DNA of 64,000 nucleotides from Zanthoxylum bungeanum. Taxonomy: Eukaryota > Streptophyta > Magnoliopsida > Sapindales > Rutaceae. Within the stretch, counting starts at the first letter, position 1; each line of letters begins with the position of its first letter. Position numbers and translations under genes: made by a program. The notes under the pieces are model-generated. The model searched no databases, had not been told where the DNA came from, and saw nothing but the letters and a program-made list of their open reading frames with translations. The stretch lies in contig SKCR01031842.1 of the NCBI GenBank assembly GCA_019454045.1, forward strand, positions 1 to 64,000, given 5' to 3'. Shown here piece by piece: positions 1-64,000 of the stretch.

Positions 1-64
1 AATTAGATTAAACCCACTTAAAAGTTGTAATCAACTTTAATTAATTAAAAATTGCCTAAGTTTT

Positions 65-74
65 GCTATAAATA
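65..74 (+). promoter_or_regulatory. LTR TATA box
   Basis: CTATAAATAG in the LTR, the probable promoter of copia A. The right-LTR counterpart near 7240 reads CTATAAATAT. Confidence 0.5.
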
Positions 75-900
75 GCAAGCTTTAGGAAAGTTTTAATTAC
101 AAGTAAAAATACAAGCAAATTCTTAGAGAGATTAGCCTAAATTAGAGAAGTGTTTAGAGAAGCTTGTGAGATCTCTAAAACGTTTCATTAAGGAGAAATC
201 AAGATTAGATCTTGAAGTGAAGCTTGCTAGCGTTGAAAATCGAGATTGGATCTTGAAGTCGAGCTTGCACACCTTGGAGGTTCTCTGACAATTTCAACAA
301 AGGAGAAGTAGATTGGATCTTGCATCAAACTTACTAAGTAATGTTTGGTTTTCTCCTAAGCTATGTTTATTTATGTATTAGATGCATGATCACATAGCTT
401 AATGTTGAAATAAGGCTAATCAATTGTGTTAGGATACTTTAGAAGTATAAACACAACATGCTTGTAATTAGGTCAAAGATGTTCATGTTGGATATGAAAC
501 AATTAATTAGAGTTTGGAACTCTAGATTAAAGCTTAGAGCTATGGCTACCATTCTATAATCATTTGACCACCTTTGGGTGACCTAGAATTGTTCACGAGA
601 CATTTCTTATTGGGATTCTAATTTGGTTTGTGTATTGGATTCAAAATTTACGCAAATGCGTATTTAGAATAAATTGATATTTTTGTAAAAATATTTGATA
701 TTTTGAAAAACTAGATTTTTATTTTATAACATGTGTTAATGTTGGTTTTGAAATTAAATTAATTTTGGGTGTTTTTGAAGTGTTTAGGGAGAGCCGGAAG
801 TGATTAGGGTAAAATACCATAATCCCTTAAGCTCACTGGAAAGTGAGCTGAAGGTGAGAGAAAGAACTGAAAATTAAAAAAAAAAAGGAACATGTGTTGT

Positions 901-942
901 GCGCTACAGTGACACGCGCACAGTAGCGCGTCACTGTAGCGC
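901..942. repeat. Perfect 13-bp inverted repeat in GC island
   Basis: GCGCTACAGTGAC at 901-913 is exactly complementary to GTCACTGTAGCGC at 930-942, with a 16-base loop. It lies near the U5 end of the LTR, about 220 bp before the PBS, so it would fold in the RNA leader. Confidence 0.8.
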
Positions 943-1163
943 GCGCGGGTACGCGCTGCGCTCGATAATTTTATTTTCTCTCGTTCTGGAGCTTCCGGAC
1001 TCCGATTCAGTCCCGGTTTTTTCCTATACACTCGTAATGAAATATAGTATTTCATTAAATAATTTTAAAATTACACCCATACTTGATATCCATGGGTTAG
1101 ACCCATTTTCGTTGCTCAGGGCATCAATCCGACCCTAGGGGTTCCACAACTGCCCCAACAGAA

Positions 1164-1176
1164 TGGTATCAGTAGC
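1164..1176 (+). other. Primer-binding site, tRNA-iMet type
   Basis: TGGTATCAGTAGC starts three bases after the LTR end. It matches the usual plant copia PBS TGGTATCAGAGC apart from one inserted base. Confidence 0.85.
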
Positions 1177-1432
1177 AAAGGCTTAACCACACAACACATG
1201 TTTTTGAATCTATGCAAAAGTAATTTTAATTTAATTATGCATAAGACATATTAGATATGTATTGCATGTTTTAAAATAAAACTTTGACCTAATTAAGTTA
1301 ATGACTTGATTGTCATAAATCTCCCGTGATTAGGTGATTACTTTATTTAAGTAATAATATTAATAATGTTGGAGCATTATTGGATGGTCTGTCTTGTCAA
1401 TACGGAGATGAATGGGTTCTTACTACTTATAT

Positions 1433-1734
1433 CCAATATCGTCGTTAGTGTGAGGGTATAAATGCTCGGAACTTAGGTCGCTCCAGTAAAACATTAGATG
1501 TAGCGTGATGAGTTAACGTAATCACCCAATATCGTCATTAGTGTGATGGTGTACATACGAAGCTCATTTGTGCACATTGACAAGTATACACCTAGAACAC
1601 ATCTTAATCCAATATCGTCATTAGTGTGAGGATAAGAAATGGTTCAGGACCAAACTAGGAGTCACATGAATGTGATTGACCTTGGAGGTCTACCTAATGA
1701 GTTTACAAAGGCCAATATCATCATTAGTGTGAGG
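1433..1734 (+). repeat. Four-copy iterated leader motif
   Basis: A 23-bp motif beginning CCAATATCGTCATTAG recurs at 1433, 1526, 1609 and 1712 (spacings 93, 83 and 103 bp) between PBS and gag. Copia B and C carry a different motif, GTGCCAAAGCTGTCA, four times at nearly the same spacings. Confidence 0.85.
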
Positions 1735-1930
1735 CTGGAGTAAATGTTATGGGATCCACTTCCCGCTATGAAATTTTGATAGTCAAATTTATATTTTTCC
1801 GTTAAGGAGATTACAGAATTGCGTAAAGTAGTGGGAGGGCACTAATAGATTTAAAATTCCATAATCAATTAGTGTTATTACTTTTGAAATGAAAATTGTT
1901 CTGCTACTACTCAAAAATATTGTCTTGTAG

Positions 1931-2409
1931 ATGGCTGCCACTAATCCATTGATGAAACTTTTGGATTCCAATAAGCTAAAAGGAGCCGAGAACTATTTCG
2001 AATGGGAAATGAACATACGTCTTGTCTTGGATATGAAAAGTTGACTTATGTCACTATCAATCCACTACCTGTTGATATTGATCCTGACTCCACTCCAGAA
2101 GAGCGAGAAACTTTTGATAAATGGAAAGATGATAACCTGAAGGTGAAATCCTACATCTTGGGATCAATGGTTCCAGATTTGCTGAGACAGTACATTGAAG
2201 TATCAGATGCTTGGAGCATCATGCGAACACTCAAGGAGTTGTTAGAGGTAAATCAAGAGATGGAACTTTATCGAAGGTCTAAGGAATTGTTCCGTGCTGA
2301 ACTCAAGGAGGGAGGAGCTGACAGCACTCATGTTTTGAACATGATAAACCAGATTCGATATTTAGAACGACAGGGCATTGTGTTTGATGAACGGCGGGCC
2401 GTAATTTGA
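1931..2409 (+). pseudogene. Copia A gag, N-terminal part, frameshifted
   Basis: The gag starts at ATG 1931 (MAATNPLMKLLDSNKL). That frame hits a stop near 2045, and the reading continues in the frame used by 2002-2409, so there is a frameshift at about 2035. The encoded segment resembles the UBN2-type copia gag: a helical domain with DAWSIMRTLKELLEV and the SKELFRAEL segment. The chain stops at 2409 and resumes in another frame from about 2406. This is a dead copy of the capsid protein. Confidence 0.8.
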
Positions 2410-3515
2410 TTCTGTCTTCTTTGTCTGGTTCTTATGCTGGCTTTGTTTTAAATTTCCATATGCATTCGATGCAAGCCACATACAAAGAACTGCATAACAT
2501 GCTACGCACGATGGAACAAGATTTGAAGAAACGCAACCCCACACTGTATCTTCATGGTAGAGCTGGCTCTTCAAAGACTTATGGGAAGTCAAAGAAAATA
2601 AAGATGGGGAAGAAGAATATATCAAAGAAAAACTCCAAGAAGCGCAAAGGTGCAAAATCAAAAGTAGCTCGTGATCAATGTCTACAATGCAAGAAGTCTG
2701 GACACTGGAAGAAGGACTGTCCAGAACTTAAAGGAAAAGCAGGACCCTCAGGTACGCTTTGTATTTTTCCAATTATTGACATCTCATTAGTCTTAGATGC
2801 AAATATTGGATGGGTGTTAGACACTGGTAGTCCTACTCATATTTGCAATTCCTTACAGGAAATGAAGATTAAAAGAAGGCTGAATAAAAGGGAGATCCAG
2901 CTTAGAGTTGGCAATGACGAGACATTGGATGTCAAGGTCATAGGAACTGTTGTTTTAGATCTCCCAAATAGATGTAAATTAGATTTGCATGACTGTTATT
3001 ATGTTCCCTCACCTATCAGACAAATAATATTACTGCCAATATTAGATAAAGATGGATATAAAAGAAACATTAAGGATGAAACTTTATGTTTGTATGATAA
3101 AGATAATTTATTGAAATATGAATGTTCTTTATCAAACGGTCATTATGTTTTGGAAACATATAGAGATGTCTTTAATATAGAGAAAAATACAAGTAGGAAA
3201 TCTGAATTAAATAATATTGAATTATGGCATATGAGATTGAGCCACATAGGTGTTAGACGTCTATCTAAATTGGTAAATGATGGTTTGATTGAAAATCTAA
3301 CCTTAGATCCTTATCCGATTTGTGAGTCATGTATCCAAGGAAAGATGACAAATGCCTCATTTCAAGGTGTTGGACACCGTGCTGGAGATTTACTGGAACT
3401 AATACACAGCGATGTGTGTGGTCCATTAAATCATGCCACTCATAATGGTTCAACATACTTTGTGACTTTCACAGATGACAAATCTAGATATGGATGTCTA
3501 TCTGATGAAACATAA
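2406..3515 (+). pseudogene. Copia A gag C-terminus, protease and integrase N-terminus
   Basis: One open frame of 369 codons holds, in order, a lysine-rich stretch, a CCHC zinc knuckle (CLQCKKSGHWKKDC, coded near 2679-2720), the aspartic protease site WVLDTGSPTHICNS (about 2811-2850), the GAG-pre-integrase zinc region (LWHMRLSHIG..., CESCIQGKM) and the start of the integrase core (IHSDVCGPL near 3400). It ends early after DDKSRYG because of a frameshift near 3490. The domain order protease-integrase before RT defines Ty1/copia. Confidence 0.88.
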
Positions 3516-3615
3516 GTCGGAAACATTTGACAAGTTCAAAATATTCTGAAACGAAGTATAAAAATAAATCAGTAAATTCATCAAATGTCTTAGATCAGAT
3601 CGAGGCGGTGAATAC

Positions 3616-3915
3616 ATGAGTGAAGAATTCAGAAATTATTTAAGGGATAATGAAATTCTCGCCCAATATAGCATACCAGGAACACCTCAACACAATAGAG
3701 TATCTGAGCGTAGAAATCTTACTTTATTGCATATGGTGCGAACGATGATGATCTATACAGATCTTCCTTATTACCTTTGGGGTTACGCTTTACTAACTGA
3801 TGCCTACATGTTTAATAGGGTTCCATCGAAAGCTATTTGTACGACCCCCTATCAGATATGGTACGGTAGAAATCCAAGTCTTAAGCATTTAAATATTTGG
3901 GATTGTCCTGCATAA
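3616..3915 (+). pseudogene. Copia A integrase core, C-terminal part
   Basis: A frame fragment continues the integrase: EEFRNYLRDNEI, GTPQHNRVSERRN (the copia PQ(Q/H)NGV-type segment) and PYYLWGYALLTDAY. A TAA stop at 3913 interrupts it where the chain should run on toward RT. The bases 3516-3615 still encode integrase residues but are shifted and stopped. Confidence 0.85.
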
Positions 3916-4067
3916 GTTAGAATTGCGCAGCGAGATAAACTAGCACCCAGGGGTATAAATATAGGTTTGTTGGATATCCTGATAATTCCATGGGATATCA
4001 ATTCTACGATTCCGAACAACGAAATGTAAATATTGTTCGCTTTGTAACTTTTCTTGAAAAGTAATTT

Positions 4068-4397
4068 TTGAGAGAAAGTAGGAATTGTAGAGAGATTAAA
4101 CTTGATGAGTTTGATCCCAACATTAAAAAACCTGAGATGGAACCAGAGATCCAACTAGGTGAAGGATCTACAACACAGGTTCTACGTAAATCGAATAGAA
4201 TATCAAGGCCCCCTGAAAGATTATTTTTAACATCTGATGTGAGCCTTGATGTTCTCCTCTTGGAGGAAACAGATCCGACTACGTATAAGGAAGCGATATT
4301 GGATATCGATTCGGGAAAATGGCAAGACGCCATGAAATCCGAAATGGATTCAATGCATGTCAATCAAGTCTGGGACTTAGTTGAACTTCCCGAATGA
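4068..4397 (+). pseudogene. Copia A linker between integrase and reverse transcriptase
   Basis: The fragment carries the typical pre-RT segment: RKSNRISRPPERL followed by KWQDAMKSEMDSMHVNQVWDLVELP, which is the entry to the RVT_2 domain. It ends in a TGA at 4395 where the family normally reads on. Confidence 0.82.
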
Positions 4398-4841
4398 GTT
4401 AAACCTATTGGTTGTAAATGGATTTACAAAAGGAAATGATGGCCCGATGGAAAGGTGGAAACCTTTAAGGCCCGACTGGTAGCGAAAAGTTACACTCAAC
4501 GTCCTGGGATTGACTATGAGAAACTTTTTTCACCAGTAGTCATGCTAAAATCCATTAGGATTTTCTTAGTCATTGATGCATATCACGACTATGAGATATG
4601 ACAGATGAATGTGAAAATCGCTTTCCTAAATGGATTCCTTAAAGAGGATATCTATATGGAACAACCAAATGGTTTCGTATCTAGTGAGACTTCAAACTTG
4701 GTTTGTAAGCTCCAAAAGTCTATTTATAGACTTAAATAGGCATCCCGAAGCTGGAATCGTCGTTTTGATGAGAAAATTAGATTATCCGGATTCATCGAAA
4801 ATGAGGAAGAACCATGTGTTTATAAGAAAGTTAGTGGGAGC
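4398..4841 (+). pseudogene. Copia A reverse transcriptase, N-terminal part, several stops
   Basis: RVT_2 motifs can be read through stop codons: GCKWIYKRK, ETFKARLVAK, GIDYEKLFSPV and AFLNGFLKEDIYM. In-frame stops are seen near 4437, 4599 and 4737. Confidence 0.82.
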
Positions 4842-5426
4842 ATGATAGTTTTCTTAATCTTGTATGTAGATGACATCATTATTATAGGAAATGATATAGG
4901 GATGATGCAAAGTGTGAAAGCCTACCTTTGCAAGAACTTCTCAATGAAAGATATGGGTGAAGCTTCCTATATACTAAGTATAAGGCTCTACCGAGATAGA
5001 GTTAGGAAGCTTATAGGGTTGTCACAATCGACGTACATAGACAAGATATTAAAAAGGTACAGTTTCACCAACTACAAGATAGAAAATGTACATTTCCGAT
5101 ACGACATACATCTTTCGAAGAAAATGACACCTCAAACTGAGGAAGAGGGAGTTAGAATGTCTAACTTGCCATATGCTTCTTGTATTGGAAGCATAATGTA
5201 TGCAATGCTATGTACTAGACTTGACATCAGTTTCAACGTCAGTGTGACCAACCGATATCAATCTGATTCAGATAATATTCATTATACAACCGTGAAACAT
5301 ATCTTAAAGTATCTTAAAGGCACCAAGGATAAGTTTATGATATATGGAGAAGATGAGCTACAAGTTAAAGGTTATACAGACTCCGACTTCCATGGAGATC
5401 CAGATGATAGAAAATCTTCATCATGA
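4842..5426 (+). pseudogene. Copia A reverse transcriptase, catalytic part
   Basis: The 194-codon frame contains the catalytic YVDDIIIIG motif (YVDD at about 4863-4874) and downstream RVT_2 segments (KDMGEASYILSIRLYRDR, LSQSTYIDKILKRYS, YTDSDFHGD). Two TGA stops near 5424 break it before RNase H. The start used here is simply where the frame opens. Confidence 0.88.
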
Positions 5427-5849
5427 TAAATATTTACCCTTAACGGTGGTGCTGTAAGTTGGCGTTGTTCAAAGCAAGGCTCAACAACTGATTCCACCAC
5501 TGATGCGGAATTTATAGCAGCTTCAGAAGCTGCTAAAGAAGTTGTTTGGATTAGAAATTTTATCACAGAACTTGGCGTTGTGTCTAGTATTGCGGATTTG
5601 ATCACATTATACTGTGATAATAACGGAGCCATCGCGCAGACTAAGGAGCCGATGACGCATTCCAAGTCTAAACACGTGGAAAGAAAATACCGCGTAATTA
5701 GAGAGATTATTGAACGAAAAGCCATAGTGGTCTTGAAGGTTCAAGGACAAGACAACATAGCAGACATGCTTACAAAGGCCTTACCTCCTAAGTTATTCGA
5801 TAAACATGTGGAGGAGACGAGACTACGGTACCATCCAAATTGGCACTAA
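5427..5849 (+). pseudogene. Copia A RNase H
   Basis: The frame encodes the copia RNase H: GGAVSWRCSKQ, STTDAEFIAASEAAKE, LYCDNNGAIA and KHVERKYRVIREI, then the C-terminal DMLTKALPP segment. The stop at 5847 lies just before the PPT, as expected for an intact 3' end. Confidence 0.88.
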
Positions 5850-5850
5850 G

Positions 5851-5862
5851 TAAGTGGGAGTT
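5851..5862 (+). other. Polypurine tract
   Basis: TAAGTGGGAGTT directly precedes the right LTR. It is the usual copia PPT (GTGGGAG). Confidence 0.8.
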
Positions 5863-8338
5863 TGATGGAGTTGGTGCTTGGAGTGCCAATCTGAAATGTA
5901 TATTTTATTATTTATTAATAAAATAACTACATTTTTCATTTCATACATCATTAATGGTATTGTCATTATGCGTATTAGATTGATATATAGATATGCTAAG
6001 AATGACATCGACCTTAGAATAGTCTTGACACTAGGTGTAAACTATTTTTAGAGTAAATATTCATAGTCGTTGGTTTTAGAATACGGTAGAATTCTTATAA
6101 CCTAGAATACTAGCACATGTCGTTTATTAGAATTGGAGTTCCAATGATTTAACGCGATGTACCATGAGTTTTGGAAACTCGTATAGACATGTGGGGATTC
6201 ATTGGAGCGAATATTGAATGACTCACATGTGATTCCTAATAGTTGGAAGTACACGCCACCATCAATAGAAATCTCATCGAGTCGAGTAGCATATATAATC
6301 CTTTGACTATAGGATAACATTGATTTTGTGTGAGATCATCCACACTTTGATGCCATGTATGTCAGAAACCTTTCATGGTTTGTCCTCTAGATGTTCGTTG
6401 AGTGTGGACCGATGCACTCAGTAATCAAGTGCGAAACAAGATAGGATCTGTCGGCCCGTATGTGTACTATAAGTGGTTTAGGTATACATGTGAGTAAAGT
6501 CGCGATTCTTAAATCTTTGGCCAAATTCGATCACCTAGGGTGGATCGCATCAGTTATGAAGAATCGTGGGCATGTCGACATGAGATGTGCATATCAGAAA
6601 CTTGACGGTATATTTTATGTTTCCTAAGCACAACTCGGATAGCCTACGGCGGATGGATTGTTAAACATATGTGAGGACCTCGACTTGTATAGTTCAGAAA
6701 GGTCGTCTGTGTTCTTCGCGAATTCGGATGTGGCCGAATTGCGTACATATTAGCTAAGCTTATATGACGAACGTGTCTAAACTTAGAGAGTCCCAATATG
6801 AAGTGTACTCGTTGAGCACTTGAGTAACTGATTATTTTTTATAAAAGATAATATTCGATATTATAATTATCAACTAAGATAATCAAGTATTATTAGATAA
6901 CATTGATTATTTACTTTGACCTAATTGGATTAATTGGATTAATTCAATAATTACACAATGGCTTAATTGTAAAATCATAATTATCTCTACCATTTGAGGA
7001 TATTATGGTAATTGTAAGTATGTAATAATATGTGGTTTTGGCTTGATTTAATTAGATTAAATCAATGTGACAAATATTTAACTAATCAATTTCCTAATCA
7101 TTGGTTTGATTTAATTGGATTAAATCTAAGCGGGAGACAATGGAGATTAGTCACACCTAATTATACATATTTGGACAAATTAGATTAAGCCCACTTAAAA
7201 GTTGATTACAACTTTTATTAATTAAAAATTGCATAAGTTTTGCTATAAATATGAAGCTTTAGAAATGTTTTGATTACAAGTACAAATACAAGAAAATTCT
7301 TAGAGAGATTAGCCTAAGTTAGAGAAGTGTTTAGAGAAGCTTGTGAGGTCTCTAAAACATTTCATTAATGAGAAATCAAGATTAGTTCTTGAAGTGAAGC
7401 TTGCTAGCGTTGAAAATCGAGATTGGATCTTGAAGTCGAGCTTGCACACCTTGGAGGTTCTCTGACAATTTCAACAAATGAGAAGTAGATTACAAGCTTT
7501 AGAAATGTTTTGATTACAAGTAAAAATACAAGAAAATTCTTAGAGAGATTAGCCTAAGTTAGAGAAGTGTTTAGAGAAGCTTGTGAGGTCTCTAAAACAT
7601 TTCATTAATGAGAAATCAAGATTAGTTCTTGAAGTGAAGCTTGCTAGCGTTGAAAATCGAGATTGGATCTTGAAGTCGAGCTTGCACACCTTGGAGGTTC
7701 TCTGACAATTTCAACAAATGAGAAGTAGATTACAAGCTTTAGAAATGTTTTGATTACAAGTAAAAATACAAGAAAATTCTTAGAGAGATTAACCTAAGTT
7801 AGAGAAGTGTTTAGAGAAGCTTGTGAGGTCTCTAAAACATTTCATTATGAGAAATCAAGATTAGTTCTTGAAGTGAAGCTTGCTAGCGTTGAAAATCGAG
7901 ATTGATCTTGAAGTCGAGCTTGCACACCTTGGAGGTTCTCTGACAATTTCAACAAATGAGAAGTAGATTGGATCTTGCATCAAACTTACTAAGTAATGTT
8001 TGGTTTTCTCCTAAGCTATGTTTATTTATGTATTAGATTCATGATCACATAGCTTAATGTTGAAATAAGACTAATCAATTGTGTTATGATACTTTAGAAG
8101 TATAAACACACATGCTTGTAATTAGGTCAAAGATGTTCATGTTGGATATGGAACAATTAATTAGAGTTTGGAACTCTAGATTAAAGCTTAGAGCTATGAC
8201 TACCATTCTAGAATCATTTGACCACCTTTCGGTGACCTAGAATTGTTCACGAGACATTTCTTATTGGGATTCTAATTTAGTTTGTGTATTGGATTCAAAA
8301 TTTTCGCAAATGCGTATTTAGAATAAATTGATGTTTTT
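5863..8338 (+). repeat. Copia A 3' LTR, truncated, with internal triplication
   Basis: It starts TGATGGAGTTGGTGCTTGG. Its second half matches 1-700 of the left LTR until about 8338, where unrelated sequence begins. It contains three copies of a 240-bp block that is single in the left LTR. Confidence 0.88.
7254..7970 (+). repeat. 240-bp tandem triplication inside LTR
   Basis: Units start at 7254, 7494 and 7734 (AAGCTTTAGAAATG) and are nearly identical. The left LTR has only one unit (about 80-310). The third unit has small deletions. Confidence 0.92.
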
Positions 8339-9030
8339 GATGATTCACATACTACACATAATATGTAACAAATTTTCTTACAACCAAGTGTAAATGAAAA
8401 ATATTATTCCCTTTTTACCCTTTGTTTTTTCTCATTTGCAATTAGTTGTAAGAAATTTTGTAACCATTATAGTAAGAATATCATTACTCTTCACTAACTT
8501 AGCCTAACTATCCATATGTGCGTACGTGCACATTCTTCCACCTACACCCTCACTCCAGATCGCAGATCTAAACCGTTTATTTTAACGATTTTGTTTTTAT
8601 CATCAAAACATATGTGGCGGAAATTCCGAGATGGAGATTCTTGAATATTACAAACAAAATAAATTTTTTTTAAAAATAATAATAAGTGAAAAAACAGCTT
8701 TTCTTTATGTTTCTTATGCTGACTGTAATTTGTCCATCCACTCAGTTACTCAAATATCCTACGATTTATTAAATAATTAATTCAAATAAAAATTCAAATA
8801 AAACAAAAAACTCGGCCTCTCCGCCTAAATCTATCACAAAATGTAAACAATGAAATTTAAAAACCCACCACCAAATTTAAATAAAACTTTAAGAGAAGGA
8901 TACGAAGTTGATAATGATAATCGAGCAAAATTAAATAAATAAATAAATAAAGAAAGAAAGAAAACCTAAGACAAGATAATAATAAAAAAAAAAAAACAGC
9001 TAAAGTAACAGGAGGTGTAACACACCTCAA
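8339..9030. other. AT-rich intergenic, 3' flank of SMT2
   Basis: I see no gene. There is a simple repeat (AAAT)n running into (GAAA)n at about 8932-8964 and A-rich stretches. TTTATT at 8764-8769 reads AATAAA on the minus strand and could be a distal polyadenylation signal for SMT2. Confidence 0.5.
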
Positions 9031-10110
9031 CTAAGAAGATTTAGGAGCCTCCGGTTTTCTGAGGAGAACCATGTGCATCGGAGTGAAGATTCCGATCTCG
9101 CCACCTCTGGTCAAATAATCAGCAGTCTTAAAAAGCATCTCGTGAACATCAACGGTTCCTTTTGGCGCAATCCCCAAGGCGGCAAGTATTGTAACAAGAA
9201 TGTGGTTCCTCCAGTAAGCTATCCGGCCCATCTTGAGCCGGGTCCACCACGGCTGGGTCGGCGGTTTAGCTAGATCCTTCTCTTTCACAACCTCGAAGCC
9301 AACCCTTTTGGCTATCTCGGTAATTTCCGCGTAGCATCTGAGCCCAGGCAACGCATCTCCACGTTCGATGCCCTGAATGATGTCCACGTGTACTGCGTTA
9401 TCGGCTTTGTATTTGTCAGTTGTAACCCACTCGTACGACACGTACAGAGATCCAGGCTTCAAAACCCTAAAGATCTCCGCGTATACATCTTCCAGCTTCG
9501 GCGCGTGACAAGTCGCTTCGATTGAGTACGCCCCATCGAAGCCGTTGTCGTCGAACGGCATCTGAAGGAAATTTCCGCAAACGACTTCGCAGATTGAATC
9601 TAATCCCGCTTTCTTGTTGTGCAAGCGAGCGCGGTTCACTTGGTACTCGTTGATCGTAATGCCGACAACTTTGGCGCGGGAGTGAGCGGCGATGGCACGC
9701 ATGGGCCCACCGACGCCGCATCCGACGTCGAGAATGCTATCTCCGGGCTCGACGCTAATGAGATCGACGGCCATCTCCTCGTGGAGTCGCGTAGCATCAC
9801 CGTGGGATTTTCCGGGAATGGATGGTGAGAAGTGGAAGGACTGGCCCCACCCCCACTCGTAAATGTCTGTGACTAAGTTGTAAAAGGTGTCCACGAAATC
9901 TGGAACCTTCTCCTTGGTTGTTTCTTTAGGGAGTTTGAAGAACTTCCAATAACTGTCGTAATTGTCTTGGACTTCCTCGGCGGAGATCGAGCCGCCGGTT
10001 AGATCGACTGCGCGTTTGCCCTTTTGTTCGGCGGGGCCGAGTACGCAGACGAACCAATAGAGGCCGACGGCAAGAAGGGCGCCGCTGCAGAAGAGAGCGA
10101 GAGAGTCCAT
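9031..10110 (-). CDS. SMT2: 24-methylenesterol C-methyltransferase 2
   Basis: The enzyme adds the second methyl group to the sterol side chain (24-methylene lophenol to 24-ethylidene lophenol), steering flux to sitosterol and stigmasterol rather than campesterol. It acts at the ER. The 359-residue protein is full length for the family. It has an N-terminal membrane segment (about 4-25), the sterol-methyltransferase signature YEWGWGQSFHFSP (84-96), the SAM-binding motif I LDVGCGVGGPM (127-137), YSIEATCHAP (195-204) and the conserved C-terminal block DVHEMLFKTADYLTRGG. The N-terminus MDSL... and single-exon structure match SMT2/SMT3 rather than SMT1, which acts on cycloartenol. The frame is uninterrupted and much richer in GC than its surroundings. 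It is the only ordinary host gene in the window. Confidence 0.96.
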   Translation of the reverse strand: MDSLALFCSGALLAVGLYWFVCVLGPAEQKGKRAVDLTGGSISAEEVQDNYDSYWKFFKLPKETTKEKVPDFVDTFYNLVTDIYEWGWGQSFHFSPSIPGKSHGDATRLHEEMAVDLISVEPGDSILDVGCGVGGPMRAIAAHSRAKVVGITINEYQVNRARLHNKKAGLDSICEVVCGNFLQMPFDDNGFDGAYSIEATCHAPKLEDVYAEIFRVLKPGSLYVSYEWVTTDKYKADNAVHVDIIQGIERGDALPGLRCYAEITEIAKRVGFEVVKEKDLAKPPTQPWWTRLKMGRIAYWRNHILVTILAALGIAPKGTVDVHEMLFKTADYLTRGGEIGIFTPMHMVLLRKPEAPKSS

Positions 10111-10150
10111 TGAGAGAAAATGGGAGTGCCGTTGGACAAATTGAACGGTC

Positions 10151-10166
10151 TTTTATTTATTTAAGC
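10151..10166 (-). promoter_or_regulatory. Possible SMT2 TATA box
   Basis: On the minus strand CTTAAATAAATAAAAG lies about 40-55 bp upstream of the SMT2 ATG. This would leave a very short 5' UTR, so the true core promoter may lie further out. Confidence 0.25.
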
Positions 10167-10169
10167 AGA

Positions 10170-12911
10170 CGCTTACGTTGCGCGTGACTTGGAGACTTTT
10201 TAGCAAGCCCACGGCCACGGGGAGCCAAAATAATTTGATGTGAGCCCTTAAATTTTATTGTACCGTTGATATAAAATTTGATTAATTTATAAGTTAAGTT
10301 ATTTAACTATTAATATTTTCTATCAAATGCTACTTATATTTACGATTAAGCTCTCCTTATATTTTTGGACAGAAATCATGGTCGCTCATTATAAGCATAA
10401 TTTTAAATATATATATATAGTACTTTTGACACATAATTAATTACTGATCAATAATCAAAATCTTAGTTAGTTATTTATAGGATATGAAATTGATTGGGTT
10501 AAAATTTGTCAATCCTGATCCTAATTCGATTATATAATCATGAAAAAAATCGTTTCGAATCTCTATCGGGTTTTTCAATTGAGTTAACAAACAACCATTT
10601 TCGCACCAAAATATCCCTAGCAACATCTTACTCTATTTTCATTTTTCATCTAAGAATTCACTATACAATCTTCATTTTTCTCCTATCATGTCTTTTACAA
10701 TCATCCAAAGAGCTTAAGGTTAGAATGATTTATTTATAGATTGTGTATTAAATGTGTTTTGTTAGTGGATTTTCTTCAAATGATTGTTTTGATGATTTAT
10801 TACAATGAAAAATACTTATGATGAGTTAATACATTAGAAAATTGTTAAAATCTGATGAAAATAGTCGAATCTCAATTTTGGTTATGGATTTATAGTGTAT
10901 GATGAGTTAAAAGTGTTGAAACTGAAATCAAACTTGATTTGGATGTTTTGGAAAGGTCCGAAAGTTTATAAAAATTTAGTCAGGAATTTCATAAAATGGC
11001 GATTCTAGTCGTATTTCATCATTTATTTTGACAAACATAACTAAGATGAGGAGTATTCGTGAAGCCTAGTAAGTACTTTATACAATGAGTAAATGATGTA
11101 TTATTTATTGTCAAGTTCTTATGTGTGTGTACAAGTATAAACTTGATTTCCGAAAACATGAATTAAAGTTTATCATTCATGATTTATTAGTGTACTTGAG
11201 ATGTGTTAATAGATTTGACATGAGTTATGAAATAAGTCTATTGTATGAGTAAAAGATGTGAGTTTCTAATGTTGGTAAGTTAAGAAAGTTTCAGTTTCGT
11301 GTATATAGAAGGTTAATTTCCCAAAGTCAAATGAGACAAGTGAATTTCTGTTTTTCCATATATATGTATATGTTTTTTATATGAGAACTAAGTGATTGTC
11401 TGAGCTTCTGAAATGAAAGTAGATGATAAGAAAATAGGTTTCTATATTTATGAAGATTATATGTATAATGGTCGAAAGAAAAAATCTCTATTTGACAGGG
11501 CTTCTTCCTATACATATGAATTCCATTGGACCCAGAACCGATACATTGTAAGAATCTTTATACATTTCTAACATTTGAAAGTGTTTGTTTCTATATATGA
11601 GATGAAATATAACCGTTATGTGAAGAAAAGAATGTGTTTCAGAAGCTTTCTTTCGGTTTTCTTTAAAAACTTTGTATATTATAGATTCATTCTTTCACCA
11701 TCATTGATATGTTAGGCATACGTATTTGGTTTTATGAATCCGAAATGACGATATGTTATGTGTGTATGATTACTGGTATGAATATGTAAATGACTTGTCT
11801 AGTTCTTGAAAGTCGGTTATTGAGTATATTGATATGTTTTATATATCTGATTGGATGACATCATTATATTATGTCTTGCGTTTAATACTTGATGCATTGC
11901 ATACAGACCACCTCATTCTGTTTTCTGCATAATGACCAAAGTTCTAATTTTTTACGTTTTGCTTAACAGACTAATTTTATTGCAGTTATGAAATAAGTTG
12001 TGATATATTTATTAAGTGTTTAGATCGACTTTTAATTTCTCAATATCTGGATAAGTATATGATATTGGTATGTATTCATCGTAGAGGTACCGGTTCGGAA
12101 CTTCGATCGGACGGTGTTTATCTCAAACCTATTCTAAAATATGTAGTAAGTTTCGTATGAGCATTATATATATAAACCAGTACATATGTCGATTTATGAC
12201 TTGATCATGTATTCGTTGGTCATTCTAACTTTTAATCTTGTTATATAATGACTTTTGTTCACTAAAAGTCATGTATGTCTTTTTTGTCGATTATACAATG
12301 TTGTATAGGTCTGAAATGGATTAAGATCTTAGATTTATACATGTAAGGTATACATAAAAACTATGACGTTTGAAATATTTTCCATATATGTATGAGTACA
12401 AGTTAGCTTTCTGAAGTTTTATGTGTATGATTATTATCCAGGGTATTTGAGGTTCTGTACAAGTTACATTTTCTGAATTTGTATATGTAATTATAAGTGA
12501 CTTTGGCTTTTTAAACGTTCAATAGGTTTTCCGTATAAAGATTAGTTCTTGAGTTATTAATAAAAAATAGTATTAAAATATCTGATTTGATGATATTTCA
12601 AATATGTTTCATTTTCTCATGATAAAAGAGTTTAGCTTCAGAATCCAAATGATTTAGATATTATAGTTCTCGGTCACAGTTTTTTTATATTTTGATTTTG
12701 TATTATTTATGCCTTATGAATTCAGTTTCTAGATCAATATATGTAAATATATTCAGAGGACTTTGTATATAAAGAGTGTAAAGAATATTACAAAGTTTAA
12801 GTTCAAGTATAGTTTCTCTTTTAAGTTCTAAATTTGTGTGTATGTGTTATTTTCCGATGACTATACAATTATATGCATCCACTCATATCGGCATAATATT
12901 TTAAAGGTTTT
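10170..12911. other. AT-rich non-coding region, nothing recognised
   Basis: About 2.7 kb of low-GC sequence upstream of SMT2 with scattered short ORFs that look random. There is a short TA run near 10410. I find no LTR ends, gene or RNA here; it may be very old transposon sequence. Confidence 0.5.
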
Positions 12912-12914
12912 TTG

Positions 12915-12937
12915 ACACACACACACACACACACACA
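12915..12937. repeat. (AC)n microsatellite
   Basis: Eleven or so AC dinucleotides, immediately left of the solo copia LTR fragment. Confidence 0.95.
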
Positions 12938-12943
12938 GATATA

Positions 12944-14885
12944 TGAGGTTGGGGTTTGTGCTTTGAACGCTAATCCAGATCATATTTATGACCGATTCAT
13001 GAATATAAACATTAATTTTTTCCATAATATTATCTATTTATGGCAGCTCCTCTTGTCTTTTATATACATATTCAATCTAATCTGGATTATGTTAAAACTA
13101 AAAAGGGTTTTAGTGATGTATATATAAGAAAAATACCCGAGAATATATATAAGGTAGTGCACAGTTACAACAAGGTTTGTAATTGACTTTGGGAGGTGTC
13201 ATTACTAGAGACATATTCTCACATAAAGTTTCTGGTTAAGAATTACTAACACGGGTCGGTTAGTAAAATCAGCTAAAATCGATACATGTTGTATATCGAA
13301 ACTTAGTATGATAGTTTATCCTAATAAACCATGAGTCTCGGGAGACTCGTAGAGACATATAGGTGTTCATAATTGATGAACAGTGAACGACTCACCAAAG
13401 ATTTTTTAATAGATGGTACACCAACGTCAATATAAATATTCTCTAGTCGAGTAGCATATTGGTCATTTGACTTGAGATACTACGATGGATATATGAGTTA
13501 TCCTCCACACTTTGATGGCAATCACATCACCAATATTTTAAGGTCAAAACTCCGCCTGTTTTTCGAGGGTGGATTGATGCTCAGGATATCCAGTGATTAT
13601 CATGATAGGATCCGTCAGTCCTGTGTACAGGGCATATGAATCTTTCATGTGTTTGCGATCTGTTAAATCCACGGTCGTGGTTCACTTTGGAAACATGTTT
13701 TAAGTGTTATTACGTGAATTTATAAGTTGACGATATTATATCTTAGGGATTTGACATTCATATTTATATCCCTGGTATTATATGGATAACTTGTGACGGA
13801 GGGATTATACGTATGCGATGACCTTGACTTGTATAGTTCTGTGATATTATCTGTGGTCGTCATAATTCATTAATGGATGAATTATGGACACGAAATTAGA
13901 TTCTGTGACGGGTAAACCTGAACTTAAAGAGTCTCATAATACGAAGTGTATTCGTTAAGCACTTGGAAACACGTTATGAATAATATATATTATTCATTCT
14001 ATTTTATCAGATGAAGCCAAGTAATTCGAATAGTTTGATCGGTAAATGAAAATAAACATACCGGGATATTCTTTGATCATTATAATGTGTATTTATATCT
14101 AATACATAATTAGATTAGAAGCACATTAATTAATAAATTATTTGTTGACACATGTAAAACAAATAATCATTAACTTTATTAATGTAATGAAAGACTTTTG
14201 TTATTTAATTTACATGTATAAAGTTTGGATATTATTTAATATATATTAAAAAATATATGTTAAACACAAAGCCGAGTGTATGGCTTTTTCACCAAGCTTT
14301 TTAATACGATTAAAATGAAATAAAAAATGGACCATTTTGTCCTCATTTGTTCACACCACTACCAAGTATAAAAGGGCTTTGTTTTTTCATTTGATGAGAT
14401 TAGAAACCCTAGCCCTTTTAGAGAGCTTCCAAAACATATTAGAGAGATTAAAGAGAAAAATAATCAACAAGAACACAAGCTTAAAGGATTTTAAAGATTT
14501 AAAAGGTAATCTTTAATTTTCTTTAACTTAGAAAATTTGTTTTGTTGTTCTTGTGTCTCTACAAATGTTGTAAGATTTCTTTTAGTCTCTTAAATTTGGG
14601 ATTTATGTTATGGATGCTTGTTTTGTGGCTAGATTCATGTGTACATTTATTTTGAGTGATATTAATGTAATATTAGCTCAAAACTATCATATCATGATGT
14701 TTTCTATTTTAGAGTGTAATAGCCACTCTTGTTATGCCTAGAATTGTTCTAGAGTTCTTCATGTGTGGTGGCTTTGATTGGAGTAAGGACTAATTTGATT
14801 AACCTTGACAAAAGCTGGATTAAAGCATGAAAATCAAAGAACAATTAACAAAAAATGTTCGGGATGTTAAAATGTGTTTTTGAAT
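12944..14885 (+). repeat. Copia LTR fragment, same family as copia B and C
   Basis: It starts near TGAGGTTGGGGTTTGTG and follows the copia C LTR: the CTTGTCTTTTATATACATATTC segment, the phrase GAGTCTCGGGAGACTCG, TATA box and the leader-like AGAAACCCTAGCCC region. Homology stops where the gypsy LTR begins at 14886, so its U5 end is missing. No internal region or partner LTR is visible on this side. Confidence 0.8.
14367..14375 (+). promoter_or_regulatory. LTR TATA box
   Basis: TATAAAAGG in the copia LTR fragment, at the place corresponding to TATATAAAG in copia C (33255 and 40055). Confidence 0.5.
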
Positions 14886-15836
14886 TGTAACAGCTTGTTA
14901 AATTCCGATGATTGCTATGTTATAGGTGGCATAATACGTGATATAAATCATGCTCAAGTGTGTATGTGCTCTTGAATTACTTTTTGAACATTTGGTGAAT
15001 TCTTTGAAGTTTCGATACGAAACTCACTTTCGGTTCTATTCCAAATAGCCCTTAGTATTTGGGCTATAAATTTTCATACGATCTCTTATTTTTATGAATT
15101 TCATGTCATCGGTAATCTAAGACTGAGACCCACAATTTCTGCGTTGAAAATATTTCCAAATTCAAATCAGAAGTAGTCAAAAATCATCATTTCCTTAACT
15201 GCTATAGTAAATTTCGAAGATGATCTAGAATTGGGTGAGGTGTCACTATCTTAGCCACTCATGCCAAACAAAAATCAGCCCTATGTACTATAAATAACAA
15301 ATATTATTCATCATATCCTTGCTCCTTGAAGGCATGATTTTGGACTCAAAATAATCCCAAATTATATTTATTTTCTCATGTCAAAAGATGAATGAGAAAT
15401 TGATGATTTCAACTCTTCTTCATGCAAGTAATCTTCTTTTTCTTCTTCCCCATTTAATCTCGAGTTTATGGCATGAATCGTTTTCCCCAAATTCGCACAT
15501 AGAAGAACCCTAGAATTCATTTTATCATTTTAGCTTTGACCAACTTGTTAGCATGTCTAATTATGCATTTCATGATAGTTTAAGAATGGAAGTAGCATTT
15601 TTTTTTTAAATGCCAATTTTTCCAAAAATGGGGCATTGGCCGAATTATACATATGATATGGGGTTGAGTTTTTATTGTTCTGATAATAAATGGGTATGGT
15701 TTATGTTTGGGTTGATGATATGGGATGAATTTGGATTTATGTTGAAGATTAAATGGTGGTGTTGAGATTACCTTTGGTGTTTTTTTTGGAAGAGTTAATG
15801 TTTGGCCCTGAAATCGGGCTAGCGTCACGATGCCAA

Positions 15837-16085
15837 TAGGCTAGCGTCATGACGCGTAACCAGAAGGAGCTCTCTACCTCAGGTCTGGTCGTGTGGGCGT
15901 CACGATGCTCAACGCTTGGCGTCGTGACGTGGATCATGAGTGTGCTCTCTACCTCGGGTCTGATCATGTGGGAGTCACGACGCGCAACACTTGGAGTCGC
16001 GACGCGTAATAAGAAGATGCATCTGCCTCAGGTCTGACCTAGTGAGAGTCACGACGCACAACATCTGGCGTCGCGACGAGTACTT
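15837..16085. repeat. CG-rich tandem array with GTCGCGAC cores
   Basis: About three imperfect units of some 85 bp, each with a CTCTCTACCTCAGGTCTG segment between CG-rich palindromic pieces such as GTCGCGACGCG, GTCACGACGC and GTCATGACGC. The variants differ mainly by CG to TG/CA changes, as expected from decay of methylated cytosines. A matching array is at 30970-31215. Confidence 0.85.
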
Positions 16086-16488
16086 TTTTCTCAAGACTAG
16101 TTTTAGCCATTCTAATTTAATCATAGGATGTGAGAGGCCACCATTAGGGTTTCATATCGACACATATTATGTCATGTCACAAGCATAATACGCCATGTAG
16201 TGATAATAATTAGTAAAATGAGAAGCATAATCTAGTTCCGAAGTATATTTCTCAACTTATGTACTAATTACGGTTATCGATTATAGATTATCGGCAGGAA
16301 CCATAATTCTCTTCGACAAAGTGAAGTAATGCCAGCCAGATTCCAAATCAGTGAGTGGAACTTTCTTTTTCAAGATGATATTTACTTTCTATTTTGATTT
16401 ACGAATTACTTTTACGCATATCTGGGCGTTAGCCAAGCTTATTTTAGTTGATGGGTATAACATGTGCACATGTAGATCCAGATTAGGG

Positions 16489-16722
16489 GACGCCAATACG
16501 TAACGTCCATAGATCTTAGTTCAGGGCTAGGGATGACAGATACCCCTAAACCCTAGATTCAAGGACATGATGGTGGCATGCATTGGGGGACGGTGATACG
16601 TAACGCCCCAATGGCATGGGTTTGTACACCTGGCTCTAGTTCAGTGGCTTGGGGGACGACGAGACGTAACGCCTCAAGACCACTAGTTAGACGTGTAGGG
16701 GGACAGCGATACATAATGCCCT
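16489..16722. repeat. Iterated GGGGACG..ACGTAACGCC motif
   Basis: Four copies of a roughly 24-bp imperfectly symmetric motif (GGGGACGNCGATACGTAAC followed by GCCCC) near 16491, 16585, 16652 and 16699, spaced 45-95 bp. Copies also occur at 31753, 40923, 40990 and 41036 in the other LTR. Confidence 0.8.
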
Positions 16723-17402
16723 CATGCGTCGGGTTTTCTATAGATCTTCAGACATATGGTTTTCAAATACAACATTTTTATGACCGAGTTTCAGCAGAAC
16801 AGATTTTATGAAAGAGTTTTAAAAAGAATTTAGTTTTACAGAAAGATCACAGAGTTTTACAGACAGAAAGAATTTCCAGAAAAGTTTCACAGAAAGAGAA
16901 TTGTTTTAGATAAGAAAGAGTTTTCAGAAAGCATCAGTTTTCTAGAAATATTTTCGATTTCAGAACCATGAATGTTTCATAAAATATTTCAGTTTTCGTT
17001 TTAAACTGTCCATTCACTGGGTTGTATAAACGATCTAACCCCCACTCCAAGTGTTTCTGTTTTGCAGGGTTACCCGAAGGACGAGCTCAAGATGATGGAT
17101 ACTGATGGCAGTCACTAGGGTGTTGAGTCCACCAGATCATGTCAGAAGTATAGTCCGGTCAAAGTCAAAGTAAGTTCTTGTATCAGTCATTGGTATAGTA
17201 GAATTTATGTGTGTAATAAGTCATTGTAATGTGTTAAAAGTGTCCATTACAGAGTTGTAACGAGAAGTGTATTTGAGTACATAATTATGAGTAGTAAAAT
17301 GCATTCTATGTTGTTAAGTTGGGCAATAGTCCCCATGCATGAGTTTGTATTTGAGATTGATTACTAGTGATGTTCACGGTCAGTAAGTCAGAGGCTCAGG
17401 GG

Positions 17403-17407
17403 GATAG
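17403..17407. other. TSD of copia B (left)
   Basis: GATAG, repeated exactly at 26031-26035 on the other side of copia B. Confidence 0.9.
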
Positions 17408-19874
17408 TGTTGGGGTTTTGGGCGAAGGGCACGGCGGAAGCGCTGTTCGGGTGAAATCGTAATTTTAAAACTTTTTAAATTATCGAATAAATTATTCAAT
17501 ATCCAATATGAATAATTTATTCATATTTCTCCTAAACATATTTATTCTATATCAAATAACGACATAAATAGTTAAAACGCGTTTTTGACCGAACCGACCA
17601 CCCAATGCACATGAGGGCTGCCCAGGTCAGCCCCAACAGTACTAGGTCAGTTCATGGGCTGCCCGAACAGTGACCAATTCAATGTTTGGGCAGTCGTCAC
17701 CCGATTGGCTCAAAAGTCACCCGGTAACGCCGTTTTCACCGTTTTCACTTATTTCAACTCCGAAAAAGTTTCCAAAAATTGTTCCAATACCCAAAACACA
17801 TCCAATACATTTAAAAGACATAATTTTCATCAAAAAAATTCTAGATTTTTGAGGTCAAAACAGTGAGCAAAAACAGTCCACTTTTCATGCTTAAATCCAA
17901 TTTTATCATAAGATTAATCAAATTAATCTTATACCAAAGAAGTCCCACCACACATAAAGAACTCTAGAACAATTCTAGGTTATTTTAGAGTGGCTCAAAA
18001 ACTCTAGAATGGCAACCAAGTTATCCAACAACAAATTGAACCTAAATTACCTTAATCTAGTTCAATATATATTTACACATGCTACTAGCTTCTCAATCCA
18101 TCATCGAATCCAAACCCCCCCCCCCCCCCCCCCAAAAAAAAACAAGAAGAAAAGAATCTCTACAACCATTGCAATAACACAAGAACAACAAAGAAATAAT
18201 TTTCAAGCTTAAAGAAACATAAAGATTACCTTTAATCTTGTAATTTCTACAAACTTTGTTGTTGTGTGTGAGATTCTTCTTTATTTCTTCATTGGGAATT
18301 TTTAAGGATGAAGAAGTTAGGGATTTTGTTCAACACCACCACCAAAGGAAAAGAAAACAATTCTCATCTCCTAAAACCTAAAAGTGGCGTGGATAAGCCA
18401 TTTTTTTAAAAAAAGAAAAGTCAATTTTTTTTCTTTAAAATGCCAAAAGTGGAGTGAAAGGTGGGCATAATTTTGGCCATTTTGGATTTAATTTTAATCA
18501 AATTAAAATGCTTGGTAATAAAGCTAACAGTTGGCTTAATAAAACATTTACATTACTTTAATATATATAAGACAACAAATAAGCATGTTACATTTGTAAA
18601 GTAAATGATAAATTATCTAATTCATTAATTAGATAAATTATTTATTTACTTTTAAAGTGTCATGCCATCATTTATTAATAAATGTGTATCTAATCTAATT
18701 ATGTATCAAATACAAATACACATTAGAATGACCAAAATTTTTCCAACATGTGTAAATTCGTTTACCGATTAAACGATTCGAATTAACTAATTTAATCCGA
18801 TAAAATATTATGAATAATCAGTATTATTCATAACGTGTTGCCTAAGTGCTCAAAGTACACTTCATATTTTGGGACTCTCTAAATTTAGGTTTATCCGTCA
18901 CAGAATCCAATTTCGTGTCCATAATTCACCCATTCATGAATTATGATGACCACAGATAATCTCACTAAATTATGCAAGTCGAGGTCATTACATACGTATA
19001 ATCCCTATGTCACAGGCTATCCATATTATACCTGGGATATAGATAAAAACGTCAAATTCTTTCGGTATAATATAATCGACTTTCAATTTACGATCTCTAA
19101 ATAACACTCGGAACAAGCTTCCGAAGTTATACAACGGCCATGGATTTACTAGATCGTAAACACATGAGGATATCTATGCTCTGTACACAGGACTGACAGA
19201 TTCTATCTTGATACGCACATGATATCATGAGTATCAGTCCACACCCAACGAACAGACAGAGGTCTGATCTAAATAGATCGGTGACGTGACTGCCATCAAA
19301 GTGTGGAGGATAACTCATATATCCACAGTGGTATCTCAAGTCCAATGACCAATATGCTCGCTCAACTCGAGAAGATTCCTATTGACGTTGGTGTGCCATC
19401 TATTAGGAAATCTTCAGTGAGTCGTTCAGTGTTTATCAAATAAATACCTACATGTTCGAGTGTCCCGAGACTCATGGTTCATTGGGATAAACCATCGGAC
19501 CAAGTCACGATATACGAAATGTATTGGTCTCAACGGATTTTACTAACCGATCCGTGTTAGTAAATCTTAACCAAAAACTTTATTTAAGGATATACATCTT
19601 ATATTGCACTTCCCAATGTCAATTACAAATTACGTTGTAACTGCGCACTACATTGTAAATCCTAGGGTCTTTGTCTAATATACACGAATCACTAAACAAG
19701 ATTTAGTTTCAATCTAATCGTAGTTAGATATCTAATCGTAATTAGATCGAATATGTGTATAAAAGACAAGAGGTGCTGCCATTAAATAAGTAATATTATG
19801 GAAAAAAACTGTTCGTATTTATGAATCAGACATAAATACGATCCGGATTGGCACTCTGAGCACCAACCTTAACA
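17408..19874 (-). repeat. Copia B 3' LTR (2467 bp)
   Basis: It runs from TGTTGGGGTTTTGGGCG to CACCAACCTTAACA and is followed by the PPT complement. It holds a run of 19 C followed by A residues at 18115-18142. The 5' LTR of the same element lacks about 0.6 kb of this sequence. Confidence 0.94.
18115..18142. repeat. C19/A9 homopolymer junction
   Basis: Nineteen C at 18115-18133 run into an A tract. Prone to slippage; length in an assembly should not be trusted. Confidence 0.9.
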
Positions 19875-19889
19875 ATTTCTCCCACTTGC
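19875..19889 (-). other. Polypurine tract of copia B
   Basis: The plus strand reads ATTTCTCCCACTTGC; on the minus strand GCAAGTGGGAGAAAT directly precedes the 3' LTR. Confidence 0.85.
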
Positions 19890-22800
19890 TCTAGTGCCAA
19901 TCCACGATATCATATACACATCTCAATGTATTTCACATAATCATGGACCTCAAGAGCTCACATAGCACTCAAGAGGTAGGCAACAACAAGTAAGCCCACT
20001 TTTACAAATTGAGTCTGTCCAAAAAACCCAATTGTTTTCCTTTGCCAACATCACTCATATTTTGTAGAATCCAAATTCCACATCAATATGACTCAGAAGC
20101 TATATCAGTATTGTGCTATAGCTACTGAGTTGTCTATGTATTTAGAGATCAAATCTAAAAACTATGAGACAACCGCAAACACCACATTAATATGAAAACT
20201 TCTAATATATAGGGTCACTATGCAACTTCATAAGTCAATACTTCATAAGTTGCACTAATCCTACTAATACAGTAGAATCAACTGTGACACTCCCACTGCA
20301 TCTTTTCTGACTTTATATGACATAGACCATCTAATGTCATAATTAGAATTAAAACTAATATGTTCTTATGGTTGTAGACTAAATTCTCCATGAATAAGAA
20401 ACTCATTCTTAATATCTCTAAGATAACAAAGAACATGTTTCAAGATCCATTATATGGTCTGCAGCATATCAAAATAACTCGTAACAATTATGATTAAATT
20501 GATATCTTTAATCGCACATAATATAGTATTCATTACGCCATCATCCTATGATGCATAAGATTGACTAGACATTCTAATAAATCTCTCTTTCGACAAAGGT
20601 ATCATTCTTCAAGAAAGATGAATACTATATATATAAAAGACACGCTAACTATCAAAAAGTTATAATAATTGTCATACAGATAGTCTTACTGTGTCTTTTA
20701 TTAGATCATATCTAATATGCGACTAATGGGAGTATCTCACAAGTCTCTTAGTTTTATATCATATAAGAAACTATATATCAAATATAACATAGACTACTCC
20801 CACTGCTTTTATAGAGAAAAGAAGACTTAGGATATATATAATGCTAGAAAGAAGTTTGTATGCTCCCACTGACCCTATTAACAAATATGTATTCCCTATG
20901 CTTTGATAAAATCAGACAATCTGATTGTAATCAAAATTAGAGAACACGAATTTCTGGAAAGCTTACCTGAGTCTACAATAGGCTCTATAAACTAGTATAT
21001 CAAACTGCGATCTTAGTAGAATACAAACTCCAGGGCCATTCTAGAATGGATTCTTCAAACAAAGAAATCACGACGGATCTCTCATTCGAAGAAATCACTC
21101 AAGAACGCCATTTTGCATTCTTTAGCCAAAATACATAGTTTAATATCAAAATTAACCAACAGATTTTTAATTGTTCAATTAGTGCGACTAGAGACAAGTT
21201 TTCTCAGAATCTACAATAGACTACTGAGCATAATATTTCTCATTGCCATACTATAAAGGTCGAACCTTTAATAATCTCACTTTGCTTTTATTGCGCAAAC
21301 AATTTGCACATTTTATGAACTATTCATAACGAAAGCCTAATCAAGTTCAAAACTTGATCGTACTAAGCTATGAACAATCTTAGATCTATGATTCAATGCT
21401 AACTTCCGAAACCGATATCAAATATCGCTCTCACTATAAGTTATAGGATAATTTTCATCGATAAGAAAACAACAGAATCATTAAGTATCAAATACTTTGT
21501 AAATGATTCTGACATCCTATTGAACTTATACGGAAGATGTCTAAGGGTCTTTTCATCTCATTAATTATGTAGTTCCACTTATATTTTATCATTCTCATAT
21601 TTGACTTCAATAAGTCAAGTCTTTTCTACAATTGTCAACATCTGATGTTAACATACCAAGTAATAAAATAATTTTATTGCTCGGTATCGTAGAAAAGATA
21701 TTCTATCAAATAGAATACAATATTCTATTAAATAGAATAAATGATAAACTTTTACTTGTACCTCTGAGGCGTAAGTACTTTCAATTATATAACCATTATA
21801 CAAAAGAAATATTCAAATTTCAAACTTTTCAAGATTCAAATTTTCTACCTATACATATCATATATGTAACTGTAGGAACGAATGGAACCTTAATTAAAGA
21901 GATGAATTAGTGTTACTGGAGCATAACCCCAAGAGTATTGAAATTAATTCGGTAACACTCAATATCAAACGAATCAAATCATATAAGATTCGATTTCTCC
22001 CACTGATCAATTCCATCACGATGGAATCGTAGAAGAATCATATTGAGTAAGAATCAAATTCAATGAATAACCTTAGAACTAATTGCCATAAATTCATATG
22101 TTCGATCATATCAAACATCTTTGAATCAATTCAAAAACTCACGATAAATTTTAAAATATAGTTTTCAACACTTTAAATAAAATATCTTTGAACCATTCAA
22201 AATATTCTATCTGTATTTCATCAAAAACATATTGAAAGTTCTCGAACAATTCAAGACGTTCAACAAGTTCTCTATTAGAAACACGTAACTAAGTCATGAC
22301 AAATCATTAACTAAGTTACGAAGTGAAGAAAACTATCTAAGGCAATTTCTAATTCATTAAACTACATACATCCAATGTATTAGTCTAATAAATCTTGTGG
22401 TCCAATGACGATCATTGGTTAAATGAGATTTAATCACATCATGAATACAATATTCATTAAATGGATAATGATATATGGTGTGATCTCGTATCAGACCATC
22501 ATTTACCATACGGAATAAGCATCTTATACTTATGTGATAAAATCTCATAAAGCACTGTTTTAAGTTATTTAGTTAATCGAACATTTTCTTAATGTTTATC
22601 TTTTCATTAATGACACTACTAGTCATATTAAAATATGTAACAACTGTTTATATAGAACAAGTAACTATCCAATAGTCACAAGTTCTGATATCAAATATCA
22701 AAACAATTATTAAACATTGTTTTAAATAACTAGAAGGAAGATCTAGTATCCAATACCTATAGTTGTCGTATTGTGAGAATCAATATTCTCTATACACAAC

Positions 22801-24108
22801 TATACACATCTCATTTCTTAAGCTTTATAATTTTCGTTCAATTTTTCACAACAATTGCAAATGATTGATTAGCAAACTGTGTCAGACACATGACTTCTAA
22901 AAGTCACTAAAGCCAAGAAACGTCATTATAAGATAAACAAATACTAATGGGTTTTTCCTAATGCCAGTCAAGAATCTCGAGACATGAACTAATTCAAGTC
23001 AATTCTTACTGCATAAGAAACTATTCTTACTAGATAACTATATCCTAAACAGATATCTATTTAGATTACTAATCGTGACTTAGTAACTAAGTCACTAACT
23101 ATCTTGATTTTTCAAGAAAATCGGAACAACAGTTTCGGATGGTTTGAACTAATCTAACAATATCTAAGTCTACTGTCATTCTAGAACCTATTTTAGAAAT
23201 ACACAACCATAAGTAAAGTCAGAAAACATATTCAAGTAATATGTTATGCAGTGGATTAGAAGTATAATTCTATAAACAATATAGAATAAAGGAAAACAAA
23301 AACAACAAATTCCATAAAATTACACACTGCTTTAGTTATAGATTTTTAACCCAGCAGTGTCTCCCACTAATTTACGTAATACCGTAATCCCCAACGGAGA
23401 ATGGGAATTCAATAATTAAATCGAATTCCATAGTGAGAGTATGATCCTATGAATATATTTCGACTCACAGATTTGGCACGATCTCGCCTACGTATATTCA
23501 TTAGGTAGACAACTCATTGTCAATCACTCACCAGTGACTTCTGATTTTGGTCCTGACCATTTCTCGTTATGACAGCTTTGGCACGTTCACAATGAGGCAT
23601 ATCAAGGCTTCACTTGCCAATGACAAACTCAAGCTACCGATGTAGTCCTGACAGCTTTGGCACGTTCATGATTTCCACTTTCACTTGAATTTGTCTAGTA
23701 TCAATATACAACCGTCATGGATAAAATTCTATCAACTACACCCTCACTGCTTTGGCACGATCTTGGATGCAGCCATAGAAAGTTACCCATAAACCGTATT
23801 GACAAGACGGATCTTCTAATAATGCTCCAATACACGTTACTTTACAGCCTTATTTTAAGTGGGGATATTCCTTAAGGAAGCATTGCTCCACATCAAATGA
23901 AGAATTTTAATCTAAATCATTTTTTAAACAACTCAATTCTACCTTGGAAAACATAACTCAATTTAATCATTAAATTTCCATTACGTTTCAGTTAGCGTAG
24001 AGCCGAAAAGTCCACAAACATATAGATTACATGCATGTGAAAATATTAAAATTGGATTACATATCATATATCAAGCATGACTAATGTAATGGATGAAGCA
24101 TCAGACCT
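19890..24108 (-). pseudogene. Copia B internal region, decayed gag-pol
   Basis: No long frame survives. Two landmarks can be read on the minus strand: a GAG-pre-integrase remnant at 22357-22548 (MVNDGLIRDHTIYHYPFNE, then CIHDVIKSH), and the reverse-transcriptase segment MAFLSDFF near 21080-21112, equivalent to AFLNGFL in functional copies. Four copies of the leader motif (plus strand TGACAGCTTTGGCAC) lie at 23465-23758. The order along the minus strand (leader, integrase, RT, PPT) is as in copia. Confidence 0.82.
23465..23758 (-). repeat. Four-copy iterated leader motif of copia B
   Basis: Minus-strand GTGCCAAAGCTGTCA and variants at 23744, 23649, 23570 and 23465, spaced 95, 79 and 105 bp, between PBS and gag. 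Confidence 0.85.
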
Positions 24109-24120
24109 GCTCTGATACCA
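24109..24120 (-). other. Primer-binding site of copia B
   Basis: Plus strand GCTCTGATACCA, i.e. an exact TGGTATCAGAGC on the minus strand, complementary to initiator Met tRNA, four bases from the 5' LTR. Confidence 0.92.
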
Positions 24121-24124
24121 TTTT

Positions 24125-26030
24125 TGTTGGGGTTTTGGGCGAAGGGCGCGACGGAAGCGTTGTTCAGGCAAAATCGTAATTTTAAAACTTTTTAAATTAC
24201 AGAATAAATTATTCAATATCCAATATGATTAATTTATTCATATTTCACCTAATCATATTTATTCGATAATAATAATGACATAAATAGTTAAGAAACATCG
24301 CGAAACTTTTACGAAAATGTTTTTCCGCAAAATGACATATAACGCGTTTTTAATCGAACCGGCCACCCAATGCACATGAGGGCTTCCCAGGTCAACCTCA
24401 AAATTACTAGGGAAGTTCATGGGCTGCCCGAACAGTGACTAATTCACTGTTTGGGTAGCCGTCACCCGGTTGGCTCAAACGTCACCCAGTAACATCATTT
24501 TTCACCATTTTCGGTTATTTCAACTCCGAAATAGTTTCCGAAAATTTTTCCAATACCCAAAACACATCCAATACATTTAAAAGACATATTTTTCATCAAA
24601 AAAATTCCAGATTTTTGAGGTCAAAACAGTGAGCAAAAACGGTTCACTTTTCATGCTTAAATCCAATTTTATCACAAGATTAATCAAATTAATCTTACAC
24701 TAAAGAAGTCCCACCACAAATAAAGAACTCTAGAACAATTCTAGGTTATTTTAGAGTGGCTCAACAACTCTAGAATGGCAACCAAGTTGTCCAACAACAA
24801 ATTGAACCTAAATTACCTTAATCTAGTTCAATATATATTTACACATGCTACTAGCTTCAATATATACTTTTCATGCTTCACTTTTCATATTAGAACGACC
24901 AAAATTTTCCCGGCATGTGTAAATTCGTTTACAGATTAAACGATTCAAATTAACTAATTTAATCCTATAAAATATTATGAATAATCAGTATTATTCATAA
25001 CGTGTTGCCCAAGTGCTCAACGAGTACACTTCATATTGTGGGACTCTCTAAGTTTAGGTTTATCCGTCACAGAATCCAATTTCGTGTCCATAATTCACCC
25101 ACTCATGAATTATGACGATTACGGATAATCTCGCTAAACTATGCAAGTCGAGGTCATTACATACATATAATCCATCCGTCACAGGCTATCCATATTATAC
25201 TTGGGATATAGATAAAAACGTCAAATTCTTTCGGTATAATATAGTCGACTTTCAATTTACGATCTATAAATAACACTCGGAACAAGCTTCCGAAGTTATA
25301 CCACGACCATGGATTTACTAGATCGTAAACACGTGAGGATACATATGCCCTGTACATAGGACTAACGGATTCTATCTTGATACGCACATGATATCATGAG
25401 CATTAGTCCACAGCCAACGAACATGCAGAGGTCTGATCTAAATAGATCGGTGATGTGACTGCCATCAAAGTGTGGAGGATAACTCATATATCCACAGTGG
25501 TATCTCAAGTCCAATGACCACTATGCTCGCTCAACTCGAGAAGATTCCTATTGACGTTGGTGTACCATCTATTAGGAAATCTTCAGTGAGTCGTTCAGTG
25601 TTTATCAAATAAACACCTACATGTCTATACAAGTCTCCCGAGACTCATGGTTCATTCGGATAAACCATCGGACCAAGTCACGATATACAATATGTACTGG
25701 TCTCAGTGGATTTTACTAACCGACCCGTGTTAGTAAATCTTGACCAGGAACTTTATTTAAGGATATACATCTTATAGTGCACTTCCCAATGTCAATTACA
25801 AACTACGTTGTAACTGCGCACTACATTGTAAATCCTAGGGTCTTTGTCTAATATACATGTATCACTAAACAAGATTTAGTTTCAATCTAATCGTAATTAG
25901 ATCGAATATGTGTATAAAAGACAAGAGGTGCTACCATTAAATAAGTAATATTATGGAAAAATAAATGTTCGTATTTATGAATTTGACATAAATATGATCC
26001 GGATTGGCACTCTGAGCACCAACCCTAACA
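24125..26030 (-). repeat. Copia B 5' LTR (1906 bp, internal deletion)
   Basis: It matches the left copy over both ends but jumps at about 24855-24890 from the AGCTTC segment to the ATTAGAACGACC segment, losing roughly 0.6 kb including the C19 tract and the TATA region. The promoter end of this element is therefore damaged. Confidence 0.93.
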
Positions 26031-26082
26031 GATAGGATAACTTATTCCCTGCCGGTAGCATCTTCGGAAGGGGATTGTTATA
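26031..26082 (+). repeat. Gypsy 5' LTR, terminal part
   Basis: It resumes after copia B with the repeated GATAG and ends near GGGATTGTTATA, just before the PBS. Confidence 0.75.
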
Positions 26083-29000
26083 AATATGGTATCGGAGCAT
26101 GGTCTAGGAAGTCAGTGACTGCAGTGGGTAAAATACTGAGGTCTTGTATACGCAGTATGCCCGAGATACCCTTATGCGAGGCACTACCTCTCCAATATCT
26201 AATTCTCGAGTACATCTTCAATTCTTATAGAAGGTTAGTAAGAATTCCCAAAGCTATATGAATATTTTTCCTAATGAAAGTGACTATAATCCTTGTTCTT
26301 GTTGAGAATCCTTCTATATTCATCTTGGGTTATTATCAGAAATTCAGGGCAAGTTATGAAATAAATTGTAAAGTTTTAAGAATATCCACCCAGAGGGGAT
26401 TAAAAAGAGAAAAGTATAAGAAATAAAAGGAATGATGTACATATGATTAAAGCAACCAGAGGCAATAAGAGGTGGAGATACAAAATTAGATAATAAAGAA
26501 AATGTCAACGCTTATAGTAGTAAGGAGAATATAATAAGCCTGAGCAAGAATAAAAATGTCAGGTAAACCTAAGTAAGATTTATTCCCTCAGAAAATTCAT
26601 TTTAATAGATCAAATAGCCTTTGAGTACCTCGTATAGATAGCAAGTTTCCCGTATAACAAGGATAATCAGAAAGATAAAAGAAGCAAGAAATTGATTTAG
26701 TTGTGGAAATTTCTAATAGACTTGAGATACCAAAAAGGACGTAGAGATTCTAGACACCCAAACCCAGACTCGTAAGCAACTAATATGAATGTCCTAAGGA
26801 AAAATGACCAGTTGTCTTAACCAAGAAATTCGATATGGATAAGACCCTGACCTACCCAGATCTTAACACTTCAGTAATCCCGGTTGAGGAAATTGTCCTG
26901 ATGGAGTCTATCTCATACCTATCTTAATATAAGTAATAGACTCTATCAGGACAAAGAATACCAGAACGAGAACGGTGATATCCGTTGAGATGTGAAATTC
27001 TTGTCCCATCCTTAACTATCATAGATAAAGATAACCATAAGGAAGCCCTACGATGGTATATCCTAAGACAGAAATAGAAAATGTTGAGAGATAGATCACC
27101 TAAAAAGGTCCAAGGAAGTTTCTGAAGTTAGAAAGAAGAGAACCCGACATATTTCAAGAATCTAGGCAAGTTAGCACGAGGCTTGCAGTACTAGTAGAAG
27201 TCCACAAAATAGACCAAACATAGTAGAAAACCCATATGGACATAAGAAACAGACTCATTAGATTGGAGACACTCAAGAGTCAACGAAAGTACCAGTATGG
27301 ACAGTAGGATTAAATGTCATAACTGTAACCTATAGAAAAAGCAGAGGTCTAGAAAGAAGCCAATAAGAATGAACCACAACTAGCCTCGGTGGCATAGCTT
27401 GGAGCCAAGAGATAGGTTATGGAAATAAATAATATAAATGGGTGCGAAAAGTAACAAGGAAGTTCAGTACATATAGTAGCACAAATAACGTAGCTTAAAG
27501 ACCGTAACGTAAGTGGAGACCTTTGAATAGTTAATAAAAATTATGGAACCCTAAGGTATGGAGAAGTCGATGCAGACCCCAACAGAATGAATGATAATTC
27601 TTCTCTCCAGTAGCCTTACTCTAGTAAATATATAGACACTTAACGAGACCATCACTGAGTTTAAATAATTAACAATAGTGTGTATTCTCATATCTCTATG
27701 GGAAGCATGTATTCACCCCCAACTTAGAGCCCAGTAAGGATTTGAATAAGTAAAGAGAAACATCTGACAGGATAGACAAGTCACGAAACAGCAAGATAGC
27801 CGAACCAAGAAGTTCAATATGACCTAGATAAGAATCATAAGATAGTAATATTTGGTATGAGATAGAATTATTTGAATTCACAATAAGTCTAGTCGAATCT
27901 AGAAGTGATAACCCACCTTATTATAGAACTAACAGCCTTCAAGAATGTAAAGACTCAAAGAAGTAAAGAACCAGAGTAAGCAACGCATATAGCGACCTTC
28001 AGGAGGAAGATATACGACTTATACAAAGCTTTCCACCATACTAGAAAGGAAAATTTTAGTAAGAAAACAACACAAGTTCAGTAGTGATACCATAGCTTGT
28101 CGTTAAATATAGAGCTTCTAGAGAGGTAATGACTTAAGAGGTTTAGGAAAATGAGATAAGGAGGAAATACTTATGACCATAAAGATAGGATACATGACTG
28201 ATAAGGCCTTTTGATAAGGCAAAGATTCATTACACCACTAGGAAATTTAAGTAATAGAGCAAAGCTTTGAAAGGAAAAATAACAAAGAGAGCATGGTAGG
28301 ATTTTGAGAGAGCATGAGCCCTGAAGAGATTCTCAATAAAGGACAGTATGACTAATAGTCGGAAATGAGTCAGGAGTAAAGTTGAAGGAGACAATTTAAA
28401 TAGTTACTAGCAGTAGTACCTTAGTGCGGGAACCAATATCGAATATGTAAATATGGAATCCCAGGATTATAAATGAGCAGCATGTGCAACTGCAATATGC
28501 ATAGCTTATGAGACTACCACAATCGGAAAAGACTTCAGGACCAACCCCACCCTCCCAACCCTTGTTAGACAACGATAGTAATGATGGACCACGATGTTCA
28601 TCATGTTGATATTACTAGAAAAAGGTGAATTTGTAGGGTAGTAGAGTATCATATAAGGTAGGGTAAGAGACATTTAAAAGATAATAGCCTTCGGATAAGA
28701 AAACTGAGACATAAAACATGGAAACTTCAGTCAGAGTATAAGAGAAGAAGAGAACTGGAAAAGAACTCTAAGTAAAAGATTTGAAGGAGGAACTGTCGAG
28801 ATAAAATAATGAAAAGAAGAAGCATTAGTCAAGCGATGTCAGGAATAACTGAAAGTGGGATATCCTAGTGTGCAACCAAGTAAGGAACACAAGGCGGTGT
28901 GAAAGACGGTTAACCAGATTTATACTAACAATGAATTTAGAGTATGAGAATTAACTAGAACCGAATCGCCAAAGTTGACGTTAATAACAAGGAATACCAT

Positions 29001-30044
29001 TTAAGCACAAATAAATATATTGTTAAGCCATCGAGAAACAACAATAGTAAAATAGAAGTACATGAAGAATTTGACTATGAACCATGAGGCCCTAAGTCCC
29101 ACAGATTGGCAGAGATATGAGAACTTGAAGGACAGAGCCCATAAGCAGTTGGAGCTTAGCGAGGAGAAAAATATAGAGTTAAATAGTTAAGTTATAAGAA
29201 GGAATGATAGAATAAGAGTGATTATGTGGTGCTAAGGAAATACCTAGAAGATTATTCTTTTATATAGTTACACCCAGAATGGAAGCGGGATATGAAGAAG
29301 CCTAACCAGAAAGAACACTAATATTTCTAGAGACTCGAAAGTACCAGCTAAGAAGGACCCGAAGATATAAGTATTAAGGACAAATAAGTTATTGAGCATA
29401 ACTAGAGGTCTAGAAATGAGGTTACTATAATGCATGGAGATAGTTGTAGCATGACGGTAAGTGTGGAGTACTCAGCAGAAGTTTATGGAATGAGGACAGA
29501 GAATAACCTCCCAGTCAAGAATTCAAGGGATCATTCAATAAAGCTCACAGACTTTGGTGCAGTATATGCAGACATGGCAATATGTGTTATATATAAGCAA
29601 AAGTTAAGGTAAACCGAAAAGTACGTATGTTTGCTAGCCAAATGGTAAATGATCAGCTTGGCAGAGACCTTAGTTATTAAGTCAAATTGAACCCAGGTAA
29701 TGCAGAATACTTACAGTAGAGTAAGAGTTCACGCAGAAAAATTTGAATACATCCCCAGTTATGCCTTCCAAATCATGGCATACAAGGTTCAACATGATAA
29801 TTACATTGCCATATGGTATAATAACAGCGTATGGAAGATCGTCGGGAAGTAGTGTGATATAGTTGATGAAGTAGAGGTGGTTACGAGAATACAGTTAGTT
29901 GAAAGAGGGTGGCCTAGGAAATAACGTGTGAATCTGACGACTTGTGGTAAGATATTCAGTATTAAGAATCTCAAGCCTATACAAATTTCAGAATTCCAAT
30001 CCTAAAGAGGATTCGAGGACGAATCCTATTTAGGGGGTAAAAAA
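26083..30044 (+). pseudogene. Gypsy internal region, severely decayed gag-pol
   Basis: It opens with the PBS TGGTATCGGAGC (26087-26098, one mismatch to iMet type) and closes with TTCGAGGACGAATCC and AGGGGGTAA (30011-30040), the conserved end of Tekay/Del-type gypsy polyproteins and their PPT. In between I find no frame longer than about 60 codons and no RT or integrase motif that I would vouch for. Length (about 4 kb) is short for a full gag-pol. Confidence 0.7.
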
Positions 30045-31779
30045 AATAACAGCCAGGTAAATTCCGACGACTGCTATGTTATAGGTGGTATAATACGTGA
30101 TAAAAATCATGCTCAAGTGTGTATGTGCTCGTGAATTACTTTCCGAACATTCGGTGAATTCTTTGCAGTTTCGATACAAAACTCACTTTCGGTCTACTCC
30201 GGATAGCCTTTAGTATCTGGACCATAAAATTTTCATATGATCTCTAATGTTTATGAATTTTATGTCGTCGGAACTCTAAGAGTGAGACCGACAACTTCTG
30301 CATTGGATATTTTTCCAAATTCGAATAAAGAGTAGGTCAAAAATTAGGATTTCTGTAACTGCTGTAGTAAATTTCGAGGATGATCTAGAATTGGGTGAGG
30401 TGGCATTATCTTAGCCACTCATGCCAAACAAAAATTAGCCATATGACTATAAATAAAAATACTATTCATCATCTTCCTTGCTCCTTGAAGGCAAGATTTT
30501 TGGACTTAAAATAATCCCAAATTGTTTTATTTTCTCATGTCAAAAGATGAAGGAAAAATGGACGATTCCAACTCCTCTTCATGCAAGTAAGCTTTCTTTT
30601 CTTCTTCCTTCCTCTAATATTGAGTTTATGACATGAATCGTTTTCCTCAAATTCGCACATGGAAGAACCCTAGAATTCATTTTATCATTTTAGCTTTGAC
30701 CAAGTTATAAACATGCCTAATTATGTATTTCATGATAGTTTAAGAATGGAAGTAGCATTATTTTATGAAATGCCAATTTTTCCCAAAATGAGGCATTGGC
30801 CAAATTATGCATGTGATATGGGTTGAGTTTTTGTTGTTTTGATAATGAATGGTATGGTTTATGTTTGGGTTGATGATATGGGATGAATTTGGATTTATGT
30901 TGAAGATTAAATGGTGGTGTTGAAATTACCTTGGGTGTTTTTATTGGAAGAGTTGATGTTTGGCCCTGAAATTAGGCTAGCGTCGGGACGTGTAACCAGA
31001 AGAAGCTCTCTGCCTCGGGTCTGGTCGTGTGGGCGTCGCGACGCTAAACGTTTGGAATCATGAAGCGAATCATGAGGGTGCTCTCTGCCTTGGGTCTGAT
31101 CATGTAGGAGTCGCGACGCGCAACACTTGGCATCGCGACGCGTAACAAGAAGATGCCTCTGCCTCAGGTCTGGCCTAGTGAGAGTCGCAATGCGCAACAT
31201 CTGGCATTGCGATGCGTACCCTTTTCTCAATACCGATTTTAGCCATTCTAATTTAATCCTAGGATGTGAGAGGCCACCCTTAGGGTTTCGTATCGACATA
31301 TACACACATATTATGTCATGTCACAAGAATAATATACCATGTAGCGATAATAGTTAGTGAAACGAGAGGCTTAATCTAGTTCCAAAGTATATTTCTCAAC
31401 TTATGTACTAATTAGGGTTATCGATTATAGATTATTGATAAGAACCGTAATTCTCTTCAATGAAGTGAAGTAGTGCCAACCAAATTCCAAATCAGTGAGT
31501 GAAACTTTCTTTTTCAAGATGATATTTACTTTCTGTTTTGATTTGAGACTTACTTTTACGCACATCAGGGTGTTAGCCAAGCTTATTTTAGTTGCTTTCT
31601 GAATGTGAATGTTTTAAGAAGTGTTGATTTTACAAGTATGATTCTTATGATTTCTGGAGGCATGGGGGAAAAACCCACCTCAGATGTGACTTCTGGAATT
31701 GACGGTTATTGGAATTGATGGGTATAACATGTGCACATGTAGATCAGGACTATGGGATGGCGATACGTAACGTCCCTAG
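30045..31779 (+). repeat. Gypsy 3' LTR, first part
   Basis: Matches 14886-16500 of the 5' LTR, including the CG-rich array. Interrupted at 31779 by copia C inside a GGGGACG-type repeat. Confidence 0.88.
30970..31215. repeat. CG-rich tandem array, 3' LTR copy
   Basis: Counterpart of 15837-16085, with cores such as GTCGCGACGC and decayed forms such as CATTGCGATGCG. Confidence 0.82.
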
Positions 31780-34252
31780 TGTTAGGGTTGGTGCTCGGAA
31801 TGCTAATCCGGATCGTGTTTATGTCTGATTCATGAATACGAACAATTCTTTTTTCCACAATATTATTTATTTATGGTAGTACTTCTTGATTTTATATACA
31901 TATTCGATCTAATTACGATTAGATTGAAACTATATGATTTAGTGATATGTATATATTAGACAAAGACCCGATAATATATTATGTAGTGAGCAGTTACAAA
32001 GTAGTTTGTAATTGACATTGGGAAGTGTCACTACTAGAAGTATATTATCAAATAAAGTTTATGGTCAAGATTTACTGACACGATTCGGTTAGTAAAATCC
32101 GCTGAGACCAGTACATGTCGTATATCGAGACTTGGTCCGATGGTTTATCCCAATGAACCATGAGTCTTGGGAGACTCGTATAGACATGTAGGTGTTTAAT
32201 TGATAAACATTGAATGACTCACCGAAGATTTCCTAATAGATGGTACACCAACGTCAATAGGAATCTTCTCGAGTCTTGAGATACCACTGTGGATATATGA
32301 GATATCCTCCACACTTTGATGGCAGTCACGTCACAGATCTATTTAGATCAGACCTCTGCCTGTTCATTGGGTGTGGACTGATGCCCATGATATCCTGTGA
32401 GTATCAGATAGAATCCATTAGTTCTGCGTACAAGGCATAAGTATCATGTACGTATTTACGATCTAATAAATCCATGGTCGGGGTATACTTCGGAAGCGAG
32501 TTCCGAGTTTTATTTAGAGATCGTAAATTTAAAAGTCGACTATATTATACCTTAGGGATTTGACGTTCTTATCTATATCCCCGGTATAATATTCATAGCC
32601 TGCGACAGAGGGATTATACGTATGCAATGACCTGAACTTCCATAGTTTAGAGAGATTATCCGTGGTCGTCATAATTCATGAGTGAGTGAATTATGGACAT
32701 GAAATTTGATTTTGTGACGGATAAACCTAAACTTAGAGAGTCCCACAATATGAAGTGTAATTGTTGAGCACTTGGGCAACACGTTATGAATAATATAGAT
32801 TATTCATAATACTTCACCGAATTAAATGAGTTAATTCGAATCGTTTAAATGGTTAAACAAAAATACATGCATTAAGGGCATTTTGGTCAATTAATAATTA
32901 ATATGTATTTGTATTTGATACAAAATTTGATTTGATATATATTAATTAATTATCAAATGAGATTTTGACACATGTTATTAATATATGTGTTTTGTTATTA
33001 ATGTAAATAAAAATACATATATAGATATTTATATTAATTAATTATTTAGTTATTTAATTGTTAAATAATTAAATAATTAGAAATTAAATATCCTATCCAT
33101 AAGTGATAATTAGTATGATAAATGGTGAGATATTATTGGTAACAAATTGCATGATTTCTTAAGCTTGAAGAATTCAAATTGAATTTGAATTCTTTAAATG
33201 TGATTAAATAAATTAAAACTACCATTTTGCCCCCCAAGTTCGTTTTTACCCTAGTATATAAAGTGAAAATTTTTATTTTTCTCTTTCATTAGAAGCCTTG
33301 GTCGAAACATCCTCCATGGAAAAGCTCCCAAAATATTTCTTGAAGAAACTTGAGAAAAAATGATGCAAGAAGAAAGCTTAAGGAAATAAGGAGATTTTGA
33401 GGTAATCTTTAATATTCTTAAGCTTAGAAAGTTTGTTTCTTGTTCTTGAGCATCTAGAATAGTTCTAGGGTTTCTTCCTTTTTTATATTTTGGGGATTTT
33501 TGATTTGGAGGATGGATTTGGAGGCTAGATGCATGTGTGAAGTTAGATTGGATAATATTAGTGTAATATTAGTTCAATTTTGTCATTTGATGACTTGTTG
33601 CCATTCTAGAGTGTTATGACCACTCTTGTAACTCCTAGAATTTTTCTTGAGTTCTTCATTTGTGGTGACTTTGGTTGGTGTAAGTATTAATATGATTAAT
33701 GTTGAGAAAATTGGATTTAAAGCATGAATAATGATATTTTTAATTACCAAATAAGATCTGGAGTTTCTATGATTTTGGTGATGAAAATTATGTTGTATGA
33801 ATGTATTGGATGTGTTTTGGGCATTGGAACAATTGCCCGAAATTATTTCAGAGCTGAAATATGTGAAAACAGTGAAAATGGCGTTACCGGGTGAGTTTTG
33901 GGCTTACCGAGTGTCCGCTGTCCAAACAGTGAATTGGTCACTGTTCGGGCAGCCCATGAACTGTCCAGGTACTATTGGGGCTTACCTGGGAATCCCTCAT
34001 GTGTATTGGTTGGTCGGTTCAGACAAAAACACGTTTTATACCATTTTGCGGAAAACTTTTTTGTAAAAGTTTCACAATGTTTCTAACCTATTTATGTCGT
34101 TATTTGATATCGAATAAATATGTTTAGGTGAAATACGAATGAATTATTCATATTGGATATTAATAATTTATTTGGTAATTTTAAAAGTTTTTTAAAGTTA
34201 CAATTTCGCCCGAACCGCGAGCTTCCGCTACGCCCGCGCTAAAACCCCAACA
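31780..34252 (+). repeat. Copia C 5' LTR (2473 bp)
   Basis: From TGTTAGGGTTGGTGC to AAAACCCCAACA, with a TATA box at 33255-33263. Confidence 0.94.
33255..33263 (+). promoter_or_regulatory. LTR TATA box of copia C
   Basis: TATATAAAG; the same sequence is at 40055-40063 in the 3' LTR. Confidence 0.5.
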
Positions 34253-34257
34253 AAAAT

Positions 34258-34269
34258 TGGTATCATAGC
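34258..34269 (+). other. Primer-binding site of copia C
   Basis: TGGTATCATAGC, one mismatch to the iMet PBS, five bases after the LTR. Confidence 0.9.
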
Positions 34270-37200
34270 GGGTCTAATCCTTCATCCATTACATTTGTCA
34301 TGTTTGATATATGATATATAATCCAATTTTGATATTTACACATGCATGTAATTTAGATGTTTCTTAACTTTTCGGTTCTACGTTAACGGAAGACATAATG
34401 CAGATTTAATGGTTAGGTTAAGTTAAGTTAAGTTTTTCCCAGGTAGAATTATACTGTTGAAAAATTGATCTAGATTAAAATCTACATTTGATGTAGAGTA
34501 GAACCCTTTTTAGGAATATCCCTGCTTAAATAAGGCATTAAAGTAACTAGTATCAGGAATACTTATTTCTTGGTCCGCCTTATCAGTACGGATGCAAATG
34601 ATTTCCTGATGTTGTAGTTGTATCATGCCAAAGTTGTGCAATTATGGCTGATGGTAGTTCATTTGCACCGGTAGAACTTATATGATAAGAGACAAATTCA
34701 AGTGAAAGTGGAAATCCTGACCGTGCCAAAGCTGTCAGGACTACATCGGTAGCTTGAGTTTGTCACTGACAAATGAATCCTTGATACACCTCCTTGTGAA
34801 TGTGCCAAAGCTGTCATAACGAGAAATGATCATGACCAAAATCAAGAGCCACAGTGAGTGTGATTGGCAATGAGTTGTCTACCTATGAATATACGTAGGC
34901 GAGAACGTGCCAAAGCAGTGAGTCAAAATATATTCATGAGGTCCACTTCTCACTATGAAATTCAATTTAATTATTGGATTCACGTTTTCCATTGGGGATT
35001 ACGGTATTATGTAAAGTAGTGGGAGGCACTGCTGGGTTAAAAATTCATAACTAAGGCAATGTGTAATATTATGAAAATTACCGAGTATGTTTCCTTTATT
35101 CTATTGTGTATATAGAATTAAACTTCTAATCCACTGCATGCATATTTATCTATATGTTTTCTGACTTCACTTATGGTTGCAGATTTCTAGAATAGGTTAT
35201 AGATTTAGAGTAGACTTGGGTATTGTTAGATTAGTCAAAACCATCGGGAGCTGTTGTTCCGATTTTCTTGAAAAATCAAGATGGTTAGTGACTTAGTTTA
35301 TAAGTCACGATAGATAATCTAAATAGATATCCATTTTAGGATATAATAGTCTAGAGAGAATAGTTTCTTTTACGGTAAGAATTGACGTGAATTAAATCAT
35401 GTCTCGAGATTCTTGACTGGCATTAAGAAAATCACATTAGATATTTGTTTATCTGATAATGACGTTTCTTAGCTTTAATGACCCTTAGAGGTAATATGTC
35501 TGACACAGTTTGCTAATCAATTATTTACAATTGTTGTGAATAGTTGAAGGCAAATTATAAAGCTAAAGAAATGAGATGTGTATAGTTGTGTATAGAGAAT
35601 ATTAATTCTCACAATACGACAACTATAGGTATTGGATACCGGATCTCCCGTCTATTTATTTAAGATATTGTTTAATGATTGTTTTGATATTTGATATCAG
35701 AACTTGTGACTATTGGATAGTTACTTGTTCTTTATAAACATTTATTACACATTTTAATATGACTAGTAGTGTCATTGATATAGAGATAAACATTAAGAAA
35801 AATATTTGGTTAAGTAAATAACTTAGAACAATGCTTTATGAGATTTTATCACTTAAGCATTATATGCTTATTTCGTATGGTAAAGGATGGTCTGATACGA
35901 GATCACACCATATATACTTATCCATTTAATGAATATTGTATTCGGGGAGTGATTAAATCTCATTTAACCAATGATTTTCATTGGACCACAGACTTGTTAA
36001 ACTAATACAATGGATGTATGTAGGTTAATGAATTATAAATTGCCTTGGATAGTTTTCTTTACTTCGTAACTTAGTTAATGAGTTGTCATGACTTAGTTAC
36101 GTGTTTCTAAAAGAATACATATTAAACGTTTTGAATGGTTCGAGAACTTTCAATATTTTCTGATGAAACATGAATAGAATATTTTGAATGGTTCAAAGAT
36201 TTTCGATCTGAAGTTTTGAAAATTGTATCTTTAAAATTCATCATGATTCTTTAAATTATTCAAAGATGTTTGATATGAACAAACATATGAATTTATGGTA
36301 ATTATTTCTAACGTTATTTAATGAATATGATTCTTGCTCAATATTATTCTTCTACGATTCCATCATGATGGAATTGATCAGTGGGAGAAATCGAATCTTA
36401 TATGATTTGATTCGTTTGATATTGAGTGTTACCGAATTAGTTTTAATAATCTTGGGGATATACTCCAGTAACACTAATTCATCATTTTAATTAATGTTCC
36501 ATTAGTTTCTACAGTTACGTATATGATATATATATGTAGAAAATTTGAATCTTGAAAAGTTTGAGATTTGAATCTTTCTTTTGTATAATGGTTATATAAT
36601 TGAAAGTACTTGCGCCTAAGAGGTACAAGCAAAAGTTTATCATTTATTCTATTTAATAGAATATTGTATTCTATTTGATAGAATATCTTTTCTATGATCC
36701 CGAGTAATAAAATTATTTTATTACTTGGTGTGTAACATCGGATGTTGACCATTATAGAAAAGACCCGACTTATTGAAGTCAAATGGGAGAGTGATAAACT
36801 ATAAATGGAACTACGTAATTAATAAGATGAAGAGACCCTTAGACATCTTCCATATAAGTCCAATAGGATGTCAGAATCATTTACGAAGTATTTGATACTT
36901 AATGGTTCTGTTGTTTTCTTATCGAAGAAAATTATCCTATAACTTATAGTGGGAGCGATATTTGATATCGATTTCGGAAGTTAGCATTAAACCATAGACC
37001 TAAGATTGTTCATAGCTTACTACGATCAAGTTTGGAACTTGATTGAGCTATTGTTATGAATCGTTTATAAAATGTGCAAATGGTTTGCACATCAAAAGCA
37101 AAGTGAGCTTGTTAAAGGTTTGACCTTTATAGTATGACAGTGAGAAATATTATACTCAACAATATATTGTACATTTTGATGAAACATGTCTCTAGTCACA

Positions 37201-38545
37201 TTAATTGAACAATTAAGGATCTGTTGGTTAATGTTGATATTAAACTATGTATTTTAACTAGGAATACAAAGTGGCGTTCCTGAATGGTTTCTTCAAAGAG
37301 ATCAATTGTGATTTCTTTGTTTGAAGAGTTCATTCTAGAATGGCCCTGGAGTTTGTATTCTGTTAAGATCACAGTTTGATATACCAGCTTATAGAGCCTA
37401 TTGTAGACTCAGATGAGCTTTCCGGAAATATGTGTTCTCTAATTTTGATATCAGTCAGATTGTCTGATTTTATCAAAGCATAGATAATACATATGTGATA
37501 GTAGGGTTAATGAGAGCGTACATATTTCTTTCTATTGTTAAATATAATAACGACATTATCATTATTAATGTAATAATGAGATGTTTGTGAGGTACAAATT
37601 TTACCTAAGTCTTCTTTTCTCCGTGAAAGCAGTGGGAGTAGTATCTGTTATATTTGATATAAAGTCTTATATATGATATAAAACAAGAGACTTGTGAGAT
37701 ACTCCAATTAGTCGTGCATTAGATATGATCTAATAAAGGACACCACAAGACTATTTGTGTGACAGGTAGTATAACTGTTTTACAGTTAGTGTATCTCTTG
37801 TATATAGTATTTATCTTTCGTAATGGATGATTCATTTGTCAAAAGAGAAATTGATTAAAACGCCTAGTCAATCTTATGTATCATAGGATGATGGCATAAT
37901 GTATACTATATTATGTACGATTAAAGATATCAATTTAATCGTAATTGTTACGAGTTATTTTGATACACTGTAGACCATAAGATGTGTCTTGAAACAAGTT
38001 TTTTATTATATTTGAGATATTAAGAATGAATTTCTTATTCATGGAGAATATAATCTGCAACCATTAGGATCAAATTAGTTTTGAGTCTAATTATGACATT
38101 AGATGATTTATGTCATATAAAGTCGGAAAAGATGAAGTGGGAGTGTCACAGATGATTCTACTATGTTAGTGGAATTAGTTGTAACTTATGAAGTATTGAC
38201 TTATGAAGTTACAAAGTGACCTTATAGATTAGAAGTTTTGATATTAGTATTGTGCTTGTGATTGTTTGCATAATATTTTAGATTTGATCCTTACATACAT
38301 AGACAACTCATTAGCTGTAGCAAAATATTGATGTCGCATCTGAGTCATATTGATATAACTTCGGTTATACAATATATGAATGATGTTGGCTAAGGGAAAC
38401 GATTGAGTTTGTTGGACAAACTCAATACGTTATAGCGGACCTACTTGTTATTGCCTACCTCTTGAGTGCTTGGTGAACTCTTGAGGGCCATGATTATGTG
38501 ATACACATTGAGATGTGTATATAATACTGTGGATTGTCACTAGAG
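34270..38545 (+). pseudogene. Copia C internal region, decayed gag-pol
   Basis: No long frame survives. The RT segment KVAFLNGFFKE is readable near 37267-37302, and the GAG-pre-integrase region is homologous to copia B (about 35820-36030). Many stops and frameshifts rule out function. Antisense ORFs here (for example 36474-36782) mirror one in copia B and are not genes. Confidence 0.82.
34625..34921 (+). repeat. Four-copy iterated leader motif of copia C
   Basis: GTGCCAAAGCTGTCA and variants at 34625, 34723, 34802 and 34907 (spacings 98, 79 and 105 bp). Confidence 0.85.
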
Positions 38546-38559
38546 CAAGTGGGAGAAAT
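38546..38559 (+). other. Polypurine tract of copia C
   Basis: CAAGTGGGAGAAAT directly before the 3' LTR. Confidence 0.88.
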
Positions 38560-40845
38560 TGTTAGGGTTGGTGCTCGGAGTGCCAATCCGACATATATTT
38601 ATGTCTGATTTATGAATACGAACAATTTATTTTTCCATAATATTACTTATTTATGGTAGTACTTCTTGCTTTTATATACATATTCGATCTAATTACGATT
38701 AGATTGAAACTATATGAATTAGTGATATGTATATATTAGACAAAGACCCGATAATATATTATATAGTGCGCAGTTACAAAGTAGTTTGTAATTGACATTG
38801 GGAAGTGTCACTACTAGAAGTATATTATCAAATAAAATTCCTGGTCAAGATTTACTGACGTAGGTTGGTTAGTAAAATCCGCTGAGACCAGTACATGTCA
38901 TATATCGAGACTTGGTCCGATGGTTTATCCCAATGAAACATGAGTATTGGGAGACTCGTATAGACATGTAAGTGTTTATTTGATAAACACTGAATGACTC
39001 ACTGAGGATTTCCTAATATATGATACACCAACGTCAATAGGAATCTTCTCGAGTTGAGTAGCATAATGGTCCTTCGACTTGAGATACCACTGTAGATATA
39101 TGAGATATCCTCCACACTTTGATGGCAGTCACGTCACCGATCTATTTAGATCAAACCTCCGCCTGTTCGTTGGGCGTGGACTGATGCTCATGATATCATG
39201 TGAGTATCAGATAGAACTTCCTGTCTTGTGTACAGGCATAGGTATCATGTACGTATTTGAGATCTAGTAAATCCATGGTCGTGGTATACTTTGGAAGCGA
39301 GTTCCGAGTGTTATTTAGAGATCGTAAATTTAAAAGTCGACTAATTATACCTTAGGGATTTGACGTTCTTATCTATATCCCCGGTATAATATTGATAGCT
39401 TGTGACAGATGGATTATATATATGCAATGACCTCGACTTGCATAGTTTAGCGAGATTATCCGTGGTCGTCATAATTCATGAGTGGGTGAATTATGGACAC
39501 GAAATTTGATTCTGTGGCGGATAAACCTAAACTTAGAGAGTCTCACAATATGAAGTGTACTCGTTGAGCACTTGGGCAACTCATTGTGAATAATATAGAT
39601 TATTTATAATACTTCACCGAATTAAATGAGTTAATTCGAATCGTTTAAACGGTTAAACGAAAATACATGCATTAGAGGCATTTCGGTCAATTAATAATTA
39701 ATATGTATTTGTATTTGATACAAAATTTGATTTGATACATATTAATTAATTTTCAAATGAGATTTTGACACTTGTCATTAATATATGTATTTTGTTATTT
39801 AATGTAAATAAAAATACATATATAGATATTTATATTAATTAGTTATTTAGTTATTTAATTGTTAAATAATTAAATAATTAGAAATTAAATATCCAATCCA
39901 TAAGTAATAATTAGTATGATAAGTGGTGAGATATTATTGGTAACAAATGACATAATTTTTTAAGCTTGAAGAATTCAAATTGAATTTGAATTCCTTAAAT
40001 GTGATTAAATAAATTAAAATGACTATTTTGCCCCCAAGTTCGTTTTTACCCTAATATATAAAGTGAAAAATTTTATTTATCTCTTTCATTAGAAGCCTTG
40101 GTCGAAACCTCCTTCATGGAAAAACTCCCAAAATATTTATTGAAGAAACTTGAGAAAAAAATGATGAAATCAAGAAGAAAGCTTAAGGAAATTAGGAGAT
40201 TTTGAGGTAATGTTTAATATTCTTAAGCATAGAAAGTTTGTTTCTTGTTCTTGAGCATTTAGAATAGTTTTAGGGTTTCTTCCTTTCTTATATTTTGGGG
40301 CTTTTTGATTTGGAGGATGGATTTGGAGGCTAGATACATTTGTGAGGTTAGATTAGATAATATTAGTGTAATATTAGTTCAATTTTGTCATTTGATGACT
40401 TGTTGTCATTCTAGAATGTTATGACCACTCTTGTAACTCCTAGAATTTTTCTTGAGTTCTTCATTTGTGGTGACTTTAGTTGGTGTAAGTATTAATATGA
40501 TTAATATTGAGAAAATTGGATTTAAAGCTTGAAAAATGATATTTTTAATTACCAAATCAGATCTGGAGTTTCATTAATTTTGGTTATGAAAAATATGTTG
40601 TATGAATGTATTGGATGTGTTTTAGACATTGGAACACTTGCCGGAAATTGTTTCGGAGTTGAATTAAGCGAAAACAATGAAAAACGGCGTTACCGGGTGA
40701 GTTTCAGGCTTACTGGGTTTCCGTTGTCCAAATAGTGAATTGATCACTGTTTGGGCAGCCCATGAACTGCCCAAGTACTATTGGGGCTGACCTGGGAAGC
40801 CCTTATATGTATTGGTTGATTGGTTCAGACAAAAACCCCCAACAT
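38560..40845 (+). repeat. Copia C 3' LTR (2286 bp, U5 deletion)
   Basis: It follows the 5' LTR to the GGTTCAGACAAAAAC segment and then joins directly to CCCCAACA, missing about 190 bp of the U5 end. The junction lies at a short run of C and A shared by both sides. Confidence 0.93.
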
Positions 40846-41450
40846 CTAGATCCTAGTTCAGGGCTTGGGATGACAGATGCCCCTAGACCCTAGATTCAAT
40901 GACACGATGATAGCATGCATTGAGGGAAGGCGAGACGTAATGCCCCAATGGCATGAGTTTGCACACCTGGCTCTAGTTCAGTGGCTTGGGGGATGGCGAG
41001 ACATAATGCCCCAAGACCACTAGTTATGCGTATGAGGGGATGGCGATATGTAACTACCTCATATGTCTGGTTTTCTACAGATCTTCAGACATATGGTTTT
41101 CAAATACAGTAGTTTTATGACAGAATTTCTGCAAAACAGTTTTTATGAAAGAGTTTTAAAAAGAATTTAGTTTTACAGAAAGATCACAGAGTTTTACAGA
41201 CAGAAAGAATTTCTAGAAAATTTTCACAGAAAGAGAATTGTTTCAGATAAGAAAGCGTTTTCAGAAAACATCGGTTTTCTAGAATTTTTTTCGATTTTAG
41301 AACCATGAATGTTTCATAAAATATTTCAGTTTCCGTTTTAAACTGTCAACTCACTAGGTTGTACAAACGATCTAACCCTCACTTCTAGTGTTTATGTTTT
41401 ACAGGGTTACTTGGAGGACGAGCTCGAGAGGATGGATACTAATGGAAGTC
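40846..41450 (+). repeat. Gypsy 3' LTR, second part
   Basis: Resumes as TCTAGATCCTAGTTCAGGGC and parallels 16516-17110 of the 5' LTR. Homology ends at about 41450 after ACTAATGGAAGTC, where the next element starts. Confidence 0.85.
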
Positions 41451-41475
41451 CCTATATAATGGGGGGACGTTTGAG

Positions 41476-42571
41476 TGTTAGAAGATAATAACAATCTTGA
41501 ACAACAATAACAATCCGAAAGTTAACAACAATAATCTAAAAAAGAGAGAAAAATCCTCGGGAAAATAATAGCCTACCCACCCTTTGAGTTATGTACGTTC
41601 CGGTGTTAATCCAGCAGAGACCTAACAATCAGAATCGTCTTCAGAGCCTGGCTGCATTGAAAAAGATATGACTAAGGGCGCCCTATTTAATATTTATGCG
41701 AATCTGAGATTCTTTTTTGACACAGTATCTCCGACTAGACGTACACTACGTTCGGACAAACATAGACACACATTTGGCCACCCATAAGCATGTCAGGCCA
41801 TCTATTGCTTTCTGGAATGCATGTTTATGTAATGTAATCTTATATGAATATGTTATGCGAATCATTTTTATTTATCTCATCAATATTAGTATGCATGTTA
41901 CTGTTTTCCCTTATTTATTAGTATTTTATGCGTGATTCTGTATTCCATAGATTCTAATTTGCAAGTTATATCTGACCTGATTTATTACAAGTCTGGCCAG
42001 ACATGATTTATATCCAGTCTTATGATCTTGTGGTATAGAGGATGGAAAACCGAAAAAATGTTCCATAGACGATTTAAAATGGACGCTAGTATGGTTTGCA
42101 CTCAGCATATAACTTCACGTACCACTGGAGGATGGCTATTTCCTTATGAATGTATTTAAAATGCTTATTTTCTATATCTGTATTTACATGTGCATGTTTC
42201 TACATTTCTGAACTACGCAGTATGTCCGACCTGACTTTGTCCAAGTCCGGCCAGACATGAACAACTATATCCGGCCAAGCCTCTCTATTGTCAGACCCAG
42301 CTAATGCATGTTTTGATCTATTTAATTATTGATTTGTCATTGCTAGAATTGTTAGTCTCATTGTTCGTATTACTTTCCCTTATTGTTTATCGTGTTATTT
42401 TATCTACTATTGCTATGATTTTGTGTTTCTGAGTTGCGAATTATATCCGGCCAGGCTTTCATCAAGTCTGGTCGGACTTTAAAGGTTATATTCGGCCTAC
42501 TGTGGCCATGTCCGACCGGCCTCTCCGAGGCCAGGTCTATGTGATGAGGTTCAGTTTCTCCTGTAGCAACA
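41476..42571 (+). repeat. Putative left LTR of the PMD element
   Basis: Begins TGTTAGAAGATAATAAC and ends near GTAGCAACA. Rich in CCGGCC-type palindromic motifs. Confidence 0.7.
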
Positions 42572-43510
42572 CCTTTAAAAAAAGAGTTTGCATGCTGGGA
42601 TGAAAACCTGAAAAGGCAGCCCAGGCAAAAGTTAGAGCAGCCTACTAGGTTGAAAATCCGAAAAGACAGCCTTGGAAAAATTTAAGACATACCTGCAAAA
42701 GTAACGGACTCCCCAAAAATCAGTTGGAAAGGTTTCGTTTGATTCCATTCTAGCCACGGAATGTCTCAACCAGGATAACAGCCGATGGATCATAACCGCA
42801 GTGGATACCTTGGATCATGTTGAGTAATCAATAATCATTTCTCTCACTATCACCAGGTATCGGGCCATGATACAAAATATAACCACAGTACCCTACCTCC
42901 ATGCTAGAAGCAACATCCAATGATGTAGACAGTTCAATGAATGAGGAGGTATGTATTACTCTTTTCATCTCGACATGGCTAAGGAGAAAAGCCGCATAAG
43001 CTTCTAATGAATACTTATTTTTTGAAAAAAGCATTGCCAGAAGAGTAAATCGAAGACCCAGTATAGCGGAAAACTCCTCGGGCAGGGACATTACTCATGT
43101 TCGTTGAAGCAAAAGACGTGATTCTCAGTGTCTGAGAAGGTCATAGAGGCCTTAAGAAATACATAGTCCAATTCGACATGATGGGGGTAATGAAGAGCAT
43201 ACAACTGAGTTAGGCTTGGGGGCGACCAATCAGACACCCCACGTTTGAATTGATGGCCAGATTTACTTATCTAGAATGGCCAGACAAACACAACATATCT
43301 GGCCAAACATATGCGGGATTGTTTAATATCCGATCAGACTCAAATTATATTCGGACGGACGTTCTGAGTTCCATACAATTTACATTATTATGAACATATG
43401 TTATGCAAAAGAAAGATGTATGAAAGATAATTAAATAAAAAGTCTCGAAATTTCTGTTTTTGTACAAAATATCCTGATATAAATACAACAAATGAAAAAT
43501 GAGTGTTATC

Positions 43511-46333
43511 CTAATTATCAGAAGTTGTCTCTATTCCCTCGAGCTCTTTCTCACTATACTCTTCAGGTTCTGGATCTCTTGGTGCACCATGAGAATGCAG
43601 TCCTTTGACTCTGACCCCCCATCGTGTGGCATCAGCCTTCAAACAAGAGAGATGTCAACGCGCCTGCTCAAATTGGTGGTCAAGGACTTCGTGATCCCGA
43701 ACTCGCACCTCCATCTCATCTAAACGGCACTGGTAGTCTCTGGCATGCGCCTCCAAGTGACTATACATTAGGGAACACATGAAGAAAAGTTTGGAAAAAC
43801 ATGCATACATGCATACACGTTAACTCTATCTTTACAAGTACCTTATATGAAAGACTCTGCACGGCTAACTCATACTTCGTTACCTACACTAGATGATAGT
43901 AGTGGTTCGCAAAGCCCACAAGAACCTGCAAGTATGATTTGGTCAGTGAAAAGAACAAAGCTGAAAAATACGGAAAGCTGACTGATAGAGATACTTACAT
44001 GGATTGTATCAGTAGGGGTAACTGTCAGAGCCTGCATCGCGCCCAGTAGCAGTTCATGAGTCTTCGCCGCTCCTACATTATCGTACACCATGTAGGTCAG
44101 ATCTGACCAATAAGACACTAAGCCAGAGATGACGCTAGAAGAAGGTCCATGCTGAAAAGTAGAAGTAGTCGTTAGAGAAGGACCCGACTGGAAAGAAAGA
44201 GCCCAAAGGCGGACTCGCTTAGAAGAAGAAGGTCCTAAAACTGTCGTAGACTTTATCTGCACTTACTTTTCCTCAACCTCAGTAGGCTGGTGCATTTGAG
44301 GTGCTTTGCGGCATCCACGAACCTAAACTGAAGAACCACGACAATAAGAGACAAGCAGATGAAGGAGGTACTCTGATAGATGAGACGACAGTGCATACAT
44401 GGGTAGCCTGGTATGGCTCGATCAGAGGAAGGGACCCAAAGAGGGAAATAGGGGCCCATTGCCAGTAGTCTCCATCAACAAGGAAAATATCGGCGGGAAA
44501 GTCATGCAAGGATGCCACGAGATCCTCCCCCTCGATCTTAAGGCTGAAAAATATGGAAGGATGAGAATAAGCAGGAGTTTTGAGGGCCTAGGGGACTAAG
44601 TGCCAGAACCACATATGTTCCCCTAGATACCAAAGATGTTGATCGGCACCCAGAAAGAGTAGGCATAGACCGCCCTTATGGAAAGATGATTGCACAAAAT
44701 CAGACATATCAGTGGTTGGGGTCCCCCCACCATACCAAGTCAATTTGAGAGAAAAAAAAATGGAACAAAATAGAGAGGATAGTCAAGGGCAGGGTAAAAT
44801 CAAAAATCAAATATCAACAGAATAAGAGAAGACTTACTATATCCCAAGTTAGCCCATTCAGCCGAGCTCGGTGCACCTCTATATCATGGAACTCGAAGGA
44901 GCCCGCAGTAGATGTGTCCTAGTGGGACAAGCCAAGAAACACAACCTCCTCCCTGAAGATCTGGAAGGGTCATGCCAGAATGCTGAACTCATATGCCCAG
45001 GCATGCAAATTATATAAATCAGGTTTAGCTACCAATTATAGCAGAAAAAGAAAAGAAATAAAAGTTGGGACACATACCTCAACCAAGAAGCCATAGCACT
45101 GGACGTAGGAGTTACGCCGAACGCATCGGTCCAGTCTATGGTAAATGGCTTACAGAGTCGGGGATCCCTAGTCTAATTCCCGGACGATGTCTAGGTCACG
45201 GAGTAGAGAAATGAGGCAGAGATCAACAGAGCTGGTTGCATGAGCAAATAGAGTGCAACTGAATATATACAAGATAAAAGAGCGCATAACCCGGTCGATA
45301 TCCAGTCCAGTTGTCGGGGAACGCCTCTCCCAAAGTGTCTGAAGCTCCTTATAAGCAAAAACCCCAGAACGAACTCGGAGGATGAATTCCAACAGTTTAC
45401 GAATGTAATCGGTTTGAAGGGTGGAAGAATAGAGGTTGCAGTCAAACTACATGTGTCAGCCATCACAAGGAATGTTTGTCAAGTATGTAAAATCCCCCGA
45501 CGTGATGTTCATCTTGCCTATTGGAAGATGAAAAGTATGTGTGGCATCCATCTACCTCTCTACTAATGCCTGAAGCGCCCTATTGTCATGCATTTATGTA
45601 CGATCGAGAAGGCAATGATGAATTGTGTAAACCCGATGGTATCAATCCGAGCCTTCACCTCGAGAGATAGTCTCTTATACCACATTCATACATTAGTGGT
45701 TCCCTGTGGCCTTGAGGTACGAAGCATCCAACTGCAAAAAAAATAGAAATCAAGTTAGCAGACATATAAAAATAGCATAATAGTGATAACACAAAGCCTA
45801 GGGACTGGTCACAGTATATGGGAAGTCGGCCATACATGTAAAAACCCAGGTCTGATATGTAAGACTTCTAGTCGAATATACGATGGACATATGGGCGGAC
45901 ATGGAGTGCTTGAACAACATACAGTTTCAATGGTGGGCCTTAGAAGATCCTATCCTTATTTTGGAGTTTAAATGACTTAAGTTAAGCCTAAAACTAAGTC
46001 ATTTGGTCAGAAAGTCCAGACATATATAAATTAGAGGCAACAAACATATGTCTCATGTCCGGCTGGACTAGGATATTAGGGGCCCGGACTTACAGTATGT
46101 CTGGCCGGATATAAGTAGATCTGAAAATTCAAAAAATATGAGAATGAGAATGAAAAAGAAAGCTTACCAGCTCGACGCTAGAGCAGGCGTGGTCCCCCAG
46201 GGACAAGTGAGTAAAGACGAGATCCTCATACTTGAGGCCAAAAGATTTTTGGCGCCCCGAAGTGCGATTGAGGATCGAGACGAATGGTAGAGGAAGAGCC
46301 TCGGGCACGCCCTCCGGTGCTGGAAGTCCTCAT
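43511..46333 (-). pseudogene. Plant mobile domain (PMD) protein gene, intron-containing, broken
   Basis: Reading the minus strand, a start MRTSSTGGRARG near 46333 is followed, with frame changes, by a splice-donor-like GTAAGC near 46165. Next come PMD motifs: ALVER, a stop in place of the usual Trp, then THTFHLPIGKMNIT (about 45600-45490). The segment RSFILYIFSCTLFAH...LRDLDIVREL follows (45310-45170). YVQCYGFLVEV near a donor at about 45080 and further exon-like pieces lie at 44990-44830 and 44520-44280. A C-terminal coiled-coil-like acidic stretch ends GIETTSDN at a TAG at 43511. PMD proteins (MAIN/MAIL type) act in gene silencing and meristem maintenance and are often found inside transposons. 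Several stops make this a pseudogene. Exon limits are approximate. Confidence 0.7.
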
Positions 46334-46568
46334 AATACAATTAATGAGTTGTGAAGGGAAAAGAAGTCGCCAGAGATGAAGGGATTTTGAGAGTTTTTAA
46401 ATGGAGGTGTTTTTACTTCAAAGAACGTCGGTGACAAATGAGAAGGAAGTCTGCCCTTTTTTATTTCATGAGGCATGTCCGTCCAGACATAGATTGCAAG
46501 GATATTCAGCCAGATATAAGTGAAGAAATCACATCCGGCAATACATGATTTAGCACATCTATAATTTG

Positions 46569-46875
46569 AAAAGCAGAGATCGAGGCATCTCATACTGATT
46601 AAGGCATCGGGAGACCCGCGGTTCCATCAACTGTCAGAGCAGAGATCGAGGCATCTCACTACCGATCAGCGTATCTAGAGACTTGCAGGTCCATTAACCA
46701 TCAAGAGCAAATATCAAGGCATCTCTCTACTGATCGAGGTATCGAGAGACCTACGGTTCCATCACCTATCAGAGCAGAGATCGAGGCATCAGAATACCTG
46801 CGGGTCCATCAATTACTCAAGCAGAGAATGAAATATCTCAGACCGATTGAGGTATCGAGGGACCTGAGGGTCCAC
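46569..46875. repeat. About 67-bp tandem array, five units
   Basis: Units begin AGCAGAGATCGAGGCATCTC at about 46571, 46637, 46704, 46770 and 46818; the fourth is shortened. Each contains GGTATCGAGAGACCT and GGTTCCATCA variants. Confidence 0.8.
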
Positions 46876-47535
46876 TTATCCATAACCTACTACAAAAATT
46901 AGGTAAGCCTGGTGAGGCCCATCAAACCAGGTACATAAAAATATATGCATGACTTTGGAAGGCATGTCACTGTCATATATTGTGCAAGCCTATTAAATAG
47001 GGGCGGCTGTAGACATTGTATTTTTATGCATAGCCCAATTATGAGTCTCTTACGGGAAAACCTTCTAAAAATTAAGGAATTGTAAGGATTAATGCCGAAA
47101 AGGAAAGGAATACCAGGGAACACAACCAAAAGTCGGTTGGATATCATTTATGTCTGGCCTACCTTGTTCTTAGCTAGAAAACCGGCTGGGCATGCCTTGA
47201 AAATCCTAAATCCGGCCAATCATGATATAACTGTCAACGAATGAGTAGATTGTCATTTACTAAAGTTTAGGGATCTGATTGTCTCCGACCGGACATACAA
47301 TTCAAATTGTAAGGCCGGTCAGACATGTATCGAGCTGTTAGCACACATGAAAAATTAAATTAGTTGGAATCACATGATTGATTACGTCCGACCGAATATA
47401 CATCCCAAATCCTAAATCGACCGGACATGGTTCGAGCCGTGTCTGATATTTTAATTGTCAATCACTCGAGACAAATTAGAGGGGGATGAGGGATTTTTCT
47501 CCCCCTTCCATCCTCAGCCCCTTCTGTTTCACTAT

Positions 47536-47545
47536 AAGGGGGGAC
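47536..47545 (+). other. Putative polypurine tract of the PMD element
   Basis: AAGGGGGGAC, 8 bp before the right LTR copy. Not directly adjacent, so the assignment is tentative. Confidence 0.4.
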
Positions 47546-47553
47546 TTTTTATG

Positions 47554-48599
47554 TGTTAGAGGATAATAACAATATGAAAGTTAACAACAATAATCTGAAG
47601 AAAAAAACCCTAGGGAAAATAATAACCTATCCACCTTTAGAGTTATGTATGTTCTGGTGTGAATCAAGCAAAGACCCAAGGATTAGAATAGTCTTCAAAG
47701 CCAAGCTATATTGAAAAATGTACGACCTGAGGACACCCTCTTTAATATTTATGCGAATCTGAGATTCTATTTTGACACAGTATATCTGGCCGGATGTACA
47801 CTATGTCCGGCCGGACATACACATACATCTGGCCGCCCATAAGCATGTCAGGCCATGTCCATTGCTTTTTGGAATGCATATTTATGTAATGTAATCTTAC
47901 ATGAATATGCTATGCGGATCTTATTTATTTATCTCATCAATATTAGTATGCATGTTACCGTTTTCCCTTATTTATTAGTATTTTATGTATGATTATGTAT
48001 TCCATATATTCTGATATGCAAGTTTTATCCGGCCTGATTTATTACAATTCTGACCGAATATGATTTATATCTGGCCGCATGATCCCGTGGTATATAAGAT
48101 GGAAACCCGAACATAAGTTCCATTACCGATTCCGAATGGATGGTAGTATGATTCACACTTTGGATTCAACTCCAAGTACTATTGGTGGATGGCCATTTCA
48201 TTATGATTGTATCTAAAATGCTCATTTATTGTCTCTGTATTTGCATGTGCATGTTTCTGCATTTTTCGACTATGGAGTATGTCCGGCCTGACTCTGCCAA
48301 GTCCGGCTGGACATGAACATATATATCCGACCAAGCCTCTCTAAGGTCAGACCCACCTAATGCATTCTTCGGTCTGTTTAATTATTACTTTATCATTACT
48401 GGAATTATTAGTGTCACATTATTCGTATTACTTTCCTTTATTGTTTATCATGCTATTTTATCTACTGTTGCTGTGATTCCTTGTTTCTGAGTTGCGAATT
48501 ATATCTGGTCAGGCTTCCATCAAGTCCATCCGAACTTTGAAGGTTATATCTGGCCTACTATGGCCATGTTCGACCAGCCTCTCCGAGGCCAAGCCTATG
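47554..48599 (+). repeat. Putative right LTR of the PMD element, interrupted
   Basis: Starts TGTTAGAGGATAATAAC and follows the left copy up to AGCCTATG at 48599, where another LTR sequence begins. Its last 25 bp or so are not found on the far side. Confidence 0.7.
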
Positions 48600-49893
48600 T
48601 GATGCTTGCCAAGATGACACGCTCAAAAAGTGGTTCTTTACTCCCAAGTATAAGAGTGTCGAAGTAATAAAATAACTCGGTAAGTCCGGGGTCGATCCAC
48701 AGTTATTAGATATAGTAAAATAAAATAATAATTTGAGTAAAAATAAAAAGGCTTGATTTGTTTGAAATGATTGGAAATTTTAAATTAGATTGCAACAATA
48801 AAATAAAATATTGGGGGTTAAGGGATCCACTTTTAATATTTCAAATTTAAAAATCTTACTTTTTCTAATAAATAAATTATCATTATTACTCAATTAATTT
48901 ATTTCAGGAATTAATTATGCCAAAACATATAAAAATCAGCCATAAAGGCGGTGATAATATTTGTCCATAATAAGTCAAGTTAGGTATTCAATTATGCCAA
49001 ATAAATAAAACCAGCCATATAGGCGGTAACAAAGTTTGTCAATAATTAATCCAGATTTAAATTAAGTATTAATCATTATATTAAAATTTATATATTATAA
49101 TATAAGTGAGATTAATATATATTTTCATATTAAAAGCTCCACCCTTTAACCACATCAAAAAGAAATTAGCTACTCATAATTTGAATAAAAACACACATAA
49201 TTTTATTATTTAAAGAAAAAGAAAATACAAGAAAGATTTTAAAAAATAAAACACACAAAAGCTAGAAATCCATAAATTTTCGGAGAAAACTATGGAATCT
49301 AAACTGAAGAAAATGAGGTGTTGAACACCTCTATTTATAGAGGTGCTCGCACCTCTTAACTTCAATTGCAATTGCAAAAAATTAAGCATGTTTGGTGGAG
49401 AGTGGATTGCTATCATCCAATTATTATTTTTTATTTTTTATTTCTACTTTAATAATTACTTATAACACACTTTCGATATTTCATCAATTTCGGCCTTGAA
49501 AACTTCAAAACTAGAAAAGCTTGTCAACAGTTAAGTTGTAGATCTTTAAGTCTTCTTTCATCTGGAACTAGAATAACTTCAATCCGATATCAGAGTAAAA
49601 CATTATGACCAAAATACGACGATTGTGCATGGATGGAATTTCTGAATTTATACACTGTTAGAACGCCCTTTCAAGTTTTTGGCCTCCAAAATCCAAATAT
49701 CATGTTTATTTTTCTAGTTATACATTCAAAGTATTATTTCACCTACATAAGAAATAAAAATCACAATAAAATATATAAAACATAAATTTAATTATTATTT
49801 TATAAATATGCTAAATTAAAGGAATTAATAAAATTACAAGTGTAAAATGATTACTTTTTCTTTTAATAAATGTGCATTTTTTAGTGTTCATCA
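48600..49893 (-). repeat. LTR of the 48.6-kb element
   Basis: TGAT...ATCA termini. Contains AGCCATAAAGGCGG and AGCCATATAGGCGG segments, also present in the LOG element LTR near 58460-58505. Confidence 0.75.
49326..49345 (-). promoter_or_regulatory. TATA box inside an inverted repeat
   Basis: CACCTCTA-TTTA-TAGAGGTG: 8-bp perfect arms with the TATAAATAG core (minus strand) spanning the centre. Confidence 0.5.
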
Positions 49894-51639
49894 CACCTCA
49901 AACCAGCTTATTACTAGTCCCTAGTAATTTAAGCGAAAAAACTTTAAAATGACAAATTCTTATCTAAATTAATAATTGTTTTCTTTCTTTCTAAATGATC
50001 AAATAGGTAAATTTTCCTGTATTTTTTATCATTCTTCCATACACATATAAAACAAGGTATTAATCTATTCGTTTTACTCACAATATTCACAGCTCTTGTT
50101 GAAAAGAAAGTAATATTTTCGTTCTAGAGTTATATCAAAATTCACACCTTTTTGGCAATGAAAATTTATTTATAAACACAAAAATAGTTTTTTTTTTTAA
50201 AATAATTATACATCTTCAATCCTTACAACAAGCTTTGGGTCAGTGACTCCCAAACCAGTTGGCTTTAGGGAACTAGGTGTTAAGACACCCCTACAGACCT
50301 AATTGCTCGGATCTCAGATGTTAAAAAGAAGAAATGTTTGATTTCCTTAAGCTTTCTCTTTAACCCATGCAACAAGCTTCAGAACTAGAAAATCTCGTCA
50401 ACATCAAAGTTGTAAATCTTTGAGTCATCTTTCATCTGGAACTAGAATCACTTCAATCCAATATCGGAGTAAAACTTTATGGCCAAAATATGATAATTGT
50501 GTAGGGCTGGAATTTCTGAATTTGTATACTGTTAGAACGCCCTTTTAAGTTTTTGGCCTCCAAAATCCAAATATCATGTCCATTTTTCTAGTTATGCATC
50601 CAAAGTATTATTTCACCTACATAAGAAATAAAAATCACAATAAAATATATAAACATAAATTTAATTATTATTATATAAATATGCTAAATTAAAGGAATTA
50701 ATAAAATTACAAGTGTAAAATGATTAATTTTTCTTTTAATATATGTGTACGTTTTAGTGTTCATCACACCTCAAACCAGCTTATTACTAGTCCCTACTAA
50801 TTTAAGCGAAAAAACTTTAAAATGACAAATTCTTATATAAATTAATAATTGTTTTCTTTCTTTCTAAATGATCAAATAGGTAAATTTTCCTGTATTTTTT
50901 ATCATTCTTCCATACACATATAAAACAAGGTATTAATCTATTCGTTTTACTCACAATATTCACAGCTCTTGTTGAAAAGAAAGTAATATTTTCGTTCTAG
51001 AGTTATATCAAAATTCACACATTTTTGGCAATGAAAATTTATTTATAAACACAAAAATAGTTTTTTTTAAAAAATAATTATACATCTTCAATCCTTGCAA
51101 CAAGCTTTGGGTCAGTGACTCCCAAACCAGTTGGCTTTAGGGAACTAGGTGTTAAGACACCCCTACAGACCTAATTGCTCGGATCTCAGATGTTAAAAAG
51201 AAGAAATGTTTGATTTCCTTAAGCTTTCTCTTTAACCCATGCAACAAGCTTCAAAACTAGAAAAGCTTGTCAACATCAAAGTTGTAAATCTTTGAGTCTT
51301 CTTTCATCTGGAACTAGAATCACTTCAATCCGATATCGGAGTAAAACTTTATGGCCAAAATATGATAATTGTGTAGGGCTGGAATTTCTGAATTTGTATA
51401 CTGTTAGAACGCCCTTTCAAGTTTTTGGCCTCCAAAATCCAAATATCATGTCCATTTTTCTAGTTATGCATCCAAAGTATTATTTCACCTACATAAGAAA
51501 TAAAAATCACAATAAAAATATATAAACATAAATTTAATTATTATTATATAAATATGCTAAATTAAGGGGATTAATGAAACTAAAAGTGTAAAATGATTAA
51601 TTTTTCTTTTAATATATGTGTACGTTTTAGTGTTCATCA
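49894..51639 (-). repeat. Two tandem copies of an 873-bp unit
   Basis: Units 49894-50766 and 50767-51639 have the same length and are nearly identical. Each joins about 480 bp of internal 3' sequence to about 390 bp of LTR. The LTR part is also present just before the first unit (from about 49500). Confidence 0.92.
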
Positions 51640-52284
51640 CCAGACCTGTTCTATTATTGCTTTATTAATATTGTAATAACTTATGGACATTTATTTTATT
51701 TACTATCTTTATAAAATAGTAAATTTATGTTTGCGCTTTGTGTGTTTCTTTAAATTTTTTTTTTTTTTTGTGAAATTGCATTATAAGATGTGGCGATACT
51801 TCCTTTAAGCATGAATATTATACTGGCATCAGTAATGGACCATTCCAAATCCAAATGGGTTTAAGGTCCGACCTTGCGAGATGTGTTGTGTGGTCTTAAA
51901 TCATTCCCAATGTCTCATACTATGTGGCAACTCCCTTATTCTCCGGTTATTCTCCATGCGGGGCTATCCCTACTCTCTACTCTCTACCCTTTACGAGCTA
52001 CGAGCCCAACAGTGTAGTGGTCGCCGACATAATAGGCATAGTAGTAAATCTTGTTTCGCTCCTACAATATTGTTTCATTTATAACATATTTCTGTTATAT
52101 TATTTTCCAAAAAAATTTTTAAAAAATGAAAAATATAAAATATGACATATATATGTTAAAAATATGTCGTAATTTTATAACACAAATCATTTTATCACAC
52201 AGAATTATAATAAATTTATGACATTTTCGAGACATTTTTTTCTGTCATAAAAATATCATAAATTAGTTTTTTTTTTAAGTAGCG
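51640..52284. other. Unassigned sequence ending in a CACTA-like terminus
   Basis: About 650 bp with a T15 run near 51755, no gene. The right end, read on the minus strand, is CGCTACTTAAAAAAAAAAC followed by GTCATAAA/TATGACA subterminal repeats, which resembles a CACTA DNA transposon end with one changed base. Copia sequence resumes directly at 52285. No second terminus was found. Confidence 0.35.
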
Positions 52285-52954
52285 TAATATTTTTATACGA
52301 TTCCATTGTGATGGAAAAGGTGAGTGGGAGGAATCTAATCTTATACGATTTAATTCATTAAATATTGATTATTACCGAATCATTTTCGATATTTTTTGGA
52401 TTACGCTCTAGCAACACCAATTCATCTTTTTGATTTAGGTTCCATTAATTTGTATAATTACATATACGATATGTATAAATAGAAATTCAAATATTGAAAC
52501 GTTCAAGGTTTGAATTTTTCTTTTGTATAATGGTTATACAATTGGAAGTACATGCACCTTGGAGGTACAAGTACAAATTTATCATTTATTCTATTTAATA
52601 GAATCTTGTATTATATTTAATAGAATATTTTTTCTACAATCCCGAGTAATAAAATGATTTTGTTACTTAGTGTGTGACATCAGATATTGACGATTATAGA
52701 AAAAAACTTAACTCATTAAAGTCAATTATGAGAATGATGAACTGTATATGAAACACATAATTAATTATATGAAAAGACCTTTAGACATCTTCTATATAAG
52801 TCCAATAGGATGTCAGAGCTGTTTGCGAAGTATTTGATACTCAATGGTTCTGATGTTTTCTTATTGAAGAAAATTATCCTATAACTTTTAGTAAGAGTGA
52901 TATTTGATATCGATTCCCGAACATAGCATATAACCATAGATCTAAAATTGTCCT
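52285..52954 (+). pseudogene. Copia internal fragment, left part
   Basis: Matches copia C around 36350-37010 (TACGATTCCAT, GTGGGAG and the AATAGAATATT stretch). Interrupted at 52954 by the Tat-like element and continued at 57487. Confidence 0.82.
52950..52954. other. TSD of the Tat-like element (left)
   Basis: GTCCT, repeated exactly at 57487-57491. Confidence 0.92.
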
Positions 52955-53601
52955 TGTATGGGTCAAGGGTAAAATCTTCTTTTCACCTTGGGCCCAATAT
53001 CATTCCAAACTCAAATGTCTAATAATATATGGCCCATGAGACAACTATTCTTATCTAAAGCCCAACTCATACAAATACCTAAATTCATGGGCCAAAGATG
53101 GACCAAGGAACTAAATACCTTTCAGGCCCACAAACTAATGAGAGGCCTACCAAACAACCTTTAGACTTACCAGCTACCAAACTTAAGAAACGTATTTTTT
53201 ATGATTAATAACCCCACATGATTGGCCGTTTTGGACACTAAAGGGTTAAACATTTACTATATTAATCAAACTCATATCTTGATAGCCTATAAAAGGGGAG
53301 CCACAATTCAGAATTGGAGGGAGGTTGGGAGCTCTCATAATTGAGCTTTCAAAAGAGATCATCCTCTAAACACCAGCTCACCGCCCTCATGGCACTCTAC
53401 GAAGGTCAAGATAACCCTGAACCTTGCTCTTCCAATATTTTTCGCTCGTCTTCACTACTGATTTAAGCATCGAATTACCTACGGCACCTACCACACTGGT
53501 GGGTAGGAACTCCCTGCTCACTTTACCTTTGTCTTGCAGGATCGCTAGTACCCCATTCCGACAAATTCTCGATTGTGGACCTGAGGTGAAAATTGCATCC
53601 A
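52955..53601 (+). repeat. Tat-like 5' LTR
   Basis: From TGTATGGGTC to TTGCATCCA. Contains a TATA box (TATAAAAGG, 53288-53296). Confidence 0.92.
53288..53296 (+). promoter_or_regulatory. TATA box of the Tat-like LTR
   Basis: TATAAAAGG, duplicated at 57172-57180 in the 3' LTR. Confidence 0.6.
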
Positions 53602-53605
53602 TAAT

Positions 53606-53623
53606 TTGGCGCTCGCCGTGGGG
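53606..53623 (+). other. Primer-binding site, Tat type
   Basis: TTGGCGCTCGCCGTGGGG, four bases after the LTR; close to the PBS of RIRE2/Grande-type elements. Confidence 0.8.
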
Positions 53624-53805
53624 CTTTAGCGATTTATAGCAAGTGAAGATCTCTCAGTCTACGATCCTTACAAATCATAGCTTCAAGCAACGAGCAGACA
53701 CTAGACCCTGTGGCCGCTCGGTTGGCCATTCTCCGATAACAGTTATGAGTTTTAGAGGAGGAAAACTCAGCCATGTGAAGCTCTAATATGAACCTCCAGA
53801 AGTAG

Positions 53806-54660
53806 TTGGAGCAATTTTCCTCTACCTCCAAACGACGCAAAGCTCCATATCACCCCAGCAGTCTTACCATTCGATTCGGCCTATTGAAGGCATTCAAAAA
53901 TATGGCAAGCGAAATTCTGCCATCAGACAACCATCCACCAAATCAAGATAGAATTCAACATATCTCCCCAATCGACCAAGCACGACAAGTTTCCTCCACC
54001 ATGCGCAAGGAAATGCAGGAGTTCAAAGATGCAATTCTCTCCAGCCTACATAGTGTCAGACTACCAGTGAGAAAAAGTCGAGTCTGCACGATCTCAGATA
54101 CTCCTTTTTTAGTATCCATCATTTCCATCGAATTACCACGAAAGTTTAGCCCACCAGATATGAAGCTGTATGACAGATCCATAGACCTAGACGACCATGT
54201 GGTCTATTACAAATACAAGATGATGTCGACTAATCTGGATCCTCATCAATGGGAAGTTAGAATGTATAGAGGATTTGGAGAAACATTGACAGGCCCAGCC
54301 CTCACTTGGTTCATCAATCTACCTTACAGGACTATTGGGTCATATCAAGAACTAGCTGATAAGTTTGTGGAGAAGTTTGTCAACTCTTGTAAACTTGAGA
54401 AAAACCACAGACGACCTCAACGCAATACAATAAATGAGAATCTCTACAAGGCTACGTCACATGTTTCAACAAAGAGGGAATATCCATTTCGGATCTCCAT
54501 CAGCCGACTATCATTGAAGCTTCATGAATGGGTTACTAGCAGATAGTGAACTTTATGAGAAGCTAACAAAATTCCGATGTTACACTATGGATTAGGTCAT
54601 GGCCCGAGCCCAAATCGAGGTCATATGGGAAGAGGACAAGAGGAGCAAGAAATAGGATGT
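53806..54660 (+). pseudogene. Gag remnant of the Tat-like element
   Basis: The first 246-codon frame (53806-54546) includes a Retrotrans_gag domain: KFSPPDMKLYDRSIDLDDHV, YRGFGETLTGPALTWFINL and YQELADKFVEKF. A frameshift near 54405 moves the chain to another frame (FQQRGNIHF, SFMNGLLADSELYEKLTKF), which has stops near 54430 and 54595. Capsid-type protein, no longer functional. No zinc knuckle was found. Confidence 0.8.
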
Positions 54661-55014
54661 TCCCATTAATCGCTATGAAGAGAAAATTTCAAACCCTTCC
54701 AAACAACGAACGGGTTCGAACACAAGGACCCATCAACCAACAGACAGTCGGACTTCGCAAGCTGGGAATCATCACCCTAAAAATAAGGATTATAAACGCA
54801 GGCCTTCAACCTACATGATACGACACCGGTCTTCAGTGAATTTATCTCATTCGACATCAAGACCAAGCGACGCTTAAATATGAAAATTTCTTATATATCA
54901 AAGACAAAAGACTATTAATATTAAGAAAATATTATTTTTACATATGGATCATCAAATGGCCCAATTGACATACTTCTCCCAGCCGATATGGGAATACCTC
55001 CGTAAATCTCCATC

Positions 55015-55255
55015 ATACCCAATCGACCAAGAAGCATTCTATAAGATTGTCATCTTCTCCAGATAACGAGGAAGAATTGTTACTACTCAAGATGACATGG
55101 ATGAATTATCATCTACTCCATACAACATGGATGGACTGTCATCTACTCCAGACTACATAGAAGGATTGTCATCTCTTCCAAACGACATGAAATGATGGTC
55201 ACTTTCTCCAGACGACATGAAAGGATATTCATTTTCTCCAGACTACATACCTCCT
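55015..55255. repeat. Array of about 30-36-bp repeats
   Basis: Units of the form TTGTCATCTACTCCAGAC-GACATGGA, about seven, imperfect. Confidence 0.75.
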
Positions 55256-55256
55256 G

Positions 55257-55690
55257 ACCTTCATCGCGTCGAGTAAAGTGAATAATCATGATGACTTTCA
55301 TCAGGTCTAATCGACCGAAGCCTCATGACCTTCATCGGGTTGGGTAAAGTGAAGAATCCAGAGGACCTCCATCAGGTCCAGTCGACCAAAGCCTCATGAC
55401 CTTCATCGGGTCGAGTAAAGTTAATAGTCCCAATGACCTCCATCAGTTTCAGTCGACCGAAGATTCCTGACCTTCATCGGGTCAGGTGGAGTGAAGACCC
55501 TCATAGACCTTCAACAAGTCCAGTCGACTGAAGACTCTCTCGAACCTTCATCAGGTCCAGTGGAGTGAGGACTATCATGCACCTTCATCAGGTCCAGTTG
55601 ACCGTAGTATTATGGACCTTCATCAGGTCTAGTAGAGTGGAGACTCCTTTAGGACCTTCATCAAGTCCAGCGGACTAGGGATAATCTGCA
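55257..55690. repeat. Array of about 71-bp repeats with half-units
   Basis: Six units built on ACCTTCATCAGGTCCAG and GTCGACC-type pieces; each unit holds two related half-repeats of about 36 bp. Confidence 0.82.
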
Positions 55691-55954
55691 AGGATAGAGT
55701 TATGATAATTTGGAAGATAATAGCCTCAAAGATCAAAAACTTCATTATTCCACATATGACATAAAGAATATGTGTAAGTTATAAGAGGACCTTCCCACGA
55801 CTCAGACATCATAATATGGTCTCAACTCTAGAGAGCCACCAACTGTCTTTACCGATATACTCTCCAGATGACAGGTAAAAGTAATTTTTTCCTTGCTGCT
55901 AATCATGATTTGTGGTTTCAAGTTCACAGAAAATGTCATATGACATACACAAAC

Positions 55955-56400
55955 ACATGGACCTTCATCTGGTCCGGATGACATTGAAGACTCCCCCGAC
56001 CCATAGCTGGTTTGGTCAACTGGAGATTATCTTGGCCTTCATCTGGTCCAGTCGACGGGAAAATTCCCAACATGACTTATATCGAGTCGAGTCAAGACCT
56101 AGACCTTCATCTGGTCCAAATGATATTGAAGACTCCCCCGACCCTTAGCTGGTTTGGTCGACTGTATCTGGTCCAGTTGACGGGAATATTCCCCACATGA
56201 CTGATGTCGAGTCGAGTCAAGACCTGGACCTTCATCTGATCCAGTTGACATTGAAGACTCCCTGACCCTTAGCTGGTTTGGTCGACTGGACATTATCCTG
56301 GCCTTCATCTGGTCAAGTCGACGAGAATATTCCCCACATGACTCATGTCGAGTCGAGTCAAGACCTGGACCTTCATTTGGTCTAGATGACATTGAAGACT
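55955..56400. repeat. Array of about 130-140-bp repeats
   Basis: Three to four units with ACCTTCATCTGGTCC, TAGCTGGTTTGGTCGACTG and ATGTCGAGTCGAGTCAAGAC. Short ORFs on both strands here come from the periodicity. Confidence 0.82.
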
Positions 56401-56745
56401 CCCCCGGTCCAAGCTACATCAACACCATGGTCGGGTCGACCGAGGATCATCCCTAACATTTATTTTTTTTCTTTAATTATGACATTTGACAAATCCAAGC
56501 AACATCAACACCTAGGTTGGGTCGACCGAGGATCATCCCAGGACCGAGGAACATCATCATCCAGAACTGGTCGGTTGAGGACCATCCCAGATATTTATTT
56601 TGCTCCATCAACATAGTTTGACCGTTGACAGGCCCAACCGACAACAACGTCTAAGATTGGTTTACTAAGGATCATCCCAAATATTTATTTAGCTCCATCA
56701 ACATGGTATGACCTTTGACAGGTCCAAACGACATCAACATCCAGG
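56400..56745. repeat. Repeats with GTCGACCGAGGATCATCCC
   Basis: About four units ending in ATTTATTT and CATCAACA segments, decaying toward the 3' LTR. Confidence 0.65.
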
Positions 56746-56838
56746 TACGCTTGCGTGCTTTATACATACCCCAAACAACATACTCATTGAATACTCTCCA
56801 AGCCAAGAACTCTTTGACTTACAGAGTATGGGACAAAT

Positions 56839-57486
56839 TGTACGGGCAAAATTTGGACCAATGGTAAAATCTTCTTTTTACCTCGGGCCCAATATCATTC
56901 CAAACCCAAATGTCTAACAGTATAAGGCCCATGAGACAACTATTCTTATCTTAAGCCCAACTCATACAAATAATCAAATTCTTGGGCCAAAGAACTAAAT
57001 ACCTTTCAGGCCCACACCCCAAGGAGAGGCCTACAAAACAACCTTTAGACTTACCAGCTACCAAACTAATGAAACGTCTTTATTATGATTAATAACCCCA
57101 CGTGATTGGCCGTTTTGGACATTAAAGGGTTAAACATTTACTGTAATAATCAAACTCATATCTTGATAGCCTATAAAAGGGGCCACAATTCAGAATTGGA
57201 GGGAGATTGAGAGCTCTTATACCTGAGCTCTCAAAAGAGATCATCCTCTAAACACCGGCTTACCGCCCTCACGAAAAACTACGGAGGTCAAGGTAACCCT
57301 GAACCTTACTCTTCCATTACTTTTCGCTCATCTTCATTACTGACTTGAGCGTCGAAGTGCTTACGGAACCCACCACACCGGTGGGTAGGAACTCCCCGCT
57401 CACTCTACCTTTGTCTTGCAGGATCGCTAGTGCCCCATTCCTATGAATTCTCGTTTGTGGACCTCGGGCGAAAACCAGTGTCCACA
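56839..57486 (+). repeat. Tat-like 3' LTR
   Basis: From TGTACGGGC to GTGTCCACA, followed by the repeated GTCCT. Several mismatches and small indels against the 5' LTR. Confidence 0.92.
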
Positions 57487-57629
57487 GTCCTTAGCTTACT
57501 ATAATAAATTTTGAACTTGATTGAGTTTTTGTTATGAATTGTTCATAATAGGTGTAAATGGTTTGCGTAGCAGAAGCAAAGTAAGCAGATTGAAAGTTTG
57601 ACATTTATAGTTTGACAATGAGAAAGGTT
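57487..57629 (+). pseudogene. Copia internal fragment, right part
   Basis: Continues the copia C-like sequence (compare about 37005-37150). It ends at 57629 where the LOG-carrying element is inserted. Confidence 0.82.
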
Positions 57630-58913
57630 TGACCGGCGTAAACACACACGTATAACGCAAGCATCGTACAAGTAGTATAAAAATATCGATCCCACGAGGA
57701 CTTAATTCCTACTGTTGTTATTAATTGTTGAATCTATTTATTTACAAATATCTAATTAAGGGTGAAGAGAATGATTGTTTGAATGGTTGAATGTGGTTTT
57801 GCAAAATAAATAAATAAATAAAAAGACAAAAGAAAATACTAAGGAAAATAACAAAAGACACAAAGATCTAGGGTTGTGAATCATTCTAATATCTTTTAAA
57901 AGATGAAGTGATTATTTTATGTTTGTGTAATAAATCAGTTACTAACCCGGAACACTAAATTATGCAAAAGCCTCTGTCGATGGTCAGACGCAAATACCCA
58001 GTTTAACCCAATTGAACCATATGTCTATGTCAACCAAATTATCTGGATTCATTAAGTTTAAGTTTTAATTATGGCTACCCCCGCCTGACAGGTATATGTC
58101 TATCCTGTAAGGAAACCTATTAAAGGGTTATATATCCTCAAGGAAGATCGCGGGCTATTAAGTCTAAGGCTGAAACCTAAAATCCATATGTCTAGTTCAT
58201 TTTAGATTTACCAGATCAATCTTATTGGTGATCAGACAACAAGAAGCAATAAGCTTAAGACTTAATAAGTAAACCTTTAAATTACCCAAACTATAAAATA
58301 ACCCCTTATAAACCGGTGATATTAGAATTCATCACAACCCCAAATTACTTTTACTACTACTAATTTAGATATCTCCCATAAAATAATATATACACTTGTG
58401 ATAATATTACCAACCGACCAATCTGACGGTATCCTGATTAAGTCAAATTAAGTCCAACCAGCCATTAAGGCGGTAATATTTGTCCATAAACCAGCCATAA
58501 AGGCGGAACCAAAATTAAATTACCAACCGACCAATCTGGCGGTATCCTTAATTAGTCAGGTTTAAACAAGATTAAAATTAAATTATCAACCGACCAATAT
58601 AGCGGTATCATTTTTAAGTCAATATTTTAAATAGTGAATATATTATTTTTAAGGGAGATTAATCTAAATAGTAACAGTAAAAGAATTACCTTTCACCCTA
58701 GCTGGGGAAGTTACCTTCTCATGGTGAATAGTAAAAACTGTAAAAAGTAAAAAGTAAAAATTAAATTACTATTATTACAAAAAGTAATTAAAATTATTTA
58801 CAAAACTAAAAAATTAAAAAAACTAAAAACTAAAAGAATCTAGAGAGAGAAACTCTCTCTTTACATAGAATAGAAGAGAGAGAGTGGTGCAACTAAAACT
58901 GAAATTTGAAGCT

Positions 58914-58923
58914 CTATTTATAA
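58914..58923 (-). promoter_or_regulatory. LTR TATA box of the LOG element
   Basis: Minus-strand TTATAAATAG. Transcription would start near 58890, making U3 about 0.7 kb and R-U5 about 1.25 kb. Confidence 0.55.
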
Positions 58924-59043
58924 GCCCTGGTAGGCTTCCAACGTCACGACTCCAAGGCCTTTTGGCATCGCTACGCCAGCTTCTGTCGATGTTGCACGCT
59001 CTGGTTCGTCGGTTTGCAGATTCTAGATAAGCTGATAAGGTGA

Positions 59044-59338
59044 CACGTGGCAGAGTGGTTGGGCTTCAATTATTGTGACACGTGGCGGCTTCTGATTGGT
59101 CGATGAGATTCTTATCCGCCACGTGTCAGATAAGGATTAGATACTCAATGATTGATGCTGATGTGGCGCTGACGTGGCGGTGACGTGGAGTGACACGTGG
59201 CACACGTGGCGATGGCAACTGTCGGCACCGTAGGATGCTGACACGTGGCACAACGCATGTTAGCAATCGGCTGTGATGGTGACACTTGGCACGGCGCACG
59301 TTAGCAAAGTCAAACTTTTCTTAGATTCTGACACGTGG
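59044..59338 (-). promoter_or_regulatory. G-box/ABRE-like cluster in U3
   Basis: Seven CACGTG cores at 59044, 59079, 59120, 59194, 59203, 59242 and 59332, most as ACACGTGGC, plus two GACGTGG at 59171 and 59182 and a decayed CACTTGG at 59283. They lie about 120-420 bp upstream of the TATA box. CACGTG is bound by plant bZIP and bHLH factors (light, ABA). Confidence 0.75.
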
Positions 59339-59598
59339 ACCAGGCGCACATTAGCACTGTTCGGCGCACGTTAGGCGTCGGGACGCTGAAGGTCTTGGCG
59401 TCGCGACGCGGGAATTTACCAAAATGCTATTTTCGTCCAATTTTCACTGTTTTGGCCCAAATCACCTCCAGAATGTCCTGAAACTTTATTTATCTACAAA
59501 ATAACACAAAACACATCAAAATATTCACAAAACTCAAGAAACTATACAAAATATTAGGTTAAATGAGTGGGAAATAGTGATAGATTTACCACTCATCA

Positions 59599-59611
59599 CA
59601 CCCCTAAACCT
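59599..59611 (-). other. Polypurine tract of the LOG element
   Basis: Minus-strand GGTTTAGGGGTG, preceded by CTCGAGGACTAGCAAAA, directly before the LTR start TGATGAG. Confidence 0.75.
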
Positions 59612-60908
59612 AACATTTTGCTAGTCCTCGAGCAAAATATAAAATAACATAAATAAATTAACTAAGCCACTTTCGTAGGGATCACGGTTGCATTTAACGT
59701 ATGTAACAAGCCTTTAAACCCCTAGGTGTCCCTAGTGGACGAGTTGTAGTCTCGTGAGGGTTTACAGCAATGATACCCACAAATATTTTACAAAAGTAAA
59801 AATGTAGTAAAACTAATGCACACAAAAGCAAAAAGACAAGCGAAAAGAGAATAAAGATGTTAGTGACTAATCGGGTGAAACTTCTACTCCAAGTTACTAG
59901 TTGTTTTGTTTTATTCTAAATTACTGAATAAGTAAATTCTCCGATTATTTTTACCATTCTTCATATACATAGCCAACAAAATATTAAACAACTTATTTTT
60001 GCCCACAACAGTCATAAGTGCAGTTGATAAGAGAGTAATATTTTTGTCCTAAAGTTCTATCAGATTTCACACCTTCTTGGAGCAATGGAATAATTTTTCT
60101 CATTTTTCTGATTTTTTTCTTTGATTTTTCTCTATTTTTTTTTTATATACAATACTTTCCGTCTATGTAGCGAGTGTTGGGTCGGTGACTCCCAAACCAG
60201 TTGGCTTTAGGGCACCAGGTGTTAAGACACCCCTACGGACTTAATTACTCAGACTTCAGATATATATATTTTTGCAGCATCTCGATCCATGTAACGAGCT
60301 TTGGGCCAGTGACTCCCAAACCAGTTGGCTTTAGGGCACTAGGTGTTAAAACACCCTTACAGACTTAATAACTCGGATCTCAGACGTTTTTTTTTTTTTT
60401 TTTTACTCCATTGCATTTTGAGATGTTTCCTCCAATTAAACTAGAGCACTGAATATTACAAACTTTTCAATTTTAGCTCATGTCCGTATGTTACTATATA
60501 TGTTGATAATATCTGTCAACTGAGCATATGAAGATCCATTTTAGTCCGTTTTAAGGAGAATTCACAAATTAAATAATTCAAAATGAAATAAACAAAAATT
60601 AACTTGTTTCGAAATATGTTTGAGATACGTCTCAGGAGTGGAAACTCCTTACTCAGCTATCTCTTACCAATTTCACCTTTTTAGTCAAATAAAAATGCAA
60701 AATATTTTTGTAATTTTGAAAATTTTCCAATTTTTTTTTTCCGAAAATTTTTGGACTAAAAATAAAAAATAACACACAAACTAAAATAAGGTACTGATCA
60801 ACTAATTCCTTCCCCCAAACCTAAATGAGACATTGTCCCCATGTCTTAAACAGTAAAATGAGAGTTAAGAAGGTCGTACCTGGTTAGCTGAAAGTCTTAC
60901 ACGAAAAG
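59612..60908 (-). other. 3' untranslated internal region of the LOG element
   Basis: About 1.3 kb without a gene. It contains two copies of GTGACTCCCAAACCAGTTGG (about 60185 and 60309), a T18 run (60387-60404), and on the minus strand GGGGACAATGTC...GTTTGGGGGAAGG (60812-60843). The latter is a second PPT-like signature usual upstream of the 3' LTR in Athila/Tat-type elements. A direct repeat of sequence found upstream of LOG lies at 60629-60666. Confidence 0.6.
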
Positions 60909-61562
60909 TTAAAGGTTAAGATCTAGATTAATCCGACGCCTCTTAACACGATCGTCCTCGGACCAATTTATCTTTGAAATGATAGGGTCAACTTGTGGTT
61001 CATAGGTAATGAGTTGGTCTATTAGATCCGGAGCAGTTCTGGCAGTGAAGAGGAGTTCTTTCATAGGTTTTGACACGAACCCATTTCTTCGAGCATCATC
61101 AAGAAACACACAAAGAAAATCATAAAATCCATCAACTTTGAACAGTCCAAGCGGTTTCTGGTGTATGTTCAGGTTCGCCCAAGATAGAACTATAAAAATT
61201 TCCTCCAATGTACCCAAGCCACCTGGCAAAGCGATAAAAGCATCAGCACGGTTAATCATTTCTACCAGTTGTTCAGACATACCTGGCACGATCAGTTCCT
61301 CTTCGTTTGATGATCCAATAAGATTTGCCTCTGCCAAGGGTTTTGGGATGATTCCCAAAACATGACTGCTTCCTTCCTGTACAACCTTTGAAACGATCCC
61401 CATAAGTCCGAGATTGCCTCCGCCATATATTAAGTGCATATTCCTTGCAGCTAAGACTCGACCCAATTCATGTGTTGCTTCTACGTATTGTGGCTTAACA
61501 CCAACACTACTACCGTAAAACACACAGATGTTTTCAACTCGTCTTCTTGAAGTGGCTTCCAT
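60909..61562 (-). CDS. LOG-family protein (cytokinin riboside 5'-monophosphate phosphoribohydrolase-like), captured in a retrotransposon
   Basis: LOG enzymes release active cytokinin bases from their nucleotides in the cytosol. The 217-codon ORF is complete and has the Rossmann-like fold motifs in order: ICVFYGSS (12-19), YGGGNLGLMG (46-55), LGIIPKPL (69-76), and ADAFIALPGGLGTLEEIF (106-123), containing the PGGxGTxxE signature. FKVDGFYDFL follows (141-150). Length fits the family. Two features are odd. The usual M..RK..M segment before the signature reads MSEQLVEM, so the Arg-Lys pair is absent and activity is doubtful. The tail KRRRINLDLNL adds a basic cluster and an LxLxL EAR-like motif. 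Host LOG genes have several introns; this copy has none, consistent with a spliced mRNA being captured. It is in sense orientation to the LTR promoter. The ATG sits in an A-rich context. Confidence 0.9.
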   Translation of the reverse strand: MEATSRRRVENICVFYGSSVGVKPQYVEATHELGRVLAARNMHLIYGGGNLGLMGIVSKVVQEGSSHVLGIIPKPLAEANLIGSSNEEELIVPGMSEQLVEMINRADAFIALPGGLGTLEEIFIVLSWANLNIHQKPLGLFKVDGFYDFLCVFLDDARRNGFVSKPMKELLFTARTAPDLIDQLITYEPQVDPIISKINWSEDDRVKRRRINLDLNL

Positions 61563-62103
61563 TTTTTATGTATTTCTTTTTCAAATCATGATGCCTTCAA
61601 AAGTGTAATGACGGGCTGAATTTATAGTACCTTTTATAGTACCTGAAAAAGGGTGAGTAATAATAGCACTAATATCTTCCAAAGGACGATTGTTAGCTAA
61701 ACAACAAAAGAAATCTTGAAAGGTCAAAAATTCTGGATCCTGTCTACAAAAATAAAGATAATTACAACAGAAAAGCGAATCAAAGCAATAATTAAGGCAA
61801 CGGAATTGTGTACGCAATACGCCACTCGCTTAGTATAAATTCATTAGGATTCGTCTCAAGATTTTATTCCTTACTCAGCCATCGCTAATGAATTGTTTCT
61901 CATCTTTGATTGCCAAACACCATTCCTTCTGTCTTAAAATGCTTTGTTTGTGCTTTTCCCTACAAAAATAACACATAAAATTAAAAACTCTACAACATGT
62001 ATACACAAAATATGAAAACAAAAATTACAACAAATTGCATGGGTTGCCTCCCTGCTAGCGCTAAATTTTTCGTCTTCAGCCAGACGTGACTGAAATTCAT
62101 CTG
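61563..62103 (-). other. Spacer between gag-like frame and LOG
   Basis: It holds, on the minus strand, GCTGAAGACG and GCGCTAGCAGGGAGGCAACC (about 62038-62072), a motif that recurs downstream of pol in Athila/Tat-type elements (from memory). It also has a CCTTACTCAGCCATCGC segment near 61868-61885, repeated on the other side of LOG, and a 78-codon ORF (61581-61817) in the LOG frame but separated from it by stops. That ORF is preceded by an acceptor-like TTATTTTTGTAG. No known domain. Confidence 0.55.
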
Positions 62104-63399
62104 TTAAGGAGGTTTCAATGTTGTTTTGGATGTCCGATTAAAGACAATCCCGTGAGTATTGCTTTTGAAGGGTCTCTTCCAACGGTAAAGTGGCAAAAAT
62201 AATTTTGTCATATTCAGTGCTCGTGCCACCTTTTTGACCTTTGTTGCTCCAGTGGTTCCTAAAAAGAAAGAAAGAAAATCAGGAGGTCTCGTATGGTGCT
62301 TGACTTTGAATGAAAGTTCCATTTTGTCAAGCTTCTGGGTGATATCTTTGATTTGTACTCCCCAAAACAGTGATATTTCTTCTGAATGCTCTGGATCCTT
62401 AATAAGTTCAAACATTTGCTCCTCCATTTGCTCTGCTTCTTGCTCCACCTTTTCTTCACAGATGAATTTTAAAATTTCTGTATTCAACTCTTTATCCGTC
62501 ATCTGTGAAATGCATGCTCCATAAGTATCTGCCTGAGGATGTAAAGATGTTTCTAACATTAGGTCTTCATCCTCTGATACGACTGGAATGGATGGTTCAG
62601 ATAGATCTTCTTCAAACATCATGGTAAAGCATGCTCCAAGATCTTCATTTTGAGGATTGAAAGTTTGATCCTCCGTTGTTGGTGCAGTTGGTACAAATAG
62701 ATCAGCTTTATCCTCGTCAGAATCTGAATAATAAAAGTCAAATTGAGACTTTGCCGGTTCGGGCTCCTGAACTGATACCTCTGGTTGTTGATACTGCTCA
62801 GCCTCCTCCTCTGTTGAAGTGTCATTTTGAAATGATTGGTACTCGAAGGCTTCATCAGTGTCATCTGAAACTGGTTCTTGAGGTATGTAGTTCTGGTTTT
62901 CTGTGAATTGTCTCATTTGATCTGTCATCCTCTAAATGAATTCTGATTGTCTCTGAATACTTTCAAATTGATTTTGACTTGTTTCAAGAATTGTATCCAA
63001 CTTTTCTTTTCGTTTCTTGAACATATCTTCGAGCATGTTTAGCAACTGATCTTCCTCTGATGGTTCTGGTTGTTGATGAAGATCATAGGTAGATGGTGGA
63101 TAAGATGGAAAATGTGGTTCTGTGAAATGTGATGGCTCGTCATACCATGAAAGATCTTGATAGCTCTGACACCTTGGATGGTAGTTGTATTCACAATAAT
63201 CTCTAGGGTGGTTGCCATTACATATGTCACATCAACCCATTGCGTTCTGTTGAGCAAATGTGGTATTGCTTGAATCTGGCATCCAGTGATAATTGTTGGG
63301 CTGGACAACAGGCCTCAGAAAACCAGATTGTTGCTCCCAGATTTGGGGTGTATCTTCTTGTAAGGCTCGTAATCTCTCAATCTCCCAGTAGTGTTCCAT
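62104..63399 (-). pseudogene. Gag-like frame of the LOG element with two stops
   Basis: Starting at ATG 63399 (MEHYWEIERLRALQED) one frame of 432 codons runs to TAA 62104 and is broken only by TGA at 63232-63234 and TAG at 62932-62934. Right after the first stop is a CX2CX3HX4C knuckle (CDICNGNHPRDYC), of the kind found in Athila/Tat gag proteins. The rest is glutamine- and glutamate-rich, partly coiled-coil-like, with two related segments LGACFTMMFEEDL and YGACISQMTDKEL. No capsid domain is evident. The last 274 codons alone form an open frame from 62928. It may be a gag derivative or an extra ORF. Confidence 0.7.
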
Positions 63400-63507
63400 T
63401 TTTTTCAATCACCTGAAAATACAATAAAGAAAAAAAATTACACATAAAGAAAATTAGATACAAGTAAATTAGATAGCTTCAAAATTAATAACTCAAGAAA
63501 AATAAGT

Positions 63508-63524
63508 CCCTAGCAACGGCGCCA
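63508..63524 (-). other. Primer-binding site of the LOG element
   Basis: Minus strand TGGCGCCGTTGCTAGGG, six bases after the 5' LTR end. It matches the Athila/Tat-type PBS TGGCGCCGTTGCCGGGG at all but one or two bases. Confidence 0.88.
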
Positions 63525-63530
63525 AAAACT

Positions 63531-64000
63531 TGATCGGCGTAAACACACACGTATAACGCAAGCGCACGTATCGTTCAAGTAGTATAAAAATATCGATCTC
63601 ACGAGGACTTAATTCCTACTGTTGTTATTAATTGTTGAATCTATTTATTTACAAATATCTAATTAAGGGTGAAGAGAATGATTGTTTGAATGGTTGAATG
63701 TGGTTTTGCAAAATAAATAAATAAATAAAAAGACAAAAGAAAATACTAAGGAAAATAACAAAAGACACAAAGATATAGGGTTGTGAATCATTCTAATATC
63801 TTTTAAAAGATGAAGTGATTATTTTATGTTTGTGTAATAAATCAGTTACTAACCTGGAACACTAAATTATGCAAAAGCCTATGTCTATGGTCAGACGCAA
63901 ATACCCAGTTTAACCTAATTGAACCATATGTCTATGTCAACCAAATTATCTGGATTCATTAAGTTTAAGTTTTAATTATGGCTACCCCCGCCTGACATGT
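63531..64000 (-). repeat. 5' LTR of the LOG element (U5 end only, cut by window edge)
   Basis: Direct repeat of 57630-58095. The U3 part with promoter and G-boxes lies outside the window. Confidence 0.9.

Follow-up and report, generated by a model that had tools for sequence, protein, structure and literature searches.

A LOG-like gene under purifying selection in a non-autonomous, multi-copy family of LTR retrotransposons from Zanthoxylum bungeanum

Maize Bs1, a non-autonomous LTR element, is a low-copy case of captured cellular sequence, and tomato Rider is an autonomous copia element. In the portion of the Rider report considered here, one ABRE-like site is named and a drought/ABA response is shown (PMC6762207). 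LOG/YgdH domains have been noted in Ty3/gypsy elements of Citrus and Populus (in the section of PMC9289625 used here, which cites Steinbauerova et al. 2011).

The window analyzed here, 64,000 nucleotides of contig SKCR01031842.1 from Zanthoxylum bungeanum, had been proposed in a sequence-only reading to contain a real LTR element around an intronless LOG in sense orientation, with a full 5' LTR and a second target site duplication (TSD) expected to the right of position 64000. The LTR pair, primer-binding site (PBS) and polypurine tract (PPT) are present, and extension of the sequence located the two expected features: the right LTR runs to contig position 65594, and the right TSD copy lies immediately past it, beyond the window, with AGGTT at both ends (AACCT flanking both ends in element orientation). 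The contig carries a complete element of 7,965 bp (57630-65594; Table 1), with two TG...CA LTRs bordered internally by the PBS and PPT; within the window, the LTR stretches that begin at 57630 and 63531 align with 97% identity across 468 columns. The observation of a LOG-bearing LTR element is confirmed.

Table 1. Features of the LOG-bearing element (window coordinates)
Feature	Position	Strand	Details
TSD, left copy	57625..57629	.	AGGTT on + strand (AACCT in element orientation)
3' LTR	57630..59598	-	1,969 bp, TG...CA; pairs with right LTR
TATAAATA box-like site	58915..58922	-	in LTR, downstream of ACGTGKC array
ACGTGKC motif array	59042..59336	.	in U3; G-box/ABRE-type
PPT	59599..59612	-	AGGTTTAGGGGTG; adjoins 3' LTR
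112-nt repeat	60162..60397	-	two copies, 3' internal region
LOG-like ORF	60909..61562 (61562-60909)	-	217 aa
gag-like acidic ORF	62104..63402	-	432 codons
PBS	63507..63524 (63524-63507)	-	TGGCGCCGTTGCTAGGGA; presumably tRNA-Asp-like
5' LTR	63531..64000 in window, on to contig 65594	-	2,064 bp

The divergence of the full LTR pair is 0.032, within the 0.012-0.040 observed across the 13 LTR pairs measured; a value of 0.020, obtained from the 464 LTR sites inside the window, proved to be an underestimate. Divergence is uneven along the LTR, with 93% identity in a U3-side piece and 97% in the remainder. The U3 array holds 13 of the 15 ACGTGKC matches in the whole window, where 4.05 would be expected per 64 kb. 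Relatives of the 112-nt repeat sit between 49950 and 51194, in what is left of an older element. Conserved RNA structure was considered for this repeat and rejected: shuffled sequences fold as well as the two copies in the element (z -0.64 and -0.35). Of the relatives, the one at 51083-51194 folds better than its shuffles (z -3.06).

Further copies with the same LTR and LOG, predicted by the sequence-only reading, exist in the genome: 40 copies, all at least 96%, were scored out of 5,925 unconfirmed candidates, and 20 (the window's element and 19 further copies fetched) were examined closely. All 20 copies with examined flanks, among the 40 scored, sit between LTRs, one of them with a truncated 3' LTR. 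Among the 19 copies with both LTRs mapped, the window's included, 14 have an exact 5-bp TSD, 4 have one with a single mismatch and 1 has none; on these counts, chance is excluded as a source of the element structure. Five copies carry the same LOG behind a different 5' half containing a gag domain (the long type), and their LOG and 3' internal DNA are 92-98% identical to those of the window's element. One long-type copy, L021, reaches 15.5 kb; its extra length contains antisense ORFs, none of them matched by Pfam, and did not reveal a pol.

The gag-like frame had been proposed on the basis of the sequence alone, and that proposal holds in part. The frame spans its 432 codons with a CX2CX3HX4C motif close to its start, but it is interrupted in the window's element by two in-frame stops (63234 and 62934), and it gave no gag match in Pfam, so that this motif is its sole gag-like signature. 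It has 14 relatives, its omega is 0.77, and it is open over at least 387 aa in 3 of 15 copies; LOG frames are broken in 17 of 40 copies, and many copies are thus decaying. The gag-like frame fills the distance between 5' LTR and LOG, which is 1.8-2.0 kb in 14 of the 15 copies of the window's element type. Pol was not found in any of the 20 copies that were examined, in agreement with the earlier description of the element as non-autonomous. Pfam searches on pieces of copy L023 and the five long-type copies identified gag and one weak RVP_2 and matched neither RT nor integrase, and the family departs here from autonomous Ty3/gypsy (Athila/Tat) elements, which have their own gag-pol with RT and integrase. 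PBSs of the tRNA-Asp type are among those of non-chromoviruses, according to the part of PMC6317226 consulted, and the family is probably of the gypsy type and, by its PBS, a non-chromovirus. Because no pol was seen in these 20 copies, the pol partner and the lineage can only be inferred, and we infer an Athila/Tat-like affiliation.

The LOG frame matches the Lysine_decarbox/LOG domain (PF03641, E 1.1e-31), in fold its top matches are 5zbk and 2a33, and it contains the PGGxGTxxE motif. The frame had been described as intact; this applies to the reading frame of 217 aa only, since the catalytic Arg is replaced by Gln at residue 98 in the window's copy. That loss is excluded as a family trait: on the tree it has several origins (5 changes for Gln), and only 2 of the 40 copies of this genome have lost the residue while 38 retain it. 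The catalytic Glu pair is present in 23 of 23 intact copies. At 12 positions where four near relatives all agree, the window's copy has another residue, and 6 of these 12 departures correspond to a G-to-A type step. With its catalytic Arg gone, the window's copy is a doubtful candidate for the hormone-activating role that the sequence-only reading envisaged, and it is unlikely to carry out classical cytokinin activation.

The remainder of the active site and the C-terminus set the family apart. The pocket residues His97, Lys100 and Glu125 (CgLOG numbering), invariant in 120 of 120 AtLOG3-like proteins, are Ser, Leu and Ile in 23 of 23 intact copies; K100 and E125 are each kept in 8 of 120 relatives, compared to 120 of 120 AtLOG3-like proteins, and each was lost once on the tree. 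The protein ends in KRRRINLDLNL, a basic cluster followed by LDLNL, a five-letter motif that conforms to LxLxL, the definition of the EAR motif (PMC9956375). The LxLxL tail occurs in 89 of 120 relatives versus 0 of 120 AtLOG3-like proteins, and requires 8 changes on the tree.

Plain pN/pS for LOG is 0.37, with 0.51 and 1.41 for the shifted frames and 0.48 to 1.48 for the antisense frames. Because shifted and antisense frames spread over 0.48 to 1.48, this ratio is unclean as a test, and we therefore used an omega based on the mutation spectrum of the same elements' noncoding DNA. Over the 40 copies, LOG omega is 0.457 (0.33-0.64), while noncoding controls at 11 overlapping offsets range from 0.96 to 1.12. 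Shifted LOG frames yield 0.83 (0.58-1.21) and 1.67 (1.16-2.54); as these are not neutral, the noncoding offsets are the better controls. Per pair, there are 13.5 nonsynonymous differences versus a neutral expectation of 27.9, and 11.4 synonymous differences versus 10.7. The family LOG is under purifying selection.

In a quick tree, LOG falls in a clade of 99 rows set apart from 22 host rows (SH-aLRT 100), a comparison in which a host group bearing such a tail may be missed because the host sample comprised AtLOG8 and LOGs close to AtLOG3. Identity between the element LOG and the four aligned host rows is 41-43%. Its relatives are found at 85-50%, and a tail of this kind is present in most of them; P0112, P0033, P0037 and P0038, which are basal in the clade, are without the full tail and retain the host pocket. 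Of the relatives in other species, P0008 matches the window's element just upstream of LOG, and a gag relative, P0128, has the spacer in common with it. A bacterial or phage source was rejected, viral contigs providing two loci at 31% and prokaryote contigs none.

Taken together, these data indicate that LOG is probably an accessory gene of long standing, maintained by selection in a multi-copy, non-autonomous, recombining gypsy-type LTR family. The gene would be inherited within the lineage rather than newly captured, copied by reverse transcription and passed between element types by recombination, with selection preserving its protein sequence and movement presumably provided in trans by the pol of another element. 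The protein would have kept its fold and, in most copies, Arg and both Glu, while the pocket His, Lys and Glu were replaced and a basic cluster and LxLxL tail were gained. The sequence-only reading had favored a fresh capture of host LOG cDNA, and the intronless frame inside an element is what a Bs1-like transduction of host LOG mRNA by the window's element would leave. Such a recent capture is nevertheless very improbable in view of the separate clade and low identity to sampled host LOGs, the presence of the same LOG in two element types, the mostly tailed relatives at 85-50% and the gypsy elements of other plants, Citrus and Populus, published with LOG/YgdH (in the relevant section of PMC9289625).

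A passenger LOG, carried by chance and without role, would be in keeping with the 17 broken frames and with the lost Arg and 12 departures of the window's copy; yet nonsynonymous differences at half the neutral expectation, with synonymous ones at expectation, make this quite improbable. It is also unlikely that the clade is an intronless host subfamily, derived from old retrogenes and sampled again and again by elements. Some members do bear a host-gene name, as does LOGL10 of Populus, or are placed on plant chromosomes, as in Xanthoceras, but all 20 copies of this genome with examined flanks sit between LTRs, and the domain is carried by gypsy consensus sequences of Citrus and Populus in the section of PMC9289625 cited.

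For the function of this accessory gene, two kinds of reading were weighed. The family LOG might be an active cytokinin-releasing phosphoribohydrolase promoting division or an undifferentiated state where the element transposes. The retained Arg and Glu pair, the LOG fold and purifying selection are consistent with this doubtful but possible role, against which stand the replaced prenyl/adenine-site His, Lys and Glu and the near abolition of C. glutamicum activity by alanine at AMP-site and catalytic residues, Lys100 being named in the part of PMC4979012 considered; the tail would also be left unexplained. Cytokinin production favoring dividing cells is possible for the family and hardly so for the window's copy. 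The function held most likely, though with comparable reserve, is a different one: the tail may recruit TOPLESS-type corepressors in the nucleus, the LOG body serving as a scaffold or binder of a changed substrate, so that host transcription or silencing would be damped. A fuller and more speculative version of this proposal envisages a LOG turned nuclear corepressor adaptor, with rebuilt pocket, basic cluster and C-terminal EAR, expressed from the G-box/ABRE-array LTR against host transcription or silencing; in the sister element type, LOG lies beside a gene resembling a plant RNA-virus nucleic-acid-binding protein, and the two might form a counter-defense cassette. Selection, the rebuilt pocket and a tail absent from sampled host LOGs together make function testable. 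Tail-bearing LOG-like genes in genome annotations may be element genes rather than host cytokinin genes.

The pathogen effectors HaRxL21 and Jsi1 are reported, in the excerpts considered, to bind the TOPLESS corepressor; if the tail binds it too, these elements exploit the same corepressor. Compared to Bs1, the present LOG is common to many copies and under selection. The LTR shares ABA-type motifs with Rider, as described in the portion cited, and its U3 holds arrayed ACGT sites, known by sequence. The orchid gypsy elements with an AlkB m6A demethylase likewise keep a host-type enzyme as an extra ORF, although the enzyme is a different one and its activity was assayed, as the section of PMC9289625 describes, whereas LOG is known here from sequence. 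With AtLOG3 (2a33) and plant LOG enzymes, the element LOG has the fold, PGGxGTxxE and Trp in common at the identity given above; it differs in its replaced pocket, its LxLxL tail, its lack of introns and, in the window's copy, the loss of Arg. The Citrus and Populus elements likewise hold a LOG-type domain within plant gypsy LTR elements, but were found via RT-anchored consensus sequences, in contrast with a family whose 20 examined copies revealed no pol. Relative to the domain hit given in that section of PMC9289625, the selection, changed active site and tail described here are new.

Copies of the retrotransposon family that carries the LONELY GUY (LOG)-type frame arose by LTR retrotransposition; its element types have modules in common, its LOG is constrained with a changed pocket, and the LOG tail is missing from sampled host LOGs. 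The LTR termini proposed by the sequence-only reading of this DNA are real in the window copy, which reads on the minus strand: the starts at 57630 and 63531 pair at 97%, and rightward extension carries the right LTR to contig position 65594, with AACCT flanking both element ends. The element measures 7,965 bp on the contig, its right LTR 2,064 bp and its left LTR 1,969 bp; the PBS and PPT were both found at the LTR borders. The gag-like frame described in that reading is likewise present and is acidic, but it is broken by two in-frame stops and has no Pfam gag match; its putative assignment to gag draws on its position and a CX2CX3HX4C motif. The 1.3 kb downstream of the LOG-like frame contains no long frame on the minus strand.

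Features by position (window coordinates unless a copy is named; L020, L025 and L029 are copies of the long element type)
Feature	Position	Strand	Remark
Gag-like acidic frame	63402-62104	minus	upstream of LOG-like frame
LOG-like frame	61562-60909	minus	inside element
Carla_C4 + Viral_NABP ORF	L020:4093-4773		above Pfam gathering scores
Carla_C4 + Viral_NABP ORF	L025:4109-4708		above Pfam gathering scores
Carla_C4 + Viral_NABP ORF	L029:4344-4733		above Pfam gathering scores
Adjacent LTR element	52964-57474		LTR-like repeats 52964-53592 and 56859-57474, 88%
Older element fragment	49500-51640	same as LOG element	duplicated in tandem, spacing about 0.87 kb
Sterol methyltransferase frame	9034-10152	minus	intronless; Sterol_MT_C 1.3e-22
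Copia-type retrotransposon pieces	1975-5849		gag_pre-integrs, RVT_2

Elsewhere in the window, the older fragment and the LOG element have a 112-nt repeat as well as 3' internal DNA in common (74-89%), and the adjacent LTR element has a Retrotrans_gag-like frame slightly below cut-off. The sterol methyltransferase is the sole clear host-type gene among the examined window frames of 120 aa or more.

The further copies foreseen from the sequence were recovered by searching the 3.96 Gb genome (51,709 contigs) with the LOG DNA: from 5,925 first-look candidates, a subset of 40 was scored, window copy included, all at 96% or more, and 19 further copies were taken with flanks, so that 20 were examined in all. 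An exact 5-bp duplication borders 14 of the 19 copies with both LTRs mapped; four have a one-base difference, and one (L012) has no target site duplication at its mapped ends. The 3' LTR of the twentieth copy, L018, is truncated. LTR divergence ranges from 0.012 to 0.040 across 13 measured pairs. At a substitution rate of 1.3e-8 per site per year, the value of 0.032 for the window copy gives an age of ~1.2 million years, a rough figure because divergence is uneven along the LTR.

In 14 of the 15 window-type copies, the 5' LTR is separated from LOG by 1.8-2.0 kb, most of it taken up by the gag-like frame. This frame is open for 387 aa or more in three of the 15 (an insertion disturbs the L023 value) and is weakly constrained, with an omega of 0.77 (0.64-0.94) against 1.20 and 1.24 in shifted frames (14 copies, leaving out L023). 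Pfam matches to RT or integrase were absent from the submitted pieces of L023 and five copies of the other type, which were a selection of those at least 60 aa long. A gypsy partner may mobilise the element in trans.

The remaining five of the 20 copies (L020, L021, L025, L027 and L029) carry a different 5' half. Its gag domain (PF03732) scores above cut-off in L025, L027, L029 and, via L053, L021, and two pieces in L020 fall just below it. L025 also holds a weak protease match, below cut-off; a stretch resembling an integrase end by eye, with no Pfam match, and an extra ORF are followed by the same LOG. Identity between this long type and the window element is at background level in the upstream region (37-47%), 81-83% over the 200 bp that immediately precede LOG, 96-97% within LOG and 92-98% in the 3' internal DNA. 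R/U5, compared in 16 of 19 copies, largely follows the type of the 5' half: it is 81-83% identical to the window element in all five long-type copies and 94-97% in window-type copies, except L028 at 83%. Two U3 types, with an ACGTG array (16 of 20 copies) or without it (L016, L020, L024 and L030), vary independently of R/U5. Template switching between co-packaged RNAs would account for this mosaic of 5' halves, U3 and R/U5. A LOG tree does not cleanly split the two element types, and none of its branches is strongly supported.

In the long type, the ORF directly upstream of LOG matches the nucleic-acid-binding protein known from plant RNA viruses, which makes it an RNA-virus-like neighbour of LOG inside a retrotransposon; L027 is under cut-off for this match and a piece of L021 lacks it. 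The presence of RNA-virus sequences in plant chromosomes is reported in more general terms (PMC3136472), and our literature search returned no report linking a carlavirus nucleic acid binding protein with an LTR retrotransposon.

Selection on LOG was estimated using context-wise mutation rates from the noncoding 3' DNA of 19 copies. Omega is 0.457 (0.33-0.64) for the 40 copies, which were picked by similarity to the window copy, and 0.437 (0.31-0.64) for the 19 rate-source copies; 11 overlapping noncoding control offsets, drawn from the rate-setting DNA, give 0.96-1.12. Synonymous differences per pair match expectation (11.4 vs 10.7), whereas nonsynonymous differences are half of it (13.5 vs 27.9). 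Intact (n=23) and broken (n=17) copies have similar values (0.47 and 0.44), and the constraint therefore lay on the source lineage rather than on individual insertions.

The encoded protein is a LOG by profile (PF03641, 1.1e-31) and by its solved-structure relatives, and its model (pLDDT 83.9) best matches the folds of 5zbk and 2a33. In Corynebacterium glutamicum LOG, the catalytic pair is proposed to be Arg99 and Glu122, the prenyl site consists of Met96, His97, Lys100, Glu125 and Trp129, and alanine at AMP-binding or catalytic residues, Ser19 excepted, almost abolishes activity (PMC4979012). These seven residues and Glu121 are invariant in the best 120 hits of AtLOG3, whereas the best 120 hits of the element LOG retain Lys100 in 8, Glu125 in 8, His97 in 20 and Arg99 in 107 (lists being the best 120 of 7,745 and of 7,998, and the host set comprising LOGs near AtLOG3). 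A quick tree of 121 rows (window, 98 of the 120 relatives at 195-260 aa, 20 of the 120 host hits, AtLOG3 and AtLOG8), built without the tail and the columns Lys100, Glu125, His97 and Arg99, places window and relatives on one side of a branch with SH-aLRT 100. On it Lys100 and Glu125 each change once, His97 six times and Arg99 to Gln five times. The rows closest to the clade base retain the host pocket, and the pocket change therefore arose within the clade; LOG itself would stem from a single old acquisition.

In the window copy Gln replaces the catalytic Arg, which is present in 38 of the 40 genome copies, and 12 positions depart from a unanimous consensus of four near relatives. Six of these 12 are compatible with a G-to-A change, the kind that decaying methylated DNA is expected to produce, and a few departures also occur in other genome copies. 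Given the Arg replacement and the 12 departures, the window copy is therefore probably a damaged enzyme with its frame still open.

The window LOG ends in KRRRINLDLNL. LxLxL, one definition of the EAR repression motif, which is most frequent near C-termini (PMC9956375), lies within the last 12 residues in 89 of the 120 best relatives (partials included) vs none of the 120 best AtLOG3 hits. It is present in 36 of the 40 genome copies, requires eight changes on the quick tree and falls in a segment modelled as disordered (pLDDT under 50, residues 204-217). The tail may bind TOPLESS, and the protein would then act in the nucleus via a corepressor. We regard such a corepressor function as a candidate of fairly low probability, and hydrolysis of cytokinins or nucleotides by the LOG protein as a candidate about as probable. 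Among the matches listed, our literature search found no described case joining an EAR motif, LONELY GUY and a retrotransposon.

LOG-domain gypsy elements are a known kind. The YgdH domain, which occurs in LOG proteins, is reported for Citrus sinensis, C. clementina and, when no filter was used, Populus trichocarpa, in each case in Ty3/gypsy consensus sequences (PMC9289625, citing Steinbauerova et al. 2011 on this matter); the details presented here are absent from the portions of the literature consulted. The LTR invites a second comparison. Thirteen of the 15 ACGTGKC matches in the window (4.05 expected in 64 kb) cluster within 59042-59336, upstream of the TATAAATA site in the LTR. Rider likewise has an LTR with ABA-linked motifs, one that is responsive to drought and ABA (PMC6762207).
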